DNA from: an uncultured Acidobacteriia bacterium
GTDB lineage: Bacteria; Acidobacteriota; Terriglobia; Bryobacterales; Bryobacteraceae
Direction: 5' to 3'
Length of the DNA stretch: 64,000 bases
NCBI GenBank assembly: GCA_903825445.1
Contig: CAIKAS010000268.1
Location: 1-64,000 of the forward strand
This document shows positions 1 to 64,000 of the stretch, in pieces; position 1 is the stretch's first letter, and every line of letters starts with the position of its first letter. Position numbers and translations under genes: made by a program. Below the pieces are notes generated by a model. That model saw nothing but the letters and a program-made list of their open reading frames with translations. It was not told the DNA's origin and did no database searches.

Positions 1-40
1 CGGTCGGGAGACGCCAGCCTGCGTTAGAATGAAGGAACGT

Positions 41-117
41 GCGCCCGTAGCTCAGCTGGATAGAGCGTTTGCCTCCGAAGCAAAAGGTCGTGAGTTCGAA
101 TCTCGCCGGGCGCACCA
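41..117 (+). tRNA. tRNA-Arg (anticodon CCG)
   Basis: A complete cloverleaf reads directly. The 7-bp acceptor stem GCGCCCG pairs with CGGGCGC, the D arm is GCTC/GAGC, and the anticodon stem TTTGC/GCAAA encloses loop CTCCGAA with CCG at positions 34-36. The T arm carries the TTCGAAT loop and the CCA end is encoded. It decodes the CGG arginine codon. Confidence 0.95.
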
Positions 118-198
118 TTTGCTTTTCCCTACCCGGCCCCAAACAATGACCCGACGACACTCATCCAGCCACCCGGTCGTCCGGCACGCCGGAGAATC

Positions 199-1068
199 AT
201 GCTGATCCGGGAACGGCTGGCTTCCGGAAAACCATCGGTCTCGTTCGAGTTTTTCCCGCCCAGGACCGATGAGGCGGCGGCACAACTCGAACACACCATC
301 TCCGAACTGGGCTCACTACATCCCGATTTTGTTTCCGTCACGTACGGAGCTGGTGGTTCCACGCGTGAAAAGACATTGGAAATCGTCTCGCGCATCCGGC
401 AGCATTCTGGTATCGAAGCCATGGCGCACCTTACGTGCGTGGGTGCGACCCGCGAGGAGATTGGCGCCGTTGTGAATCGGCTGACCGCCGCCGGCGTGTC
501 AAATATTCTGGCGCTGCGAGGCGATCCGCCAAAGGGTGAGACAAATTTCACTGCGATCAAGGGCGGCTTTGCGTATGCGAATGAGCTCGTTACGCACATC
601 CGGCAGCAGCATGGCGCAGCGGTCTCGGTAGGCGGCGCGGCCTATCCGGAGAAGCACGTCGAATGCCCCGATGCGGAGCTTGATCTGATGAACCTGAAAC
701 GCAAGGTGGATGCGGGCGTCGACTTCCTCATTACCCAGTTGTTCTACGACAACCACCGCTACTGGGAGTTTTGCGACAAGGCCAGGGCGGCTGGTATTAG
801 CGTCCCGATTATTCCGGGGATTATGCCAATCACGAACGCCGCGCAGGTGGATCGCTTCGGCGCCACGGTACCGCCTCAGCTGGCGACCGAACTCGAGGCT
901 CGCCGGGGTGATACGCAGGCAGTGATGCAGCTCGGAGTTGCGCACGCGACGGCACAGTGCATCGATCTGCTTCGCGGTGGCGCGCCGGGGATCCACTTCT
1001 ATACGCTGAATCGCAGCGGTGCGGCGAAGGCGGTTTTTGCCGGGTTGCGCGTGGCTGGCGTTGCCTGA
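199..1068 (+). CDS. metF: methylenetetrahydrofolate reductase
   Basis: MetF reduces 5,10-methylenetetrahydrofolate to 5-methyltetrahydrofolate, the methyl donor for methionine synthesis. It is a cytoplasmic FAD TIM-barrel enzyme. The 289-aa product has the family's usual bacterial length. It opens with the typical SFEFFPPR segment and carries VSVTYGAGGSTR (folate/FAD site), HLTCVG, ILALRGDPP, FLITQLFYD and PGIMPI in the expected order. The ATG follows GGAGAATC, a plausible ribosome site. It lies between a tRNA gene and secG on the same strand and looks like ordinary chromosomal core, outside the mobile element. Nothing is unusual in it. Confidence 0.95.
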   Translation: MLIRERLASGKPSVSFEFFPPRTDEAAAQLEHTISELGSLHPDFVSVTYGAGGSTREKTLEIVSRIRQHSGIEAMAHLTCVGATREEIGAVVNRLTAAGVSNILALRGDPPKGETNFTAIKGGFAYANELVTHIRQQHGAAVSVGGAAYPEKHVECPDAELDLMNLKRKVDAGVDFLITQLFYDNHRYWEFCDKARAAGISVPIIPGIMPITNAAQVDRFGATVPPQLATELEARRGDTQAVMQLGVAHATAQCIDLLRGGAPGIHFYTLNRSGAAKAVFAGLRVAGVA

Positions 1069-1128
1069 GGATGGGTGTCGGGGCGTTCGGGATACCCGGC
1101 TAATCTGCTGCGCTATACTGGGTTCGTT

Positions 1129-1461
1129 GTGATTTCAGCTCTTCTTATTTTCGTCCACGTAGTTGTGTGCCTTTTCCTGATCATTGTAGTTTTGCTGCAA
1201 AGCGGCAAAGCGGCGGATCTGGCAGGGGCTTTTGGCGGCATGGGTTCGCAGACGGCTTTCGGGCCGCGCGGATCGGCGACGCTGCTTTCGAAGGCGACGA
1301 CGATTTCAGCGATTCTCTTCATGCTGACGTCGATTTCGCTCTCGATCATTGCGACGCGCAATGCTGGCGTCTCAACGGCTCCGGTTCTGGAGCGCCACGG
1401 CGGCGCGAAGACGACCACGACTGCGCCAGCTACACCTCAACCCGCGCAGCAGAAGAAGTAG
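1129..1461 (+). CDS. secG: preprotein translocase subunit SecG
   Basis: SecG is the small accessory subunit of the SecYEG protein-export channel. The 110-aa product has two transmembrane helices: a first one running VISALLIFVHVVVCLFLIIV and a second around ISAILFMLTSISLSII. The diagnostic loop LLQSGKAADLAGAFGGMGSQ lies between them. The cytoplasmic tail is rich in Ala, Thr, Pro and Gln and low in complexity. I chose the GTG at 1129 because family members begin right at the first helix. An upstream in-frame GTG at 1075 would add 18 uncharacteristic residues. The gene immediately precedes tRNA-Leu. Confidence 0.93.
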   Translation: MISALLIFVHVVVCLFLIIVVLLQSGKAADLAGAFGGMGSQTAFGPRGSATLLSKATTISAILFMLTSISLSIIATRNAGVSTAPVLERHGGAKTTTTAPATPQPAQQKK

Positions 1462-1484
1462 TTACAACAACACGCCCCAGCATT

Positions 1485-1571
1485 GCGGAGGTGGCGGAAT
1501 TGGCAGACGCACTAGCTTGAGGTGCTAGCGGGAGCAATCTCGTGGGGGTTCAAGTCCCCCTCTCCGCACCA
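1485..1571 (+). tRNA. tRNA-Leu (anticodon GAG)
   Basis: This is a class II tRNA with a long variable arm. Acceptor GCGGAGG pairs with TCTCCGC, and anticodon stem CTAGC/GCTAG encloses loop TTGAGGT (GAG). The T arm is GGGGG-TTCAAGT-CCCCC and CCA is encoded. The gene is intact. Accessory and plasmid-like genes begin directly downstream, so its 3' end is the likely integration site of the element that fills the rest of the window. Confidence 0.95.
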
Positions 1572-1590
1572 AGTATTTTCAGTAATTTGC

Positions 1591-1619
1591 AAAGGCTCCT
1601 CGGGATCGGGGAGCCTTTT
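1591..1619 (+). terminator. rho-independent terminator after tRNA-Leu
   Basis: A hairpin with arms AAAGGCTCC and GGAGCCTTT sits 20 bases after the tRNA CCA end and finishes in TTTT. It would end the secG/tRNA-Leu transcript. Confidence 0.75.
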
Positions 1620-1677
1620 GATTTTGGCGACTGTAGTGGTTTTTGTAGTGGTTTTGTTTTCGGGGATCGCCGAACCG

Positions 1678-1995
1678 CTACATCTTGCGTTGCTCGACAG
1701 CTGCTTCGGCGGGCTCGTCCCACTGGTTTGTGTAACGCGCGCCGAAGGCAATCTGTCGCGCGTAGCTGGCCGGGTCGCTGCCTTTGAGGCGAAGCAAAGC
1801 ATACATGCGGTCGACGGCGGACTTCATGATGGCTCTCATTTCGTCATCGGTAATCCGGGAATACCCCGGTACCGCACTGCAAGTCGGGCAAGGCTTCCCC
1901 GCATGCACGGCCTCAATCGGGCCGTTGCGAAAAGTCAGGGCGACTATGGCCTTTGCTTCTTTGGCAAGCTCAGGGTTTAGGGGATCTGTCGGCAT
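1678..1995 (-). CDS. hypothetical protein with a CPTC motif
   Basis: The 105-aa product is unrecognised. It contains one CPTC pair (residues about 36-39), then a conserved-looking stretch ITDDEMRAIMKSAVDRMYALL that should be a long helix. The cysteine pair could bind metal, but two cysteines alone do not show it. The ATG at 1995 has a GGGAGAG ribosome site at good spacing, which supports real translation. It is the first gene of the element beside the tRNA and faces back towards it. No signal peptide or membrane helix is seen. Confidence 0.6.
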   Translation of the reverse strand: MPTDPLNPELAKEAKAIVALTFRNGPIEAVHAGKPCPTCSAVPGYSRITDDEMRAIMKSAVDRMYALLRLKGSDPASYARQIAFGARYTNQWDEPAEAAVEQRKM

Positions 1996-2106
1996 GGCAA
2001 CTCTCCCTTCATTTTATGGGTGCGCACGTAGATTACCTCAGTTGTCGCGGTCGGTGGAGACTTTAATAGCGGGCGAACAAAAGGCGAATTTGCTATCCTT
2101 TCCCGT

Positions 2107-2349
2107 ATGGCCCGACGTCCGTCACCCGAGGAATTTGACAAGCCCCTATCGCTCCAGGAATTGAGGGAGAGAGCACGCCGGCTCTCGCTGCTCAGCCCAC
2201 ATCACGTGGCCGACGCGTACCGCAAGGCACACGACGCGTGTCGAATGGACGGTGACCAACTGCCGCGGGCAGGTGCCGTGCAGGAACTCGTGACAGCGTG
2301 GAAGCTTCTGTGGAGGTGGCGCCGTCGCGGCCCAGTGGATCGGGGTTAG
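2107..2349 (+). CDS. small hypothetical protein
   Basis: The product has 80 residues, is highly charged and rich in Arg and Leu, and is predicted to be mostly helical (LSLQELRERARRLSLL, then VQELVTAWKLLWRW). I do not recognise a family. No clear ribosome site precedes the ATG. A TATCCT box lies about 9 bases upstream, so a leaderless transcript is possible. It is tail-to-tail with the minus-strand membrane protein that ends at 2368. Confidence 0.5.
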   Translation: MARRPSPEEFDKPLSLQELRERARRLSLLSPHHVADAYRKAHDACRMDGDQLPRAGAVQELVTAWKLLWRWRRRGPVDRG

Positions 2350-2367
2350 AGGCCTTGCCCTCAACGA

Positions 2368-3198
2368 TCAGACGGTGTCTCGCCAAAACGCATAGACTCG
2401 CGCCGATTGACCGGGCGTCTCCTCGACCTCGTCAAAGTATTCGTGTTCCCCCTGCTTTGAGCTCAACGGTGCCAGCGTTTTCAGGAGCGTCGGCGGTCGG
2501 GTTGGTGAGCATTCATAGACCCGCACCCATGCTGGTGGAGGCCCTTCGAAGACGAGGCGGACGGTACAACGGCGAACGCGGGCCTGAGCAAAGGAAAGTG
2601 TCGCGGTGTAATAGCCGAACCCCGGCGTGATGCATCCCGGCAGAGTGCATTTCAACAGGACCCGAAATGGCTGGTCGACCCGAAGCGGTTCGAGAAAGGG
2701 TACAGAGATCTTCTTTGACATGCCGTCCGTGCCGATGAGGAGCGGGCGGATTTGGTGGCGCTTCGACGGGTCTCTCCCCAGGTCGTAAGCCACACATTCG
2801 AGCCTGTCGAAAGTCACGGTTCGTTCGGACTCGATGCTGAACTCCATCGCCGTTTCGCGTTTGCCGCTACAGTATCCGGCATAGACCCACTCGATCTTCA
2901 GGTCCTCGCCTTCGATGCGGGCGGTGTGGTGGGCCTCTTGAATCCGCAAGGTCCGATTTACGCGGCGACGCAAATTGGCGATGTTGAGGGAATCGATGCT
3001 TTGGCCTTCGATCGTGATCGACGCGGATTTAAGCGCCTGACGGTCGCGGCGTGCGCGGACACCGGCAACCATCGCGATACCCAGCAAGGGCAGGCTTGCC
3101 AGTATCAGCCATTTCTTGGACTGAACGAGTGCGAGAACGCTGAGGGCGGTCCCGATGATGGTTGCCAGGGCGGCGAGGGACTCGAGGGAGAACTGCAT
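2368..3198 (-). CDS. membrane-anchored protein of unknown function
   Basis: The 276-aa product begins MQFSLESLAALATIIGTALS and has two hydrophobic helices in its first 60 residues (LAALATIIGTALSVLALV and WLILASLPLLGIAMVAGV). A soluble domain of about 210 residues follows and looks beta-rich. No motif was recognised. The reading frame stays open upstream to 3306, but the extension is low-complexity, so I prefer the ATG at 3198; the ribosome site there is weak. It is divergent from the Xre regulator at 3452 and shares the 3.2-3.45 kb control region, so that regulator may act on it. Confidence 0.55.
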   Translation of the reverse strand: MQFSLESLAALATIIGTALSVLALVQSKKWLILASLPLLGIAMVAGVRARRDRQALKSASITIEGQSIDSLNIANLRRRVNRTLRIQEAHHTARIEGEDLKIEWVYAGYCSGKRETAMEFSIESERTVTFDRLECVAYDLGRDPSKRHQIRPLLIGTDGMSKKISVPFLEPLRVDQPFRVLLKCTLPGCITPGFGYYTATLSFAQARVRRCTVRLVFEGPPPAWVRVYECSPTRPPTLLKTLAPLSSKQGEHEYFDEVEETPGQSARVYAFWRDTV

Positions 3199-3380
3199 GC
3201 GGGGAGCGAGCCAGCACCGGCCGATGCCAGCCCGCCTTCCAGTTGGGGGTTGATCAGTTGCGGTGAGTTTGCGGCGTTCCGCCGCCGCCACCACCACCGC
3301 CGCCATACAAGCTCATGGATGCTTTCATCGCGGGGATCTCCTTTCCGATTCCTTCGGAACCTTCGATCTCTGACGCGATC

Positions 3381-3421
3381 AGTGTACTATGCAAACACTG
3401 TCTATGTAAACAGTGTAGACA
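3381..3421. promoter_or_regulatory. nested inverted-repeat operator for the adjacent Xre regulator
   Basis: ACACTGT (3395-3401) and ACAGTGT (3410-3416) form a 7-bp inverted repeat with an 8-bp spacer. A second pair, TGTCTA (3400-3405) and TAGACA (3416-3421), overlaps it, and AGTGT (3381-3385) pairs with ACACT (3395-3399). The cluster lies about 30-70 bases before the regulator start, where an autoregulatory operator is expected. Binding is inferred. Confidence 0.55.
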
Positions 3422-3451
3422 CAAACAGGTCAGGACTCGAACACTCGTGAT

Positions 3452-3745
3452 GTGGATGATGCCCTTCAAGGTTTGCTTCGAGCGTTTGGACGGCGTGTTC
3501 GGGAACTGCGTCAGGCGCAAGGTTTCTCTCAGGAATCCTTCGCCGACAAATGCGGCGTGCACCGGACCTTCATGGGAACGGTCGAGCGCGGCGAAAGCAA
3601 TCTGAGCTTTCAGAACATCGCGAAGGTCGCCGAGACGTTGGGCGTGTCGCTGTCGGCGCTTTTCGCGGATCTGGAACGCGCCGCCGAGAAACTTGGGCAA
3701 GCGGCGCCCGCCCGGCCACCCACAAAAAAGAACTCGAAGAAATGA
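3452..3745 (+). CDS. Xre-family helix-turn-helix regulator
   Basis: The 97-aa product is a compact Xre/Cro-type repressor. Its helix-turn-helix covers roughly residues 12-65: RVRELRQAQGFSQESFADK, then CGVHRTFMGTVERGESN and the closing FQNIAKVAETLGVSLSALF. The tail is Lys-rich and low in complexity. The start is a GTG. An upstream ATG in another frame at about 3450 was rejected because it does not continue into this domain. The gene is preceded by nested inverted repeats and followed by the replication region, so control of itself, the divergent membrane protein or the rep region is plausible. Confidence 0.8.
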   Translation: MDDALQGLLRAFGRRVRELRQAQGFSQESFADKCGVHRTFMGTVERGESNLSFQNIAKVAETLGVSLSALFADLERAAEKLGQAAPARPPTKKNSKK

Positions 3746-3820
3746 AAATGAAGATTTCTGATTGCGGAATCCGACCCAACGGAGTCAGAATCAGGACTCG
3801 CGGTCCAGGAAGCCGCCGGT

Positions 3821-4018
3821 TTGGTTCAGAGCACGAAAGCGATGGCAGAGCACGGTCTTGTTTTGTATCCGGGTATTCTCGTGACGTTTCGCGTTCCTCG
3901 GGAGTGCGCGGCGATCGTGGTCGATGCCGTGATCGCCCGCATCAAACTCGACATCGAGCAGAGCATTGAACGTCACTTGCCCGCCGACTGGGGTGCCGAG
4001 CTGGACAAGATGGCGTGA
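3821..4018 (+). CDS. small hypothetical protein
   Basis: The short product has 65 residues if started at the TTG at 3821, which has an AGGA nine bases upstream. The same frame is open back to about 3752 with no ATG or GTG, so the true start is unclear. The sequence looks like a folded domain, alternating beta and helix (GLVLYPGILVTFRVP, then AAIVVDAVIARIKLDIEQSIERHL). I do not recognise it. It lies between the Xre regulator and the iterons, so it may be co-transcribed with the regulator. Confidence 0.35.
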   Translation: MVQSTKAMAEHGLVLYPGILVTFRVPRECAAIVVDAVIARIKLDIEQSIERHLPADWGAELDKMA

Positions 4019-4150
4019 CGTTGCTGCGTGTCCTCGAAATGACCGTAGTCCCTGCCCGTAGTTGTTTATCGGTTCCGTCGGCTGACCTTTCCCCTACTGC
4101 CAACCTTTCGGTGTGGTGAAACCGATTGTGGCGTTTTCTCCCGCGTGGTG

Positions 4151-4186
4151 GTGTTAATAGGTGTTAGACACGTGTTAAGGGTGTTA
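4151..4186. repeat. four GTGTTA direct repeats at helical-turn spacing
   Basis: GTGTTA occurs at 4151, 4161, 4172 and 4181, a spacing of 9-11 bp or one helical turn. The repeats lie 55 bases before the first iteron. This looks like a protein-binding array in the replication origin, although the protein is unknown. Confidence 0.5.
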
Positions 4187-4241
4187 CGGGTCTGGAACTG
4201 CTGGGTAAGCCGCTGGAGTCACTGACGGATTTCGACACGTC

Positions 4242-4441
4242 GGTCACTGTAACCCCGAAGTTTGGTCGGTAAAACCCCGATTCGACGTCATTGAAAACCC
4301 GAATCCCCGTCACCGAAACCCCGAAACTTCGCAGCGGTCATTAAAACCCCGAATCTCGCGACTCGGTAACTGAAACCCCGAATCCCCTTGACACGGTCAT
4401 TGAAACCCCGAAGACTGCGGCATGGTCGCTGAAACCCCGAA
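4242..4441. repeat. iteron array (candidate oriV)
   Basis: Eight direct copies of an 18-bp unit, consensus GGTCAYTGAAACCCCGAA, start at 4242, 4264, 4286, 4308, 4336, 4365, 4395 and 4424. The first four are exactly 22 bp apart and the rest 28-30 bp apart. All are in the same orientation. The last overlaps the rep start codon, as expected for an initiator that represses its own synthesis. This is classic iteron-plasmid origin structure; no clear DnaA box or AT-rich tract was picked out. Confidence 0.85.
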
Positions 4442-5504
4442 TCCCGACGAGCATTTGTTGCCGATCCGGCACAGCAACGCGGATCTGTTCATCTGCGATG
4501 TCGCCGACGCGGTGCTGAAGGATCTGATGCCGCATATGGAGCACCCTTTTTTCGCGCTCTCGAAGAAGCCTGATAAAAGGATTCGGCGATACGAGCATAA
4601 CGGCGAGTATGTGGAGATTGTGCCGAGCGTCAAGGGGCTTGCCACGATCTATGACAAAGACATCCTGATTTACTGCATCTCGCAGATCATGCACAAGTTG
4701 AAGCGGCGCGAGCCGGTAAGCCAGCGCCTGCGTATCACCGCCTGCGACCTGCTCATGTTCGCCAACCGCGGCACGGCCGGAAAAGATTACACGGCGCTGT
4801 GCGAAGCGCTCGACCGGCTGGAGGGGACGCGCATCAAGACCAACATCAAAACCGGCGACGAAGAACAGCGCAGCAGTTTCGGACTGATTGACGCGTCGGC
4901 GGCGCGACGGAAACACGGCCTCGACGGGCGCCTGCTTTGGGTCGAGGTGAAGCTCTCCGACTGGGTCTTCAACGCCATTCGCAGTCAGGAGGTCCTGACG
5001 CTTCATCGGGATTACTTCCGGCTCGGCAGACCGGTCGAGCGTCGTCTCTACGAACTGGCGCGCAAACATTGCGGCCGGCAGCGGGAGTTTACGATTTCCG
5101 TTGAGACCCTGCACAAGAAGTCGGGTTCACAGAGCCCGGAGAAGCATTTCCGGCACATGGTCAAGGAGATCGCCGAACGCGACCATCTGCCGGACTACCG
5201 GCTCGTGTTCGACGACGTGACCGACAAGGTGACTTTTTATAATCGCGAGAAGTGGTGGGAAGCGACACCGACATCATCCGACGATGAGGCGTTGCCTACC
5301 CTGCCCGCGGCGGCTTACGATGACGCTCGCGCTGCCGCGCCGGGTTACGACGTCTATGCGCTTGAGGGCGAATGGCGTGAATGGTGGGTGGCGTCCGGAA
5401 AGCCGAAACTGGAGAATGTCGCGGCTGCCTTTGTCGGCTTCTGCCGGAGCCGGAACAATCGGGCACCGATTCAGCGTGCTAAAGACACCGCCTGGGATGG
5501 CTGA
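4422..5504 (+). CDS. repA: RepA-type replication initiator protein
   Basis: The 360-aa product matches the replication initiator protein A family of iteron plasmids, which bind origin repeats and load the replisome. Recognisable segments are the N-terminal FFALSKKPDKRIRRYEHNG, the YDKDILIYCISQIMH helix, and a central winged-helix-like part (LRITACDLLMFANRGTAGKDY, then LEGTRIKTNI). The region SWFxLGRP-like FRLGRPVERRLYELARKHCG follows, then a C-terminal acidic linker and helix. The start codon sits inside the eighth iteron, which implies autoregulation. Downstream come the candidate centromere and parA, so replication and partition form one backbone. An integrated element carrying such a gene could replicate after excision. 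Confidence 0.85.
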   Translation: MVAETPNPDEHLLPIRHSNADLFICDVADAVLKDLMPHMEHPFFALSKKPDKRIRRYEHNGEYVEIVPSVKGLATIYDKDILIYCISQIMHKLKRREPVSQRLRITACDLLMFANRGTAGKDYTALCEALDRLEGTRIKTNIKTGDEEQRSSFGLIDASAARRKHGLDGRLLWVEVKLSDWVFNAIRSQEVLTLHRDYFRLGRPVERRLYELARKHCGRQREFTISVETLHKKSGSQSPEKHFRHMVKEIAERDHLPDYRLVFDDVTDKVTFYNREKWWEATPTSSDDEALPTLPAAAYDDARAAAPGYDVYALEGEWREWWVASGKPKLENVAAAFVGFCRSRNNRAPIQRAKDTAWDG

Positions 5505-5682
5505 CCCCCTGCCCGCGACCAGATGACGAAACGCGTTTATATGCGCGCTGGTGCGGTATGCGGAATTCAGGCCACCTCCCCTGCTCTCACAATCGGCGGA
5601 CTCCTCGACGGCCATCTTTTCTGGTCTGGCGTCGATCTCGATGCCGCCTTAGCTCCTCGAACCAATCAAAATCGCATTTGTG

Positions 5683-5846
5683 GGATATCCATAAGATATC
5701 CGAAAGAAGCCACTCAGTAGACCGTCAGAAAACAATCAGATACCTCTTAGAATTCCATCAGATACCGGATAGCCATCCGATAACTGAAAGATATGCTCTT
5801 GCTACCGGATAGCTTTCTGATATGTTTCGGCTACTCGAAAGATATC
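5683..5846. repeat. GATA-rich repeat cluster, candidate partition site (parS/parC)
   Basis: About nine GATA-core motifs lie in 165 bp in the 360-bp gap before parA. They include GGATATCC (5683), AGATATCC (5694), CAGATACC at 5737 and 5759, CCGGATAGC twice, and GAAAGATAT twice. Some are inverted relative to others. Clusters of this kind before parAB operons usually serve both as centromere and as operator. The role is inferred from position. Confidence 0.6.
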
Positions 5847-5864
5847 CCACCGGAGGACCTCATC

Positions 5865-6593
5865 ATGCCGACCATTGCATTCGTCTCACCTAAGGGCGGC
5901 GTGGGCAAGACCACGTCCGCCTTCCTGCTGGCGAGCATCTTCGCTCGTCTCTGTGAGGTGACGATTATTGATGCCGATCCCAATCACCCGATTGAGACAT
6001 GGGCGTTGGGCGGCAACGCGCCGGAGAAGCTGAAAATCGTCTCGGATGTCGATGAGGAAACCATCATCGACCGCATCGAAGACGCCGCGTCGAAAACGCC
6101 GATTGTCATCGTCGATCTGGAAGGCACCGCCTCGAAGACCGTCATATATGCGATCTCCCAAGCCGACTTTGTCGTGATACCGACGCAGGGTTCGCAGCTG
6201 GACGCGAATGAGGCGAGCAGGGCGATCCGCGTGGTGCTGCAAAGTGAGAAGCTGACCGGCAAGCCAAAGCCCTACGCGGTTTTGCTGACGCGCACCAGTC
6301 CTATGATCCGTGCCCGCGGCCTGACCCACATACAGAACAGCCTGATAGCGGCCGGCATCCCGGTGCTGGAGACGGAACTGAATGAGCGCGACGCGTTCAA
6401 AGCGGTCTTCGCGTTTCGGCAAACGCTCGACGGCCTGAACCCGGCAGAGGTGTCGAATCTCGACAAGGCAAAGGGCAATGTCGAGTCTCTCGCGCGCGAG
6501 ATCCTGACGAAACTTCAGGCCCATCTGCAAGGTGAGCAGGGCGGTAGGGATAGAGAGAAGACGGACAACAATAGCGTGGCGGGTGCCGCATGA
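5865..6593 (+). CDS. parA: ParA-family partition ATPase
   Basis: The 242-aa product is a Walker-type ParA ATPase that segregates plasmid copies by binding nucleoid DNA and responding to a centromere-bound partner. The deviant Walker A box SPKGGVGKTT is at residues 8-17, the switch I DADPN segment at about 43, and the Walker B-like IVIVDLEGTAS near 84. It is short and lacks an N-terminal helix-turn-helix, as in ParA type Ib. I chose the ATG at 5865 because a GGAGG site precedes it; the open frame further upstream runs through the repeat cluster. It overlaps the next gene by four bases. Confidence 0.9.
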   Translation: MPTIAFVSPKGGVGKTTSAFLLASIFARLCEVTIIDADPNHPIETWALGGNAPEKLKIVSDVDEETIIDRIEDAASKTPIVIVDLEGTASKTVIYAISQADFVVIPTQGSQLDANEASRAIRVVLQSEKLTGKPKPYAVLLTRTSPMIRARGLTHIQNSLIAAGIPVLETELNERDAFKAVFAFRQTLDGLNPAEVSNLDKAKGNVESLAREILTKLQAHLQGEQGGRDREKTDNNSVAGAA

Positions 6594-6913
6594 ACACACG
6601 CGTCAATGCTTTCGCCGATCTGAACGCGGCATTGCCGGCCTTCACGGTCAAGCCGAAAAAAGACAAGCCCCTTGCGGAGGAAACGATTACGCGGATGGCC
6701 GAGGAGAATAATTTCCCGAGCCGTCAGGCACCGAAGGCGAAAGAGCCGAAACGCAAGCGCCGTGTCTACACGACCGGGCGCAATCGTCAGTTCAACGTCA
6801 AAGCGACGAATGAAACCGTCGAGCGTTTCTACAAGATGGCCGACGAACAAAAGATCCCGCTCGGCGCATTGCTGGAGCGGGCACTCGATGCTCTGGAAAG
6901 GGCAGGGGCATAA
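6590..6913 (+). CDS. small ParB-like partition partner (ribbon-helix-helix type)
   Basis: The product has 107 residues. Its N-terminal half is basic and probably disordered, and its C-terminal half (RQFNVKATNETVERFYKMA, then PLGALLERALDAL) resembles ribbon-helix-helix partition and stability determinants of plasmids. It starts inside the last codons of parA (ATGA overlap), so the two are translationally coupled. Small ribbon-helix-helix partners of ParA Ib proteins bind repeats upstream of the operon, here the GATA cluster. The identity rests on position and on the short DNA-binding-like segment. Confidence 0.7.
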   Translation: MNTRVNAFADLNAALPAFTVKPKKDKPLAEETITRMAEENNFPSRQAPKAKEPKRKRRVYTTGRNRQFNVKATNETVERFYKMADEQKIPLGALLERALDALERAGA

Positions 6914-7105
6914 GGGAAACGAGACTGGCGCGTTCCGAGACCGCAGGCGGTGCCTCCATCGCCCAAACAAAAAGCTGCAACGCCAGCCATGGATGCTTTC
7001 GCAGAACGCTGTTTCGCCGAGGACGGTCGAGTTCGTTTCACGCACCGGAACGTGTTGCTGAGCACTTAACGGACCGGTTAGTGCAACCTCGGCGAGACGC
7101 GACAA

Positions 7106-7130
7106 CCCGCGCCGCTCTGACCGGCGCGGG
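7106..7130 (-). terminator. GC hairpin after the 7142-7489 gene
   Basis: Nine-base arms CCCGCGCCG and CGGCGCGGG flank a 7-base loop just past the stop codon of the minus-strand gene. The same two arms recur at 7989-8013 behind another small gene. No strong T-tract follows, so it may be a 3' stabiliser rather than a terminator. Confidence 0.5.
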
Positions 7131-7141
7131 GAAAGCGGTGC

Positions 7142-7489
7142 TCATCCGGTCTCCTTTGCGACAAGAGCGCAAGCCTCACGGTATTCCGTACCCTGCATGA
7201 TGTCCTCATCGATGCAGGAGGACTCGCCTTTCATGCTTTCGATTTGAGCAAGTAATCCCCGCAACGCTTCGAGCAGTTCCGCTGCTGATGTTGGCGCTGG
7301 TGTGAACGCCCTGATCTTCTGCACCTCGCACGGCACCAAGTCGGTTACATCACCGGTCTCCGTGAACTCGCCGTCTGTGAAGGCCGAGTCCTCGGCTTCC
7401 TTCGCGCTGGCGGCCTCGATCTCGTAATATTCGCCACGGGTGACAGGGTACAGCACGCGGTACTTGCGGGTGGTGGTTTTGCTCTTCAT
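7142..7489 (-). CDS. hypothetical accessory protein
   Basis: The 115-aa product is unrecognised. It starts MKSKTTTRKYRVLYPVTRGEYYEIEAAS, a beta-hairpin-like opening typical of small plasmid-borne proteins, and continues into SAKEAEDSAFTDGEF. The C-terminal part is helical (AAELLEALRGLLAQIESM). An AAAGAGG-type ribosome site precedes the ATG. Its upstream leader and downstream hairpin are almost the same as those of the gene at 8020-8388, although the proteins differ. Confidence 0.55.
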   Translation of the reverse strand: MKSKTTTRKYRVLYPVTRGEYYEIEAASAKEAEDSAFTDGEFTETGDVTDLVPCEVQKIRAFTPAPTSAAELLEALRGLLAQIESMKGESSCIDEDIMQGTEYREACALVAKETG

Positions 7490-7530
7490 GGTTTCCTCTT
7501 TCGGTTTGAGTGACCCCCACGGCGGGGGCT
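7490..7530 (-). promoter_or_regulatory. conserved hairpin leader, copy 1
   Basis: Upstream of the 7142-7489 gene a CCCCC/GGGGG hairpin (7514-7528) is followed by a conserved GTCACTCAAA and CGAAAGAGG segment. The same order of elements, about 35 bases nearly identical, lies before the gene starting at 8388. A shared regulatory leader is the simplest reading. Confidence 0.5.
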
Positions 7531-7615
7531 AATGTGCCCTCGCCCCGCCGTCCGGGGTCAATAGTGAAGAGAGAACCATAAAACCGACGGTTCACTGCGC
7601 CGCTTTGTAAACGCC

Positions 7616-7831
7616 TCACCACTCAAGCCGGATCTCGCGTCGTCTGCGGGCAAGAAGTGTGGCCGCTGCGTTGCGTTCGTCGGAGCTGCGCTTGTGCTCC
7701 CACGACGCCAGTCCCGGATTGTAGCCGATGCGCGTCAGTTGCGAGAGCTTGGCGTAGCCCTTGCTCCACTGACCGCTGTGACGGCGGTTGGCGACGATCC
7801 AGTATGCTGCGCAGATCAACATTCGGTCCAT
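7616..7831 (-). CDS. small hypothetical protein
   Basis: The 71-aa basic product (MDRMLICAAYWIVANRRHS, then a C-terminal RRRREIRLEW) has no recognised family. It begins 185 bases from the previous minus-strand gene and 125 bases before the next hairpin leader. The residue pattern (helix, short loop, Arg-rich helix) looks like a protein rather than noise, but there is no strong ribosome site and no domain to confirm it. Confidence 0.35.
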   Translation of the reverse strand: MDRMLICAAYWIVANRRHSGQWSKGYAKLSQLTRIGYNPGLASWEHKRSSDERNAAATLLARRRREIRLEW

Positions 7832-7988
7832 GGCTGGTAGTTTTAGCCGACCGGCTTTCGCGAAACAAGACGGGAGAGTATCCCGGAAACCGCAAAGGCT
7901 GCGCGCGCGAACGTGTCTCGGATTCGCAAATTGCGCGATGGAGTTGGATACCTGCGAATACTTTTCGCACGCGTTAAAGATGCTGAAA

Positions 7989-8013
7989 CCCGCGCCGGGG
8001 TCGCCGGCGCGGG
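7989..8013 (-). terminator. GC hairpin after the 8020-8388 gene
   Basis: Arms CCCGCGCCG (7989-7997) and CGGCGCGGG (8005-8013) flank loop GGGTCGC. They are identical to the arms at 7106-7130 and start 7 bases past the gene's stop codon. Confidence 0.5.
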
Positions 8014-8019
8014 CTCGGG

Positions 8020-8388
8020 TCAGTATTCGGATGGGAGGTGAATGACATTGTTCGCGAAGTACAACAGCACCTCGTCCAGCGGGAAGTCGGTAAACTCGAT
8101 TTCCTTGGTGAAGGCGATATTGCCGTTTCCGTCATCGCAGGACAGCGTCGCGGTGTGGTCGGGCCGTACCGCCAGTTTCCAGACCTGAAACTCTTCCGCG
8201 GCGACGCGCTTTTCGTAACGCTGGATGATGGCGATTTCGTCGAGGAGCCAATACGCTCCGGCTTGATCGGCGAGGAACTTTGCGCCGTCGGTGAACAGGA
8301 CGTTCCGGTTGATCCCGTGCCGGTACCAGTTTTCCGAGCCGGTGAATTGAGCGAGATCGGATTGGGTGAGCTTCGTTAGCTTGGTCAT
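8020..8388 (-). CDS. DUF6876-like accessory protein
   Basis: The 122-aa product has the pattern of a family common on plasmids and ICEs: an N-terminal LTQSDLAQFTGSENWYRHG, then LFTDGAKFLADQAGAYWLLDEIA, a strand-rich centre (WKLAVRPDHTATLSCDDGNG), and FPLDEVLLYFANNVIHLPSEY at the end. The function of the family is unknown. I chose the ATG at 8388 because an AGAGG site precedes it; the frame is open further upstream through the conserved leader. It is flanked by the same 5' leader and 3' hairpin as the gene at 7142-7489. Confidence 0.65.
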   Translation of the reverse strand: MTKLTKLTQSDLAQFTGSENWYRHGINRNVLFTDGAKFLADQAGAYWLLDEIAIIQRYEKRVAAEEFQVWKLAVRPDHTATLSCDDGNGNIAFTKEIEFTDFPLDEVLLYFANNVIHLPSEY

Positions 8389-8431
8389 GCTGTGCCTCTT
8401 TCGTTTTTGAGTGACCCCCAACGGCGGGGGC
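8389..8431 (-). promoter_or_regulatory. conserved hairpin leader, copy 2
   Basis: A CCCCC/GGGGG hairpin at 8415-8430 and a GTCACTCAAA-like segment precede the DUF6876-like gene. They match leader copy 1 (7490-7530) with only a few changes. Confidence 0.5.
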
Positions 8432-8960
8432 GAACGAGGGCACAAAGCCGCCGCAACAGAGCGCAGCTGTCATAGCTTGTTGGGGGGACCGCTTGCGGGG
8501 GAGCCAAGAAGCGTCATTGACAGCAAGCGGCGGCGGATACCGTGCCATCAGCCCCGCACGTTCGGGGGCGGCAGGAAAAAGGGCAGGGGATGACCCGGAA
8601 CACAGCGATCTGCTACGATTTCTGTCAATTGCGTGCGTGAGGGGCGGCGCCCATAGGGATTCCCGACCGAAAGCCGCAGCGAAGCTGCTCTGCCTGCTGC
8701 GAAAGGGATCGTCACCGCAAGGCCGGGACTCACGGCCCGGTGCGCCTCGGCGCATAGAGCCCGTTCCGCCCCGCGGATCGCCCATCACTACTATTGGCGA
8801 ACTCCACACGCGGCGTTACGAGGATTCCAACGGCAATTCACGGGGAGTTCCATGAACAGGGATTCGCGCAAAAGGCGCCTTGGGTCGCGCTGCCGGCACT
8901 CCACAATCGTCACACGCGGCCAAGAAAACGAAGAAGACCCGTCTCCGGGCAAAAGGCTGG
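8432..8960. other. 528-bp stretch without a confident gene
   Basis: The stretch is GC-rich with short hairpins such as CCCCG/CGGGG near 8555-8575. No convincing coding frame crosses it. A plus-strand frame at 8852-9028 (58 codons, MNRDSRKRRL start) has a leader and first residues resembling the gene at 11478 (MDRESYRRRL), so it may be a broken copy of that gene or just a shared leader. Confidence 0.4.
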
Positions 8961-11294
8961 TCAGTGCCTGGTTGCGAGTTGCTCTTTCAGGTCGTCGATT
9001 TCAGCTTGCTGCTCCTGCAAGATTTTGACAAGCGTCCACGGGTTGGGTTGTTCGACCGTCCATTGATCTGCTGCCTCGTCGTACGTCACCATTTCAGGGT
9101 GCGTCTTCTGCAATTCCTGCGCGATAACGCCGGTGTGTTTTTGGCGAGTGCTCTTCCACGTAAAATCTCGAACGCGAATGGACGATAGCCACGGCAACGC
9201 ACTGGGTGTATCGATGACGCCGCTCTTCAACCGCATGTCCGAGGAGCAGGAGACAGTCTCGGATGACGACCCCGGTGTATGGTTGCACGTACCGCTTGAT
9301 CCTGCGAGTTGCAGCAGAATCCCAGAACCGGACGAATAGATTTCGAGCGGTTCAGCCGGCGCCGCCGTGCCGATACCGACGTAACCGGCACCAGTTATGC
9401 GCATTTTTTCTCCGACCGTCCCGGAATTAGTCAAGTCAAAGGCTAAGTCCGCTGTTGGAGATGCGCTCCAGGTAGTCGTAATTGCCGATATATCAGCCAG
9501 CTGCTTCTGTCGAGAAGCATCCGTGGCGTAAAAATCATAGGCCGCGCCAAAGCCGGCACTTTGTCCACCAGCGCTCCGAGCATCTGCGGCAATAGCATGA
9601 TTAACATTGTTACTCTGGGCTGCCCCAACATCCCAACCTACGACAGGCGTCGTTACAGCACCGAAGCCCAAATTTATACCTCCCGTAGTCACAAGTTGAT
9701 TTTGATTAAGTATAAGCGCCGGCATTAATGTACCAGTTGCACCTCCAACATGGGTTCGAGGTAATTGAACTACAAAATTTGTGCCCACCGTTCCGCCGGT
9801 ACCAACTTGGTCAGGATAAAATTGAAGAGTGCCAGTCAATAAACGACCAACATCATATTTACTGTAAAAATCTTCCTCAACTCCCGAACCATTAGCTGGA
9901 GCCCCCGATGATTGCCCTTCAATGACAGCAGCGACAACAGGGATGCTATTTGTCGTACTGGTTCCGACTACATGCAGCGCAGCAGAAGGGCTTGCTGTCC
10001 CAATCCCGACGTTGCCGCTGGTGAGAATATCGAGAACATCCTTTGTGCCATTATTGACGTTAAATGTCCCCGCATTGGTATAAATACCAACATTCGTGTT
10101 ATCGCCAAAAATGCGTGAATTACATACGGCTGATCCGTTGGAGGTAGAACCAACGCCGCACAACTCTATCGCTGCGTTATAAGTTCCTCCAACCACAAGT
10201 ATCCCGCCGCCCCCAGAGTTGGATACGAACGAGCCCATCGAACCAGATGCTCCTGCATTAACCACAAAGGGCACCGCCGGCGACGTCGTCCCAATGCCGA
10301 CGTAGCCGGTAGAGTTGGTTATTCTCATTTTCTCTGACCACACACTTCCGTTATAGTTTCCGAAAAGGAGATCGTGGCTGAGACTGCCACCGGGTATTAG
10401 CCCCCCAATATTCCATTGCGTCGAGCCTCCTGAGTCGTAATAATAGACATACCCGTATGACCCCTCAGACAATATGTACCCGCCAAGAGCATTGATACTT
10501 CCGCCGGAAACATTAAAGTTACCTATTGTCAGAGTCGTAGCATTAAGTCCGCTCGCAAACCACTTACCTCCGCCAGGCGTTAAAAACTGAAATTCTCCCC
10601 CGCTACTATTTGAAGAGTTCGCAAGTTGGCCGCTTCTGTGTTCAAATCGAATATTATTTTGCTGGCCCGACGAAGGATTAAATGCAACATCAACCAGATC
10701 CAAGCTGGGATTGCTTATGAGAGCGCCGGTTGTGCCGCTTCTGCTTTCCAGCGCCAGACTTATCGTACCCAAGGTGTCCCCGGTTTCCTGAAGAGTAAGT
10801 TGAGTTTGTCCGGTTGTCATTAAGCCTGCTGTTTGGAAATCAACCGTATCAACGCCGCCGGTCGCAATCGAAACGGTACTGGTCGCCGCGCTGAACAAGC
10901 CCGTCGTCGCATCGCCCGAACGCTGCGGGTCAGTGACACTCGCTGAAGTGCCCAACGTGATCGTGCCGCCGCCCCCGCCGCTTAGCGATGTCCACGTAGA
11001 GCCATTGCAATACTGAAGCGCTGCACCTGTCCATTGAATTTGCCCGGCGGTTCCCGCCGCACAGGCCGCAGTCGCCGCGCCGGCTTGCACCGGCTGCAGG
11101 ACCCAGACTCCACCAATGCAGAAAAGCGAACTCATCATAGACGAATTTCCAATTGACGTGCTCGTATTGACAGCAGGGCACGCACCTCCGAGGGTTTGGG
11201 CGAAGGTCTCGGATGAGAAGACAAGTGCGGAAATTAGTGCCAGAACGAGGACTGAAACACGTCCAGCAGTAGGAAGAGCAAAGCGAGAAGCCAT
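8961..11294 (-). CDS. secreted fibre-like protein with S74 chaperone domain
   Basis: The 777-aa product begins with a signal peptide (MASRFALPTAGRVSVLVLAL, cleavage probably after SETFA). A long Gly/Ser/Thr/Asn-rich region follows with recurring phage-fibre motifs (KMRITNSTGYVGIGTTSPA, then GNVGIGTASPSAALHV and a third copy ending GYVGIGTAAPAEPLEI). It ends in an intramolecular chaperone domain of the endosialidase/S74 type: SDMRLKSGVI near residue 685, then WKSTRQKHTGVIAQELQKTHP and a coiled coil. That domain trimerises fibres and cuts itself off at the Ser of the SDxRLK motif. The middle is visibly more AT-rich than its neighbours, suggesting separate acquisition. On a conjugative element an adhesin role is possible. 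Confidence 0.85.
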   Translation of the reverse strand: MASRFALPTAGRVSVLVLALISALVFSSETFAQTLGGACPAVNTSTSIGNSSMMSSLFCIGGVWVLQPVQAGAATAACAAGTAGQIQWTGAALQYCNGSTWTSLSGGGGGTITLGTSASVTDPQRSGDATTGLFSAATSTVSIATGGVDTVDFQTAGLMTTGQTQLTLQETGDTLGTISLALESRSGTTGALISNPSLDLVDVAFNPSSGQQNNIRFEHRSGQLANSSNSSGGEFQFLTPGGGKWFASGLNATTLTIGNFNVSGGSINALGGYILSEGSYGYVYYYDSGGSTQWNIGGLIPGGSLSHDLLFGNYNGSVWSEKMRITNSTGYVGIGTTSPAVPFVVNAGASGSMGSFVSNSGGGGILVVGGTYNAAIELCGVGSTSNGSAVCNSRIFGDNTNVGIYTNAGTFNVNNGTKDVLDILTSGNVGIGTASPSAALHVVGTSTTNSIPVVAAVIEGQSSGAPANGSGVEEDFYSKYDVGRLLTGTLQFYPDQVGTGGTVGTNFVVQLPRTHVGGATGTLMPALILNQNQLVTTGGINLGFGAVTTPVVGWDVGAAQSNNVNHAIAADARSAGGQSAGFGAAYDFYATDASRQKQLADISAITTTWSASPTADLAFDLTNSGTVGEKMRITGAGYVGIGTAAPAEPLEIYSSGSGILLQLAGSSGTCNHTPGSSSETVSCSSDMRLKSGVIDTPSALPWLSSIRVRDFTWKSTRQKHTGVIAQELQKTHPEMVTYDEAADQWTVEQPNPWTLVKILQEQQAEIDDLKEQLATRH

Positions 11295-11477
11295 GAGGGA
11301 ATCCCCGGAAAACGACTGATAAGCGCATGGGCAAGATAAACGAATCGGGGCCGGTGGGGAAGGGAGTATAAAGCGGGCCAGATTCGTCCCGGTGCCCCGC
11401 CGGCGGATGCGCCACAACCGCAGTTGACCGGTTGCAAGCTTCGGGCTACGAAGATTCCAGTGGCAGAGGGGCTTTAC

Positions 11478-11891
11478 ATGGACAGGGAGTCATACCGAAG
11501 GCGGCTTGAGCGGTTCTCGCGCAGTGAACGGATCTTTCCTGGGGGCGAACACGAGACGCGCAACTGCACGGGCTGCGCCCGCATCATCACCGAACGGTTC
11601 GGGGGCCAGATCCTCGGCTACTATCACGCCCATAACTCAACAGCCTCCGTTGGCGAAACCGAGGGCGGGCATGATTTCGCGTTAACGGCGGATCGGTTTC
11701 TCGTTGACCCGTGGCTCTACCATTACTACGGCGAGGCGCCGGTACTCGATATGACGGTGAGGGGTGATCGCGAAATTGCTTTGGCGCGGTACGGACCCGA
11801 AGAGAACTGGCAGCGTGTTCCCCATCTTTCCGATATGGCGCCTCGTCCGGTCTCGCGCGAACGCCCGGTACGCGTGCTAAAGGCGGGGTGA
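11478..11891 (+). CDS. hypothetical accessory protein
   Basis: The 137-aa product is unrecognised. It opens with an Arg-rich helix (MDRESYRRRLERFSRSERIF), has one CTGC pair near residue 32, then a compact, aromatic-rich stretch (GYYHAHNSTASVGETEGGHD and FLVDPWLYHYYGEAPVLDM). The ATG at 11478 follows AGAGGGG. It is divergent from the fibre gene. Its upstream sequence and first ten residues resemble those of the short frame at 8852, which lies on the other side of the fibre gene. The function is unknown. Confidence 0.5.
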   Translation: MDRESYRRRLERFSRSERIFPGGEHETRNCTGCARIITERFGGQILGYYHAHNSTASVGETEGGHDFALTADRFLVDPWLYHYYGEAPVLDMTVRGDREIALARYGPEENWQRVPHLSDMAPRPVSRERPVRVLKAG

Positions 11892-11898
11892 AACATCC

Positions 11899-11954
11899 AA
11901 AGCCGCGCCGGGCGAATCCGATATGGACCTGCCCAGCGCCGGTTCCCCGGCTTT
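11899..11954 (+). terminator. weak hairpin after the 11478 gene
   Basis: AAAGCCG (11899-11905) pairs with CGGCTTT (11948-11954) across a GC-rich loop, ending in a short T run. It lies 8 bases past the stop codon. The loop is long, so this is tentative. Confidence 0.3.
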
Positions 11955-12075
11955 AGTTCGGGGCTGGGGTTGTCACGGTCTTAACGACCTCGAAAGCTTT
12001 CAGCGCTGATCTGGCGGGCCACCGTCGCCACCCGAAGACTTCTGAAGTCCTGACATGGCAGGCTTGGAGCGTGCG

Positions 12076-12591
12076 TCAAAACAGAGCCAATTGCTCGGGC
12101 TCGGGCCGTTCCGGGGCGGCGCCCGGTCTGGATGGCGCATTCGCCGGGATGAATCTCAGAGGTGGGCCGCAGAGAATGAAAGCTTCGCGCGCGAATTTAA
12201 CGGCGACGCCGTGATAAAAGCCGTTTGGGTCGTTGCGCGCGGCCTCGGCCGCGGCGACGGTGCTGGTCTTTGCGCTGTAGGTTGTCGGCGTTCCATTGAA
12301 AAGCCGCGCCGGAAGAAGCCGGTAGGCCTCGTGTTCGGTGCTGCCGCTGGCGGTTAGTCCCGTGCTGGTGACGCTGGTGCAGATCCACAGGCTGCCATCA
12401 TGCTGGAACGGTTTACGGATGGGCTCGGCCGAGGCGATGCGGTCGGCGCTGTAAGACGCGTTGATGTCCCCCTCGCCGATATCGCGGTTGCGGCCATGAT
12501 CGAAGCGGCCGGATGCCAGTCGGGCGGCATTTACGGCGAAGGTCAAGCGCAACGGGGGAGGGGGTTCGGTATCGTTGTGCATGCTGGTCAC
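12076..12591 (-). CDS. hypothetical protein with C-terminal clamp-binding-like motif
   Basis: The 171-aa product is of unknown family. Its most informative feature is the last five residues, QLALF, which fit the beta-sliding-clamp-binding pentapeptide (QLxLF) found in DNA repair and replication proteins. The preceding 20 residues are Pro/Ala/Glu-rich and look like a flexible tether. It starts within the stop codon of ardC (ATGA overlap), so it is co-translated with it. The methylase-like protein upstream (14064-14879) ends in QLGLF, which suggests a shared way of reaching replicating DNA. Confidence 0.6.
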   Translation of the reverse strand: MTSMHNDTEPPPPLRLTFAVNAARLASGRFDHGRNRDIGEGDINASYSADRIASAEPIRKPFQHDGSLWICTSVTSTGLTASGSTEHEAYRLLPARLFNGTPTTYSAKTSTVAAAEAARNDPNGFYHGVAVKFAREAFILCGPPLRFIPANAPSRPGAAPERPEPEQLALF

Positions 12592-13538
12592 CGTGGGCCG
12601 GGACGGTGGTCTGCTGCGGTGGCTGCGCGTATGCCGGGGCGATCAAGATCGGGTTCAGCCTGCGCTGCGTAATCTGGATGAAAGCCGAGAACCATGTCGA
12701 CGATCCGCTGAGCATCGGCGGCGGCGCGGAAGATTTCGCGCTTGTCGTCTTTCAAGGGTTTGATCCAGCTGGCGATGTAGCTGGCGTGTTGGGGTATGTC
12801 GGGCGGCAGGCCGAGTTCGGAGGCTACGTATGCGGAGGCGATTTCCGCGCGGAGCTCCTCCATGGCGTAGGCGGCGGAGCCGTAGCGCGCCGTCAGGTCG
12901 CGATTCAGTCGTGACTTGTGACCCGTGCTGTGGGCCAGCTCATGAAGGGCCGTTGTGAAGTATTCCGTCGGTCCGCAGAACGCGCGCTCTGGCGGCAGCT
13001 GAATATGGTCCGTTGATGGCGAATAGAATGCCCGGTCGCCGCCAGTGCAGAGACGTACGCCGCTGTTTCGCAGAATGATGTCGGCCGCTTCGGGTCGGGT
13101 CCACGGAGCTTCCTCGAACCCCGGTGCTGCGTAGGGCGGAATGCCTTCGATCTGCGAGGCGTGAAAAACGGCGTAGTGTTTCAGCACCCGGACTTTTCTC
13201 CTACCGTCCTCGGAGTCGTCGTCTTCGACCTCATACGGTTTGGTGAAGAAGATGGTGGTGGCTTTTTCGCCCTTGCGGACGTGCCAGTCCTTTTCGTGCG
13301 CTTGCTGGAAAGTCATCCAGCGCGGATCGCTGGTCTCAAACGCCCGAAGGTCCATGCCGAGGATGAGGACATTGATGCCGTGATAGCGCTTGCCAGTCAC
13401 GGGATTGAAGGGTGCCTGTGGACCGCCGGATTTCTCGGGGTCCCATGGGCGGACCCACGGCTTAACGTTTTTCTCAAGTTCGGCGATGATCCGGTCTGCG
13501 AACTCCTGCACGGGATCGCGATGCGGGGAATCGGGCAT
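12588..13538 (-). CDS. ardC: ArdC-type anti-restriction protein (DUF1738 + zincin)
   Basis: ArdC proteins protect incoming single-stranded plasmid DNA from host restriction during conjugation. The 316-aa product has the N-terminal ssDNA-binding DUF1738 part (VQEFADRIIAELEKNVKPW, then FNPVTGKRYHGINVLIL and WHVRKGEKATTI) and a C-terminal metalloprotease-like part. The zinc motif HELAHSTGH is at residues 199-207, with a downstream Glu in AMEELRAEI. I chose the ATG at 13538 because a GAGGAGG ribosome site precedes it. It forms a minus-strand cluster with the methylase-like gene and two small genes, a leading-region type of anti-restriction module. Confidence 0.88.
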   Translation of the reverse strand: MPDSPHRDPVQEFADRIIAELEKNVKPWVRPWDPEKSGGPQAPFNPVTGKRYHGINVLILGMDLRAFETSDPRWMTFQQAHEKDWHVRKGEKATTIFFTKPYEVEDDDSEDGRRKVRVLKHYAVFHASQIEGIPPYAAPGFEEAPWTRPEAADIILRNSGVRLCTGGDRAFYSPSTDHIQLPPERAFCGPTEYFTTALHELAHSTGHKSRLNRDLTARYGSAAYAMEELRAEIASAYVASELGLPPDIPQHASYIASWIKPLKDDKREIFRAAADAQRIVDMVLGFHPDYAAQAEPDLDRPGIRAATAADHRPGPR

Positions 13539-13621
13539 GTTCTTCGACCTCCTCGGAAGAATCGAATGCCGAACCCGAGCGGTAGTGTCAAGATGAGTCG
13601 TTGATGGAGGAACGCCGGTGT

Positions 13622-13864
13622 TCATGAGTTGCGCTCCCGGCTAAGAACGCGCACCCGTAGCGGACCAGCTTTGGAAACCTGCCCGCCGTTGCCAGCGGCC
13701 CTGTGCGCCATGTCTTCAACCGCAGCGAGATCTAACGACACCTCGTACCAGACCTCTTCGGTACCGTCTGGTTGCCAGTCAAAGCCGTGCTCGGTGACAA
13801 GCGGAACGTCTTTGTAGAGTTGCCGAAGGGTCTGGGTCTTGGGATAGACGACGGTGTAGCTCAT
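13622..13864 (-). CDS. small hypothetical protein
   Basis: The 80-aa product starts MSYTVVYPKTQTLRQLYKDV after an AAGGAG site. A beta-helix pattern follows (WYEVSLDLAAVEDMAHRAAG) and a basic C-terminal strand. No family was recognised. It lies between the methylase-like gene and ardC on the same strand, so it probably belongs to the same transcript. The upstream frame to 13918 lacks a comparable ribosome site. Confidence 0.55.
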   Translation of the reverse strand: MSYTVVYPKTQTLRQLYKDVPLVTEHGFDWQPDGTEEVWYEVSLDLAAVEDMAHRAAGNGGQVSKAGPLRVRVLSRERNS

Positions 13865-14063
13865 GAACTGTCTCCTTTCGTGGTTTGTCAGTAAGCGGAA
13901 ACAGGGCAGGGCGGACAAGCCGGGCGGTCACCGGCAGGGGAACGGGCAACACGGATTCTTGGAGCGGGCAGCCCGTTGACCTCCCGGCGCGTCCTGCCAT
14001 GGTGCAGCGAAAAACTGACACCTTGCGAAAGGGACGGCAGGAACAGAAACGGTAATGAACGCG

Positions 14064-14879
14064 TCAGAAGAGACCGAGCTGCAAAGGGCGAGACTGAGCA
14101 GTCTGCTCGCGCTGGGTGGATGCCGGAGCTTCGGGCTGAGGGGCTTCCTGAAAGGGATAGCCGGCCTCGTCAGGTTGCCGTCGGAGCTTCCAGTTCCAGC
14201 CGTCGAGGATGTGGGCAGGGGTGTACCAGTGGCCGAAGTTTTCGAGGCTCAGGCTGTTGCCGTGGATGATATGAGCGGGGATGTGCAGAAGCGATAACTG
14301 GAGGTACGACATGTGGACGCATTTGGGGTCCACGTCCACGGCGGTGACATGCAAGTGCTGCTGGTAATTGATTCCGGCCTCGCGGAGTTCGTGCGCCAGA
14401 GCGATCATCATTGCCCCGCTGCCAGCGGCGGGCTCCTGTGCGGTGACGAACCCACGCTCGGCAATTCGGGCTTCCAGGTCGCTTTTGTCGCCGACGATCA
14501 TCTTGGCGGTCATGCGGCATAGCGGGTAGGGCGTGAAATACTGTCCCGCCCATTTGTTATGCAGTTCGAGGTCGTGGAAGGTGCGCCCGAGAACGTCGGC
14601 AGTTTTTTCCTCAAGCGCCATCGTCAGTTCCGCGAACATCTCCGGGAATTTGGCCACCTCGTCGGGCCTGTAGCGGCGGACAACTTCCATATCCATATAC
14701 CGCTGCTCGCGTTGCTCGCGCGGACCGAAATCGACGGCGTTGCTGAGGGAGATCGCGCCCATCTCGACGAAGTCGGCGAAGACCTGCCAGTGGCTGTGGC
14801 GATAGCCGAGTTGGCTGATAAGCTGTACCAGGCGTTTCTGGTGATCGGTCGGTGGCGCTCGTTCGCGTGAATCCATCAT
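14064..14879 (-). CDS. N6-adenine methylase-like protein, probably catalytically altered
   Basis: The 271-aa product resembles HsdM-type N6-adenine methylases. GQYFTPYPLCRMTAKMIVG is the usual entry segment, followed by SAM-binding motif I (QEPAAGSGAMMIALAHEL) and a motif II-like TAVDVDPKCVHMSYLQLSL. Where the catalytic (N/D)PP(Y/F) should follow, the sequence reads IIHGNSLSLENFGHWYTPAHIL, with no such tetrapeptide. No target-recognition domain or restriction partner is present. It ends in QLGLF, a clamp-binding-like motif. It may be a SAM-binding decoy or DNA-binding helper in the anti-restriction cluster with ardC. The methylase fold is clear; activity is doubtful. Confidence 0.75.
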   Translation of the reverse strand: MMDSRERAPPTDHQKRLVQLISQLGYRHSHWQVFADFVEMGAISLSNAVDFGPREQREQRYMDMEVVRRYRPDEVAKFPEMFAELTMALEEKTADVLGRTFHDLELHNKWAGQYFTPYPLCRMTAKMIVGDKSDLEARIAERGFVTAQEPAAGSGAMMIALAHELREAGINYQQHLHVTAVDVDPKCVHMSYLQLSLLHIPAHIIHGNSLSLENFGHWYTPAHILDGWNWKLRRQPDEAGYPFQEAPQPEAPASTQREQTAQSRPLQLGLF

Positions 14880-15025
14880 GTCGTGGCCGATTCCGGTGGT
14901 TGTTGCGGCGCCGGAGACTGGCCGAAATCGGCATAATTCGTCAAGATCTCGCGACTTTGCGAGGCGAGACCTGCCGAGGGGAGGGGCTTGTCGCTATCCG
15001 AGGAAGTCTTCTACGACGTGCTATA

Positions 15026-15055
15026 TGTCAAGTTTTATATACACAAAACTTGACA
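15026..15055. promoter_or_regulatory. perfect 11-bp palindromic operator before the AbiE-type pair
   Basis: TGTCAAGTTTT (15026-15036) and AAAACTTGACA (15045-15055) are perfect inverted repeats around an 8-bp AT-rich spacer, 31 bases before the antitoxin ATG. AbiEi-type antitoxins repress their own promoters by binding such repeats, and the right arm supplies a TTGACA -35-like box. Confidence 0.75.
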
Positions 15056-15086
15056 CACGAAGAAAACGGGCGCATACTGGACAACC

Positions 15087-15836
15087 ATGGAGGATAGTCT
15101 CAAAAGAGCTGGCGATTCACGTCACGTCATGGCCTCGGTGCGACATCGCATCGAGCAGGGCGGCGAACGGCTATGGCGCCTCGAGGATTTTCGGGATCAT
15201 TCGTTCACCGCTGCGGCGCAGGCGCTATCCCGTCTCAAGCGGGAAGGTGCGCTTGAGCGGCTGAGCAAGGGCGTTTACTACCGCTCGCGAAGCACGCCTT
15301 TTGGCAAGAGCCGCCCGAGCCCTGCAGCCATTCAGCAGCTGGCATCTGCACGCAAGCGCATTTTCCCGGCAGGCATCGCGGCAGCGAACCTGTTGGGATT
15401 TTCAACGCAGGCGGCGGGCCGCAATGAGCTGGCCACGACGGCGCTGAGCCTGCCGCGTAAGCTCGTTGGCGACGACACGATCATTCATACGCGGCGCCCG
15501 GAAAGCTGGAATAGCCTCTCGGACGAGGAGGCGGCGCTGCTCGATTTCTTGAGGAACGGAGGGCAAACGAGCGAGCTTTCGCCGGAGGAGACAATGCGCC
15601 GTACCTTGTCGCTGATGTCGAAACCCGGCCGCCTCGAGCGCCTGCTAAAAGCGGCACCGTCGGAGCCACCGCGCGTACGGGCGATCCTCGGCGCGATTTG
15701 CGAGCAACTGGGCGGGAAACGGACGGCGCTTGATGCTCTGCGGGCGTCCCTGAATCCTTTCTCGCGTTTCGACTTCGGATTGCTGTCAGGACTGGCTCAT
15801 GCTAGCAGGTGGCAAGCTGAAGGAAAACGACCATGA
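15087..15836 (+). CDS. AbiEi-like antitoxin / transcriptional repressor (DUF6088)
   Basis: The 249-aa product belongs to the DUF6088/AbiEi-type antitoxins of type IV toxin-antitoxin systems. An N-terminal winged helix (RLEDFRDHSFTAAAQALSRL, then KREGALERLSKGVYYRS) should bind the operator. The following domain (FPAGIAAANLLGFSTQ, then TIIHTRRPESWNSLSDEEAA) is the antitoxin part. It is preceded by a perfect palindrome and overlaps the toxin gene by four bases (ATGA). In this system the antitoxin counters toxin activity without binding it and represses the operon cooperatively. The family assignment is from sequence pattern and gene pairing. Confidence 0.82.
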   Translation: MEDSLKRAGDSRHVMASVRHRIEQGGERLWRLEDFRDHSFTAAAQALSRLKREGALERLSKGVYYRSRSTPFGKSRPSPAAIQQLASARKRIFPAGIAAANLLGFSTQAAGRNELATTALSLPRKLVGDDTIIHTRRPESWNSLSDEEAALLDFLRNGGQTSELSPEETMRRTLSLMSKPGRLERLLKAAPSEPPRVRAILGAICEQLGGKRTALDALRASLNPFSRFDFGLLSGLAHASRWQAEGKRP

Positions 15837-16795
15837 AACTGTTTGAGCACCCTGAGTTTGAACAGGCTATTGTCCGCGCCGCCGAGCATTTCCGGGGGCA
15901 GGGGCTCAGGGCGGCCATTATCGAGAAAGACTACTACGTTACCGAGGCGCTCCGGATCGTCAGCGTCACCGCCGGCGACAAGGTCATCTTCAAGGGCGGC
16001 ACAAGCCTCTCGAAAGGCTGGAATCTGATCCAGCGTTTCTCGGAGGACATCGACCTTTTTCTCGATCCACTCGCCTTCGATCCGCCTCTGGGAAAGAACG
16101 CGATTGACCGCGAACTGAAGAAACTTCGCGACGCCGTTGGCAGACATCCCGCGCTTGACTACGTACCGGGCGAGAGCCAGACCATCGGTGGCTTCGGTCG
16201 CAGCGACCGTTTCGCCTACGAGCAGCGGTTCGGGGGACCAGGTGAAGTTGCCAATCGGGTGCTGGTTGAGGCCGGAACCGCCAGCGGACGTGAGCCGACA
16301 ACCGAAGTAACCCTTCATTCCCTACTGTCCCAATTTCTAAGCGAGACCGGTGTCTCGCTCGGCGCCGAGGACGAACAGGGATTCCCGATGCGGTTGCTGC
16401 ATTTCCGAAGAACGTTCGTGGAGAAAATGTTCGCCATCCACGCCAAGGTCGAATTGCTGAAGCGCGAAGGCCAGCCACTGGGGACGTACGCCCGTCACTA
16501 CTACGACCTGTTCCAGTTGGCGGCGCAGCCGGAGGTGCTCGCAATGCTGAAGTCAGAAGAATACGGGCACATCAAGGCGGATTACGACCGCGTGAGCCGG
16601 ACACATTTTGCGAGGAACTATTTCGCTCCCGCAGAAATGCGCTTTCTGCGAAGCGAAGCCCTATTTCCGGCGGGTGATCTGGCCGCGGTGCTCGGCGCGG
16701 AATACGTTAAACAATGCCGGATGCTTTGTTATGGAACACCACCTTTGTGGGAGGAAGTCATGGCCCGGTTTCAAGGCCTTCGCGACTTGCTTTAA
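15833..16795 (+). CDS. AbiEii-type nucleotidyltransferase toxin
   Basis: The 320-aa product carries the signature of AbiEii/AbiGii toxins: IIEKDYYVTEALR, then the nucleotidyltransferase core FKGGTSLSKGWNLIQRFSED followed by IDLFLDP. That core supplies the GS(x)9-11DxD-type metal-binding site (SEDIDLF). Later segments FRRTFVEKMFAIHAKVELL and ARHYYDLFQLA match the family's helical C-terminal half. Known members transfer nucleotides to tRNA ends or GTP and halt growth, aborting phage infection or stabilising the element. The gene is coupled to its antitoxin by an ATGA overlap. The key residues appear intact, so it should be active. Confidence 0.88.
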   Translation: MKLFEHPEFEQAIVRAAEHFRGQGLRAAIIEKDYYVTEALRIVSVTAGDKVIFKGGTSLSKGWNLIQRFSEDIDLFLDPLAFDPPLGKNAIDRELKKLRDAVGRHPALDYVPGESQTIGGFGRSDRFAYEQRFGGPGEVANRVLVEAGTASGREPTTEVTLHSLLSQFLSETGVSLGAEDEQGFPMRLLHFRRTFVEKMFAIHAKVELLKREGQPLGTYARHYYDLFQLAAQPEVLAMLKSEEYGHIKADYDRVSRTHFARNYFAPAEMRFLRSEALFPAGDLAAVLGAEYVKQCRMLCYGTPPLWEEVMARFQGLRDLL

Positions 16796-16984
16796 TCTCG
16801 CTGGCAGGGCTCGTTTAGGCGCATGGCAGGAGCAAATCAGACGCGAGCAGCCCGGACTGCGCAGGGCGGAGCAAGTGCTTACGTAACAATCATTTATAGC
16901 GCTCGATTGATCTGCACGGCGGCGCTTGCGGAATCCAGTGTGCCTATATACTCTTTATGTCGGGTTTTTGCAGGGCAGAGCTAT

Positions 16985-17401
16985 ATGCGGACAAAGAGGA
17001 CATTGCGCGAGAAGATCGAGACACGTATCGCCAGGAAACGGGGCGACGACGTTTTCCTGACGCGAGAGTTCCGCGATCTGAGCGGCGAGGATCAGGTCTT
17101 ACGGGCGCTGCGTGGCCTCGTCAGAGAGAAGCGGCTGGTCCGGCTCGGTTATGGCGTTTATGGTCGCGCTGTGGTCTCGCGACTTTCTGGTGAGCCAATC
17201 CTTTACAGCCGGAGCGGATTTCTCGGTGCCGCGCGCCAGGCGCTCACCAAACTTGGTGTCACCTGGGAGCCAACAACTGCCGAACAGGCCTATAATGAAG
17301 GCCGTTCCACACAAATACCGGTCAATCCGGTCGTGCGGGTAAGGGGACGCTTTTCCCGCCGCCTGAGAGACGGCAGTCAGGAACTCATTCTTGAGCGATA
17401 A
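16985..17401 (+). CDS. orphan AbiEi/DUF6088-type protein
   Basis: The 138-aa product is a short relative of the antitoxin at 15087. It has the same winged-helix layout: FLTREFRDLSGEDQVLRALR, then GLVREKRLVRLGYGVYGR. It then has a truncated second domain with LTKLGVTWEP and an Arg-rich RVRGRFSRRLRDG. No toxin gene follows; the next gene, 93 bases on, is the Hma-like helicase. The ATG at 16985 is chosen because the residues before it do not resemble the family. It may be a regulator of the downstream defence operon or a remnant antitoxin that blocks other AbiEii toxins. Confidence 0.7.
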   Translation: MRTKRTLREKIETRIARKRGDDVFLTREFRDLSGEDQVLRALRGLVREKRLVRLGYGVYGRAVVSRLSGEPILYSRSGFLGAARQALTKLGVTWEPTTAEQAYNEGRSTQIPVNPVVRVRGRFSRRLRDGSQELILER

Positions 17402-17494
17402 TAGACCTTTTCAGTACAGTTCGAATCTGCTTCACGGCACGGTGTCCCCCGACTATTGTGGAACCCATTTTGCTGCCACCGGAACACCGAAACC

Positions 17495-20400
17495 ATGACT
17501 CAACTCGAAGACCTTCAGCCAACAGCGGCAGTCAGAGGAATTCTGCCCGACCAGGTCGTTACCGTCGTCAGCGTTCAGTGGTTCGGTTCAGAAGCGCTGG
17601 AACTGACCTATAAGGGGGCTTCTGGACGGGTCGCCAACGAGTTGTTGTATCGCCATGACGAGCCGCGGCTTCAGGTCCTGGAGCATGGCCGACCGTGGAG
17701 TTTCGACGGGGACGGGCATTTGTTCCGCCTGGTTTCGGAGGCGCATCGCATCCGTCTGGCGCATCTTTTTGACCCGGTGCTCGCGGTACACACGTCGCTG
17801 GTCGAGCCTCTCCCGCATCAGATCACGGCCGTGTACGAGGCGATGCTCCCGCGTCAGCCTCTCCGCTTTCTGCTGGCCGATGATCCGGGTGCCGGGAAAA
17901 CCATCATGGCCGGGCTGCTCATCAAAGAATTAATCGCACGCGGCGACCTTCAGCGATGTCTCATCGTGTGCCCCGGCAGTCTTGCTGAACAGTGGCAAGA
18001 CGAGTTGTATCGCCGGTTCCACCTTTCGTTCGAGATTCTGACGAATGACAAGCTCGAAGCATCACGAACCGGAAACTGGTTCCTCGAAAACAACCTCATC
18101 ATTGCCCGGCTCGATAAACTCTCTCGCAACGAAGATGTGCAGCACAAGCTGGAGGCCCCGGAATGCCGTTGGGACCTGGTCGTGTGCGACGAGGCCCACA
18201 AGCTTTCAGCCACGTTCTTCGGAGGCGAAGTCAAATACACCAAGCGTTATCACCTCGGCCAGCTTCTCTCGGGGTTGACGCGGCATTTCCTGCTCATGAC
18301 CGCGACCCCTCATAACGGGAAAGAAGAAGACTTTCAGCTCTTCATGGCGCTGCTGGACGGCGACCGATTTGAGGGCCGCTTCCGTGACGGCGTCCATCAA
18401 GCGGATACCTCCGATCTAATGCGCCGGATGGTGAAAGAGAATCTGCTCAAGTTCGACGGTACGCCGCTTTTCCCTGAGCGCATTGCCTATACCGTCCCGT
18501 ACAAGCTTTCTCCGGATGAAGCGCGACTATATAAGGAAGTAACGGACTACGTCCGCGAGGAGTTCAATCGCGCTGAGGCGCTTGCCAACGATAAGCGAGC
18601 AGGGACTGTCGGCTTCGCGCTCACTATTCTTCAGCGGCGGCTTGCTTCGTCGCCAGAAGCGATTTACCAGTCCCTGCACCGGCGTAGCGAACGGCTGCAG
18701 AAGCGCCTGCGCGAGCTCGAATTGCTGCAACGAGGAGCAGTGGCTGAATTTATCGCCACTGCAACTCCGGTGCTCGATGACGAAGATGTGGAGGACCTTG
18801 AGGAAGCGCCGGACAATGAGGTCGAAGCAGCCGAGGAGGAGATCCTCGATCAGGCGACTGCGGCGCGAACGATTGGCGAACTCAAAGCTGAAATCGAGAC
18901 GCTCGGCCGTCTGGAAGCGCTTGCGCTCGGCGTCCGCCGTAGTGGCGAGGACCGCAAATGGAAAGAGCTCGCCAGTCTCCTCAGCGAGATCTTCGCGGCT
19001 ACGAGGGATGCTGACGACAAAGTAGGCGAGGATTTCAGCACCGCCAAAGACATTCCACTGCCGAAGCCTTCGCCCCATCAAAAGCTTGTGGTCTTCACGG
19101 AGCATCGCGATACGCTTACGTACCTCCAGCGGAATGTCACCACTTTGCGCGGACGTGCTGAGGCGGTTGTCGTGATCCACGGGGGCATGGGCCGCGAGGA
19201 GCGAATGAAGGCTCAGGAGTCGTTCAAGCACGACCCGGAAGTGAACGTGCTGATTGCGACGGACGCTGCAGGAGAAGGCATTAACCTCCAGCGCGCCCAC
19301 CTCATGGTCAATTACGATCTCCCGTGGAACCCCAATCGGCTGGAACAGCGTTTTGGTCGCATCCATCGCATCGGGCAAACTGAAGTATGTCACCTGTGGA
19401 ATCTGGTGGCTGAGGAAACCCGTGAAGGCGACGTGTACCGCACGTTGCTGGAGAAGTTGGAGCAGGCGCGGCAGTCACTCGGCGGACAGGTCTTCGACGT
19501 ACTCGGCAGATTGCAATTCGAGGGTCGGTCGCTGCGCGAGCTGCTTATCGAGGCGGTCCGCTATGGTGACCGGCCGGATGTGCAAGCTCGACTCACTTTT
19601 GCAGTCGCGGACGCGGCGCGACGTTCGCACCTTCAGGAGTTGCTCGAAGAGCGCGCTCTGGCGCACGATGTGATGGACGCGAGCCGAGTTGCCCGTGTGC
19701 GGGAAGACATGGAGCGCGCCGAAGCCCGCCGACTGCAACCGCATTATGTTGAGTCATTTTTCCTCGAAGCATTCAGCCAGCTCGGTGGTACGGTGCGGCA
19801 GCGTGAATCGCGCCGGTACGAGGTCACTCATGTTCCGGCGCCGGTTCGCAACCGTGATCGCCTGATCGGTACAGGTGAACCAGTGTTGCCACGCTACGAG
19901 CGCATAGCCTTCGAAAAGCATTTAATTGCGCCGCAAGGCCAACCCTTGGCCGCGTTTATTTGCCCCGGTCACCCTCTGTTGGATGCCACGCTCGACCTGA
20001 CGCTCGATCGCCACCGCGATCTCCTGCGCCGTGGCACGGTTCTGGTTGACGAACGCGATCCCGGCACGACCCCACGCGTTCTCTTCTATCTGGAACACGC
20101 CATTCAAGACGCGAGTGTCCTCAAGAATGGGGATCGCCGAACAATCTCGAAGCAAATGCTCTATGTGGAATTGGATTCCGCTGGTCGGGCTCGTCATCTG
20201 CACTACGCGCCTTATCTCGACTACCGCCCCCTGCTGTCCGACGATCCGACGGTCGATGTTCTACTGGCCCGCACTGAGAGCGCCTGGATAACGCGACATC
20301 TTGAGCAGAAGGCACTGGCGCACGCCATCGCCGAGGTCGTGCCGGAACATCTTCAGGAAGTGAAAGAACGGCGTATCGCCTGGATCGACAAGGCCCGCGT

Positions 20401-21070
20401 CGCGGTCAAGGACAGGCTGACCAAGGAAATCGGTTACTGGGACCATCGCGCACAGGATCTGAAGCTTCAGGAGCAGGCGGGTAAACCTAATGCGCGCCTC
20501 AACTCCCAGGAGGCGACCCGCCGCGCCGATGATTTGCAGGCTCGCCTTCATAGGAGAATGGCGGACCTCGATCTCGAAGGCCAGGTATCGGCGCTGCCGC
20601 CGGTTGCACTCGGCGGTTTCGTAGTAGTGCCGGCCGGACTGATTGCGAAAATGACGGGCAGACCGCTGGCCCAGTCCACCCAAGCCGTAGATACCCAGGT
20701 CTCCGCGGCACGCGCTCGGGCCGCCGTCATGGAGGTCGAACGCCAACTGGGTTTCGAGCCGGCCGACCGCGAATACGAGAAGCTCGGATACGACATCGAA
20801 AGCCGCGACGTAAAAACTGGCAGGATGCGGTTCCTCGAAGTGAAGGGTCGCATCTCGGGAGCGGCAACTATCACAGTCACGAAGAACGAGATTCTCTATT
20901 CCCTGAACAAGCCTGAGGATTTCATCCTCGCCATCGTCGAATTCCTGGATGGCCATTCGCACCGCGTACACTACGTGCGGCGACCTTTCCAAAGGGAACC
21001 GGACTTTGGAGTAACGAGCGTAAATTACGACTTTTCAGATCTCCTGACACGCGCTGAGAACCCCGCATGA
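17495..21070 (+). CDS. Hma-like defence helicase, SNF2 family with DUF3883
   Basis: The 1,191-aa product is a two-lobed SNF2 ATPase. Walker A is ADDPGAGKTIMAG (about residue 128), the DEAH box VVCDEAHK (about 230), motif III LLMTATPHNG, and C-terminal lobe motifs are TDAAGEGINLQRAHLMVNYD and RFGRIHRIGQ. An acidic coiled-coil linker separates the lobes. The last 100 residues (YEKLGYDIESRD, then MRFLEVKGRISG) form a DUF3883 domain, a nuclease-like fold with E-x-K. The partner genes are a DUF1156 methylase and a DUF499 ATPase, the set catalogued as Hma (helicase-methylase-ATPase); the helicase also resembles DISARM DrmD. It probably discriminates or processes unmodified phage DNA. Confidence 0.85.
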   Translation: MTQLEDLQPTAAVRGILPDQVVTVVSVQWFGSEALELTYKGASGRVANELLYRHDEPRLQVLEHGRPWSFDGDGHLFRLVSEAHRIRLAHLFDPVLAVHTSLVEPLPHQITAVYEAMLPRQPLRFLLADDPGAGKTIMAGLLIKELIARGDLQRCLIVCPGSLAEQWQDELYRRFHLSFEILTNDKLEASRTGNWFLENNLIIARLDKLSRNEDVQHKLEAPECRWDLVVCDEAHKLSATFFGGEVKYTKRYHLGQLLSGLTRHFLLMTATPHNGKEEDFQLFMALLDGDRFEGRFRDGVHQADTSDLMRRMVKENLLKFDGTPLFPERIAYTVPYKLSPDEARLYKEVTDYVREEFNRAEALANDKRAGTVGFALTILQRRLASSPEAIYQSLHRRSERLQKRLRELELLQRGAVAEFIATATPVLDDEDVEDLEEAPDNEVEAAEEEILDQATAARTIGELKAEIETLGRLEALALGVRRSGEDRKWKELASLLSEIFAATRDADDKVGEDFSTAKDIPLPKPSPHQKLVVFTEHRDTLTYLQRNVTTLRGRAEAVVVIHGGMGREERMKAQESFKHDPEVNVLIATDAAGEGINLQRAHLMVNYDLPWNPNRLEQRFGRIHRIGQTEVCHLWNLVAEETREGDVYRTLLEKLEQARQSLGGQVFDVLGRLQFEGRSLRELLIEAVRYGDRPDVQARLTFAVADAARRSHLQELLEERALAHDVMDASRVARVREDMERAEARRLQPHYVESFFLEAFSQLGGTVRQRESRRYEVTHVPAPVRNRDRLIGTGEPVLPRYERIAFEKHLIAPQGQPLAAFICPGHPLLDATLDLTLDRHRDLLRRGTVLVDERDPGTTPRVLFYLEHAIQDASVLKNGDRRTISKQMLYVELDSAGRARHLHYAPYLDYRPLLSDDPTVDVLLARTESAWITRHLEQKALAHAIAEVVPEHLQEVKERRIAWIDKARVAVKDRLTKEIGYWDHRAQDLKLQEQAGKPNARLNSQEATRRADDLQARLHRRMADLDLEGQVSALPPVALGGFVVVPAGLIAKMTGRPLAQSTQAVDTQVSAARARAAVMEVERQLGFEPADREYEKLGYDIESRDVKTGRMRFLEVKGRISGAATITVTKNEILYSLNKPEDFILAIVEFLDGHSHRVHYVRRPFQREPDFGVTSVNYDFSDLLTRAENPA

Positions 21071-21086
21071 AAGAAATGAACAGTCG

Positions 21087-23846
21087 ATGACCTCAAAGAA
21101 GAAACTCATTGAAGTCGCTCTGCCGCTCCCGGAGATCAACGATGCTTCGGCTTATGACAAGATGCCCGGCATTGGACCGCACCCAAAGGGAATCCACCAG
21201 TGGTGGGCGCGCCTGCCATTACCGACTGCCCGCGCCGTTCTCTTCGCCTCCATTGTCGATGATCCAAGCGCCCATCCCGAGAAGTGGCCGACGGAAGAGG
21301 CGCAGAATGCGGAACGTGAGCGGCTTTTCGAAATTATCCGCAAACTAATGGGCAAGAGGATGCACGAGCATTCTGAGGTCTATGCCGAGGCGCATTCAGA
21401 GATGCTCAAGCATTCAGCGGAAAGCCTGCCTACGGTATTAGATCCTTTCGCCGGGGGCGGCTCAATTCCACTGGAAGCGCAGAGGCTTGGTCTATCGGCG
21501 CGAGCAAATGACCTCAATCCCATTGCCGTGCTTATCAATAAAGCGTTGTTGCAAATTGTGCCAACATGGGCCGATCATGCTCCGGTTCACCCCGTGGCCC
21601 GGAACAATCCGTTGCTGTCGGGCTCGTGGAATGGTGTCAAGGGGATAGCGGAAGATGTTCGGTTGTATGCCGGATGGATTCTTGCTGAAGCTCGCGAGAA
21701 CCTAATCGGTATGTATCCAAAGGGTCCCGGAGGAATCAATGCTGTGGCGTGGCTCTGGTGTCGAACCGTAGCGAGCCCTGACCCCGCGTGCCGCGGCACT
21801 CATGTTCCTCTGCTTCGGTCCTTAAAGATAGGAAAGAAGGATGCGGGGGCAGTATGGCTAAAGCCGGTTGTGAATCGTGAGGCCAATGAGTGGTCCTTCC
21901 AGATTGCCGATAGCAAACCAGCAATTACCGCAACGGTCGGTCGTCGCGGAGGAACCTGCATTATTAGTGGTGCGCCGATTCCGCTTGAATACATAAGGAC
22001 TGAAGGAAAAGGAGGACGATTAGGTCTTCGGCTCCTAGCGGTCGTCGGCGACGGCCGAAGGTACGTCTGTGCTGACGAATGGCCGGAGCCCGCTCGCCTA
22101 CCTGGCTCCTCATCAGATGTGGTTACTGAAATGATGCCGCATAACCCGTTTGCCGTACGACCACCGCTCTATGGCTTCGAACGTTTCTGCGATGTATTCA
22201 CGGACCGGCAGATCCGCTCGTTGAGCGTATTAAGCGACCTTGTTACGGCAGCGCGAGCGCGGGTTCTTAGTGACGCTCAATCGGTTCTCGATTCTGCCAG
22301 TGCGTCCGCCTATTCGGATGCGGTAACGACTTTCTTGGCCTTCATATTAGATCGTTGTGTTGATTTTAATAATTCGCTTTGCCGCTGGTCGTCTTCGAAC
22401 CAAAAGGTCATGAGCACATTCGGTCGACAGGCCATACCGATGATCTGGGATTTCGCCGAAGCCAATATTTTGGCCGAGTCCGTCGGCAGCTGGAGCGCAT
22501 GTAGCGACTACGTCGCCAAATGTATCGAAGTGGCGTTGGTTGGCAGAAACGCTCCGGGCAGGGTAGATCATGCGGATGCGGGCGAGCCCATTGCGGGTTC
22601 CTCGCAGTTGTTGGTGAGTACCGATCCGCCCTACTACAATAATGTGGACTATTCCGATCTCAGCGACTTCTTCTACGTCTGGCTCCGCCGCGCGCTGGCT
22701 CCGATATACCCCGGTTTGTTCAACACCGTATTGACGCCAAAGGTGAAAGAACTCGTTGCATCGCCCTACCGATTTGATGGAGATAAGTCTGCGGCTCGTG
22801 ATCACTTCGAAAGTGGCTTTCGTACCGTGTTCAGTGGCCTCCGAGGTCATCTTGATGAGCGGTTCCCGATGACGGTCTACTACGCTTTTAAACAATCTGA
22901 TGACGAGGATGAGGCGGACGAAGATGACGGCTCCACAGACACGACGACGGGGTGGGAGACTCTGCTTGAGGCACTAGTTGGATCAGGGTTTCGGATTACT
23001 GCTACTTGGCCTGTTCGAGCGTCTCAAAAGTGGCGGCAGATGTCGATGGGTATGAATGCCCTGGCGTCTTACATAGTGCTCGCGTGTCGTCAACGCCCGG
23101 CTGACGCTCCCCAGACTGATCGCCGCTCGTTTGTCGCCGAACTCAAGCAAGAACTCCCCTCAGCTTTACGCCATTTACAGCAGGGCAATATTGCCCCAGT
23201 CGATTTCGCGCAGGCCGCCATTGGTCCCGGCATGGCGATTTACTCCCAGTACAGGCGAATCTTGGAGAGCAGCGGAAATCCGATGACGGTCCGTACCGCG
23301 CTATCTCTCATAAACCAGACACTGACGGAGGTCCTCTCTGAGCAGCAGGACGAATTTGATGCTCAGACGCGCTGGGCGATACCGTGGTTTGAGCAGCACG
23401 GTTTTGACGAAGGAGAGTTTGGGGATGCCGAGTTGCTCAGCAAGGCTAAAGTAACGACTCTCGCTGCACTACAACACTCGGGACTGGTTCATTCCAAGGC
23501 GGGAAAGGTTAGGCTTGTTCGTCCGGAAGAATTATCGGCGAGTTGGGACCCTACGGCTACGAAGCAATTGACTGTCTGGGGAATGACCCATCATTTACTC
23601 CGGCTGTACTTCCATGAAAAAGCAGGTGACGTAGCGACGGCCGCGTTGCTAGCCAAGCTCGGTAGCTACGGAGATATGGCTCGGGATCTCGCTTATCAAC
23701 TCTTCCACGTGTGTGAAAAAAAGAAACGACCGCAGGAGGCCTTGGCGTACAACGCGCTCGTTCTTGGCTGGCCAGAGATTGCGCGCCTGGCGCGCGAGGG
23801 CGCAACGCACCAGGTGTCTCAGACGGAAATGTTCGATCAGGAGTAA
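21087..23846 (+). CDS. Hma-like DNA methylase (DUF1156)
   Basis: The 919-aa product opens with the DUF1156 segment (PHPKGIHQWWARLPLPTARA). It has SAM-binding motif I in VLDPFAGGGSIPLEAQRLGL (about residue 118), and the catalytic DPPYYNNVDYSDLSDFFYVW tetrapeptide region near residue 513. The order is that of beta-class N6-adenine methylases, with a large insertion between the motifs. It would mark host DNA or sense non-self DNA. The gene starts 16 bases after the helicase stop and ends 3 bases before the ATPase start, a tight operon. The C-terminal 300 residues (TRWAIPWFEQHGFDEGEFG) are typical of this family. The catalytic residues look intact. Confidence 0.87.
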   Translation: MTSKKKLIEVALPLPEINDASAYDKMPGIGPHPKGIHQWWARLPLPTARAVLFASIVDDPSAHPEKWPTEEAQNAERERLFEIIRKLMGKRMHEHSEVYAEAHSEMLKHSAESLPTVLDPFAGGGSIPLEAQRLGLSARANDLNPIAVLINKALLQIVPTWADHAPVHPVARNNPLLSGSWNGVKGIAEDVRLYAGWILAEARENLIGMYPKGPGGINAVAWLWCRTVASPDPACRGTHVPLLRSLKIGKKDAGAVWLKPVVNREANEWSFQIADSKPAITATVGRRGGTCIISGAPIPLEYIRTEGKGGRLGLRLLAVVGDGRRYVCADEWPEPARLPGSSSDVVTEMMPHNPFAVRPPLYGFERFCDVFTDRQIRSLSVLSDLVTAARARVLSDAQSVLDSASASAYSDAVTTFLAFILDRCVDFNNSLCRWSSSNQKVMSTFGRQAIPMIWDFAEANILAESVGSWSACSDYVAKCIEVALVGRNAPGRVDHADAGEPIAGSSQLLVSTDPPYYNNVDYSDLSDFFYVWLRRALAPIYPGLFNTVLTPKVKELVASPYRFDGDKSAARDHFESGFRTVFSGLRGHLDERFPMTVYYAFKQSDDEDEADEDDGSTDTTTGWETLLEALVGSGFRITATWPVRASQKWRQMSMGMNALASYIVLACRQRPADAPQTDRRSFVAELKQELPSALRHLQQGNIAPVDFAQAAIGPGMAIYSQYRRILESSGNPMTVRTALSLINQTLTEVLSEQQDEFDAQTRWAIPWFEQHGFDEGEFGDAELLSKAKVTTLAALQHSGLVHSKAGKVRLVRPEELSASWDPTATKQLTVWGMTHHLLRLYFHEKAGDVATAALLAKLGSYGDMARDLAYQLFHVCEKKKRPQEALAYNALVLGWPEIARLAREGATHQVSQTEMFDQE

Positions 23847-23849
23847 CCG

Positions 23850-26800
23850 ATGGCCATTACTAATCATGAACGTGTCGGGAAGGCGATGGAGCTTCTTAAG
23901 CAGGGGCTTGGCTCTTTTGTGGAGCGTGAGTTCACGAGCACGTACAAAGATAGATCAGGGGTTGAAGTCATCCGCTATCTCGGGGAAGACCGCCTATTGG
24001 CTAAGAAGGCCATAGGGGAATGGGACGCCGCCGCGCTATTGAAACTGATGTGGGAGGCATGGAACGATGTATTTCGTCGCACGTTAGGGCCCGCCGACCG
24101 CAGTCTCGTGAGCGAACTGCGCGACCTGCGCAATAAGTGGGCGCATCAGCAGACCTTTTCCAGCGACGACGCCTACCGGGCGTTTGATTCTGCTGGACGA
24201 CTCCTCGCAGCGGTTTCGGCACCGCAGTCGGATGAGATTGAAAAAATGAAGATGGAGTTGTTGCGACTGCGCTTCGACGAACAGGTGAGAAGCGAAAAGC
24301 GCAAGAGCGCGGGCACCGCCATCGAGAGCGCTACGGCGGCCAACTTGAAACCCTGGCGTGAAGTTGTAACTCCGCACAAGGACGTCGCAAGCGGTCGCTA
24401 TCAGCAGGCCGAGTTCGCCGCCGATCTCTGGCAGGTGCACATCGGTGAAGGGACGGATGAATACAAGAAACCCGTCGAATTCTTCCGGCGGACCTACCTC
24501 ACCGAGAGCCTCAAACAGATGTTGGTGGGAGCGGTGCGGCGCATCTCTGGCCAAGGGGGCGACCCCGTTGTCCAACTCCAGACCAACTTCGGCGGCGGCA
24601 AAACGCATTCGATGCTGGCGCTATATCATCTTTTCTCGGGCACTGCGCCGAGCGAACTGTCGGGTATCGACGCCATCATGCAGGAAGCAGGGGCCACCAA
24701 ACTTCCGGTAGCCAAGCGCGTGGTGTTGGTCGGTAATAAGATTTCGCCCGGCAATCCGGTCAAGAAATCGGACGGCACACTCGTGCGCACGCTTTGGGGC
24801 GAGCTCGCTTGGCAACTCGGCGGGAGAAAGGCTTTTGATCGCATTCGCGCCGACGATGAGATGGCCACGAGTCCGGGCCACGCCCTGCACGAACTCTTCG
24901 TCGAATACGGTCCTTGCCTCGTGTTGATCGACGAATGGGTAGCCTACGCACGTCAACTGCACGATCAGAGCGACCTTCCGGCAGGCGGATTTGAGACCCA
25001 ATTCACCTTCGCCCAGATCCTCACGGAGTCGGCGAAATCCGCACAGAATTGTCTACTGGTCATCAGTTTGCCCGCTTCGGACACCGGCACTTCTCCCCAC
25101 ACGCAGGCCGACGATGTAGAGGTCGGTGGCCAGCGCGGGCGGGAGGCTTTGGACAGGTTGCGTAATGTCGTCGGTCGGGTGGAGTCGTCATGGCGACCGG
25201 CGAGTGCAGAGGAGGGCTTCGAGATCGTGCGTCGCCGTCTGTTCGAGCCGCTCGCCGATGAAGCTCAATTTAAAGATCGCGACGTGGTGGCGCGCGCTTT
25301 CGCTGAACTTTACCGGACCCAGCACCAGGAGTTTCCGGCCGAGTGCCACGACGCCGACTACGAGAAACGGATTAGAGCAGCTTATCCGATCCACCCGGAA
25401 ATCTTTGACCGGCTCTACACCGACTGGTCCACGCTGGTGAAATTTCAGCGCACACGTGGTGTGCTTCGCCTGATGGCCGCCGTCATTCACAGCCTGTGGG
25501 AGAAGGGCGACAAGAATCCGCTGATCCTTCCCGCCAATATCCCTATTGACGATCCGCGTGTGCAGTTCGAGCTCACGCGATACCTCTCCGACAATTGGGT
25601 ACCGATCATCGAGAAGGATGTGGATGGTCCCAGTTCTCTGCCGTTGCGGCTCGACGGTGAAGTCCCAAACCTCGGCAAATTCGCGGCCTGCCGGCGAGTG
25701 GCGCGAACCATCTATCTCGGCTCTGCGCCCACGGCGGCGGCTGCCAACCGGGGAGTCGAGGATAGGCGCGTGAAGCTGGGGTGCGTAATGCCAGGAGAGT
25801 CTCCGGCGGTGTTCGGGGACGCGCTACGAAGACTGGCAGCGGCCGCTACCTACCTTTATCAGGACGGCCCGCGCTACTGGTACTCGACGCAACCCACGGT
25901 TACCAAACTCGCCGAGGACCGAGCTGAGCAACTCAAGCGAGATCCTGACAAGGTTGTGCAGGAACTGGACAAGCGCCTTCGATCTGACCTGCGCAAGATG
26001 GGTGAGTTCAAACGTGTCCACCCGATGCCAAGTACGAGTGCCGATGTGCCAGACGATCTTGATGCGCGGCTCGTCGTTCTCGATGTTGACCACGCGTACA
26101 GCAAGGAACCGGACAACGCCGCCGAGGCCGCGGCCAAAGCGATATTTGAGATGCGCGGTACGGCTCCCCGGATCTATCGGAATACCCTGGTGTTTCTCGC
26201 GGCTGACAAGACGCGATTGCAGGATTTGGACGAAGCTGTAAGAAAGTTCCTCGCCTGGGAATCCATACTCGATGAGCAGGGCAAGCTCGACCTTTCACCG
26301 CACCAGGTAAAGCAGGCTGAAACGCAAAAGAAAGCCGCGGATGGCGTTGTCACGGCGCGACTTCCAGAAACGTACCAGTGGTTGCTCGTCCCGACGCAGG
26401 AAAACCCGCAAGCGGCGGTAACGTGGCAGACGACCCGCCTCTCCGGCGGGGACGCGCTGGCGGAGCGTACCAGCAAGAAACTGGGCAAGGATGAATCGCT
26501 CATCGTCAATTTCGCGGCGTCGCGTCTTCGTATGGAAATGGACCGCGTGCCCTTGTGGCGCGGGAACCACGTCTCGATCAGGCAGCTGGTAGAAGACTTC
26601 GGCCGGTACCTTTATCTGCCACGTTTGCAGTCCAGCACTGTTCTCCTGAATTCCATTCGGGCCGGACTCGCGCTGTTGACATGGGAGAAAGACGCGTTCG
26701 CCTATGCAGAGAGCTACGACGAAACCGGAGCACGTTATCGGGGGCTGCGTCCTGGTGCTCAGGTTGACGTTTCGGTTGATGCGGGCTTGCTCGTGCTCCC

Positions 26801-27173
26801 GGAAATTGCCCGGCAACAGATCGACAAGGAGACCGCTCCTCCTGTGTCTCCGAGCAGCGGTTTCTCATCACCGTCCCCCGATGAAAAGGTGCAGCCGACA
26901 TCATCTCGTCCGTCGGGACCAACGCCCGCTCCGAAACCAAAGCGATATCACGGCACCGTCGTTCTTGATCCGGCGCGTGTAGGACGGGATGCCGGCCGCG
27001 TCGCCGACGAGGTCGTTACGCACCTCGTCGGACTGGTCGGATCAAATGTGCGAGTGACGCTGGAAATTCAGGCGGATATACCGACAGGCGCGCCGGATAA
27101 CGTGGTGCGGACGGTCACCGAAAATAGTCGGACGTTGAGGTTCGGGGGCAATAGTGGCTTCGAGACAGAGTGA
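23850..27173 (+). CDS. Hma-like ATPase (Swt1-HEPN + DUF499)
   Basis: The 1,107-aa product starts with a Swt1/HEPN-like helical domain (residues 1-125, HERVGKAMELLKQGLGSFVE, later LRDLRNKWAHQQ). It continues with a DUF499 AAA-type ATPase: Walker A NFGGGKTHSM near residue 247, Walker B CLVLIDEWVAYARQL near 356, and a sensor-like LLVISLPASDTG. The C-terminal third carries a Pro/Ser linker and a small domain (VRVTLEIQADIPTGAPDNVV). It is the third gene of the operon. RNWAH-like HEPN motifs can mark RNases; NKWAHQ here is suggestive only. The ATPase parts are complete. Confidence 0.83.
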   Translation: MAITNHERVGKAMELLKQGLGSFVEREFTSTYKDRSGVEVIRYLGEDRLLAKKAIGEWDAAALLKLMWEAWNDVFRRTLGPADRSLVSELRDLRNKWAHQQTFSSDDAYRAFDSAGRLLAAVSAPQSDEIEKMKMELLRLRFDEQVRSEKRKSAGTAIESATAANLKPWREVVTPHKDVASGRYQQAEFAADLWQVHIGEGTDEYKKPVEFFRRTYLTESLKQMLVGAVRRISGQGGDPVVQLQTNFGGGKTHSMLALYHLFSGTAPSELSGIDAIMQEAGATKLPVAKRVVLVGNKISPGNPVKKSDGTLVRTLWGELAWQLGGRKAFDRIRADDEMATSPGHALHELFVEYGPCLVLIDEWVAYARQLHDQSDLPAGGFETQFTFAQILTESAKSAQNCLLVISLPASDTGTSPHTQADDVEVGGQRGREALDRLRNVVGRVESSWRPASAEEGFEIVRRRLFEPLADEAQFKDRDVVARAFAELYRTQHQEFPAECHDADYEKRIRAAYPIHPEIFDRLYTDWSTLVKFQRTRGVLRLMAAVIHSLWEKGDKNPLILPANIPIDDPRVQFELTRYLSDNWVPIIEKDVDGPSSLPLRLDGEVPNLGKFAACRRVARTIYLGSAPTAAAANRGVEDRRVKLGCVMPGESPAVFGDALRRLAAAATYLYQDGPRYWYSTQPTVTKLAEDRAEQLKRDPDKVVQELDKRLRSDLRKMGEFKRVHPMPSTSADVPDDLDARLVVLDVDHAYSKEPDNAAEAAAKAIFEMRGTAPRIYRNTLVFLAADKTRLQDLDEAVRKFLAWESILDEQGKLDLSPHQVKQAETQKKAADGVVTARLPETYQWLLVPTQENPQAAVTWQTTRLSGGDALAERTSKKLGKDESLIVNFAASRLRMEMDRVPLWRGNHVSIRQLVEDFGRYLYLPRLQSSTVLLNSIRAGLALLTWEKDAFAYAESYDETGARYRGLRPGAQVDVSVDAGLLVLPEIARQQIDKETAPPVSPSSGFSSPSPDEKVQPTSSRPSGPTPAPKPKRYHGTVVLDPARVGRDAGRVADEVVTHLVGLVGSNVRVTLEIQADIPTGAPDNVVRTVTENSRTLRFGGNSGFETE

Positions 27174-27442
27174 ACGTTTTAAATGAGCCGCTGCCTACGC
27201 CCGCGGACTCGACCTCGTTGAACCCATCAGCGTTGTCGGCCTTCAGCACAGCAGATAAAAGAAAGTTGCGAACGCGTCGGCGTAATCGCGTAATCGCGGT
27301 CGCGCTTTCAGGGAGCTTGGCCGATCTAGTATGATGGGTAACCAAATATGGCAGCCACCGTTGGGAGTCACAGGATTTCCGCGAAATTTCGCCTTGATCA
27401 GCGCGTGCTGCCAATTCTCGCGCCGCCTTGTCGAGGGACTGC
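27174..27442 (+). promoter_or_regulatory. 269-bp leader before the dCTP deaminase gene, possible regulatory RNA
   Basis: No credible coding frame is present. It contains a tandem GCGTAATC (about 27281-27297) and a TATGAT box at 27330-27335 that could serve as -10. In Vibrio, an inhibitory RNA (AvcI) is encoded directly upstream of avcD, so an RNA antitoxin here would be in the expected place. That is inference from synteny only. Confidence 0.35.
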
Positions 27443-29119
27443 ATGGGCGCTCTGAAAAATCCTTTGGTCACTATCGAGTCTCGCGAGGGAAGACTCAGCT
27501 CCCAGGAGGTTTTTCACAGCGAGGCCTCTAACGAGATTGTTTTCGCAGTTGTCGGCGGCGCTGGTTCTGGAACGAGTGTAATCGCGAAGACACTGCGGGG
27601 CTTGCTCATAGACGCGAGGTTCGGCGTCGGGACTTTCGATGCCACAATCTTGAAGGCGAGCACGGTGATTCGAGAGTGGGCGAAAAGGAACGGGAAAATG
27701 ATCCCCCCCAATGAGCCCAAGAAACTTGAATACGTCAAAATCCTTCAAGACTATGGCGACCAGATGCGGGACGGCGTTGGTCTCGGAGGTGCTGACCACA
27801 CCGCCGTGGCGCGCGAGCTGGTGGCGGAAATCCGTAAATACCGGGCGGACAAAACGAATGTGAAGTATTTGCCGCGTACTGAAATCAAGCCGGACGGTAC
27901 ACCGCGGGCTTATATTCTGGACTCAATCCGGCATCCCGCGGAGGTACAGCTTCTTCGGGCGATCTATGGAGATGCCTTCATTCTCGTGGGCGTGGTCTGC
28001 CAGGAATCCAAAAGAGAATCGAGGATGACGGACAAGTATGAGGACGCGGGAACGATCGCGGCGCGGAAGTTCATGACCAGGGACAGTGCGGACGCCGATC
28101 GTAAGCACGGCCAACATGTCGGCGACGCGTTCGAGCTGGCGGACTTTTTCGTCGATAATACCGAGGACAACGAGATTGCTAAGGACATTTCTAATCCGAA
28201 ATGGAAGGCAAATGACGATCTAAATCGTCTTATCAAAATGGTCTGCGGGTCACAACTAGAAAGGCCGAAGTTGGCCGAGACAGCTATGTACCACGCGTTC
28301 AGCGCCCGAATGCAGAGTGCGTGTCTGTCGCGTCAGGTCGGCGCGGCGCTCGTAGATAAACACGGGAATGTGGTGGCCACCGGGACCAACGAAGTCCCGA
28401 AGGCAGGTGGTGGTGTGTATGGCGAGTCAGCTGACGTGGAAGCGGTTGATGCCCGCTGTGCATTCTACGGGAATGAAGGTACACGGTACTGTCGAAACAC
28501 GCGGGAGCAGAATGAAATCGCCAAGGATCTGGTGACTTTCCTGAAGGACCTTGACATCAAAATTCCCGAGAAACTGGACCTCGCACGAGAACTTCGGAAA
28601 ACGCGGATAGGGGGGCTTCTGGAGTTTAGCCGTGCCGTGCACGCTGAAATGGATGCACTCTTATCGGCTGCCCGAAACGGCATATCTGTTGTGGGGACAC
28701 GGTTGTTTGTAACAACGTTTCCCTGCCATTACTGCGCACGACACCTCGTCGCTGCAGGCGTGGACGAGGTTCAGTACATCGAACCTTACCCTAAGAGTCG
28801 GGCGATATCGCTGCACGACGACTCGATCACCGAAAATGATGATGGGTGGATGGCTCCGAGCGAATTGAGCCGTGTGATTCCCGATCCGTCGCGAAGAGCG
28901 GACAATCCGGTTCGGCCATATGTACTATTTCGTCCATTCAGGGGGGTATCTCCGCGGCTGTACCGCCGCACGTTCTTGCAGAATGGTGATCTCAAAGATA
29001 AAAACACGGGGAATATGCTGATCCACGAGCCTTACTGGACTTCACCTTGGTACCTGCCAAAAAAAGGGTACATCGCCCTCGAAGCCGCGCTAAGCTCAGA
29101 GAGCGTAGAACATGACTGA
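27443..29119 (+). CDS. avcD: anti-phage dCTP/dCMP deaminase, AvcD-like
   Basis: The 558-aa product has the two-domain layout of defence deaminases that drain dCTP during phage infection. The N-terminal P-loop kinase-like domain starts at FAVVGGAGSGTSVIAKTL (residues about 35-50); the usual GK(S/T) lysine is replaced by GTS. The C-terminal zinc deaminase has HAEMDALLSAARNG (about 400) and FPCHYCARHLVAAGV (about 427), giving the His, catalytic Glu and two Cys ligands. A helical insertion with NIEIPEKL-like DIKIPEKLDL lies between. The ATG at 27443 has GAGGG at 6-base spacing. It overlaps the next gene by 8 bases and follows the Hma-like operon on the same strand. Confidence 0.85.
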   Translation: MGALKNPLVTIESREGRLSSQEVFHSEASNEIVFAVVGGAGSGTSVIAKTLRGLLIDARFGVGTFDATILKASTVIREWAKRNGKMIPPNEPKKLEYVKILQDYGDQMRDGVGLGGADHTAVARELVAEIRKYRADKTNVKYLPRTEIKPDGTPRAYILDSIRHPAEVQLLRAIYGDAFILVGVVCQESKRESRMTDKYEDAGTIAARKFMTRDSADADRKHGQHVGDAFELADFFVDNTEDNEIAKDISNPKWKANDDLNRLIKMVCGSQLERPKLAETAMYHAFSARMQSACLSRQVGAALVDKHGNVVATGTNEVPKAGGGVYGESADVEAVDARCAFYGNEGTRYCRNTREQNEIAKDLVTFLKDLDIKIPEKLDLARELRKTRIGGLLEFSRAVHAEMDALLSAARNGISVVGTRLFVTTFPCHYCARHLVAAGVDEVQYIEPYPKSRAISLHDDSITENDDGWMAPSELSRVIPDPSRRADNPVRPYVLFRPFRGVSPRLYRRTFLQNGDLKDKNTGNMLIHEPYWTSPWYLPKKGYIALEAALSSESVEHD

Positions 29120-29684
29120 GGAATCTGATCGGGGCCTTCGGGTTGTTGCTTCCAAGCGGCGGCTGGCGATTGGCGCGGAGCTGTTCAAGCCTGCGAACCC
29201 GCAAGCGTCTCTCTTCGGCGATGACGGCGCATGGATGATCGTCTTCATCAACGTTTCAGAACTCACCGGAGAGGATTTTTCCAATGCGATACGCTATTCG
29301 GAGCCATCTGTTGTAATCGACCTTCGTCTTGCTCCTCGTTTTGATATCGGCTCGTTTAACCGAGAGCGCGCGTTCGAATTGTTCCGAGTTGTAAAGACGA
29401 CTTATGTGGACACGACCGCAAAGTTAATGAACGGTGAAAGCCGAGAAGTCGCAATCGAGCGAATGATCACTCATATCCCGAGAAACGAGACGTCCTCTCG
29501 AAGAACCGTGGTTTTCTTGCTCGGAAGAAACGACAACAGTTCAATAGCATCGCGGGCCGAAATCCTGTCGTTCTTAGCTCAATCAGAGAAGCAACTTGAC
29601 GTAATCAATATCCCTGAATTGCCGGTCGGATGTGAAGCGCCGTTGATGCCGGATGGCGGCCACAAACTTCGCAGCGTCGGATAG
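29112..29684 (+). CDS. unknown partner of the dCTP deaminase
   Basis: The 190-aa product is not recognised with confidence. It starts 8 bases inside the end of the deaminase gene, which implies coupled translation and a joint function. The core looks alpha/beta: AWMIVFINVSELTGEDF, then SEPSVVIDLRLAPRFDIG and RRTVVFLLGRNDNSS. The VVIDLRLAPRFD strand recalls the DVRxxPxS element of DUF488 proteins, but the rest does not clearly fit. There is no signal peptide or membrane helix. It could be a regulator or immunity factor for the deaminase, or an additional effector. It converges on the E1 gene, with only 5 bases between. Confidence 0.65.
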   Translation: MTEESDRGLRVVASKRRLAIGAELFKPANPQASLFGDDGAWMIVFINVSELTGEDFSNAIRYSEPSVVIDLRLAPRFDIGSFNRERAFELFRVVKTTYVDTTAKLMNGESREVAIERMITHIPRNETSSRRTVVFLLGRNDNSSIASRAEILSFLAQSEKQLDVINIPELPVGCEAPLMPDGGHKLRSVG

Positions 29685-29689
29685 GATGA

Positions 29690-31117
29690 TTACTCGCCTG
29701 AGACATGGTTGCCAGCAGCCGCGTGCAGACAGCGGGCATCGCAATAACTCACGCCCACGAAGTCCCGACTATTATAGCTGCGGATCGGCTGGATAAACCG
29801 CGTATTTATTCCGGACAGGGATAACTTGAGATCCTGGTAGGCTGGTCCTTGATGAAAAACCCGGAGAGCCTCAGCGAGGACCAGGGTGGAGGCGACCGCG
29901 CCGACAAACGGAACCGCAACTGACTTTCCGGCCACCTCGTATCGCCCACACTCATTGTCGGCAACCGCGCGGTAACCGGGGTTTTCGCGGGCCACCCGTT
30001 CTTGTTCCGCCAGGATGCGTGCCTCCTCGTCCGAACTGAGATCCGGCCAAAGCTCCTCGGGCTGCCGTGAATTCGGAAGCGTATGGAGCGCAATGGTATC
30101 GAAGTTACCCGCCGTGCCGCCAAGACCGCTCTCGATGACGCGAGTAAATCCGGCTGTTGCCAGATCGCGGCGCGGCGGATTGGAATCGAAGCCGCAGAGG
30201 GCCAGTTTCGGTTCCGTCGCGCGGCACCGGAAATGTTCATCGAAGGGGCGTTCGATCATCCGCGTCTGGAAGCCGCGCGTCTCAAGCCAGGCAGCGCAGA
30301 TTCTGGTCTTGTAGCGGCGTACAGATCCGCGCGTGAACAGAAGGCCTGTTTCCAGGTTCGGTCCCTCGACCTTATCGAAGTCATTGAGATAGATTTCCGC
30401 CTCACCCGGATTTTGGAACGGCAATGTTGCCAGCGACCAGAGATAGGCATTCCCCAGATGGCCGAGCCCCAGCATCCAGAGATCGCGGGGAAGAAACTGA
30501 ACCGGAACTCCGATGGCCTCCTGGGTGTTGACATCCGCGTCGGGCCGCCAGAGCGACAGGGCTACGGTGCGCCGGGCGGCGGCAATGTTGATATCCGCAA
30601 ACGCGAAAAATAGCTCGGCTATGGCGAGAGAACCGGCCAGAACGCCGGCGAGTGAGCAATATTCGCGCTGGGGCAGGGGCGGGGTGGCATGAGCGGGACC
30701 CACCTTGGCGATCCATCCATCGAAAGTTGCGCGCAACGAACCAGGGGGTGCCGTACCATCGCCAAAAACGACGGCGTGGCCCAACAGCCTACGACCGGAC
30801 GACGTGAATGCCTCCTGACCGACCAGGGAGAGCAGGGCCGAACCCAGACTTTGGTTGAGCGACGGCCAGACCAAAAGCGGTGCGTTTGCGACATCCGGTT
30901 CCAGAGAGACGGCGACGGCACCCGGAAAGCAGCGCTGGGCAACGTTGGCCGCCGTCAGGAGCGCAAGCTGGAGTGTGTAAGAGTGGCGGACATCCGGTCC
31001 ACAGAGCAGATTGACTGCGAACCGGCGGCGGCGGTTGAGCGCTTCGGCGCTCGCAGTTTGGTCACGATCCACGAACAGTTTTGAGATGCGAGACAGTTCA
31101 GCTGATTGCGAGTTCAT
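29690..31117 (-). CDS. bilD: E1-like Ubl-activating enzyme (ThiF fold), BilD-like
   Basis: The 475-aa product has a ThiF/E1 adenylation domain in its C-terminal half: LGLGHLGNAYLWSL (nucleotide loop at residues 217-222), then IYLNDFDKVEGPNLETGLLF and CGFDSNPPRRDLA. A cysteine in ADNECGRYEVAG, just before the conserved PFVGAVASTLVLAEALR helix, is the best candidate for the thioester cysteine. The Arg usually found after NL in ThiF proteins is absent here. The N-terminal 200 residues are a separate domain. It is the last gene of a four-gene operon. It should adenylate the Ubl C-terminal glycine and pass it to the E2-like protein. Confidence 0.83.
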   Translation of the reverse strand: MNSQSAELSRISKLFVDRDQTASAEALNRRRRFAVNLLCGPDVRHSYTLQLALLTAANVAQRCFPGAVAVSLEPDVANAPLLVWPSLNQSLGSALLSLVGQEAFTSSGRRLLGHAVVFGDGTAPPGSLRATFDGWIAKVGPAHATPPLPQREYCSLAGVLAGSLAIAELFFAFADINIAAARRTVALSLWRPDADVNTQEAIGVPVQFLPRDLWMLGLGHLGNAYLWSLATLPFQNPGEAEIYLNDFDKVEGPNLETGLLFTRGSVRRYKTRICAAWLETRGFQTRMIERPFDEHFRCRATEPKLALCGFDSNPPRRDLATAGFTRVIESGLGGTAGNFDTIALHTLPNSRQPEELWPDLSSDEEARILAEQERVARENPGYRAVADNECGRYEVAGKSVAVPFVGAVASTLVLAEALRVFHQGPAYQDLKLSLSGINTRFIQPIRSYNSRDFVGVSYCDARCLHAAAGNHVSGE

Positions 31118-31122
31118 CAGGG

Positions 31123-31614
31123 TTACCAGAGTCTTAAAGCAATGCGGGCCTTCTTCCCGCCGGGGCTGTGGGTGTGCCAGCGGCAGTCACCGAGATACTC
31201 GTAAATGCCGACGCTATGGAGCGACCACCATGGCGTTTGCGCAAAGTTCGGTACGATCATGGCGGTGTGTCCAACGACAGGCAACATCGGATTCTGTTGG
31301 TCCGTTGGGCTTTGTAGGACACCCCCCGGATGTGTATGCACGTCGGCCAGCACCCGCAGCTTGTGTTCCCGACAATACTGCCAGAGTGCCGCGTGGCCGA
31401 CCGCATGGAACTCGATGGCCCCGTGCTGATAGGCATCGGGGTCGAGATCGTCGTAGCAGACATATCTGCTGACTTTGGCTCTGTTCCTCTGCCCGGTGCC
31501 GAGCAGGAAGGCGCCGCTCTCGCGGCGGCCGGCGCTTCGCGTGCGCAGTCGCAGGAGCAGATCCCGCCACACGAGGATCGGCAGTCGGATAGACGTTGTG
31601 AGATCAGACGCCAA
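31123..31614 (-). CDS. bilC: JAB/JAMM deubiquitinase-like metalloprotease, BilC-like
   Basis: The 163-aa product carries a JAMM zinc protease site: Glu32 (GRRESGAFLLG), then His93 and His95 with Ser102 and Asp105 in ADVHTHPGGVLQSPTD. Such enzymes trim or remove ubiquitin-like tags. I start it at the TTG at 31614, which has a GGAG site seven bases upstream and places the first strand at IRLPILVW as in the family. The open frame extends further but overlaps the E2 gene deeply. The overlap with the E2 stop is 11 bases and the E1 gene follows after 5 bases, so the set is one transcript. Confidence 0.83.
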   Translation of the reverse strand: MASDLTTSIRLPILVWRDLLLRLRTRSAGRRESGAFLLGTGQRNRAKVSRYVCYDDLDPDAYQHGAIEFHAVGHAALWQYCREHKLRVLADVHTHPGGVLQSPTDQQNPMLPVVGHTAMIVPNFAQTPWWSLHSVGIYEYLGDCRWHTHSPGGKKARIALRLW

Positions 31615-32095
31615 GATAATCTCCGCAAATGAGAAGAGAATGGATTTCCTGCAAATAGTCGACGATGGTGTGGCTGTCGCTCCATATAAGGTGGGGCTGG
31701 GCTTTTGGCCACTCGGGATGACCCTGCACCGCGACGCGATCATACGGGTGATAGAAAGCATTATTGTTCCAGTCTGTCCGGAAAACCTTCGCAAAACGGC
31801 TGTCAGGTGACCCTTTCGGGCGTTTGACGACTTCGAGCGCCGCCTTGCTCGCTACATCCCAGAAGGTGCCGGTCGGCGGAACTGAGCGGTACCCGGCCAA
31901 GTCGAGTGAAACGTGATAACGCGGTGGCGCGTTCGGCCGCGGGGCCGCTTCGATCCAAAGAATCCTCGTCGGCCATTCGGGCGGCTCCGGGATGAGGTCC
32001 CGGCCCGGAACACCCCATAACCCCTTAGCGGTGCCGGACCGGAATTCCGCAGACTCTAAGTCGTCGTCGAATAAACGCTGATCGGGTTTGTCCAT
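31604..32095 (-). CDS. bilB: E2-like conjugating protein, BilB-like
   Basis: The 163-aa product matches the E2-like component of bacterial ubiquitin-like operons by position, length and its conserved end: FYHPYDRVAVQGHPEWPKAQ, then TIVDYLQEIHSLLICGDYLG. The only cysteine in the protein is Cys157 in LLICGDYLGV, so it is the sole candidate for the Ubl thioester. The mid region has strand-rich HVSLDLAGYRSVPPTGTFWD. The ATG at 32095 lies 5 bases after the Ubl stop codon. It would accept the Ubl from the E1-like protein and transfer it to a target. Without a search the E2 fold itself is inferred from the operon. Confidence 0.75.
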   Translation of the reverse strand: MDKPDQRLFDDDLESAEFRSGTAKGLWGVPGRDLIPEPPEWPTRILWIEAAPRPNAPPRYHVSLDLAGYRSVPPTGTFWDVASKAALEVVKRPKGSPDSRFAKVFRTDWNNNAFYHPYDRVAVQGHPEWPKAQPHLIWSDSHTIVDYLQEIHSLLICGDYLGV

Positions 32096-32100
32096 GCCTA

Positions 32101-32637
32101 CTACCCCTGCGGTGTGACCTCTTTGACGAGGTCGAAACAGAGTGAGCAATGGGACTCTTTCACGAGTTCGCCGAGATGCGTGTCAGGCCTCGGGCGTTCC
32201 GTGCTCTTGCAGAGCTGCAGCACAAACTCAGCGGCGACTTTGGGGTCGAGATGAAACTTCTTGCGCGCCCAGTGGGCTACAACCCCGACGGTGGTTGCAG
32301 GGGAGAGTTTACGGTGCTTGGTTTCGCCGTTAAAATTGACGTCAACGGCGATGCGCCGGCAACGATGGCAGTGGATGTGGTGGTGGTGCTTGATTTCGAG
32401 CACCTCGATAGTCAGACTGGCGTCCACAGGCTCGTGCTGGTCGGAGCCGTCTTCGAGGTCGTCAGGCTCATGCAGAGCTTCTTCGCACTCGCCGACAAAA
32501 ACGAGGATATCCTCGTCCCTCGTAATAAATCCCGCCCTGATCAGGACATCCCGGAGGACCTCGCCCGGCGCCGCCGTGATCACTTTAGGCTTGGCGGATT
32601 GGCCGTGAACAAACAATTCCAGTTCATCGTTCTGCAT
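32101..32637 (-). CDS. bilA: ubiquitin-like modifier with two Ubl-type domains, BilA-like
   Basis: The 178-aa product is the probable tag. The first part (LELFVHGQSAKPKVITAAPG, then EVLRDVLIRAGF and ILVFVGECEEAL) and the second part (IAVDVNFNGETKHRKLSPAT, then FVLQLCKSTERP) each have the beta-grasp pattern. It resembles the multi-ubiquitin family and the ISG15-like BilA. The chain ends exactly in PQG, exposing a C-terminal glycine without trimming. The second part holds two CxxC pairs (CHRC and CSLC) and a run of histidines, suggesting bound zinc. It heads the operon Ubl-E2-JAB-E1, the gene order of Bil systems that tag phage tail proteins. Confidence 0.82.
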   Translation of the reverse strand: MQNDELELFVHGQSAKPKVITAAPGEVLRDVLIRAGFITRDEDILVFVGECEEALHEPDDLEDGSDQHEPVDASLTIEVLEIKHHHHIHCHRCRRIAVDVNFNGETKHRKLSPATTVGVVAHWARKKFHLDPKVAAEFVLQLCKSTERPRPDTHLGELVKESHCSLCFDLVKEVTPQG

Positions 32638-32698
32638 AAATCACCTTTCCTTTCGCGCGGCCGGCGCTTGCATCGGCAGCGACAACGTGTCATAGTAT

Positions 32699-32714
32699 TT
32701 GTCTGTATGGACAA
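32699..32714. promoter_or_regulatory. operator 1 between the bil-like operon and its Xre gene
   Basis: TTGTC-N6-GACAA inverted repeat located 62 bases before the Ubl start codon. It shares core and spacing with the longer repeat at 32773-32796. Confidence 0.55.
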
Positions 32715-32772
32715 CGGTTGCCAAGAACGGGACACTCGGCATGATCGCTTGCACCATCCAATTCGAGATTGA

Positions 32773-32796
32773 ACTGTTGTCCATCTAGACAACAGT
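32773..32796. promoter_or_regulatory. operator 2, perfect 9-bp inverted repeat
   Basis: ACTGTTGTC (32773-32781) and GACAACAGT (32788-32796) flank a 6-base spacer. It abuts a TATAAA box that would be the -10 of the rightward Xre gene. Two such sites in one divergent promoter region fit control of both transcripts by the Xre protein. Confidence 0.65.
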
Positions 32797-32832
32797 ATAA
32801 ACACTCACATCGTTTCATGTCAAGGAGGGCTG

Positions 32833-33216
32833 GTGGAGCAGCCGTCGTTCGGGTTTTTACTTCGTCATTTACGCGAGGAAAGAGGGCTTTCGCTGCGCGA
32901 ATTCGCTCAACTCGCGGATGTTGATCACGCCTATATTTATCGTCTGGAGACCGGTGGCAAGGAATCGCCGTCGGATGAGGTCATCCTCAAGTTCATACGC
33001 GCGCTGAAAGCGGCGAAGCGCGAAGCCGAGATGCTGCGCTACCTGGCCAAACACCCCGATACGGACACCGCGCTGGTTTCGCATGTTCTGACCGATGCCG
33101 CCGTAACCTATGAGATCTTCGCCTCGGCGGCCAGCATGGCGTATCGAGGGACTGGTCGGCCTGATTATCCAAAGCTGATTGCACGTGTGCGAAGGATTCT
33201 GGCAGAGGAGGAGTGA
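32833..33216 (+). CDS. Xre-family repressor, CapH-like position
   Basis: The 127-aa product has a helix-turn-helix in residues 8-65: LLRHLREERGLSLREFAQLA, then DVDHAYIYRLETGGKESPSD and ILKFIRALKAAKREAEM. A helical dimerisation part follows. The GTG start follows AGGAGG. It overlaps the ImmA-type protease gene by four bases (ATGA). It is divergent from the Ubl operon across two matching inverted repeats. In CBASS and related systems, CapH repressors paired with CapP proteases work this way: DNA damage or single-stranded DNA triggers cleavage of the repressor and defence genes switch on. The same logic is inferred here. Confidence 0.85.
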   Translation: MEQPSFGFLLRHLREERGLSLREFAQLADVDHAYIYRLETGGKESPSDEVILKFIRALKAAKREAEMLRYLAKHPDTDTALVSHVLTDAAVTYEIFASAASMAYRGTGRPDYPKLIARVRRILAEEE

Positions 33217-34079
33217 TGGATGAGCTTGAGGTGGTCACGAAGGCACGCGCTTTCGTAGCTGAGGTGAAACCGACGGATATCCCCGTGCCGATCGAGGCAT
33301 ACCTGAATCACATCGGTGCTGCGCTGCGTGTCGAAGATGATCTCGAAGACGACGAAGCTGGATTCTCGTTTCAGAATAAGGGTAAGTGGTACGTCGGCGT
33401 CAATGCCGGTGACCGCCAAGAGCGGCAGCGATTCACCGTCTGCCATGAATTAGCGCATATCGTCCTCGGCCTACCCTCCGAACACAAGGCCAACCCGTGG
33501 TGGAGTTACGCTAAGCGGCCGATGGCCGAAATCCTTTGCGATGTTTTTGCCGCTGAGCTGCTTCTCCCCCTGCGGCTTTTTCGCCCATTGGCTGAAAAGG
33601 CACCTATTACCTTCGATTCGATCGACGACCTCGCGACCCGGTTCGTGGCTTCTCGAACGGCAACTGGGTCGCGATTCGCGACCGTCCTTAAGGTCCCGTG
33701 TGCCTTCGTATTGTCGGAACAGGGGAAGGTCCGGTACGCGGCACGCTCCACATCTTTGCGCGAGGCCGGTGCCTGGATTGTGCCGCGGAGAGACCTGCCC
33801 GCAGGCAGCGTTTCGGAGCGCTCGCGAGCCGGCGGGAGCTGCTTACCGGTTGAGGAGGTCGATGCGGAGAACTGGTTCAACGCTTGGGATCGCGGCGGCA
33901 CTCTCATTGAAGAAGCGCGCCATCACGATCCATGGGACCAGACATTGACCCTGCTGTCGTTCGAAGATGAGCAAGTTCCGCCGCCAGCATGGGGCCCGCC
34001 TCAAAAGAGCGAGGAAGACGAGCTTCTGCCCGAGCTCGACGGTGTGCTGCATTTCAAGAGTAAGAAGCGGCGGCCGTAG
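33213..34079 (+). CDS. ImmA/IrrE-type metalloprotease, CapP-like position
   Basis: The 288-aa product is a zinc protease of the ImmA/IrrE (COG2856) type. The HELAH motif occupies residues 78-82 (RFTVCHELAHIVLG), and the downstream zinc ligand helix is EILCDVFAAELLLPLRLF, with the Glu in AAELLLP. The N-terminal part has the usual IPVPIEAYLNHIGAALRVED. A C-terminal sensor-like domain and an acidic tail follow. A Cys just before the motif (VCHE) recalls the cysteine switch reported for CapP. It is coupled to the Xre gene and probably cleaves that repressor to induce the Ubl operon. Confidence 0.87.
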   Translation: MMDELEVVTKARAFVAEVKPTDIPVPIEAYLNHIGAALRVEDDLEDDEAGFSFQNKGKWYVGVNAGDRQERQRFTVCHELAHIVLGLPSEHKANPWWSYAKRPMAEILCDVFAAELLLPLRLFRPLAEKAPITFDSIDDLATRFVASRTATGSRFATVLKVPCAFVLSEQGKVRYAARSTSLREAGAWIVPRRDLPAGSVSERSRAGGSCLPVEEVDAENWFNAWDRGGTLIEEARHHDPWDQTLTLLSFEDEQVPPPAWGPPQKSEEDELLPELDGVLHFKSKKRRP

Positions 34080-34225
34080 TCTGGTGCAAGCCCGGTCCGC
34101 GAATTAAGGGAAGCCGACAAACCCTTTACAAAGGCCTCGTGTTCGTCTCTAATGTTCCTGCCTGATAAAGGACGTTATCATACCATAACTGAACAGGTGT
34201 TTTGGTCGTCGGAGTATGCGGGCGA

Positions 34226-35227
34226 ATGGTGAATGTCTCACGAAATAACAGCGCCGCCTCAGCGCTTATCCCACAGCGACACGAGCGGCGCAAGATCCGG
34301 CTGCCACCCATAATCATGCGGGCAGGAAAACGTGCCGAGTTCGCGGCGAACGAGTTTCTCGGCGGAAAAATCTCCAATCACCACACTGAGCGAGCCTATA
34401 CCCGCGCGATCATGCGTTTTCTGGGCTGGGCTGAACAGCAAGGCCTCGAATTGATCGATATCGAGCCATGGCACGTCGGCGACTACATGAAAACGGTCCT
34501 CGCGGAGAAAAGCATCCCGACCCGCAAACAGAATCTTGCGGCGCTCCGGCACTTCTTCGACAATTTGGTGGTTCGGCACGCCATGATCCTTAATCCGGCA
34601 CTTTCCGTGCGCGGCGACAGCTATACCGTCCTTGAGGGCAAGCGATCCGCGATCACAGTGGCTCAGGCTCGCGTACTGCTGGGTTCAATCAAGGTCGCCG
34701 GAAATCTCGTTGGCATTCGGGACCGCGCGATCCTGTCGGTACTGGCGTACACGGCGGCGCGGGCCGGCGCCGTCGCGTCTCTTAAGCGTGGCGATCTGTA
34801 TCAGAATGGTGAACAATGGACATTGCACTTCAACGAGAAGGGAAATAAGTCGCGGGAAATCCCGGTACGGCACGATCTGCAGCAACTGCTCTTCGCCTAT
34901 CTTGACGCAGCCGGACTGCGCGATGCGAAGAAGAACACCCCCCTGTTCCAAAGCTTTATCCGGAAGGAGAAGCGCCTATCCGGTAAACAGATTCATTCAA
35001 ATGACGTGTGCCGCATGATGAAGCGTCGTCTCAAAGATGCGCACCTGCCGCCGGAGCTGTCGCCGCATTCATTCAGAGTCACCGTTATAACCGACCTGCT
35101 GACGCAGGGCGTCCCTTTGGAGGACGCCCAACGGCTGGCTGGGCACGCTGACCCGCGCACCACGCGACTTTATGACCGGCGCAATCGCAAGATCACGCGT
35201 AACCTGGTGGAGCGGATTTCCATATGA
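34226..35227 (+). CDS. tyrosine recombinase / integrase
   Basis: The 333-aa product is a complete tyrosine recombinase. A SAM-like N-terminal core-binding domain (SNHHTERAYTRAIMRFLGWA) precedes the catalytic domain. The active-site set is visible: Arg in YTAARAGAVASL (residue 179), Lys in FNEKGNKSREI (205), His and Arg in SPHSFRVT (281, 284), His in LAGHADPRTTRLYD (307) and the nucleophile Tyr316. The start is uncertain; an in-frame TTG lies 24 bases upstream. It overlaps the next gene by four bases, so it is transcribed with the TcmP/DUF5131 pair rather than standing alone. It could integrate the whole element or just move this cassette. Confidence 0.87.
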   Translation: MVNVSRNNSAASALIPQRHERRKIRLPPIIMRAGKRAEFAANEFLGGKISNHHTERAYTRAIMRFLGWAEQQGLELIDIEPWHVGDYMKTVLAEKSIPTRKQNLAALRHFFDNLVVRHAMILNPALSVRGDSYTVLEGKRSAITVAQARVLLGSIKVAGNLVGIRDRAILSVLAYTAARAGAVASLKRGDLYQNGEQWTLHFNEKGNKSREIPVRHDLQQLLFAYLDAAGLRDAKKNTPLFQSFIRKEKRLSGKQIHSNDVCRMMKRRLKDAHLPPELSPHSFRVTVITDLLTQGVPLEDAQRLAGHADPRTTRLYDRRNRKITRNLVERISI

Positions 35228-36147
35228 AGAAGACCGATATCTCCGACCACACGTTCGGCGGCGACTGGACCGAAGAGAAACTTGCCAGGGTTCGGGAGTA
35301 CCTGACACAGTACCGGCAGGTGTTTAAGAAGCAGACGTTTTTGAGGACGTGGTACGTCGATGGTTTCGCGGGGACCGGCACGCGCGCCGACCGGGAAACA
35401 TTGCCCGTGCAGAGCACCACGGACCATCTATTCGAGGACGTCTATGACGACGCGGAGACAAACACGTTCCGGAAGGGCAGCGCCACGATTGCGCTCGGTC
35501 TGGTCGATCCTTTCGACCGATACCTGTTCATTGATCAGCGGCAACGGCATGTTGACGCGTTGGCATCGGCGGTCAAGGAGTCCCACCCTGCTCTCCTCGA
35601 ACGCTGCGAGTTCAAGCGCGGAAATGCAAACGAGGTTCTGAAGCAGTGGTGCGCGGAAAGGGATTGGAAATCGGAGCGAGCGGTTGTCTTTTTAGATCCC
35701 TACGGAATGCAGGTGGAATGGACTACGATCGAGGCCCTGGCGGCGACGCGGGGCGTCGATTTGTGGTACCTCTTTCCCCTTGGCATCGGGGTGTCCCGTC
35801 TGTTGACCAGAGACGGAGCCATCGATGAATTGTGGTGCCGACGCCTCGATCTTCTCTTCGGAACGGCCGACTGGCGAAACCGGTTCTACAATGTCCGGCA
35901 GCAAGAAGATCTTTTCGGTATCCGGGAAGTTGTCGAGCGTGACGCGCCGGCCGAAAAGATCCAGACATTCATCGAGGAGCGCCTGAAGACATGCTTCGTG
36001 AAAGTTGCGGACGGCCTCATTCTGCGAAATTCTCGCGCCAATCCGCTGTATTCGTTGTGCTTCGCGGCGTCGAATGAACGAGGCGCGCCAATCGCGCTGA
36101 GAATCGCTCAATACATACTGAAAAAAGGTAAACCGAAAGGGAGGTAG
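35224..36147 (+). CDS. tcmP: three-Cys-motif partner protein TcmP
   Basis: The 307-aa product matches the TcmP family: [20 protein letters not shown], then [13 protein letters not shown] (a SAM-binding-like loop), [14 protein letters not shown], and [20 protein letters not shown]. Members are always found beside a three-Cys-motif protein, here the next gene. The fold is methyltransferase-like, but the biological role of the pair is not settled. The start codon sits in the last codons of the recombinase gene (ATGA overlap), and the DUF5131 gene follows after 2 bases. That tight linkage suggests a mobile three-gene unit inside the defence island. Confidence 0.85.
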
Positions 36148-36149
36148 CC

Positions 36150-36869
36150 ATGGCGACGACATCAGAGATCGAGTGGACCGAGATGACGTGGAACCCGGTA
36201 ACCGGCTGCCGAAAGATCAGCCAGGGCTGCAAGCATTGCTATGCCGAAAGAATGGCTAAACGCTTGCTGGCAATGGGTTCAGACCGGTACGAAAATGGTT
36301 TCGAACCCACCCTGCACCATGACCTGATTGATCTGCCCCGGCGGTGGAAGAAGCCGCGGGTTATCTTTGTGAATTCAATGAGCGATCTATTTCAGGAGGA
36401 AGTGCCAGAGGAGTTCATATCGGGAGTTTTCGACACCATGGTTGCCTGCCCTCAACACACTTTCCAGATCCTGACAAAACGCAGCGAACGGCTTCTGGAA
36501 CTGAGCGCGGCGCTGCCCTGGCCGACGAATGTGTGGATGGGAGTCAGCGTCGAAGACAACCGAGTTGTGGAAAGGGTCAGAGATCTGGCCAGAGTCCCGG
36601 CGAAGGTGCGTTTCCTCTCGTGCGAGCCCCTGATCGGACCGCTGGACCAGCTGCCGCTTAGGGGAATTCACTGGGTGATCGTTGGAGGCGAATCCGGCCC
36701 AGGCGCGCGCCCCATGAACCCGGAGTGGGTTGAATCGATATACGGGCAGTGCCAGCGGCATGGCACCGCCTTCTTTTTCAAACAGTGGGGTGGAGTTCGA
36801 AAAGACAAGACAGGCCGAGAACTCCACGGGCGAACCTACGATGAGATGCCACTGATCGCCGTGGCGTAG
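36150..36869 (+). CDS. three-Cys-motif protein, DUF5131/phage Gp37-Gp68 family
   Basis: The 239-aa product begins with [20 protein letters not shown] and has the defining Cys motif C-x7-C-x2-C ([19 protein letters not shown]), resembling a radical-SAM iron-sulfur site. Other family marks are [16 protein letters not shown], then [20 protein letters not shown] and [15 protein letters not shown]. Relatives occur in phages and mobile elements. It follows tcmP after 2 bases. The substrate and reaction are unknown. All three cysteines are present, so the protein should be functional. Confidence 0.87.
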
Positions 36870-36913
36870 CGCTGGACAGCGATATGGCTTTACATGGATC
36901 GAGGTGGCCCTGA

Positions 36914-38446
36914 ATGGACTACGAATATAAATGGCTGCCCGGACCGCTGGTGCCACCGGATTTGGCCAAACAGCTCGCCGCACTTTATTCGGAGCACTAT
37001 GGCAGATGGAGCGCGGCGGCACCGACCAACCCGGGCGGCCCGGTGAGACTTTCAGCTGCGCGTGTGGGAAAACTACTTGAGCCTAAAGAAGCTCGCCTCG
37101 CCTACGCAATGAGCGGTAATGCCATCGTGGGTTACGCCATCGCAATACAAGCGAAGATCCCCAAGTACGGATTCATATCCTGGGTTACGCAACTCGTGGT
37201 CCATGCGGATCATCGCAAGAAAGACGTGGGCAAATCCCTCCTGTTTGCCATCTGGACCTTCACGGACCATTTTGCCTGGGGCTTGCTGACCGCGAATCCG
37301 TATGCCATTCGCGCTCTCGAAAAAGCGACGCGGCGGCGATGCGAGCCGCGGCGGATCTTCAAGAATCGGAGGAAGCTCACTCATGTGGCTCTACGATATG
37401 TTGATTACGTGGATGCCAGCACGGAGGTCGATGTCACTCAAAATACATCGAGGATCGACACTCGCTTTCAAATCGATCATTCCGCGTTGCCCGCGATGCT
37501 GCAGGACGTAAGCAGCGGGGGCGTGCCATGGGAAATGGGTCCGCTACCCGAAGGCTGGGAATGGCTGGCTTTCACATTTCACGATCAAAAAGAGATCGAC
37601 CTCGCGCCCGAGGAAATTGAGATCATGCTGAAGACCAGCGACGACGTGGCAAGGAGGGCTTATTCTAGAATGCTCTTGAATCGAGATCACCGCTGGGCGC
37701 AATTCGCCAAACCGGAATCGCGATTTGTGGCGTCGATCACGGGGCTTAAGGCCGGCGCGTCGGTGCTGGATTTTGGTTGCGGAACTGGGCGGCATGCGTT
37801 GGAATTCGCCGCTATGGATTTTAATGTGTGTGGCGTCGATTACCTTGATGCGCTCGTCGCTCGGGCGCGCGATAACGCGCAACGGATGAAACTCGCAGAC
37901 GTTCAGTTCGACGTGGCCGATTGTCGAAATGTCGAACTTGGGCGCCAATTCGACTTGGTGATCTGCCTGTATGATGTTATAGGCACGTTCGCCGACGACA
38001 AGGAGAATGCGCGTATTGCGGAGAATATCGCGCGCCATGTCAAGCCCGGCGGTCACGCTCTCGTGTCGGTGATGAATCTCGAATTGACCGAACGTCGAGC
38101 GAAACATCTGTTTTCCATGACGAAGGAACCGAATAAATTGCTGTCGCTTAGGCCCAGCCGAACGATGGAGCAAACGGGCGACATCTTCGATCCCGACTAT
38201 TACATGCTCGATACCGACACGCATGTTGTGTACCGAAAAGAGCAGTTTGCGGCCGGATCGTCGCTTCCGGCGGAGTTGATTGTCAGAGATCGGCGATATC
38301 GAAAGGATGAAATCGAACGGATCTGTTCTCGGGCTGGATTGGACGTACAATGGTCCCGGTTTGTGCGTGCGGGGAAATGGGACGACCCTATCGAGCAGGA
38401 CGCTGACAGCGCTAAGGAGATACTGGTTTACTGTAAAAAACGGTGA
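36914..38446 (+). CDS. GNAT acetyltransferase-SAM methyltransferase fusion
   Basis: The 510-aa product joins two catalytic folds. Residues about 25-165 are GNAT-like: LAYAMSGNAIVGYAIAIQ, then SWVTQLVVHADHRKKDVGKS for the acetyl-CoA loop. Residues about 265-390 form a class I methyltransferase: ASVLDFGCGTGRHALEFAAM (motif I), VCGVDYLDALVARA, FDLVICLYDVIGTF and IARHVKPGGHALVSVMN. The joining segment has no recognised domain. Neither the GNAT nor the methyltransferase substrate can be read from the sequence. It follows the DUF5131 gene by 44 bases on the same strand and converges on the EcoRII-type gene. The pairing is uncommon and may modify one small molecule twice. Confidence 0.8.
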   Translation: MDYEYKWLPGPLVPPDLAKQLAALYSEHYGRWSAAAPTNPGGPVRLSAARVGKLLEPKEARLAYAMSGNAIVGYAIAIQAKIPKYGFISWVTQLVVHADHRKKDVGKSLLFAIWTFTDHFAWGLLTANPYAIRALEKATRRRCEPRRIFKNRRKLTHVALRYVDYVDASTEVDVTQNTSRIDTRFQIDHSALPAMLQDVSSGGVPWEMGPLPEGWEWLAFTFHDQKEIDLAPEEIEIMLKTSDDVARRAYSRMLLNRDHRWAQFAKPESRFVASITGLKAGASVLDFGCGTGRHALEFAAMDFNVCGVDYLDALVARARDNAQRMKLADVQFDVADCRNVELGRQFDLVICLYDVIGTFADDKENARIAENIARHVKPGGHALVSVMNLELTERRAKHLFSMTKEPNKLLSLRPSRTMEQTGDIFDPDYYMLDTDTHVVYRKEQFAAGSSLPAELIVRDRRYRKDEIERICSRAGLDVQWSRFVRAGKWDDPIEQDADSAKEILVYCKKR

Positions 38447-38478
38447 CGCTCGTTGCACGCGACGGCTCCGTTCCGTTG

Positions 38479-38504
38479 CTCTCGATAAAGTCTATTATCA
38501 AGAG
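38479..38504. terminator. hairpin between convergent genes
   Basis: CTCTcGATAA and TTATCaAGAG form a 9-bp stem with one mismatch around a 6-base loop, between the convergent ends of the fusion gene and the EcoRII-type gene. It has few terminal Ts on either strand; it could serve as a bidirectional terminator. Confidence 0.4.
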
Positions 38505-38578
38505 TAAAATGCCGGCGCGGGGCTGGCCCAAAACGGCTGTAGGTGTCGCATTTCGGCGGGAGTTCGGCTTCGTTACGA

Positions 38579-39808
38579 CTAGCCTAAATGCTCGCGCTCT
38601 TTGTCCTCGATCATCCGGACAAAGTCGCGCACAGAAAACAGCCAGGACTGCTGCTCCGGTTTGTATGTTCGATGAAGCGCCGCAGGCAAAACCAGTTGTA
38701 GGTGGCTGGCGCGCATTTCGTTCGTCTGGTTCTCGCTGATGCTCGGTTCAAGGGTAAGTAGATGTTTACCGCCGATTCTGTTGGCTTCCGACAGCACTTG
38801 ACGCCACCTGTCTTTGCACGTGGATTTGACGCCCAGCATCGACAATCCTTCCACTGCGAAGGTCGGTGCGTTGTACTCTACCTTGCCAGGAAAGAGAAAG
38901 TCCGGTCTCTTGCGATTCTCTGTTTCAACACCGCGTTGATACCGCAGTTTGAGCGTGTCAAATATCCATGCGAGATGATTTTCGAGAGCATGGCCAACGC
39001 GGGACTTGCGACGGTTGTGAACGCTCAAAGAAAACTGAAAGAAGCTGTCAACATCTGCCCCGTCGCTGGTGACAAAACCCTGGTCCAGACGCTTAGCCAC
39101 GATCTGTCGTTCAAGCCGCAGAAAAAGCCTCTCCTCAGTCTCCATAAGAGTCACGAGTGCGGCATCCGGGTCGTCCTGGGGTTCTACTGCTGCAACATCG
39201 CGGGCAAGGGCGGAAAAAACCGCCGTCGTGGGAAATTTGTCGCCAAACCGCTCAAGGTGCCGATCCAACTGAGGCGTGTCCGGCTCTTCCGGCTCGATGC
39301 CCAGCTCCTCGAGTATGTATCGAACAACATAATCAACCTGCGGGTCATTGTTACCCGTGATCGGAAGGTTTGCGAAAGTTTGTCCGACCGGGGCTGTCGC
39401 GCCAAAAAGCCAAAGCAGTTGATTCTCAATCGTGCTCCCAGCCTTCACGACAATGATTAGCAAGCTGCTGTCAGTCTGCCGGGCAACGAACAGGAGATCA
39501 CCAGCGTTTGTCAGCTGCGACACCAACGTAGTGGGGAAGTAGAGCCTATATTCCGACCGCGGCGACTGTCGTGACTGGTACCACGTCGCGAATGCCTCCT
39601 CTGAAATGCCCTCCTTTTCGCCACCAAACCAAATGAACCGTGCGGGCGATGGATTCTTCACGTTATAGGCGGGTTCGCCCATGAAGGACTTCATGGCTGT
39701 CGTGCCGTTGTATTCGTGTTGGTGTGATCGGCTCGCGTCAGCCTCAACGGCACTGAGGCGTTTGACCGCCACACCGACAAAATACTGAGACAAGAAGCCT
39801 TTGTTCAT
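38579..39808 (-). CDS. EcoRII-type restriction endonuclease
   Basis: The 409-aa product has the two-part EcoRII layout. The N-terminal effector-like domain covers residues about 1-190 (FIWFGGEKEGISEEAFATWY). The C-terminal nuclease has VHNRRKSRVGHALENHLAWI, then RPDFLFPGKVEYN and GVKSTCKDRWRQVLSEANRI, matching the PD-(D/E)xK active site (E, PD, KS). Type IIE enzymes of this kind recognise CCWGG and need a second site for activation. The cognate C5-methylase lies directly upstream on the same strand. The target specificity here is inferred from the family. All catalytic segments are present. Confidence 0.85.
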   Translation of the reverse strand: MNKGFLSQYFVGVAVKRLSAVEADASRSHQHEYNGTTAMKSFMGEPAYNVKNPSPARFIWFGGEKEGISEEAFATWYQSRQSPRSEYRLYFPTTLVSQLTNAGDLLFVARQTDSSLLIIVVKAGSTIENQLLWLFGATAPVGQTFANLPITGNNDPQVDYVVRYILEELGIEPEEPDTPQLDRHLERFGDKFPTTAVFSALARDVAAVEPQDDPDAALVTLMETEERLFLRLERQIVAKRLDQGFVTSDGADVDSFFQFSLSVHNRRKSRVGHALENHLAWIFDTLKLRYQRGVETENRKRPDFLFPGKVEYNAPTFAVEGLSMLGVKSTCKDRWRQVLSEANRIGGKHLLTLEPSISENQTNEMRASHLQLVLPAALHRTYKPEQQSWLFSVRDFVRMIEDKEREHLG

Positions 39809-39924
39809 CGGTAGCCGACCTCGTTGTTGTGCTGCGCGTCGCTTCGTCGCATCGTCGCGTAGGGCTGTTCATCCCGACGTTCCGCGACGCCCAGCGCGAG
39901 CATGATCCCGATGACGTTAGCCAT
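39805..39924 (-). CDS. possible 39-aa linking peptide between the methylase and endonuclease genes
   Basis: A short frame starts 8 bases before the methylase stop codon and ends in a 4-base ATGA overlap with the endonuclease start. It begins [20 protein letters not shown]. Such a bridge would carry ribosomes from the methylase to the endonuclease and delay nuclease synthesis. It could also be fortuitous; no family is recognised and the ribosome site is weak. Confidence 0.35.
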
Positions 39925-41182
39925 TCGTACCAGTCGCGCGTCGTCCGCCTTCTTCCCTCTTCTCGCCGTCCATGATCCAAGGCTGCATGTGGCGCGCAAC
40001 CGCTTCAACTGCCGGCACAACGACAGAATTCCCGAACTGCTTATAAGCTTGTGTGTCCGAAACGGGGATCTTGAAGCAGCTTTCACCCCGCTTTTCGAAG
40101 CCCATCAGTCGCGCGCACTCCCGTGGGGTCAGGCGGCGGGGGCTGCGACGAGACTGTTTGATGAGGATCTCGGAACCGTCCTTGTAATAGCGGGCAGACA
40201 ATGTGCGAGCGACATCATCGGCCCCGCAGAGGCCAAACCCGAAGCCATTGCCTTTTAGCTGGTGCTTCTTCGCGTAGTCTTGGAGATATTGCCAGAGATG
40301 GCTACTGAGGGTGTATTTGTCGAGCACCCTGCCTTTGTTGCCGGTCGTATAGCGCTCGTCGGCCTGTTCGCTCCCGTCTTGTGGGTGGAGAATATCAGAC
40401 AACTTCGGCGCGGCTGCGAGACCAGGGATCGTCAGGTTGTCAAACGTAAAGCTGCTCTTCTCCCGAAACCCGACAATGAAGATTCTCTCCCTGTGCTGCG
40501 GCACAAAAACGCGGGCGTCGATTACCTTCCAAAAAACTTGATAGCCCAGTTCCTCGGTCAGGGTCCGATGGATCACTTCAAACGTGTTGCCCTTGTTGTG
40601 ACTGAGGAGGTTTTTAACGTTCTCCAGAACGAACGCTCTTGGTTGGTGGTGTTCGACAATGCGCGCGACATCAAAAAACAGTGTTCCTTGGGCCGCGCAT
40701 CGGAAGCCATGGGGGCGGTTCAGCGCATTCTTCTTGGAAACACCAGCGATTGAAAACGGCTGGCACGGAAACCCAGCCAGCAAGACGTCATGCTGCGGAA
40801 TTTCGTCGGGCTCTATTTTGGTTATGTCTCCGGCGACAGCATGGGTGGAATTCGGAAAATTTGCGCAATAGGTTTCTACGGCGTACTTGTTCCATTCGCT
40901 GGTGAAGACGCATTGTCCGCCGATCGTCTCGAAGCCCCGGCGCATGCCGCCTATCCCTGCAAAGAGGTCGATGAAACGAAATCCGTGTGCCGAACTCCGC
41001 GGAGTCCTTGTGCGAGCAATCAAATGCAGCTTTTCAAGAACCGGAATACGCGGAACGCTTTCTCCCGTTTCATAGCGCTGCAGGGTGCGCTGCGCATAAC
41101 CGAGGGAGGTCTCGAGCTCTCTGATCGTCAGACCCGCCTGCCGGCGGAGACGGGAAAATTCGCTTTGCGGTGAGTTGTGCAT
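39917..41182 (-). CDS. dcm: DNA cytosine-5 methyltransferase with N-terminal HTH
   Basis: The 421-aa product is the protecting half of the EcoRII-type system. The first 60 residues are an Xre-like helix-turn-helix ([20 protein letters not shown], then [17 protein letters not shown]). The methylase has motif [17 protein letters not shown], motif [14 protein letters not shown] with the catalytic Cys, motif [12 protein letters not shown], motif [15 protein letters not shown] and motif [17 protein letters not shown] chose the ATG at 41182 because a GAGGG site precedes it; the frame is open to 41272. The N-terminal HTH is known in such methylases to repress their own promoter and so time the nuclease. 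Confidence 0.88.
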
Positions 41183-41282
41183 TGAAACCCTCGCCGGGAA
41201 CATTTCAGCCAATATGTCCGAAACATTCCCAGTGGTCAAGCGTAACATAATCGGGTCGTTTTGTTTTGGCACTACCCTGCGG

Positions 41283-44200
41283 CTAAGTAACCGCGGGCCG
41301 GGTCAGGGGAGTCGCGCTTGGGGCTCTGGGTCTCGGTTTCTGGGCTGTGACGGAAATGGCATCTCCAGCGGCTTCGCCCGGCTCGTCCACGATCTGCGCC
41401 TCGTGCTTGTCCAGATCCAGAACGGCGTTGAGCTGCGACTGCCTCGCCAGCAAATCCCGGAGACGAGATTCGTGCTCGAAGGGGCGCCCCAATTGGGCGT
41501 GGTAATCGGCGAGGGCCTTCTGCTGCCGTTCGAGTTCACGCTGTTCCTCCTCGGCGAGGCGATCGAGCGCGCGGAGTGTATGTTCGATGCTGGATACTGT
41601 CCCGAGCGGGTTCTCCAGGTTGAGGTTAGCTTTGTATGCCTCCCTGCCCCGCACGAATAGATCCGGCTCGCGGTCTTTTTGGTCGCTGCCTCGGCTAAGT
41701 ATTTCAAAACCCCGGAAAGACCCACGAACCTTTACCGTCAGGTCGTCACGCCATGAAAGAACAACCGCGGCCAAGGCATTCCCCGCGTCCTCGCGCGCGC
41801 CTTTTCCGGTATAGACACGATTGCCGATTGTCATCGTAAAGTCCGCGTCCGCGCTTGCATCGCGTGTGGCGATGTCGGCGGAGAGCGCTGCGTGGTACTT
41901 CCGGGTGCGTTCGATTTGCTCGGGAAGGCTTTTCACCTGCCACCGAATGTTGTACTGCTGGTTGATATGGGAGGAGCGCAATTGGTCGAGCTTTCGGATC
42001 TCGGTATCGACCTTGACCTTTTCCATAACCGCCGGGTTTCCAGAGGCGATGGCTTTAATCTCGGCGTAAGTGAGAGCTCCGCCTTCGAGGTCTTCAGCCT
42101 GTCTCACGGTGACGCTGCCATTCATAACCTGATTGATGAAGCGAGCTTTGGTCTCCAACACCTGCCACAGATAAGCGTCGAACGATCCTTCGGTGACATA
42201 GCGGTGGATCTGAATCTCCGGGTTGTCGTTGCCCTGCCGCAGTATCCTTCCCTCGCGCTGCTCGATGTCCCGCGGTCGCCATGGTGCGTCGAGATGGTGG
42301 AGGGCGATGAGCCGTTTCTGCACATTAGTCCCGGCGCCCATTTTCTCGGTGGAACCCAGCAGGACACGGACTCGGCCGGCGTTCACCGCGTCAAACAATG
42401 CCTTTTTCTGGCTGTCCGTCTCGGCGTCATGGATGTAGGCGATTTCAGTTGCCGGAATACCTCTGGCCATGAGCTGGTCGCGAAGCTCGTCATAAACGTT
42501 GAAGCGGTCGGGATTCGGGGTCGAGAGGTCGCAGAACACAAGCTGCGTCAAACGCCTTTCTTTTCCTGCCGCCCATGCGTTGTGTATCTTCTCAACGGCG
42601 CGGCTGACCTTGGTATCGTCTGGCTGGGCGAATGGATCGACCAGGCGCATGTCGAGCGCCGCCTTTCTACCGTCGCCAGTGATCTTGAGCATGTTGTCCA
42701 CCGAGGGATCGATTTTCGATGTGCGGAGCTTTTGTGCGCGCTCCACGAGTTTCCCGACATATGCCTTCAAGTCCGGGGAACCCGGCGCGGCGGTGATAGT
42801 TGGTCTGCCGCCCTGCAAGGCCGGCCGAGGGAGATGGAGCATGTCGGCGGTCTGTACGTCTGCGAACGATCGGAACATCGAAAGCAGTTCCGGGAGATTG
42901 ATGAATTTCGCAAATCTTGTGTGCATCCGATATCCGGAGCCGTCCGGTGCCAGTTCGAGCGAGGTGACCGGCTCTCCGAAATTGGCTGCCCATGCGTCGA
43001 AATGTTCAACGCCCGCCGCTTTGAGCGTCTCCGGGGCCAGATAGCGTTGCAAGGTGTACATCTCGGCCATGGTGTTCGAAATCGGCGTGCCAGTAGCAAA
43101 GACGATGCCGCCGCTGCGTTCGGCGAGATAACGCGTCTTCATATACATGTCGAGCGCGCGATTGCTTTCGGTATTAGGTAACCCGGCAATGCGCGTCATC
43201 TTCGAGGTGAAACCGAGATTCTTGTAGAGGTCACTTTCGTCAACGAAGACCCTGTCGATACCCATCTGTTCAAAGGTCACAGCATCATCTTTGCTCTCGC
43301 GGCTGGCGCGATCCTTCAGCTTCGTGCCGAGTCGCTTCTTCGCTTTTTCGAGTTCCTTGACGATGCGGCGGTTGTCGCCTTTCTCGGCTCTCGCTTCATA
43401 AATTGCTTCTTCGAGCTGCTGCAACTGCCTCCCGACAAAACGTAAGAAGGTTTCATCTGAGACGGGCAGCTTTTCAAACGAACTGTGTGACACGATTACC
43501 GCGTCGTAGGTGCCGGTCGCGATCCGCGACATGGCTTTCTGTCGGTTTCCAGCCGCAAAAGCCTCCCTGCCCGCGACGAAGATATTCGCGTGTGGATAGA
43601 GCGCCAGAAATGCCGCGCCCCATTGCTCGACGAGGTGATTGGGCACGACGATCATGGGTTTCGCCGCCAGACCCAGACGTTTCATTTCCATCGCGGTCAC
43701 GGTGATCACGGCCGTCTTTCCGGCGCCAACGCAGTGTGCCAGCAACGTGTTGTCATTCTGGAGCGCGCGCCATACGGCGTCTTTCTGGTGTTTGTCAAGG
43801 TCGTTGCGCCGCAACAGCGACCGGTTCAGCCCCGGAAACGTCAGGTGCGACCCGTCGTAAGTGCGCAGGCGGATATTGTTGAAGCGGTCGTTGTACAAAC
43901 GGGCAAGACGGCTGGCGCGGTCCTCGTCCTGCCAAATCCATTCGCTGAACCGGTCCTTGATCTTCTGTTGCGCCTCGCGCGCGGCAATCGTTTCCTGCTG
44001 GTTCACGACGCGCGTGTCTTTGTCGATCTGGTCGTAAATCGTGGGCGTGCGCCCGTTCAGCGCATCGTCAATCAGATCGGAAGCCAGAGCCCTGGGTGTT
44101 CCCCAGACCGTCGTATTGCTGACATTCGACTTTGCGTAGCTTTCGAGGGTGAGCGCCCACGTGGCGATGACGCCGGAGTGGCTTAACGTGACGGAACTGG

Positions 44201-46496
44201 TAGCGATCTCCAGCGTTTCCGACACGAACTTCCTCACATCTCCAACGGGAATCCATGAGGAGCCAAGGCGGGCGCTGATGTCTCCGGGGAGAAGATCGAC
44301 CGGCTGAACTTCTTTCAGTGCTTCAACGTTGCGGCGGTAGGAAGGATCAAGTCCGGCGGCTGCTTCGGCGGTTTTAAGCTTCACCCGCACGTCACCGCTC
44401 AGGTAACGGTCGGCGGTCTCCCATTCGCCCTCGGGGTTGCGATAGATCAGGCTATCCAGTTCGCGCTGCAAATATGTGGTGCTGTGTCCGGTGAGCTTCC
44501 CCATCAGCGGCCAGTGAATTCTCCCGGTCTCGTTCAGGGAAATGGCAAGCGCCTCGGCGGCGGTCTCGACATGCTCCGCCGGTCTGTGTTGCTGGAGCGT
44601 GCGCCGCTCGAAGATGGCGGTCTTTCGGGCGTGCTTCGTGTCGGCGTCGTAGACTTCGAGCGACAGAAGGAGCGGCTGATCGGGGTCGGATGCAAAGGCC
44701 GGGCTGTTCTCCCGGTTGGAGAGGGCACCAAATCTTGCGACAAAGGAATCGTAGATACTGTTGAGAAGTTTTCGCGCCTCGGTGATACGTTCTTCCGGTG
44801 CATCTTCAAGCTGGGTTCGAAACACCAGCCGCACGGCGTCGCGCACCGCCATCATTCCCCTGATCCGCGCCGCTGCCGCTATTGACAGATTCGCGGGTTC
44901 GAAGCTATTGCCGTTGCGAATGACAACTTCACCATCGCGCTCGGTAAAAGCTCCGTCTTTGATACCGTTCAGCGCATCGGCGTCGAGTACTGCAGACGGC
45001 GGACCGCGTGCCTCGTCCCTCGGGATGTAGACGCCTTCGGGCAGAGATTCGACGGCTCCTGAGAGCAGTTCCAACGTGAGTTCGCCTGCGAGTGTCGGCT
45101 CGGTGCCGCGGTACATCGATCCTTCGAGTTTCATTTCCCCGAGCATCATCTCGGGGTGACGAACGTAGTATTCGTTGACAGCAATCGGGCCGTCCGTGCT
45201 ATCGATCGTCTCAAGCCCGCGCCAGGCATGGCCCCCCTGCTCGGCTCCGGCCGGACGCCGGCGGAGGAACAGAATATCCGTGGTCACTTCCGTTCCGGCG
45301 TTGCCTTTGAACGCTGTGTTCGGCAGCCGAATAGCGCCCAGCAGATCTGCACGTTCGCCAAGATGGCCGCGAATGGTATCGGTCTGTTTATCCATGGTGT
45401 AGCGGCTGGTAATGAGCGCCATGACTCCACCGGGCCGCACCTTTTCCAGCGACTTCGCGAAGAAGTAGTCGTGGATCGCCCGCGTTAGCTGGGGCTTCAT
45501 CGTGGGGTCGTGCGCTCCGTAGTCGCCAAAAGGCACATTACCGATCACGGCGTCGAAGTAATTATCCGGCAGGGGCGTGTCCTCGAATCCTTGCGCAAAT
45601 ATCGTGGAATCCGGATAGAGCTTCCGGGCGATGCGAGCGGTGATGGAATCGAGTTCGACGCCGGTCCTGTGCCCGCCCTGCATGGATTCTGGCATCAGCC
45701 CGAAGAAGTGGCCGATGCCCATGGCCGGCTCCAGTATCTGCGCGCCGCTCCCAAGACCGAGACGTTGCAGCGCGCTCCAAACAGCATTGATGACCAACGG
45801 GGACGTGTAATGCGCGTTCGGTGTCGATGCCCGCGCCGATTCAAACTCCGGGCCGGTGAGCAGTTCCTTCACGGCCCGCGCTGTGCTCCGCCACTCCTCT
45901 GGCTGGTAGTGTCCAAATACGTTCGACAATGCACCCCAGCCCACATAGCGGGAGAGGATGGCTTTTTCATCGTCGGAGGCCTCGCGGTTTTCCGCTTCAA
46001 GGGTCTTCAGGAGACGGATGGCCGCGATATTGTCGCGGGCCTTCTCATGCAGGCTACCCTGTCCAATCCGGTGCGCCCCCGTTATCCGAAAATCCCGCGA
46101 TGGCTTGTCCTCCGGCTCGATGTCGAGCGCCTTTTCGACGTTCGGATTTCGTCTGGCACCGATTCCAATCCGCGGTGATGTTCCGTCTTGTGCGGCGATC
46201 TCCGGTTGCGCCGTCGGCGCGCCGGCTTCTTCTCGGTCTGAACCCGCGTCCGCCGAAAGCGGTTTAACGGCCTCATTGGCGGCGGCGTTAAAAGGCGGCA
46301 GCGGTTCCCACACCTCAAAACCCAACTGCTCAGGCCTCGGCCTTGCAGGACGGAGACCGCCAGTTCGTACCAGAGGAGGAGCAACCGGTAGCGATGTTTC
46401 TGGCACCGCCTCCGAAAACAAATCAAGCTGATTGGTGTAGTCCGGCGCGACCCGCGTTGTAATCCACTTCCTCGCCGTCCTGAACTGAGAGGCCAT
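41283..46496 (-). CDS. giant methylase-helicase, DarB-like DNA-protecting protein
   Basis: The 1,737-aa product fuses an N6-adenine methylase to a SNF2-like helicase, as in phage P1 DarB and relatives on conjugative plasmids that shield DNA from restriction. The methylase part has [20 protein letters not shown], motif [18 protein letters not shown] and [10 protein letters not shown] in place of NPPF. The helicase part has Walker [21 protein letters not shown], a DES variant of the DEAH box ([14 protein letters not shown]), and C-terminal [20 protein letters not shown] and [11 protein letters not shown]. Near the N-terminus NQLDLF matches the sliding-clamp-binding motif. It lies downstream of the relaxase on the same strand, consistent with a conjugation role. 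Confidence 0.85.
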
Positions 46497-46516
46497 GCGT
46501 CATCCGTCGTTGGGTT

Positions 46517-46759
46517 TCAGTGTTCGTCTTCACCGGGCCTGTCCGGTTCGGGCATGGGATCGGCCGGACGGCTGCCCACTGGTTGGAGCAGTATGTGCCC
46601 GCCAAAACCGCCGAGCGGCAACCGATCAAGATTGATGTGATGACCGCCGCTCGTGCCGTCGGGTTTGATGTTCGCGGTACCAATCTCCATCCAACGGCCG
46701 CTGTTGCGCGACTCCTTTTTCAGGACATAGGCAATATGGGTGGCGTGCGGCTTCGACAT
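46517..46759 (-). CDS. small hypothetical protein of the transfer region
   Basis: The 80-aa product starts MSKPHATHIAYVLKKESRNS and continues GRWMEIGTANIKPDGTSGGH, ending in a Pro/Asp-rich tail. The pattern of a beta sheet (AYVLKKE, RWMEIGTA, GHINLDRLP) recurs in small proteins encoded beside relaxases and DarB-like genes on plasmids, though their function is not known. It sits 20 bases after the relaxase and 20 bases before the DarB-like gene on the same strand, so it is part of that transcript. Confidence 0.65.
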   Translation of the reverse strand: MSKPHATHIAYVLKKESRNSGRWMEIGTANIKPDGTSGGHHINLDRLPLGGFGGHILLQPVGSRPADPMPEPDRPGEDEH

Positions 46760-46777
46760 ACGCGGATCGTGGTTTAG

Positions 46778-48295
46778 CTAAAGTCGCAAAGAGAGGTCTT
46801 CAGGCGGGGGCGAGGCGGAGCGATCCTGATGAAAGTCCGCACTCACCCCAGAGTTGTATTCCCAAAGGTGCAGCCATGTAAAGGTCTCCCATGTGGGGTC
46901 GAGAAAATTTAGTGGCGGAATTCGGGCGATACATCGCAGTAGCCCCGAGGCGGCCTTGCCAAAGCTCCCGCCGATCTCCTCACGTCGTCGCTTCCGGGCG
47001 GTAGGGTGTGGAGCCGGGTCCCTCGCGGTCAGTTGTTTTACCACCGCGCGGAACTGATCGCGCAGTCGAGCCGCGAGACCGGGTGGTTTGGGAATAGGCG
47101 CCGCGGTATCCGTCTCTGTTCCGGCGGGCTCACCGAGGGAACCGGGTCCGCTGTCGCGTTCGGTCGGGCACTCCATCGTTGGCAGAAACTGGGAGCTGTG
47201 GGTCGCGCTACGCGGCGAATCGAAGGTCTGGGTTACGAGTTGACGGATTGGTTCGTTCTCGCTATCCGGCGGGTCGTTCGGTACGGGCGTCTCAATCTCC
47301 GGATGGTTGAGCGGAGAGGCTGGGGACGTGGTCACGATTCGCGTCCGAACCCGATCCCCCAAATGCTCTTTTCCTACCGCCGCGTCGATGCCTTCGGCGA
47401 CACTGTTGCGCGGTCGTTTGCGCGCACTGACTGGCTTAGCCGGGTCTTTGGTGTGGTGGCGGACATCTTCGACCGTGGCGTTAGCCGATAGCTGTTTGTT
47501 GGTGGCAATGAACTCCCGTGCCTGCTCCAACGTGGGCAGATGATCGTGATCCAAATCGGCCAGACGGAGGCGGATTTCGGCGGCGGAGACGCCGACGACG
47601 CGCTTACCGAGTGCCTGCATCGCTCCTTCTCTATTGACCGCGAGAAAATCGCGACGGTCACCTCGGACCAGAACGAACCCTGCCTGCGCAAGCGCATCTC
47701 GAAAGCTCCGGCCGCAATCGGACTGCTCGAAACAATTCCGAATACATTCGCGCGTGGCATGCACATCCACGCCCAACCTCCGCGCCTGCTCCTCTTCCGA
47801 ACGGGTTGGCGCGAAGCGAACGGAACTACGACGCTCATTTGGGACGGCGGTCAGTCCGAAGCGCTCCTCAAGTTCGCGGCAGACCTGTTTCAGGCGCTGT
47901 TTGAAAAACGGCAGAGGTTTCGCAGTGAGGGTCTCCTGATCAATACGGGACCAGGCGATGTGCATATGCGCATGCCCGGTGTCTCCGGCCGTGTGAAATG
48001 CAACCGCGCGCGGCTGATCGGTCAATCCGAGCATACGCTCGACGGCATTCGCCACAACTTCCCATTGCGACCGGTCGAGATTATCTCCATCGGGATTTCG
48101 GACGGACACATGAAAAAACGGCGCCAGGCACTTGGTAGCTGCTGCCATAACGTGAACGCTCCGAAAGGCGGGAACGATGCCCGTACACGGAAAGCCACGG
48201 AGCTCCCATAACTCAGCACGCTCATGATCTTTCCCGGTGACCAGATAGCGCGCGAGAACGGCACCGTGGCGGTGAGGCATTCCCTTGGCGATCAT
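46778..48295 (-). CDS. relaxase / mobilisation nuclease (MOBP-like)
   Basis: The 505-aa product nicks oriT and pilots the strand into the recipient. The N-terminal relaxase domain (residues 1-180) shows the histidine triad in TGHAHMHIAWSRID (His108, 110, 112) and a candidate catalytic Tyr17 in LARYLVTGKDHERAEL, both normal for MOBP enzymes. The middle is helical (VRFAPTRSEEEQARRLGVDV). The C-terminal half is Pro/Ser/Thr-rich and probably disordered, with a Lys/Arg-rich patch (TARKRRREEIGG) near the end. The start codon overlaps the MobC stop codon by four bases. The genes that follow on this strand are the small protein and DarB-like gene. Confidence 0.85.
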   Translation of the reverse strand: MIAKGMPHRHGAVLARYLVTGKDHERAELWELRGFPCTGIVPAFRSVHVMAAATKCLAPFFHVSVRNPDGDNLDRSQWEVVANAVERMLGLTDQPRAVAFHTAGDTGHAHMHIAWSRIDQETLTAKPLPFFKQRLKQVCRELEERFGLTAVPNERRSSVRFAPTRSEEEQARRLGVDVHATRECIRNCFEQSDCGRSFRDALAQAGFVLVRGDRRDFLAVNREGAMQALGKRVVGVSAAEIRLRLADLDHDHLPTLEQAREFIATNKQLSANATVEDVRHHTKDPAKPVSARKRPRNSVAEGIDAAVGKEHLGDRVRTRIVTTSPASPLNHPEIETPVPNDPPDSENEPIRQLVTQTFDSPRSATHSSQFLPTMECPTERDSGPGSLGEPAGTETDTAAPIPKPPGLAARLRDQFRAVVKQLTARDPAPHPTARKRRREEIGGSFGKAASGLLRCIARIPPLNFLDPTWETFTWLHLWEYNSGVSADFHQDRSASPPPEDLSLRL

Positions 48296-48702
48296 GGATG
48301 GCGCCCGACGATTTCCAAAATGCCCGCCAAAGCGACCCGCACGTCTCGAAGAGCAGCGAGATATTCTTTCGTCGTGACGTGCGCGCCCCCCGAATTAAGA
48401 ACGCGAGCAATCTGATTCATATTGCTCCCGACCTTGTTGATGGCGCCGGTCGCTTTATTGAGCGCGACGGTCGCCTCGGCGAGCGCCAGCGCGTTCACCG
48501 AAGGCGCGCGCTGAGAGCGCGGGCCGGGACAACCGAGGACCAAAGCGCGGATATATCCGCCTTTCGTCAGTCCGGTTGTCTGAGCGGCTGCGGCAAGGCT
48601 AGCGTGCTCGATACCGTCCCAACGCGTATCGACTTTATGCACGCGCCGCCTCTTTTCGCTGCCGCTGCCGCGCATTGCGGCCGATGTCGGCGGCACGTTC
48701 AT
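48292..48702 (-). CDS. mobC: MobC-like relaxosome accessory protein
   Basis: The 136-aa product matches MobC-type auxiliary proteins that bind oriT and help strand opening. It has a basic start (GSEKRRRVHKVDTRWDGIEH), a ribbon-helix-helix-like stretch (LAAAAQTTGLTKGGYIRALV), then the family signature INKVGSNMNQIARVLNSGG and a C-terminal helix. I take the ATG at 48702 with a GAGG site seven bases before it; 48675 is an alternative. It overlaps the relaxase by four bases. oriT is expected just upstream, in the gap to 49182. Confidence 0.8.
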   Translation of the reverse strand: MNVPPTSAAMRGSGSEKRRRVHKVDTRWDGIEHASLAAAAQTTGLTKGGYIRALVLGCPGPRSQRAPSVNALALAEATVALNKATGAINKVGSNMNQIARVLNSGGAHVTTKEYLAALRDVRVALAGILEIVGRHP

Positions 48703-49182
48703 CGCGGACCTCGCGACGAACGAGACCGATCGGCAGACGGCCGGCGGGAAGGTATGGAAACCGGCGGGGTTTCCGTGTGCCGCGAGGAGCGGCACTGCCG
48801 GGGGGATCGAACGGGGGGCTTGCCCCACTTCGCAAGTTGAGCCATGACGACGGGCCGAAGGCCAGCAGTCAAGGCGTTTCGCGGGAGTCTGACCGCGAAC
48901 AACTTGCTGTTCTCACTGAAAACCCGAATCACCATACCGGAAATGAATCAAAAGCCGAAAGTGATCGCAAGGTTTTTCTTGCCCTCCGTCTCAATATTTG
49001 GATTCGCCCTCGTAACGATCTGGCGAGAGGCAGGACGCTTTTGCGTCGTACCTTTCGCCCTTCTTCTTGGGCAGTAGGTACAATAACCGGGTTGAAAAAC
49101 GCGGGCGGTAGGGGAAAAACGTTTCCGAGTTCAGAATGATGGCTCCGAGGCCAGTAAAAGGAGATGCCCCCGGAAAAGAGTA
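48703..49182. other. 480-bp intergenic region, probable oriT
   Basis: No confident gene is present. The gap lies immediately upstream of mobC and relaxase, where MOBP origins usually are. A short inverted repeat, GTTTCGCGG and CCGCGAAC (about 48870-48900), and an iteron-like site are visible. No nick-site consensus was recognised, so the exact oriT is not located. Confidence 0.45.
48911..48928 (+). repeat. lone iteron-like site near the relaxase genes
   Basis: TCTCACTGAAAACCCGAA matches the oriV iteron consensus at 15 of 18 bases and has the same A variant as iteron 3. No other copy was seen outside the oriV array. Confidence 0.45.
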
Positions 49183-52100
49183 TTAGTCTGGTGCCGGTGC
49201 AACGATCTCGTCAATTTCAATTTGAATGCGGATCAAGGCTACCACTTCCTCGGTTGTTACATGAATCGGCGTGCCGTTATAACTGGACCCTTCGATCAGC
49301 CCTTTAATGCGCAACGAAAGCCAAACAAGGTCTTGCTTCAAAATCGGCATGGCAACAAGCGTGGCGAACGGGAGCGCGTCGGCACGCCTTCGATTGTCGT
49401 GGAAGAAGCTCACGTTAAGCTGGGCGGCGTCAATAAGCCGTTCGACAGACCGACGATCATTCCCGAAGGCAGGAGCCAGTGCCGCCGACTGGAGATCCCA
49501 ATGCGCCTGCGCTGGCGCGAACAGTTCGGCATTCTGGGTCGCCAAACGTCCGGCGTGGTCTTTGCCTGTGTTTAGAAGGAGCACGAGCATGCCCACGTCT
49601 TTAGAAAAGCGTTCATAGATCCTTTCAAACCAGACGCGAAACCACGGCTTATAATAGAGCGGACTCATCGGGTCGTGTTGCTCTGGAACAACCGGTCCCG
49701 CGCCAAAGTTTCTGTTATCAACTAAGGTTTCCACGTGCTGTGCCGGAACCGTTTTCATGATCATTGCTTGTAAGATCGCTGAATCGTTCGCGAAGCTAAC
49801 TATGCTCGCGTCAACTGTGATGACGCCATCATCAGTTGGGTCTTTTAGCAAGACGATTGGATACACTTCGCCAGCCGGCTCGAATGGTTCACCTGGTTCG
49901 TAAAAGACGCGCTTCTCTGCGGGGCGAAGCGATAGTAGTTCGTTTCGTATTCGGCCGGCTTCGTCGAGAATCGAATCGACCGTTTCTTTTGAGAGACTTT
50001 GAATGTTCGGATGCGAGTAAGCTATGCTAACTAGCCCTAGCTGGGTTTGACTCCACGACAGGGCAAAACGCCGAGGATAGAGACGAGAAAGCTCGAAGTA
50101 CCATACTCCGGCTTCGTGGAATGCCCGTCTCGCCGTGGTGAGATCACCGAGCTTGTGGGCGAGTTCGCTTTGAACAGCCAGGCAAATTGCGAGCTTCTCT
50201 ACCGCGTCCCAGGATGGTGCGTGCAAAACTGAACGAAGTTCAGTAATTGCCTCATTGATTGTCGCGAAGGCCTGCTCCCCGTTACCACAGCGGCCCTGGG
50301 AAAGCCCAAGGTTCATCAGCAGATCGGCCAAGCCAGTGCTGTACACATGCGGGTCCAACGTCTCCGGATAGCGTTTACGGTGGATCGGTATCTCCTCTCG
50401 CGACTGCCACCGCCCATGTCGCGGCCCGAACTTGGAGTGTTCAGCCGCATAGCGGTAAAGAGAGACCCCCTTCTCCAGAAAGGGCAGTGCTTCGGCAGGG
50501 GTCCGTTGGTCCAGCAATTTCGTACCACGTTGCTTTAACAAGTCCGCGTACCCGAAGAAGAACCGTCCGCATGATCGTGCGTCGGGAAGTGCCTCGAATA
50601 TCTGAAAGGACTCGTCGAAGTATTTGGCTGCTTGCTCTTCCTGCGCTTTTACCGACAAAAGGACTCCGCGGGCATATAAATTGTGGGCAAGCTCAGCCCG
50701 CAGTGCCGGATCGCGCCCCGCGAGTCGTTTTAATCTGCTGAGGGAACGAGTATCCGGATAGATCAGAACCTCCTCAAGCGCCAAGTATGTCCACGTCGGA
50801 TGAAATTGCGTGAGGGTGAAGGCCGTCGAGGTAGGCTTGAACCGGACAGCGCGCACGAGTATGTCACATGGCTCGTCGTAGTCATCGAGAAGGGACTCGG
50901 CGAATGCGCGGCCGACGATTTCGGGAACAATTGGAGCCATACCGCGGCCACCCATTGAAGGGAGAACAAGCGTTTCAAGAATCTCCGCGAAGTCAATCGC
51001 GCTCCAGTGGGGTGTTGGTTCGAGTTCCTCCGACTCCTGATGGCAGGCCAGAACCAGCTCCTCGCGGGTTAACCCTCGCGTCAGGGACGCAAAAGCGGCC
51101 ATGTGAAGGAGAAATCGTTCGGAGCAGTTCGCGGACGCTGCAATTGATCGGATTCGGTTGCTCTCGCGTGCGGCGGCTATCGCAGCCAGTTCCGATACCG
51201 GGAAACCGGCTGGCGTGAACTCTTGCCTTTCCTGCGACGTAAGGGCCGCCAGCAGAACCGCCAGAGTATTCGCCATCGCAAGCGTGGCGAAATACTCCTC
51301 AATGGGTTCGGCTAGGGTAAGTGGGGGCGTTTTCAAGATCTTCGCAGCCGCATTGAGCGCATTTTCGAAGAGTTGGCGACGCTGCGAAACATCGGGCTCC
51401 GCTAGAACCAGTGTTGGTTGAGAGATTATTCGTGGGCTACGGACCACCAACGCGTCCGTCAGCCTACGAAACCAGCCGTAGTTTTCATGGGCGGCACGCT
51501 CAAGCAGAAGAAAGCAAAGGCGAGGACCTTGTTCGTGTCGATCATGAAACTCGGCGACTACTTTGATCAGCTCGTTCACATAGAGTGCCGCATCATCGAC
51601 GATGATCAGAGTCGGCTGACGCTGACAGTGTTCATAAAACGCACCATTGGAAAAAAGATCGGACAAGCTCGCGGCCGGAAGTCCTGCGTGCCACCTCCCC
51701 GGTATGCGGTGCTGGATCAATTCGAGCAATCGATAAGCGAGGCGTGTCTTGCCAGCGCCCGCTTCGCTGGCAACGACTTTCACCGAGACGCGCGGCGCCT
51801 GTGCCTCTTCTGTCAGCCATGCCCACAGACTGTCAGCCAACGCGGCTTGCCCTATGAATTCCACAGCACGAAACCGGGGATCGAGCAGTTGGACGAGATC
51901 GACCGCGTCCTCGGGTTTGGGAAAAAAGTCCAGGGTGAGGAGCGTGGGCCGCTCGCTTTTCGGCTCGGGGCGTTTTTCGAAATTCGCTTTGATTTTCTTG
52001 CCGGCAAATCGATAGGCTTTGCCAACATTCTGGATCGTTTTGGGTCCAACGATCTTATTTAAATCCGAGATCGCTCTCCTGGTCTTCGGGGCCAATTCAG

Positions 52101-52404
52101 TAAACCGTCCGTCCGGTAGCTCTTCCAGTGAAACGGGGGGATCCCGACGACCAAGAGTGCCCCATAGAACATTGTGAATGTAGATCGTTGTCACGCCTTC
52201 CGAAGGTTGGCCGCTTTCGGCCCTCCTGACGGCTTCGTCGAGCAGAAGATCAAGCAAGTGTAGAGCGGCGACGGGACGAGTTATGGGCTTCGGCCTGCCG
52301 TCAGTCAGAACAAGGCGGCCATCGGCCAGGAGGTGCTGTAGACGCCATCCGCGCCCGTTGGCACCCTCGAACTCGATGGTCCCGAACCAATCGATCATGT
52401 ACAT
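49183..52404 (-). CDS. STAND-type NTPase with N-terminal winged helix and TPR-like repeats
   Basis: The 1,073-aa product has three parts. Residues 1-140 look like an OmpR-type winged helix (RRAISDLNKIVGPKTIQNVG, then KAYRFAG). A NACHT/STAND-like NTPase follows, with VVASEAGAGKTRLAYRLLEL as Walker A and PTLIIVDDAALYVNELIKVV as Walker B. The C-terminal 600 residues are helical with TPR-like pieces (AKYFDESFQIFEALPD, then TINEAITELRSVL and YADLLKQRG). This is the build of signalling NTPases, some of which are anti-phage sensors (Avs-like) and others regulators of the SARP type. The start is uncertain. It lies upstream of mobC and is transcribed towards it. Confidence 0.7.
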   Translation of the reverse strand: MYMIDWFGTIEFEGANGRGWRLQHLLADGRLVLTDGRPKPITRPVAALHLLDLLLDEAVRRAESGQPSEGVTTIYIHNVLWGTLGRRDPPVSLEELPDGRFTELAPKTRRAISDLNKIVGPKTIQNVGKAYRFAGKKIKANFEKRPEPKSERPTLLTLDFFPKPEDAVDLVQLLDPRFRAVEFIGQAALADSLWAWLTEEAQAPRVSVKVVASEAGAGKTRLAYRLLELIQHRIPGRWHAGLPAASLSDLFSNGAFYEHCQRQPTLIIVDDAALYVNELIKVVAEFHDRHEQGPRLCFLLLERAAHENYGWFRRLTDALVVRSPRIISQPTLVLAEPDVSQRRQLFENALNAAAKILKTPPLTLAEPIEEYFATLAMANTLAVLLAALTSQERQEFTPAGFPVSELAAIAAARESNRIRSIAASANCSERFLLHMAAFASLTRGLTREELVLACHQESEELEPTPHWSAIDFAEILETLVLPSMGGRGMAPIVPEIVGRAFAESLLDDYDEPCDILVRAVRFKPTSTAFTLTQFHPTWTYLALEEVLIYPDTRSLSRLKRLAGRDPALRAELAHNLYARGVLLSVKAQEEQAAKYFDESFQIFEALPDARSCGRFFFGYADLLKQRGTKLLDQRTPAEALPFLEKGVSLYRYAAEHSKFGPRHGRWQSREEIPIHRKRYPETLDPHVYSTGLADLLMNLGLSQGRCGNGEQAFATINEAITELRSVLHAPSWDAVEKLAICLAVQSELAHKLGDLTTARRAFHEAGVWYFELSRLYPRRFALSWSQTQLGLVSIAYSHPNIQSLSKETVDSILDEAGRIRNELLSLRPAEKRVFYEPGEPFEPAGEVYPIVLLKDPTDDGVITVDASIVSFANDSAILQAMIMKTVPAQHVETLVDNRNFGAGPVVPEQHDPMSPLYYKPWFRVWFERIYERFSKDVGMLVLLLNTGKDHAGRLATQNAELFAPAQAHWDLQSAALAPAFGNDRRSVERLIDAAQLNVSFFHDNRRRADALPFATLVAMPILKQDLVWLSLRIKGLIEGSSYNGTPIHVTTEEVVALIRIQIEIDEIVAPAPD

Positions 52405-52458
52405 TTCGGCTGATGATAGCAGGAAGGATAGCGCCATCCTCCGTAGTGTCGAGCGGCG

Positions 52459-52863
52459 TTACCGAAGCCCGACTGAGACCGGTTTGGGCTGGATTCGCCC
52501 GCGCATCTTCGGACGCTGCGCTTTCGGAATTAGGTTGCCGTTGACGTACCAAGAACTGGAGACCACGCGTCCGGTGTTCGGATCACGTTTGACAAGTGCA
52601 GGACCGTCCTCTCGATGCCTACGACCACGGAAGTACCATGCTTCGCTGACGGCAACGCCCGTCGTAGGGTCCCACCTCATCGCTGCGGGTCCATCGAGCC
52701 GGTGCTCGCGAGCGTTTCCAATCGGCAGCCCCGTCCAACCACCAATGGTCATTGGTTGTCGGTCATCGGGGTGCTTCCATATCTCGCAGACGACACGGCC
52801 AGTGACCGGATCGCGCTGGATTTCGACCTCGTATTTTTCCGCCTCGACTTCCATTGCTCGCAA
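52459..52863 (-). CDS. MORN-like repeat protein
   Basis: The 134-aa product contains two repeats of the pattern RDGPA-x-(M/V)-(R/K)-x-DP-x-TG-x-V: EHRLDGPAAMRWDPTTGVAV, then HREDGPALVKRDPNTGRVVS, and a weaker first unit DPVTGRVVCEIWKHPD. This resembles the MORN-related repeats of small plasmid and toxin-associated proteins. The repeats form beta hairpins; the role is unknown. It overlaps no gene and precedes the STAND NTPase by about 55 bases on the same strand, so co-transcription is possible. Confidence 0.65.
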   Translation of the reverse strand: MRAMEVEAEKYEVEIQRDPVTGRVVCEIWKHPDDRQPMTIGGWTGLPIGNAREHRLDGPAAMRWDPTTGVAVSEAWYFRGRRHREDGPALVKRDPNTGRVVSSSWYVNGNLIPKAQRPKMRGRIQPKPVSVGLR

Positions 52864-53034
52864 TCGTTGGATGTGAGACTGAAAGATAGCGAACCTCTAA
52901 GGCATTGACAACAGGGAACTTAGCCAGCCCAGAACGTTAGGATTGCGCAGTCCGAGAATTCTCACGGATTCTCACACTCTTTGTCATATCGGCGGATGCG
53001 CTCCTGATGGCAAAGTGGCTTTCAGGAGCGAAAC

Positions 53035-54327
53035 ATGAACGGTCTTGCAAACCTTCCAGAAGCCCAAAAAAGCCGCCCGTATCCCACCGACAACGCGGGG
53101 AAATCCGGCGCCCTTACTGTTTCAAAAAATAGCGGTATTGTTTCACAAAATAGCGCTGATGAGCGAGACGAACGAAGCACCAACGTCCCTCTTCCCTCCT
53201 CGGCGCTCACGCTGTATGACGCGAGCCCGGCGCTTGTTATGTCTTCAAAAAATAGCACCGGTGGTGATGATGCCGGCAGACCGAGATATGACACGGCCAC
53301 ACTGAGCGGTTTACTGGCGAGCCTTAAGCGGTTGGATGAACAGTTTTCCGTGTTCCGGATTGATCCAACAGGCATGCATTTCATACCCGGAGGCATCATC
53401 TATCAGGAGCGGTATTTCCCGATGGATGAAGCTGCCAGGGACCGCGTCTTCAGCGGGGTGGGTTCGAGCGCCTATCTCAGAACTCACAGATTTGCCTTTC
53501 AAGCGGCGATACTCAATGAGCACGCTATCCTGGGCCACTTCGGTTTCGAAGGTGATCTTGTGGTCCGTAATGACCAGATTGTAAGCCTGCTCAAGAACAA
53601 TCATTTACTCGCGCTGGAATATGCGGCCGTCCTGTCCGCCGTCATTAGGGGTCTGGGCAGGGAAGCTGACAATCTGATCATCCACCGCGTGGAAATTGAC
53701 GATTTTCATTTCGAGGTAGTCCTCATCAGCCCGTCTAAAGCCATCGAGGTTAAGCGCGGCGATGTCGTACAGTCCGGTATCCGGATCGTCCACCATCGTT
53801 TTGGAGGCCCCGCAACGCTCGTTGAAGCATTTATTTATCGTCTTGTGTGCACAAACGGGATGACGCGCCGCATATGCATCAAGGAAGATCCATCCCAGCT
53901 TTCTCGCGCGCGCAAGCTGTCCGCAAATTTTGCTGCCGCCCGCGAGAGGCAGATGGATCAGATCAGCGGGCTCTCGGAGCGGGTTTGGGCAGGTCTTCAG
54001 GCGAAGCTCGATGCGTTCAAGGCCACAAATGAGCGTCCGGCGGAAGTGCACCACCTGTTAACGAGGTTCCTTGAGCGCGCTCGGCTCTCACCTAAAAAAC
54101 TGATGCCCTCCTTGGAACGAGCCTGGAGGAACGAAGGTTCGGAGAACACAATATTTGCTGCGGTCAACGCCTTGTCGAACGTTGCGACGCACGACCAAGC
54201 AGTGCCCGCACGACAGCGGCGCGCTTTGGCGGTCTTGGCCGGATTCCTCGCATTCCAAAAAGACCATCTGTGCGGCCGGTGCTGGTCGATTTTGGCGGGT
54301 CCTGGGACCGACAACCAAGATCGATAA
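53035..54327 (+). CDS. DUF932-like phage/plasmid protein
   Basis: The 430-aa product has a low-complexity N-terminus (about 90 residues) with repeated SKNS/SQNS, followed by a domain like DUF932. Its marks are the strand-rich region (FHFEVVLISPSKAIEVKRGD) and the signature FIYRLVCTNGMTRRICIK, which in this family marks the end of the conserved core. DUF932 proteins are common on conjugative plasmids and phages; a role in DNA handling is suspected but unproven. The ATG has GGAG upstream. It is the first plus-strand gene before the secretion operon. Confidence 0.7.
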   Translation: MNGLANLPEAQKSRPYPTDNAGKSGALTVSKNSGIVSQNSADERDERSTNVPLPSSALTLYDASPALVMSSKNSTGGDDAGRPRYDTATLSGLLASLKRLDEQFSVFRIDPTGMHFIPGGIIYQERYFPMDEAARDRVFSGVGSSAYLRTHRFAFQAAILNEHAILGHFGFEGDLVVRNDQIVSLLKNNHLLALEYAAVLSAVIRGLGREADNLIIHRVEIDDFHFEVVLISPSKAIEVKRGDVVQSGIRIVHHRFGGPATLVEAFIYRLVCTNGMTRRICIKEDPSQLSRARKLSANFAAARERQMDQISGLSERVWAGLQAKLDAFKATNERPAEVHHLLTRFLERARLSPKKLMPSLERAWRNEGSENTIFAAVNALSNVATHDQAVPARQRRALAVLAGFLAFQKDHLCGRCWSILAGPGTDNQDR

Positions 54328-54450
54328 AGTCGCCCCGACACACTGCGTGCGGCGCCATCCGGGTCTCCGCATGGCGCTGCGTGCCAACCATATAACCGCT
54401 CAAGGATACACGCAGGGAGCATCGATGATCGCGAAGGAAGGTCAATGTGT

Positions 54451-54693
54451 ATGAGCGACAGCCAGCAGGCAGGCGAACGGTTCTTTGACGCGGGACCATC
54501 GACGCGCGAGGAACTGATTCGGGAACGCGGAGGAAGTGGGGATCGTGACGAGCGCGATGACTTAGCTCACGCTTCCGAAAGTCGCCGAGAGTATTACGCA
54601 GCGATCGGAATTTATGGGCAGCCATGGTGTGAGAGATGGAACGGTGAGATGTGGGGTCACTGGCGTGACCAGGCGGACGGATTTTACGAGTAG
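54451..54693 (+). CDS. small hypothetical protein
   Basis: The 80-aa product is acidic and hydrophilic (MSDSQQAGERFFDAGPSTRE), with a Trp-rich end (GIYGQPWCERWNGEMWGHWR). I do not recognise it. GGAAGG precedes the ATG at 54451. It lies 14 bases before the virB2 gene on the same strand, so it may lead the secretion operon. No signal peptide or membrane helix is present. Confidence 0.5.
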   Translation: MSDSQQAGERFFDAGPSTREELIRERGGSGDRDERDDLAHASESRREYYAAIGIYGQPWCERWNGEMWGHWRDQADGFYE

Positions 54694-54707
54694 ATAAAGG
54701 AGCTTTT

Positions 54708-55091
54708 ATGAAAACGACGAATATCGAGACGTTGACGGAACGGCAAGCAAAAATTCAGGCGGACATCGCCGCAGTTGCGACGCGAAGAGAAGCCCAAGCC
54801 CGGAGCGACAGGAACTCCTGCGCCCGAACTCTACTGACTCTCACGCTTGTATGCCTGGGAGTTGCAGGCACAGCATACGGCCAAACCGACCCATGGAGCC
54901 AAGCGGCCGGCGCATTGGCCACCGCTTTCACCGGCCCAATTGCCAAAGGACTATCACTGGTTGCCATCGTTCTCGGTGGCCTGACCACAGCGTTTTCTGA
55001 GGGAAATCACAGCCGAGTCATCGGAAGCCTTATCTTCGGCGTGGGGCTGGCTTTGGGAGCGGCGAGCTTCCTTTCATTTATCACCGGCTGA
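54708..55091 (+). CDS. virB2: VirB2/TrbC-family pilin
   Basis: The 127-aa product is the probable conjugative pilin. A long N-terminal region (about 40 residues) leads to a hydrophobic signal-like helix (TLLTLTLVCLGVAGTAYGQ). The mature part has two membrane helices (ALATAFTGPIAKGLSLVAIV and VIGSLIFGVGLALGAASFLS) around a short polar turn (EGNHS), as in TrbC and VirB2. The pilin is cleaved, possibly cyclised, and assembled into the conjugative pilus. An AAGGAG site precedes the ATG. It heads the run of secretion genes that continues to the window end. Confidence 0.85.
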   Translation: MKTTNIETLTERQAKIQADIAAVATRREAQARSDRNSCARTLLTLTLVCLGVAGTAYGQTDPWSQAAGALATAFTGPIAKGLSLVAIVLGGLTTAFSEGNHSRVIGSLIFGVGLALGAASFLSFITG

Positions 55092-55115
55092 ATTCAATCA
55101 CCACAGGAGGACGCC

Positions 55116-55397
55116 ATGGACCAAACCATTAATCCTGTATTTCGCGGGTTAAATCGCCCGCTTCTTATACTCGGAATTGACCGGCGATTATTTTTCGCCC
55201 TCCTCACTTCCAGCTTCGCCCTCTTCGTTGTCATGAGCGCACTGCTGTCGTCGCTGATCCTCTTCGTACTGCTGTGGAGCGGAGCGAAGCTGGCACGGAG
55301 CATCGACACACAATTCTTTCGGATCGCGCTGAACAGCCGACGGCAGGCCGTTCGGTATGATCCCGCCAAATTCTCTTCCGCTGGCGAGGGAGCGTGA
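55116..55397 (+). CDS. virB3: VirB3/TrbD-family membrane protein
   Basis: The 93-aa product starts with NPVFRGLNRPLLILGIDRRL, the conserved opening of VirB3. Two adjacent hydrophobic helices follow (LFFALLTSSFALFVVMSALL and SSLILFVLLWSG). VirB3 is an inner-membrane subunit that works with VirB4 in pilus biogenesis. The gene lies 24 bases after virB2 and one base before virB4, so it is coupled to the latter. Confidence 0.85.
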   Translation: MDQTINPVFRGLNRPLLILGIDRRLFFALLTSSFALFVVMSALLSSLILFVLLWSGAKLARSIDTQFFRIALNSRRQAVRYDPAKFSSAGEGA

Positions 55398-55398
55398 C

Positions 55399-57837
55399 AT
55401 GGTTTGTCTTAATCGACTGTTCAAGCCATACAACGAGAGCCAGCCATTTCACCGACTCGTCAATGTTGCCTGCTACATCGATCCGTACACGGCGCTGACG
55501 AAAAGCGGCGATCTGCTCTGCATGCTGGCCTTGCGCGGGCCTGACGCGGAGAGTCTTGAACAAGGCGAACTGGATCTGATGGCGGCGAAATTGCGAACGG
55601 CGCTGGGCGCGTTCGGCCCTGGCGACATTGTGACCTCTTATTGGATGAAGTGTGCCGACCCGCCAATCGAAGAGGAATCATATTCGGACGCGTTCGCAGA
55701 TGCTGCCGCTCGCAGCCGTCGGGCGTTATTGATGGAGCGTCGACACCGGCTGTTTTTGTACACGACCTATCTGGTTGTCACTCGCAAATCTGCGTGGCAA
55801 GGTGGCAAGTCTTCCGGCAAGCAGAATGGAAGAAGAACGCCATGGGGTGCGATTCGGGGTGCATTTTCGACACCGGCGCGAGCGGTCCTCCTTGATGAGG
55901 TGCTCGAACGGGCGAGGGTATCACTGCGACGCGCCACCAACAGCTTTATTGAACAATGCTGCGACACATTCGATGTCCAGCTGCTCGACCGCAATGAGAG
56001 TTTCGCGCTCCTACGACGCTTGCTGAACCCTGATCGTCGAAAGGCCGACGCGGTTCGGCTGAAGTACAACCGCCACGTCGATTTCCAAGCCGTCGATTCA
56101 GAGCTTACTTGCGAGCGCAACCACCTCCGGCTCGGAGAGGCTTTCGCGAAGGTGCTTACCATTAGAGAGCCTCCGTCTCACAGTTTCGCTCACATTCTTC
56201 GGAGGTTGACTGAAGTCTCTACTGACCTAGTGGTTGCCAGCGAGTGGCGGCCTTTGGAAACCTCCAAGGCGATCGCGGAGATTCGTTCGAAGCGTCGCCA
56301 TTTTCACAATACGAAGACGGGCCTATCGACCCAGATAGGGAAAGAGCGCCCGTATGAGCGCGAGATGCTGTTCGACGAGTCCAAAGAAGCTCTCACCTCC
56401 GATCTCGGGCGATGCCTTGAAGACATTGAAATGCGCGGCACGCAGATCGGCGAGTGGTCGCAGACATTTGTGGTCCAGGGGCCAACGCTCGAAGCCGTCG
56501 AAGCCGCAAGCGCAGAAGTCATACGTATCGTGGGAGCGCATGAGGGTGCGGTCAATGAAGAGACTTACAACAGCCTCAATGCGTTTCTCGCGGCCTTGCC
56601 GGGTGGCGCGCCATTCAATCTCCGCAAGTTGCTCGTGACAGATAGAAACCATGTTGATTTTGGTCTTTGGTCGACGCCTTCTGCGGGCGCGCCCCGCAAC
56701 GCATTTCTCCGAGCCCCCGCCCTGCTCACGGTCGAAACCGAAGAACAGTCGCTCTATCACTTCAACCTTCACCTCAACGACCTCGGGCACGCGGTCGTTT
56801 TCGGGGTGCCGGGAGCCGGCAAGTCTTTCCTGCTCAATTGCTTACTGACGCACGCGCAGAAATACGGAAGGCCCCACACCTTCATCCTCGATGTGGGCGG
56901 CAGTTACCGGTCGCTAACACAGGCGATCCAAGGTTCATACATTTCGGTGGGGCGCGGCCAACTGCCGTTCTCGATCAATCCGTTCGGGCTGGAGCCGACA
57001 CCGGCCAACAGGCAGTTTCAGTTCACCTTCACGAAGTTCCTGATTGAATCTGGCGACCATCGCATGGATGAGGAACAACAGAAGGAACTCTTCGAAGCAA
57101 TCGAAGCGCTCTCGGTTCTCGATAAGGATCAACAACGGCTGGGCACACTTGCGACGACGGTGGGTCCCGCGCTCGGTAGTCATCTGAGGCGCTGGACGGC
57201 GGGTGAACAATATGGTGCCTGGTTCGACAACGTCGAGGATACGGTCTCCTATGCGCGGTTTCAGTGCGTAGATTTCGAGGGCATGGAGAATATCGGCGCA
57301 GCCCTTGAGCCCCTGCTGCTTTATCTGTTGCACCGCGCCAACGAAATAGTATGCGACCCGTTGCACGGCACCGACCTGAAACTCTGCGCCATCGATGAAG
57401 CCTGGCGGTTCTGTTCGCACCCTGTCACGCGCGCTTATATCGCTGCGGCCCTGAGAACATGGCGCAAGAAAAATGGCGTCATGATCCTCGCGACGCAGTC
57501 AGCGGGCGATCTGACAGATACTGAGGCGCTACGGCCGATCGTCGAAAACTGTCCGACGCAGATGCTGCTCGCCAACCCCAAGTTGGACGCACGGCTGTAC
57601 GGCGATGTTCTGAGATTGACCAAGAGCGAGCAAGAACGCGTTCGCAATCTGATCCCGAAGCGGCAGTTTCTGCTGAAGCAGGGAGTCGTTTCGAAGATCC
57701 TAAATCTCAATGTCGATAAGCGGAGCTACTGGCTTTATACGACTGACCCGTTTGATGTGAAACGCCGCAATGAAGCGATAGCAGCAGCGGGCAGCCTGGA
57801 CGCCGCCCTTGATCTTCTTGCAGGAGGCTCAAAATGA
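55399..57837 (+). CDS. virB4: VirB4/TrbE-family secretion ATPase
   Basis: The 812-aa product is the largest energising ATPase of the secretion channel. The N-terminal CagE/VirB4 region leads to Walker A VFGVPGAGKSFLLNCLLTHA near residue 470. Walker B-like LKLCAIDEAWRFCSHP and sensor ATQSAGDLTDTEALRPIVEN follow. Other family marks are FSINPFGLEPTPANRQFQFT and CPTQMLLANPKLDARLYGDV. I chose the ATG at 55399 because it follows virB3 directly. It drives pilus assembly and substrate transfer at the inner membrane. The motifs are all intact. Confidence 0.9.
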   Translation: MVCLNRLFKPYNESQPFHRLVNVACYIDPYTALTKSGDLLCMLALRGPDAESLEQGELDLMAAKLRTALGAFGPGDIVTSYWMKCADPPIEEESYSDAFADAAARSRRALLMERRHRLFLYTTYLVVTRKSAWQGGKSSGKQNGRRTPWGAIRGAFSTPARAVLLDEVLERARVSLRRATNSFIEQCCDTFDVQLLDRNESFALLRRLLNPDRRKADAVRLKYNRHVDFQAVDSELTCERNHLRLGEAFAKVLTIREPPSHSFAHILRRLTEVSTDLVVASEWRPLETSKAIAEIRSKRRHFHNTKTGLSTQIGKERPYEREMLFDESKEALTSDLGRCLEDIEMRGTQIGEWSQTFVVQGPTLEAVEAASAEVIRIVGAHEGAVNEETYNSLNAFLAALPGGAPFNLRKLLVTDRNHVDFGLWSTPSAGAPRNAFLRAPALLTVETEEQSLYHFNLHLNDLGHAVVFGVPGAGKSFLLNCLLTHAQKYGRPHTFILDVGGSYRSLTQAIQGSYISVGRGQLPFSINPFGLEPTPANRQFQFTFTKFLIESGDHRMDEEQQKELFEAIEALSVLDKDQQRLGTLATTVGPALGSHLRRWTAGEQYGAWFDNVEDTVSYARFQCVDFEGMENIGAALEPLLLYLLHRANEIVCDPLHGTDLKLCAIDEAWRFCSHPVTRAYIAAALRTWRKKNGVMILATQSAGDLTDTEALRPIVENCPTQMLLANPKLDARLYGDVLRLTKSEQERVRNLIPKRQFLLKQGVVSKILNLNVDKRSYWLYTTDPFDVKRRNEAIAAAGSLDAALDLLAGGSK

Positions 57838-58367
57838 AAAAGGTTTTGTTATTCATGATGGTCGCACTTGGATTCATCATCGCCACTTTGACGGCCAACG
57901 CCCAGACGGCCAAGGACCTTGTGCTGCAGCGGCTGGGCGAGGGTGACCTGCCGGTCATACATGCCCAAAAAGGATTCTCGACGCTGATCGAGTTTCCGGC
58001 GGGCCAAAAGATTGTTGAAGTGACATGCGGAGACAAAGAATTCTGGGTGGTTGAGGGCGGCGGGCGTTATTTGCACGTCAAGCCAGCGAAGGAAGGCGTC
58101 GTCACCAATCTGAACGTGGTGATGGAAGGCGATATCGTCTACGCCTTTGTGCTGCGGGAGATCTCGCGTACCGGCGGCGCAACGGACAGTGCTGACCTGC
58201 ACGTGACCGTCAAGCCCAGCGATGAAACGTCAAAGCTCAACAAAAACCTCGCTCCGGGCGTGAAGGAAAGCGAGCCGCCAAAGCCAACGCCCGTCCAGGT
58301 CCCCCAGGCTCCGGCGGAACCGAAGGAGAAGGCTCAAGCCCCGAGCGAGAAGAAGGAAGCTCCGTAG
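57834..58367 (+). CDS. virB9: short VirB9/TrbG-like protein
   Basis: The 177-aa product has a signal peptide (VLLFMMVALGFIIATLTANA) and then the N-terminal domain of VirB9/TrbG: FSTLIEFPAGQKIVEVTCGD, KEFWVVEGGGRYLHVKPAKE and GDIVYAFVLREIS. It stops after a Pro/Lys-rich tail, so the C-terminal outer-membrane domain that binds VirB7 is missing; full-length relatives have about 270-330 residues. It overlaps virB4 by four bases. In this system the outer-membrane part may be reduced or supplied by another protein. Confidence 0.78.
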   Translation: MKKVLLFMMVALGFIIATLTANAQTAKDLVLQRLGEGDLPVIHAQKGFSTLIEFPAGQKIVEVTCGDKEFWVVEGGGRYLHVKPAKEGVVTNLNVVMEGDIVYAFVLREISRTGGATDSADLHVTVKPSDETSKLNKNLAPGVKESEPPKPTPVQVPQAPAEPKEKAQAPSEKKEAP

Positions 58368-58532
58368 ATTCACTGCCGAACGTCGGTGCACGGATAACCC
58401 GTATACGCAAGGCACCACTGAGGTGCCGCTCTAAGGATTTTGACAATCGCATCCGTCTCGCGTGGGTGCGGGAAGGTGTGCCGGAGGTGTCCCGGTTCGA
58501 CCCCATTTAACAGGAGTGAAGAGGTAGAGAAG

Positions 58533-59687
58533 ATGATAACGATTCCGATAGCGAAGCAGAATGAAGACCGTCCGCCCGGCACTATGCCGCGTTATACGCA
58601 ATTTATCGTCACGGGCGGTATCGTGCTTTTGGTATTGCTGGCGACATTCTTTAGCGGAAGCAAGCCGCGGCAGGCAGCGGAACCGACCCCGCCCCCCGGA
58701 CCATCACCAAACCAGCTGCAAAGCTTTCAAAAAGCGCTGGAGCGGCAGCGGCGCGAGGCCGACAAGCGCCAACGGGCTGAGTCTGACGACCGCCAGCCAC
58801 GCTTTCGCGAACCGCGGGACGTGGAGGTACTCACCCCGGTTTCAGGGCAGCAAACTTCATCGACGATAGATGGGTTTAGCGAACTGAATCGAGTCCGCAC
58901 GCCTTCGGCAGCGCTCGTTAGCAACTATGCCGTGCGCGCAGCGCCACAAACGGTCCAGAGTGCCAACCCTGTCGATCTCGCCACGCAGGTGATCACTCTG
59001 ACGCCAGCGGCTGTTCCATCCACGACGAACAAGACACCGCCACCACAGGCAAGTGGCGAGGATCACCCAGGACCGTCCGGGCCGAAGACCGAGAGCCCGG
59101 TAAAGCCAAAGGAGTCTGGGCGCCGCCTTCCGCCTCAGGAAGGCGAACTGTTCCGACTCTATGAGGGGACGCTTGTACAGGCCACCCTTTCCAATCGCCT
59201 TGACGGCTCATTCACCGGCCCCGTCAATTGCATCGTCTCGGCACCTGTACTCGCTAAGGATGGAAAGACGACGCTAATTCCTGGGAGCTCGCGCTTTCTC
59301 GGCAAGTCCAGCAAAGTCGAGGCAGAAAACCAGACACGGCTCGCGGTGACGTTCAAGCGGCTCATCCTGCCGAACGGTTACTCGGTCGATCTCGAACCCG
59401 CGCCGGGGCTTGATGATGCCGGCGAGACCGGTCTGAAGGGCAAAGTCGATAACCACAACATGAGCAAGTTCGGCATCGCGGGTGCTGTCGGACTCCTCGG
59501 CGGCCTTGCGCTTTACGCCGGTCAAGCCAGCCCCTATGCCGCCGGAGTCGGCAACTCCACGGGCAATTCGGCGACGAATATTCTGAACCACTATTTGAAC
59601 CGGGTTCCCACCATCACCGTGCCAGAGGGCCATCCGGTCAATGTTTATCTGCCCGGCGATTTGTTGCTGCCTTCCTACCGTCCATGA
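58533..59687 (+). CDS. virB10: VirB10/TrbI-family protein
   Basis: The 384-aa product has one N-terminal membrane helix (QFIVTGGIVLLVLLATFF), a long Pro-rich periplasmic linker and a C-terminal TrbI domain. The latter is marked by LFRLYEGTLVQATLSNRLDG, then GPVNCIVSAPVLAKDGKTTL, IPGSSRFLGKSSKVEAENQT and HNMSKFGIAGAVGLLGGLAL. VirB10 spans the envelope and senses ATP use at the inner membrane. The ATG at 58533 has GAGG upstream. The order VirB9 then VirB10 is standard; the 165-base gap between them is longer than others in this operon. Confidence 0.87.
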   Translation: MITIPIAKQNEDRPPGTMPRYTQFIVTGGIVLLVLLATFFSGSKPRQAAEPTPPPGPSPNQLQSFQKALERQRREADKRQRAESDDRQPRFREPRDVEVLTPVSGQQTSSTIDGFSELNRVRTPSAALVSNYAVRAAPQTVQSANPVDLATQVITLTPAAVPSTTNKTPPPQASGEDHPGPSGPKTESPVKPKESGRRLPPQEGELFRLYEGTLVQATLSNRLDGSFTGPVNCIVSAPVLAKDGKTTLIPGSSRFLGKSSKVEAENQTRLAVTFKRLILPNGYSVDLEPAPGLDDAGETGLKGKVDNHNMSKFGIAGAVGLLGGLALYAGQASPYAAGVGNSTGNSATNILNHYLNRVPTITVPEGHPVNVYLPGDLLLPSYRP

Positions 59688-59706
59688 ATCGAGGAATAAA
59701 CGCTTT

Positions 59707-60507
59707 ATGAAAAAACGCATCGCCGTAACAAGTCTCGCCATCCTGCTGCTCGCCGTGCCGCTTCAAGCCGTCTTGGGTATTGGCGATGTCGTCTTTGACC
59801 CGACCTCGTACGCCAACGCCGTGCTGATGTTTGAGCAACTTGTGAAGAGCTACGACCAGTTGCAGACGCAATTCAATCTTCAATCGTTTCTCTCGCAGGT
59901 CGTCCCCGTCGATATGGGATCGCGCTATCGCACGCCGGCGGCAGGGTTGCAGCCGCTCGGTGCCCCATCTGACCAGTTCGGCAATCTCGGTCCTTGGGTC
60001 CAGCAACTCAACCAGGGCGGATCGGCTGGAAGTGCCTATAACAGCGCAACCATCCCGCTGCAGGTCTATGGCCCGAATCTGGCGCAGTGGCCGAGCGAGG
60101 AGCAGCAGAAGCTCGCAAGCCAATACGCCTCGCTCGAATTCGCGGACAGCGCCAATATCGACACGATGCAAACGATCGGGCAGTTGCGCGCGAATGCCAA
60201 CGCCGCCGACCAGGCGATAGCAGCTCTGGAGGCGGATTCGCTTTCATCCGATCCGGCAATGAATACCGAGGTCGGCGTCCTGAACAAGATCAACGCGGCG
60301 ACGATCGCGCAGCTTCGTAGTTCGCGCGACACCGCCCGGCTACTGCTGCAGACACTCGAACAACAACTGGCTGAGAGCAAGCGACGCCGGGACACGGAAG
60401 CGGCGGAGATGAACGCGCAGATCGGGCGCATGGAGCAAGGCACCGCCGTTAAGGCGCAATACACGTCGACGATCACGGATACGCTTCACAGCTTCCGGTG
60501 GCAGTAG
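59707..60507 (+). CDS. VirB5/TrbJ-family protein
   Basis: The 266-aa product has a signal peptide (IAVTSLAILLLAVPLQAVLG) and then TrbJ-like DVVFDPTSYANAVLMFEQLV with KSYDQLQTQFNLQSF. A long helical C-terminal half follows (ADQAIAALEADSLSSDPAM, then TARLLLQTLEQQLAESKRRR). TrbJ/VirB5 proteins are periplasmic and decorate the pilus tip. GAGGAA precedes the ATG. The position between VirB10 and VirB6 fits the family's place in trb-like operons. Confidence 0.8.
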   Translation: MKKRIAVTSLAILLLAVPLQAVLGIGDVVFDPTSYANAVLMFEQLVKSYDQLQTQFNLQSFLSQVVPVDMGSRYRTPAAGLQPLGAPSDQFGNLGPWVQQLNQGGSAGSAYNSATIPLQVYGPNLAQWPSEEQQKLASQYASLEFADSANIDTMQTIGQLRANANAADQAIAALEADSLSSDPAMNTEVGVLNKINAATIAQLRSSRDTARLLLQTLEQQLAESKRRRDTEAAEMNAQIGRMEQGTAVKAQYTSTITDTLHSFRWQ

Positions 60508-60522
60508 GAGGGAGGGAACGGT

Positions 60523-61341
60523 ATGGACTATTTTTCTTATATCTTCGGAGCCATCAATGGTCTTCTGAACCAGAATGGCGCTCTCTTCGAGAGTATGGGC
60601 ATGAATTTGTTTCGCGGGCTCGCAGTGATCCTTATCTCGTGGTTCGGTATACAGTCGGCGCTCCTGAGTGCAAGCGGAGCCAGTGGATTCAATTGGGCAA
60701 GCTTCGCCGGACTGTTTCAGGAGATACTCCTCTGCTATGTGATGCTCGCCTTCTACACGGTTCCGATTCCGGGCATCGGTATCAGCTTCACTCATCTGAT
60801 TCTGGACCAGGTACAGACGATGGTCGGGATGCTCGATCAGACGAGCATCCAGGGGCTCCTTGAGAGCTTGAACGAGCTGGAATCGAGTCTGCCGTCGCCG
60901 TCTCCTCTCGCGATCCTCGAAGTCATCCGGTTTGCTGTTATCGACCTTTGCATCGCCGCGGCTGAGGCCGTCACGCTGGCGATCGTGATGTATGGGTATG
61001 TCGCCACGGCTGTGATCATTCTTTTCGGGCCAGTTTTTATCCCGTGGAAAATCGTACCGCAAATGGAGTGGATGTTCTGGGGGTGGTTCCGGGCCTTTAT
61101 ACAGTACGCGTTCTATCAGGTGGTCGCGAGCGCCTATGTATTCGTTTTCGGACAATTTCTGACGCGAATACTGGGTGCTCTAGCTCCGGGGCCGCTGTCG
61201 AGCGGAGATGTGGTTTTGATGTTTGTCCCCGTCCTGCTGACGCTGGTGACGTTCGTTCTCGGCGTTGTCAAGATCCCGGCGCTGACGCACGCAATCTTCT
61301 CAGGACGGGCCGGTGACTACGTGACTTTTGACTGGAGATGA
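60523..61341 (+). CDS. virB6: VirB6/TrbL-family polytopic membrane protein
   Basis: The 272-aa product has five or six hydrophobic segments, among them FRGLAVILISWFGIQSALL, then LCYVMLAFYTVPIPGIGISF, VAIVMYGYVATAVIILFGPV and VPVLLTLVTFVLGVVKIPAL. Short polar loops separate them. The WKIVPQMEWMFWGWFRAFIQ stretch and FGPVFIPW are typical of TrbL/VirB6. It lines the inner-membrane channel for DNA. It overlaps the next gene by four bases. No extra N- or C-terminal domain is present. Confidence 0.82.
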   Translation: MDYFSYIFGAINGLLNQNGALFESMGMNLFRGLAVILISWFGIQSALLSASGASGFNWASFAGLFQEILLCYVMLAFYTVPIPGIGISFTHLILDQVQTMVGMLDQTSIQGLLESLNELESSLPSPSPLAILEVIRFAVIDLCIAAAEAVTLAIVMYGYVATAVIILFGPVFIPWKIVPQMEWMFWGWFRAFIQYAFYQVVASAYVFVFGQFLTRILGALAPGPLSSGDVVLMFVPVLLTLVTFVLGVVKIPALTHAIFSGRAGDYVTFDWR

Positions 61342-62006
61342 GTATGGAAAAGCCAATCGATGATGCGAAGCGCGCCTATCTCGAACAGTACGGCGATGCT
61401 CTGGTGACCAATAACTATTTGCGGCTGGCGCTTATCGCGTCGTCGCTGTGTCTGCTGGCCGCATTCGGGCTGAGCTTCGCGATGTTCTCATGGACGAAGA
61501 CGCAGAAGCCACTCGTGGTCCGAATTGACGAGATCGGGCGGGCGACAGCGGTCAACTACACCGGGTTCGCCTATGCGCCCGAAGCTCCGGAACTGCGTTA
61601 CTTCCTTGGCCAGTTCGTCCAGCTTCATTACGCCAGGTTGGTGGGGGAGGCGGAGGAGCGCTTTTCACGTTCGTTGTTTTATCTCGACGCGACGCTCGCG
61701 CGAGCCGTGATCGAGGACGAGCGAAAAAACAAGGGCCTCGCCAAATTTGCGCATGACGGATCGGACGAGATCGATATCGATGTCAAGAACATCGTTCTCC
61801 AGGACCTGCGCGCGAAGCCGATGAAGGCATCGGTTGATTTCGACAAGGTCTTTTATCGGCGCGGCGACCGAAGCGAGAGTCGGCGTGAGCGTTTTACGGG
61901 CTATTTCGAATTCGTGATTCAGGAGCATGTTCCAAACACGTTCGTTCTCACCAACCCGCTTGGCATCACGATTACGTACTTCCGGCTCGACGCCGCTTTC
62001 AAATGA
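61338..62006 (+). CDS. virB8: VirB8/TrbF-family protein
   Basis: The 222-aa product has a short cytoplasmic start, one membrane helix (YLRLALIASSLCLLAAFGLS) and a periplasmic VirB8 domain: LVVRIDEIGRATAVNYTGFA, then LGQFVQLHYARLVGEAEERF and SLFYLDATLARAVIEDERKN. This inner-membrane scaffold contacts VirB10 and VirB5. The start codon sits in the VirB6 stop region (ATGA); a second ATG is six bases on. The usual length is matched. Confidence 0.85.
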   Translation: MSMEKPIDDAKRAYLEQYGDALVTNNYLRLALIASSLCLLAAFGLSFAMFSWTKTQKPLVVRIDEIGRATAVNYTGFAYAPEAPELRYFLGQFVQLHYARLVGEAEERFSRSLFYLDATLARAVIEDERKNKGLAKFAHDGSDEIDIDVKNIVLQDLRAKPMKASVDFDKVFYRRGDRSESRRERFTGYFEFVIQEHVPNTFVLTNPLGITITYFRLDAAFK

Positions 62007-62012
62007 GTTTTC

Positions 62013-62309
62013 ATGCTTCGCGTAACGGTGGCACTCACATTCGCGCTATATACAGCCTTCGTTCTGGTGATGGTGAAGGAATGCGCGTTCCTTCGTCCGC
62101 TGATCGGCATGATCTGGCGAGACTATCAAAAGGCCGCAATGGTGTTCTCGGCGCTACTCCTGTTCAATAGCGGGGTCGCGATTTACCAGCTGCTCCGGCG
62201 CCTCACGCTTGCGGATACAGGTGACAAGCTTGCGTTCATCGAGAACCAGTTGCGCGGCCAATCGACGATTTCTCGGGAACTGACCAAGAGACTTCTGGAG
62301 GACCAATGA
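62013..62309 (+). CDS. small membrane protein of the secretion operon
   Basis: The 98-aa product has two hydrophobic helices (VTVALTFALYTAFVLVMVKE and AMVFSALLLFNSGVAIYQLL) and a polar C-terminal helix (LAFIENQLRGQSTISRELTK). I do not recognise a family. It lies 7 bases after virB8 and overlaps the next gene by four bases. It could stand in for VirB7 or another accessory subunit; that is a guess from place and size. Confidence 0.65.
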   Translation: MLRVTVALTFALYTAFVLVMVKECAFLRPLIGMIWRDYQKAAMVFSALLLFNSGVAIYQLLRRLTLADTGDKLAFIENQLRGQSTISRELTKRLLEDQ

Positions 62310-63199
62310 GCCGTTGGAGCGAGCGTGATGAACGGGAAGCGGAAGGCGTAAGCCTCGCCGATGGCTTATCGCGAAGAGGCGGGGAGTCCCGACAGCGGGC
62401 GGTCGAAGCTGAACCGCGGGGTACCGAGTTCGGGGCGAATCGCCGGGAACCTGTGCAACTGCGGGAGCGTAGCGTTGACATCAGGGCATCAGAGAGAGCC
62501 ACGCTCACGACGCTTGGCCGGTTTCGCGTGGTTGATGCTGCGGATCTCGTGAATGATCTCTACGCCGGCGACCGTCGTCTCGCGCGAGCGGATTTCGAGG
62601 CGTTGCGACGGCAGGGGCTTATAAGTTCGGCGACACTGCGTAATGCCTCGGCCCGCGACAGCCGGGTGCTGACACTGACGCGCGACGGGTACGACGTCGC
62701 ACGGTCACAAGCTGGCGGCAGCCAGCGCCTCTATTGGGGCTTCGTGAAACCGGCGGAGGCAGCCCACGATTCTCGTTTCTACCGGGCTTTTCGCCATGAG
62801 GAGCGCAAACTCTCGGCCGACGGCCATCGCGTCAGTCGGGTCGTGCTGGATTACGAATTGAAGCGGGGCTACTTCGCGAGGCTGAACGCACCCGGTGGGT
62901 CCCTTTCGTACCGTGAGCGCCAGTGGGACGCGGCGCGGGTTATGCATTTGCCGATTATCGACGGGCATGCCGTATTTCCGGATTTCCGGATCGAGTACGA
63001 GGACGAGCGCGGCGACGTCGGGCGGGTTGATATCGAAGTAGCAAGTGACAACTACCGCGGTCATCACATCGCGACGAAGGCCTCGGCTGGTTTCCATGTC
63101 TATGGTGGAGCGGACGTCGTTCGACGCTTCGGCATCAGTGAGGGCGGCTTGGGCGGAGGCAGTTTTCCCGAGGAACGAAGTGCGGTGCTGCTGTTATGA
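62306..63199 (+). CDS. winged-helix protein with nuclease-like C-terminus
   Basis: The 297-aa product has a charged, probably disordered start, then a winged-helix-like part (TLTTLGRFRVVDAADLVNDL, then DFEALRRQGLISSATLRN and VLTLTRDGYDVARSQ). A C-terminal domain follows with HAVFPDFRIEYEDERGDVGR and VDIEVASDNY, which resembles replication-relaxation (MobL-type) proteins or a PD-(D/E)xK nuclease fold, although no full active site can be assigned. It overlaps both flanking genes by four bases and so belongs to the transfer operon. Confidence 0.65.
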   Translation: MSRWSERDEREAEGVSLADGLSRRGGESRQRAVEAEPRGTEFGANRREPVQLRERSVDIRASERATLTTLGRFRVVDAADLVNDLYAGDRRLARADFEALRRQGLISSATLRNASARDSRVLTLTRDGYDVARSQAGGSQRLYWGFVKPAEAAHDSRFYRAFRHEERKLSADGHRVSRVVLDYELKRGYFARLNAPGGSLSYRERQWDAARVMHLPIIDGHAVFPDFRIEYEDERGDVGRVDIEVASDNYRGHHIATKASAGFHVYGGADVVRRFGISEGGLGGGSFPEERSAVLLL

Positions 63200-64000
63200 C
63201 CGGCGAACTCTGCCGCTTCGGTTACACGCCGCGAGAGGCTGGCTTTCTCCTACTGGCCGGACTACAGAGCGGGTACTTCCTGCGACGGCAATTCAACACG
63301 CATATTCAACGCGAATGTGGCGCTCTCGGGCAACGTTTCATCGACCGTGCCCTCCGGCTGGGTCATATCAGGGCTTTGCCCGGATTCGCCAACCAGCATC
63401 TTTACCATGTCTGCGCGCGAGCGCTTTATCAGCAGATCGGTGAGGCTGACAACCGCAATCGCCGTTTGCACGCGCCGGAGACCGTGCGTCAGCGGCTCAT
63501 GCTACTTGATTATGTCCTCGCACGGCCGGGCGAAGACTGGTTGCTGACCACAGAGGCGCGCCGCGAAACCATCTCGCGGCTGTTTCTGAAGAGCTCGCCC
63601 GATCTCGATACAAGGCTGATCGACCAGGTTCTCGCCGACCATCAGCCTATTTCCCGTGACGTCACCGGCGCGCTGCGGCTCAGCTTTGTTGATGAGGGCG
63701 TAGGGGGCTTTTCGAAATGGGAGCGGTTTCTGAGACACCGCCGGACCCTGCTGCGCACCGACGGCGCGGCGACGGTGACCTACGCGACTTTTGGAACTAC
63801 GCGGTTCCGGGCTGCGGCAACTGTCTTTCGAAAGATGGTCGGGGAAGACACCGGCGGCGGTGGCGTCGACCGTGAACGCCTCAAGAGGTATTTCTCGGCG
63901 CGGCGCCTGTTCGAGGAACGGCGATTTGAGAGTTTCGACAAGACGCGGCTGGATCGCCTGCGGGAAGATCAGCGCGCCTTTGTAGGCGAGGTCTTTGAGG
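63196..64000 (+). CDS. unknown protein, cut off by the window edge
   Basis: An open frame starts at the ATGA overlap with the previous gene and runs to the last base without a stop, at least 268 codons. It reads MTGELCRFGYTPREAGFLLL, then LQSGYFLRRQFNTHIQRECG and GDRTLLR-like RHRRTLLRTDGAATVTYATF. The N-terminal GYTPREAGFL...GYFLRRQF segment looks like a helix-turn-helix, as in DNA-binding proteins of replication-relaxation loci. No VirD4 or VirB11 motif is seen so far. The rest lies outside the window. Confidence 0.65.
   Translation, partial: MTGELCRFGYTPREAGFLLLAGLQSGYFLRRQFNTHIQRECGALGQRFIDRALRLGHIRALPGFANQHLYHVCARALYQQIGEADNRNRRLHAPETVRQRLMLLDYVLARPGEDWLLTTEARRETISRLFLKSSPDLDTRLIDQVLADHQPISRDVTGALRLSFVDEGVGGFSKWERFLRHRRTLLRTDGAATVTYATFGTTRFRAAATVFRKMVGEDTGGGGVDRERLKRYFSARRLFEERRFESFDKTRLDRLREDQRAFVGEVFE

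What the first reader, a model, noticed from the sequence alone, without database searches (positions are those of the whole stretch)
29690..34079. Four-gene ubiquitin-like conjugation operon under a divergent repressor-protease pair
The minus strand carries Ubl (ending in a bare Gly), E2-like, JAB protease and E1 in tight order, matching Bil-type defence systems that tag phage tail parts. Divergently, an Xre repressor and an ImmA/IrrE protease overlap by ATGA. Two inverted repeats with a TTGTC/GACAA core lie between, one near each transcript start. This implies CapH/CapP-style induction controlling a Ubl system, a combination I do not know to be described.
Basis: partly seen in the sequence, partly recalled or inferred. 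Interest (0 to 1): 0.88.

Follow-up and report, generated by a model that had tools for sequence, protein, structure and literature searches.

The report
Protease-controlled Bil operon with cysteine-less E2
A bacterial ubiquitin-like anti-virus operon sits under a repressor and a repressor-cutting protease, and belongs to a branch whose conjugating enzyme has lost the cysteine that such enzymes normally need, so it may attach its tag in an unusual way.

Summary
Window 29690-32637 (minus) is a complete Bil operon, bilABCD; 32833-34079 (plus) is a CapH/CapP-like repressor-protease pair. The two TTGTC-N6-GACAA palindromes are the only ones in 64 kb. All 8 Bil loci with this Xre subfamily (window included) keep an operator pair before bilA; 0 of 11 with other Xre types do. 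The distal operator abuts a TTGAC-type promoter in 8 of 9 Bil loci. The same regulator faces multiubiquitin-ThiF-DUF6527 operons. An ImmA/IrrE domain lies upstream of bilA in 71 of 83 loci, downstream in 1 of 73, often fused to a UvrD helicase. CapH/CapP beside another Ubl system (Bub) is in print, so the claimed novelty shrinks. I read it as a UEV-like E2 in a working, DNA-damage-induced Bil variant; conjugation and induction are untested.

The parts
32101..32637 (-). bilA: two-domain ubiquitin-like protein, 178 aa, ends ...EVTPQG
   Evidence: PADLOC BilA E 5.7e-49; a profile of 25 BilAs matches ubiquitin chains in the PDB; the Gly is aligned in all 25 rows
31604..32095 (-). bilB: E2-fold protein, 163 aa, motif YHPYDR where most Bil E2s have Y-x-P-C-D-R; no cysteine at the active-site position (its only Cys is near the C terminus)
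   Evidence: PADLOC BilB 6.1e-47; Pfam DUF7665 4.7e-34; AlphaFold model pLDDT 96.1, best PDB fold match is a chain of a bacterial E1-E2-Ubl complex; Cys in 0 of 18 clade rows, 68 of 80 others
31123..31614 (-). bilC: JAB/JAMM deubiquitinase-like peptidase (TTG start at 31614 assumed)
   Evidence: PADLOC BilC 1.1e-58; phmmer match to DUB(BilC) 8tyx; JAMM H-x-H and S-D residues kept in the 99 of 100 aligned rows that have a residue there
29690..31117 (-). bilD: E1-like adenylyltransferase, 475 aa, single family-wide invariant Cys390
   Evidence: PADLOC BilD 1.9e-136; Cys390-Gly391 invariant in 18 of 18, the Cys in 99 of the 99 rows with a residue there, of 100
32833..33216 (+). xre (CapH-like repressor), GTG start, 127 aa
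   Evidence: Pfam HTH_31 1.9e-14; PADLOC capH 6.1e-14; PDB match CapH NTD 7t5u E 1.4e-4
33216..34079 (+). immA (CapP-like metalloprotease, CHELAH), ATG at 33216 (or GTG at 33213), 287 aa from the ATG
   Evidence: Pfam Peptidase_M78 6.4e-13; PADLOC capP 1.7e-52; best PDB match CapP 7t5t
32777..32792 (.). distal operator TTGTCCATCTAGACAA (24-bp palindrome 32773-32796), just downstream of the bil -10
   Evidence: conserved in relatives; protein binding not tested
32699..32714 (.). proximal operator TTGTCTGTATGGACAA, 78 bp from the distal one, in the predicted bil leader
   Evidence: conserved in relatives; protein binding not tested
32794..32823 (-). predicted bil promoter TTGACA-18-TATACT
   Evidence: 11 of 12 consensus matches; TTGAC-type element before the distal operator in 8 of 9 Bil loci

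Best explanation
This is an intact Bil anti-phage operon of a distinct clade, kept off by a CapH-like repressor and switched on by a CapP-like protease. Repressor dimers bind two TTGTC-N6-GACAA operators about seven helical turns apart; the distal one covers the predicted bil start site (sequence and conservation shown; binding inferred). When single-stranded DNA from phage replication or damage activates ImmA, it cleaves Xre and bilABCD is expressed (inferred from CapH/CapP). BilD then adenylates the C-terminal Gly of BilA and holds it on Cys390; BilC removes or proof-reads the tag (inferred from Bil). In this clade the E2 step is altered: BilB keeps the E2 fold but cannot carry BilA at the usual cysteine, so it most likely acts like a eukaryotic UEV or RWD domain, a non-catalytic adaptor that places target and BilA~BilD for transfer directly from the E1 (the absence of Cys is shown; the adaptor role is inferred).
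For: Family matches of all six genes. Operators only here in 64 kb. In 28 Xre-bearing Bil loci: sites with at most one mismatch 15 in the 8.4 kb around the bilA starts against 26 in the other 412 kb; 8 of 8 loci with this Xre subfamily (window included) against 0 of 11 other two-gene Xre/ImmA loci (Fisher 1.3e-5; the subfamily was set after seeing the sites). In L034 (Acidithiobacillus) xre-immA lie about 3-4 kb away in another orientation, yet both operators (one mismatch each) and the promoter are still before bilA. Promoter-operator abutment in 8 of 9. ImmA-domain gene upstream in 71 of 83 loci, downstream in 1 of 73. E2 Cys: 0 of 18 clade rows, 68 of 80 outside; His at -2: 18 of 18 against 0 of 80; His at +8: 98 of 98; 8 of the 18 clade BilB rows (7 different proteins) hold no Cys at all. 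E2 fold. dN/dS against L022: bilA 0.09, bilB 0.11, bilC 0.09, bilD 0.16, xre 0.10, immA 0.06.
Against: No experiment. That the lost Cys is the catalytic one rests on conservation, on the E2 fold and on the +8 His offset that equals Cys138-His146 in a published BilB (review PMC11354881, passages); the published Glu at +6 is not conserved here, and no residue-level superposition was possible (one search failed; searches found no sequence match). Foldseek gave no match at E <= 0.001 (best 3.2e-3, probability 1.00, TM 0.50/0.60). L025, in the clade, has bil without a detected pair, and in L037 only ImmA was called. One member of the Xre subfamily (L124) faces a protein that is not Bil and has one site, not two. 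The xre promoter at the proximal operator is not significant. Synonymous sites are near saturation. The 80 genome loci are the best 80 of 242, so they lean towards the window.
Confidence: 0.65

Rival explanations
1. The operon still works as an ordinary E1-E2 cascade: BilB of this clade forms its thioester on another cysteine, for example the one near its C terminus (LLICGDY in the window).
For: That C-terminal column is Cys in 6 of the 15 clade rows of alignment A3 (window, L031, L032, L033, L034, L035).
Against: It is not Cys in the other 9 of 15; L022, L023, L024, L025, L026, L028 and L037 contain no Cys in BilB at all.
Confidence: 0.08
2. The clade's operon is a decaying or conjugation-dead Bil system that survives as a passenger of a mobile defence island.
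For: Cys lost in several lineages (at least 9 changes on the BilD tree); island with an integrase gene at 34202-35227 and further defence-type genes; L005 and L029 in the clade have no recognisable bilA or bilB.
Against: All four genes intact and under purifying selection; E1 Cys, JAMM residues and BilA Gly kept; a new invariant His (18 of 18) marks selection on the altered site; by record titles the clade spans Acidobacteria/Terriglobia, Alpha-, Beta- and Gammaproteobacteria and Phycisphaerae.
Confidence: 0.1
3. Xre/ImmA are a toxin-antitoxin-like or mobile-element regulator that happens to lie beside bil and mainly controls itself or the neighbouring integrase.
For: XRE/ImmA pairs are common on mobile elements (recalled; of the TnSmu1 paper I saw the listing); a tyrosine recombinase gene follows at 34202.
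Against: Operators lie at the predicted bil promoter and are kept before bilA even where xre-immA lie elsewhere (L034); ImmA-domain genes upstream in 71 of 83 loci against 1 of 73 downstream; no second exact pair in the genome.
Confidence: 0.07
4. The regulator answers a signal other than DNA damage (for example a phage protein or a metabolite), with ImmA activated differently from CapP.
Against: Closest models are capP and CapP 7t5t, described as ssDNA-activated in PMC13373217 (passages); in the largest class of Bil loci the M78 domain is fused to a UvrD helicase, which also points to DNA.
Confidence: 0.15

Closest known systems
Bil (bacterial ISG15-like); Collimonas sp. OK412 locus L077 (that this is the experimentally studied strain is recalled)
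   Same: Same four genes in the same order BilA-BilB-BilC-BilD
   Different: Collimonas BilB has Cys113 (YIPCDR), window BilB has Tyr (YHPYDR); upstream of Collimonas bilA there is only a 489-aa UvrD-like open frame, and no Xre, ImmA, LuxR or Hyp2 match was found
CapH/CapP of CBASS (PDB 7t5u, 7t5t)
   Same: Same protein families by HMM and sequence, placed beside a defence operon
   Different: Stands divergent to a Bil operon here, with a TTGTC-N6-GACAA operator pair; the published CapH operator I could not look up
Bub operons with CapW or CapH+CapP (PMC13373217, passages)
   Same: Ubiquitin-like operon under the same kind of regulator; the window's Xre/ImmA subfamily and operators recur at two multiubiquitin-ThiF-DUF6527 operons and a third of like layout
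   Different: Whether those three loci are 'Bub' in the authors' sense I could not check; the window operon is Bil, with separate E2 and JAB genes
CapK/CapS-associated Bil (five operons, PMC13373217, passages)
   Same: A DNA-damage regulator beside Bil is already in print
   Different: Different sensor (kinase plus STAS-HTH)
Inactive E2/RWD-like domains of prokaryotic polyUbl operons (type 6e; Iyer 2006, PMC1779556, passages) and eukaryotic UEVs (recalled)
   Same: E2 fold without the catalytic cysteine inside a Ubl operon
   Different: Those belong to polyUbl operons, among them JAB-E1 fusions; here it is a separate BilB whose sisters mostly have the Cys, with a clade-wide His and mostly YHPYDR

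Membership tests
Bil defence system | All four proteins match the Bil models, in order A-B-C-D | tested here: met
   PADLOC E 6e-47 to 2e-136
Bil defence system | BilA: tandem beta-grasp Ubl with conjugatable C-terminal Gly | tested here: met
   Profile match to ubiquitin chains (best stretch the first domain); Gly in all 25 aligned BilAs. The single BilA sequence alone matched no PDB chain; the second domain's fold was not modelled
Bil defence system | BilB: E2 fold | tested here: met
   Model pLDDT 96.1; fold ranks 1, 3, 4 are chains of bacterial E1-E2-Ubl complexes (8tyz_C, 8tz0_D, 8tz0_C; taken to be the E2), others human E2s, the UbcH7 ones with low TM
Bil defence system | BilB: catalytic cysteine | tested here: not met
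   Tyr in the window; Cys in 0 of 18 clade rows and 68 of 80 others. I therefore file it as a variant clade of Bil by descent, not as a proven Bil-type conjugation system
Bil defence system | BilD: E1 with invariant Cys; BilC: JAMM residues | tested here: met
Bil defence system | Phage protection and BilA conjugation to phage tail parts | not testable with these tools
   needs experiment
CapH/CapP regulator pair | HTH repressor gene followed by M78 protease gene, beside a defence operon | tested here: met
CapH/CapP regulator pair | Repressor binds an operator at the promoter of the controlled operon | tested here: inconclusive
   conserved palindromes at the predicted promoter; binding itself not testable here
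CapH/CapP regulator pair | ssDNA-activated cleavage of CapH | not testable with these tools
   needs biochemistry
CBASS | cGAS/DncV-like nucleotidyltransferase and effector | not tested
   Window proteins scanned with PADLOC (9, 8) gave no nucleotidyltransferase or CBASS effector among the hits listed; not every gene of the window was scanned, and two hit lists were capped at 25
Bub | Authors' definition of the operon | not tested
   Gong 2025 not held, Ye 2026 not looked up; the window proteins match Bil models instead

The most novel reading that the evidence does not exclude
A widespread branch of Bil has given up the E2 thioester: BilA is passed straight from the E1 cysteine to phage or host targets, with a Cys-less, UEV-like BilB (YHPYDR) as the obligatory positioning factor. 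Moreover most Bil systems are wired to an IrrE-type protease: a CapH/CapP pair, a fused Xre-ImmA protein, or an HTH + helical protein + ImmA-UvrD operon, so damage-induced proteolysis of a repressor would be the general on-switch of this bacterial ubiquitin-like immunity.
Probability: 0.33. Interest if true: 0.85.

Novelty: new variant of a known kind. Interest (0 to 1): 0.68.

Why it matters
If BilB of this clade works without a cysteine, it would be a natural case of an E1-E2 system that dispenses with E2 transthiolation while keeping the E2, which bears on how the cascade evolved from E1-only chemistry and makes that question directly testable in a four-gene bacterial operon. The conserved operator pair, shared by two different ubiquitin-like operon types, offers a ready reporter for when such systems are turned on; and an IrrE-type protease domain upstream of bilA in 71 of 83 loci suggests that Bil is commonly induced by DNA damage. 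The Collimonas locus, the studied one as I recall, has only a UvrD-like remnant upstream, which may be why this has not been noticed.

Tried and rejected
Considered and rejected: (1) chance palindromes: against shuffles, and within relatives. (2) A wider regulon of this Xre in the genome: 12 exact sites but no second exact pair; of the other ten I looked at one, the most similar (C279), which lies at the 3' end of a thioredoxin-like gene. (3) Sequence matches of BilB to solved E2s: none, alone or as a profile. (4) BilD viral homologues: one contig only, L102, with a fused Xre-ImmA. (5) A second structural aligner was not available. (6) Function of the unknown middle gene ('Hyp2') of the UvrD-type module: a model (pLDDT 84.6, pTM 0.56) gave no significant fold match; several weak ones are Xre-type HTHs, among them CapH 7t5u (E 2.8, probability 0.63); 1 of 29 members touched an HTH family at E 0.004. 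Left as a suggestion. (7) Clade-specific changes in BilD: one column, Ser to Glu, and two extra Cys columns; not interpreted.

Dropped rows: six near-identical loci (L033, L063, L066, L070, L080, L103) and the loci without a BilA match or with under 2.5 kb upstream from the counts; L036 (short E1) and L080 from the tree. The 98 BilB rows keep those near-identical rows; without them the counts from the list are 0 of 16 in the clade and 65 of 76 outside. Of 35 plasmid records with a BilD match I fetched 19; the other 16 looked like near copies from the same organisms. Of 7 plasmid records with an Xre match I fetched 3.
Full report
WHAT IS THERE. The six genes are as described. The minus-strand operon matches the four Bil models over nearly full length: BilA 5.7e-49, BilB 6.1e-47, BilC 1.1e-58, BilD 1.9e-136; the plus-strand pair matches capH 6.1e-14 and capP 1.7e-52. 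Pfam alone gives BilB the unexplained family DUF7665 and leaves BilA, BilC and BilD below the curated cut-offs. In the PDB, ImmA's best sequence match is CapP 7t5t; Xre's matches include CapH 7t5u as second of nine; BilC matches DUB(BilC) 8tyx. A profile of 25 BilAs matches ubiquitin chains, though the single sequence matches nothing. The window lies in a 6.27-Mb, 364-contig assembly (96% complete, 9.2% contaminated); the nearest named BilD found is in a Terriglobia MAG (72%). The surrounding region also holds Hma-like genes, a dCTP deaminase and a PDC-M41 pair.

OPERATORS. TTGTC-N6-GACAA occurs twice in the window, both between bilA and xre, with 0.06 expected. Twelve exact places exist in the whole assembly; the exact pair occurs once, and in none of the other 395 genomes searched. 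I collected BilD loci: 19 of 35 plasmid records, the best 80 of 242 genome stretches, one viral contig, one relative genome and the window, 102 sequences in all. Among 28 loci with an Xre gene upstream and no LuxR-type module, sites with at most one mismatch number 15 in the 300 bp around the bilA starts (8.4 kb in all) and 26 in the other 412 kb; exact sites 8 and 1, the one lying upstream of L034's xre. All 15 fall in eight loci (window, L022, L023, L026, L028, L032, L034, L035) whose Xre proteins share D-H/N-A-Y-x-x-R-L-E; 0 of 11 other two-gene Xre/ImmA loci have one there (Fisher 1.3e-5; the grouping was made after seeing the sites). Each of the eight has two sites, 67-78 bp apart (in L026 the second has two mismatches). 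In the Acidithiobacillus locus L034, xre-immA point the same way as bil and lie about 3-4 kb off, yet both operators remain before bilA.

PROMOTER. A TTGAC[A/G] -35 with a -10 ending 0-1 bp before the distal operator is found in 8 of 9 Bil loci (the eight plus L123; L023 is the exception), p by shuffling 0 to 0.054 in those eight. The operator thus covers the predicted bil start. For the proximal operator read towards xre the best hexamers are weak in 8 of 9 (p 0.06 to 0.79; L035 0.028), so the xre promoter is not located.

ONE REGULATOR, SEVERAL UBIQUITIN-LIKE OPERONS. Relatives of this Xre on plasmids (7 records; 3 fetched) stand divergently beside multiubiquitin (PF14452), ThiF-E1 and DUF6527 genes in L127 and L128; L126 is like them by layout only. 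All three intergenic regions hold two operator sites 67-68 bp apart, about one helical turn closer than most Bil loci, and L128 a third.

HOW GENERAL IS PROTEASE CONTROL OF BIL. Of 83 non-duplicate loci with at least 2.5 kb upstream, 71 have an ImmA/IrrE-domain frame within 4.5 kb upstream of bilA; in the 4.5 kb downstream of bilD 1 of 73 has one (Fisher 3e-30). Classes: two-gene Xre + ImmA 19; fused Xre-ImmA 5; ImmA only 3; Xre only 1; none 5; and 50 with all or part of a module of an HTH protein (sigma-r4 or LuxR type), an unknown helical protein and a protein of about 1,120 aa that joins an M78 protease domain, a UvrD helicase and, in one of two scanned, a clear PD-(D/E)XK nuclease. Of 52 UvrD-type frames, fragments included, 45 carry HExxH. 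In the Collimonas OK412 locus (L077) only a 489-aa UvrD-like piece remains. In the window's clade, 14 of 16 non-duplicate loci with intact bil and enough upstream sequence have Xre + ImmA; L037 has ImmA alone by this call and L025 neither.

THE E2 LACKS ITS CYSTEINE. In 98 aligned BilBs (near-identical rows kept), the column that is Cys in Collimonas (residue 113, YIPCDR) is Cys in 68, Tyr in 16, Trp in 8, Leu in 3, and Ala, Ser, Val once each. In the clade that holds the window on the BilD tree (20 rows, SH-aLRT 97), 18 have a BilB and none has the Cys: Tyr 16, Trp 1, Leu 1; outside, 68 of 80 have it. Without near-identical rows these are 0 of 16 and 65 of 76 (from the list). His two residues before is present in 18 of 18 clade rows and 0 of 80 others; His eight residues after is present in 98 of 98. 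Eight of the 18 rows (seven different proteins) contain no Cys at all. Outside the clade 12 further BilBs lack it, seven with Trp; the tree needs at least 9 changes. In 396 genomes of the phylum 8 match a BilB profile: three with PCDR, three with YHPYDR (the window among them), two weak ones without either.

IS THAT THE CATALYTIC CYSTEINE, AND IS THE OPERON ALIVE. The window BilB model has pLDDT 96.1; fold ranks 1, 3 and 4 in the PDB are chains of a bacterial E1-E2-Ubl complex, taken to be its E2 (8tyz_C, E 3.2e-3, probability 1.00, TM 0.50/0.60), mixed with human E2s, most of the UbcH7 ones at low TM; no match reaches E 0.001. A review (PMC11354881, passages) gives the BilB catalytic Cys138 with His146 at +8, the offset that is invariant here; its Glu at +6 is not conserved here, so identity of the two sites is likely, not proven. 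BilD keeps one invariant Cys and BilC its JAMM residues (99 rows with a residue there, of 100 each), and the BilA Gly is kept. dN/dS against L022 is 0.06-0.16 for all six genes (synonymous sites near saturation). Hence, in my reading, a selected, functioning variant.

MECHANISM. Shown: gene content, palindromes and their conservation, promoter-like abutment, loss of Cys. Inferred: Xre binding, cleavage by ssDNA-activated ImmA (from CapH/CapP as described in PMC13373217, passages), conjugation from BilD to target with BilB as a UEV-like adaptor, phage target.

WHAT IS KNOWN. In print: CapW or CapH+CapP beside 219 of 544 Bub operons and CapK+CapS beside five Bil operons (PMC13373217, passages); Cys-less E2/RWD-like domains in polyUbl operons (PMC1779556, passages). 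CapH/CapP beside Bil, the ImmA-UvrD module beside Bil, and a Cys-less BilB clade turned up in none of the listings, nor in the passages read. The main Bil, Bub and CapH/CapP papers were not held or not looked up, so absence from print is not established.

Noticed in passing
42 of 102 sequences have all parts, e.g. L009:1747-6445, L014:1703-6428: Commonest Bil architecture: HTH (sigma-r4/LuxR) + unknown helical protein + ImmA/IrrE-UvrD fusion directly upstream of bilA, same strand. The middle protein's model has weak, insignificant resemblance to Xre HTHs including CapH.
   Followed up: partly
L129:8366-12950 (Aquincola plasmid): The same HTH + helical protein + UvrD module with no Bil gene annotated beside it, so the module may be a portable regulator.
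   Followed up: no
L126, L127, L128: Window-type Xre/ImmA pair with the same operators divergent to multiubiquitin-ThiF-DUF6527 operons (L126 by layout only) on Bradyrhizobium, Sinorhizobium and Pseudomonas plasmids.
   Followed up: yes
   Followed up: partly
L003:4027-5433, L020:4041-5456, also L024, L030: In four loci, all with Rhizobiales-type record names, an exonuclease-domain gene (RNase_T plus Exonuc_X-T_C in L003) follows immA.
   Followed up: no
L077:4962-6428 (Collimonas OK412): Only a UvrD-like piece lies upstream of this Bil operon; its regulator module looks truncated.
   Followed up: partly
L006, L011, L087, L092, L095, L100, L102 and others: A subset of BilAs carries a tail after the conserved Gly (e.g. 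...RVNG plus residues), which would need trimming by BilC; the window BilA ends at the Gly.
   Followed up: no
L063 against L069/L070: Near-identical Bil loci of Anaerolineae-type MAGs differ at the E2 position: Ser in L063, Cys in L069 and L070; a true change or an assembly variant.
   Followed up: no
L002 (G000 contig C347:10781-13997): The same genome carries a second locus with a 175-aa protein of unknown family, a JAB-like protein and a BilD-related E1.
   Followed up: partly
L005 (Burkholderia cepacia plasmid): A BilD relative of the window clade with two unknown proteins upstream instead of recognisable BilA-C.
   Followed up: no
window 17456-29119 and 35224-41272: Defence-type neighbours: HmaA/B/C-like genes, dCTP deaminase, PDC-M41 pair (DUF5131), cytosine methyltransferase.
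   Followed up: partly
window 29112-29684 (+): 190-aa frame overlapping the end of the dCTP deaminase gene, convergent with bilD, no family match.
   Followed up: no
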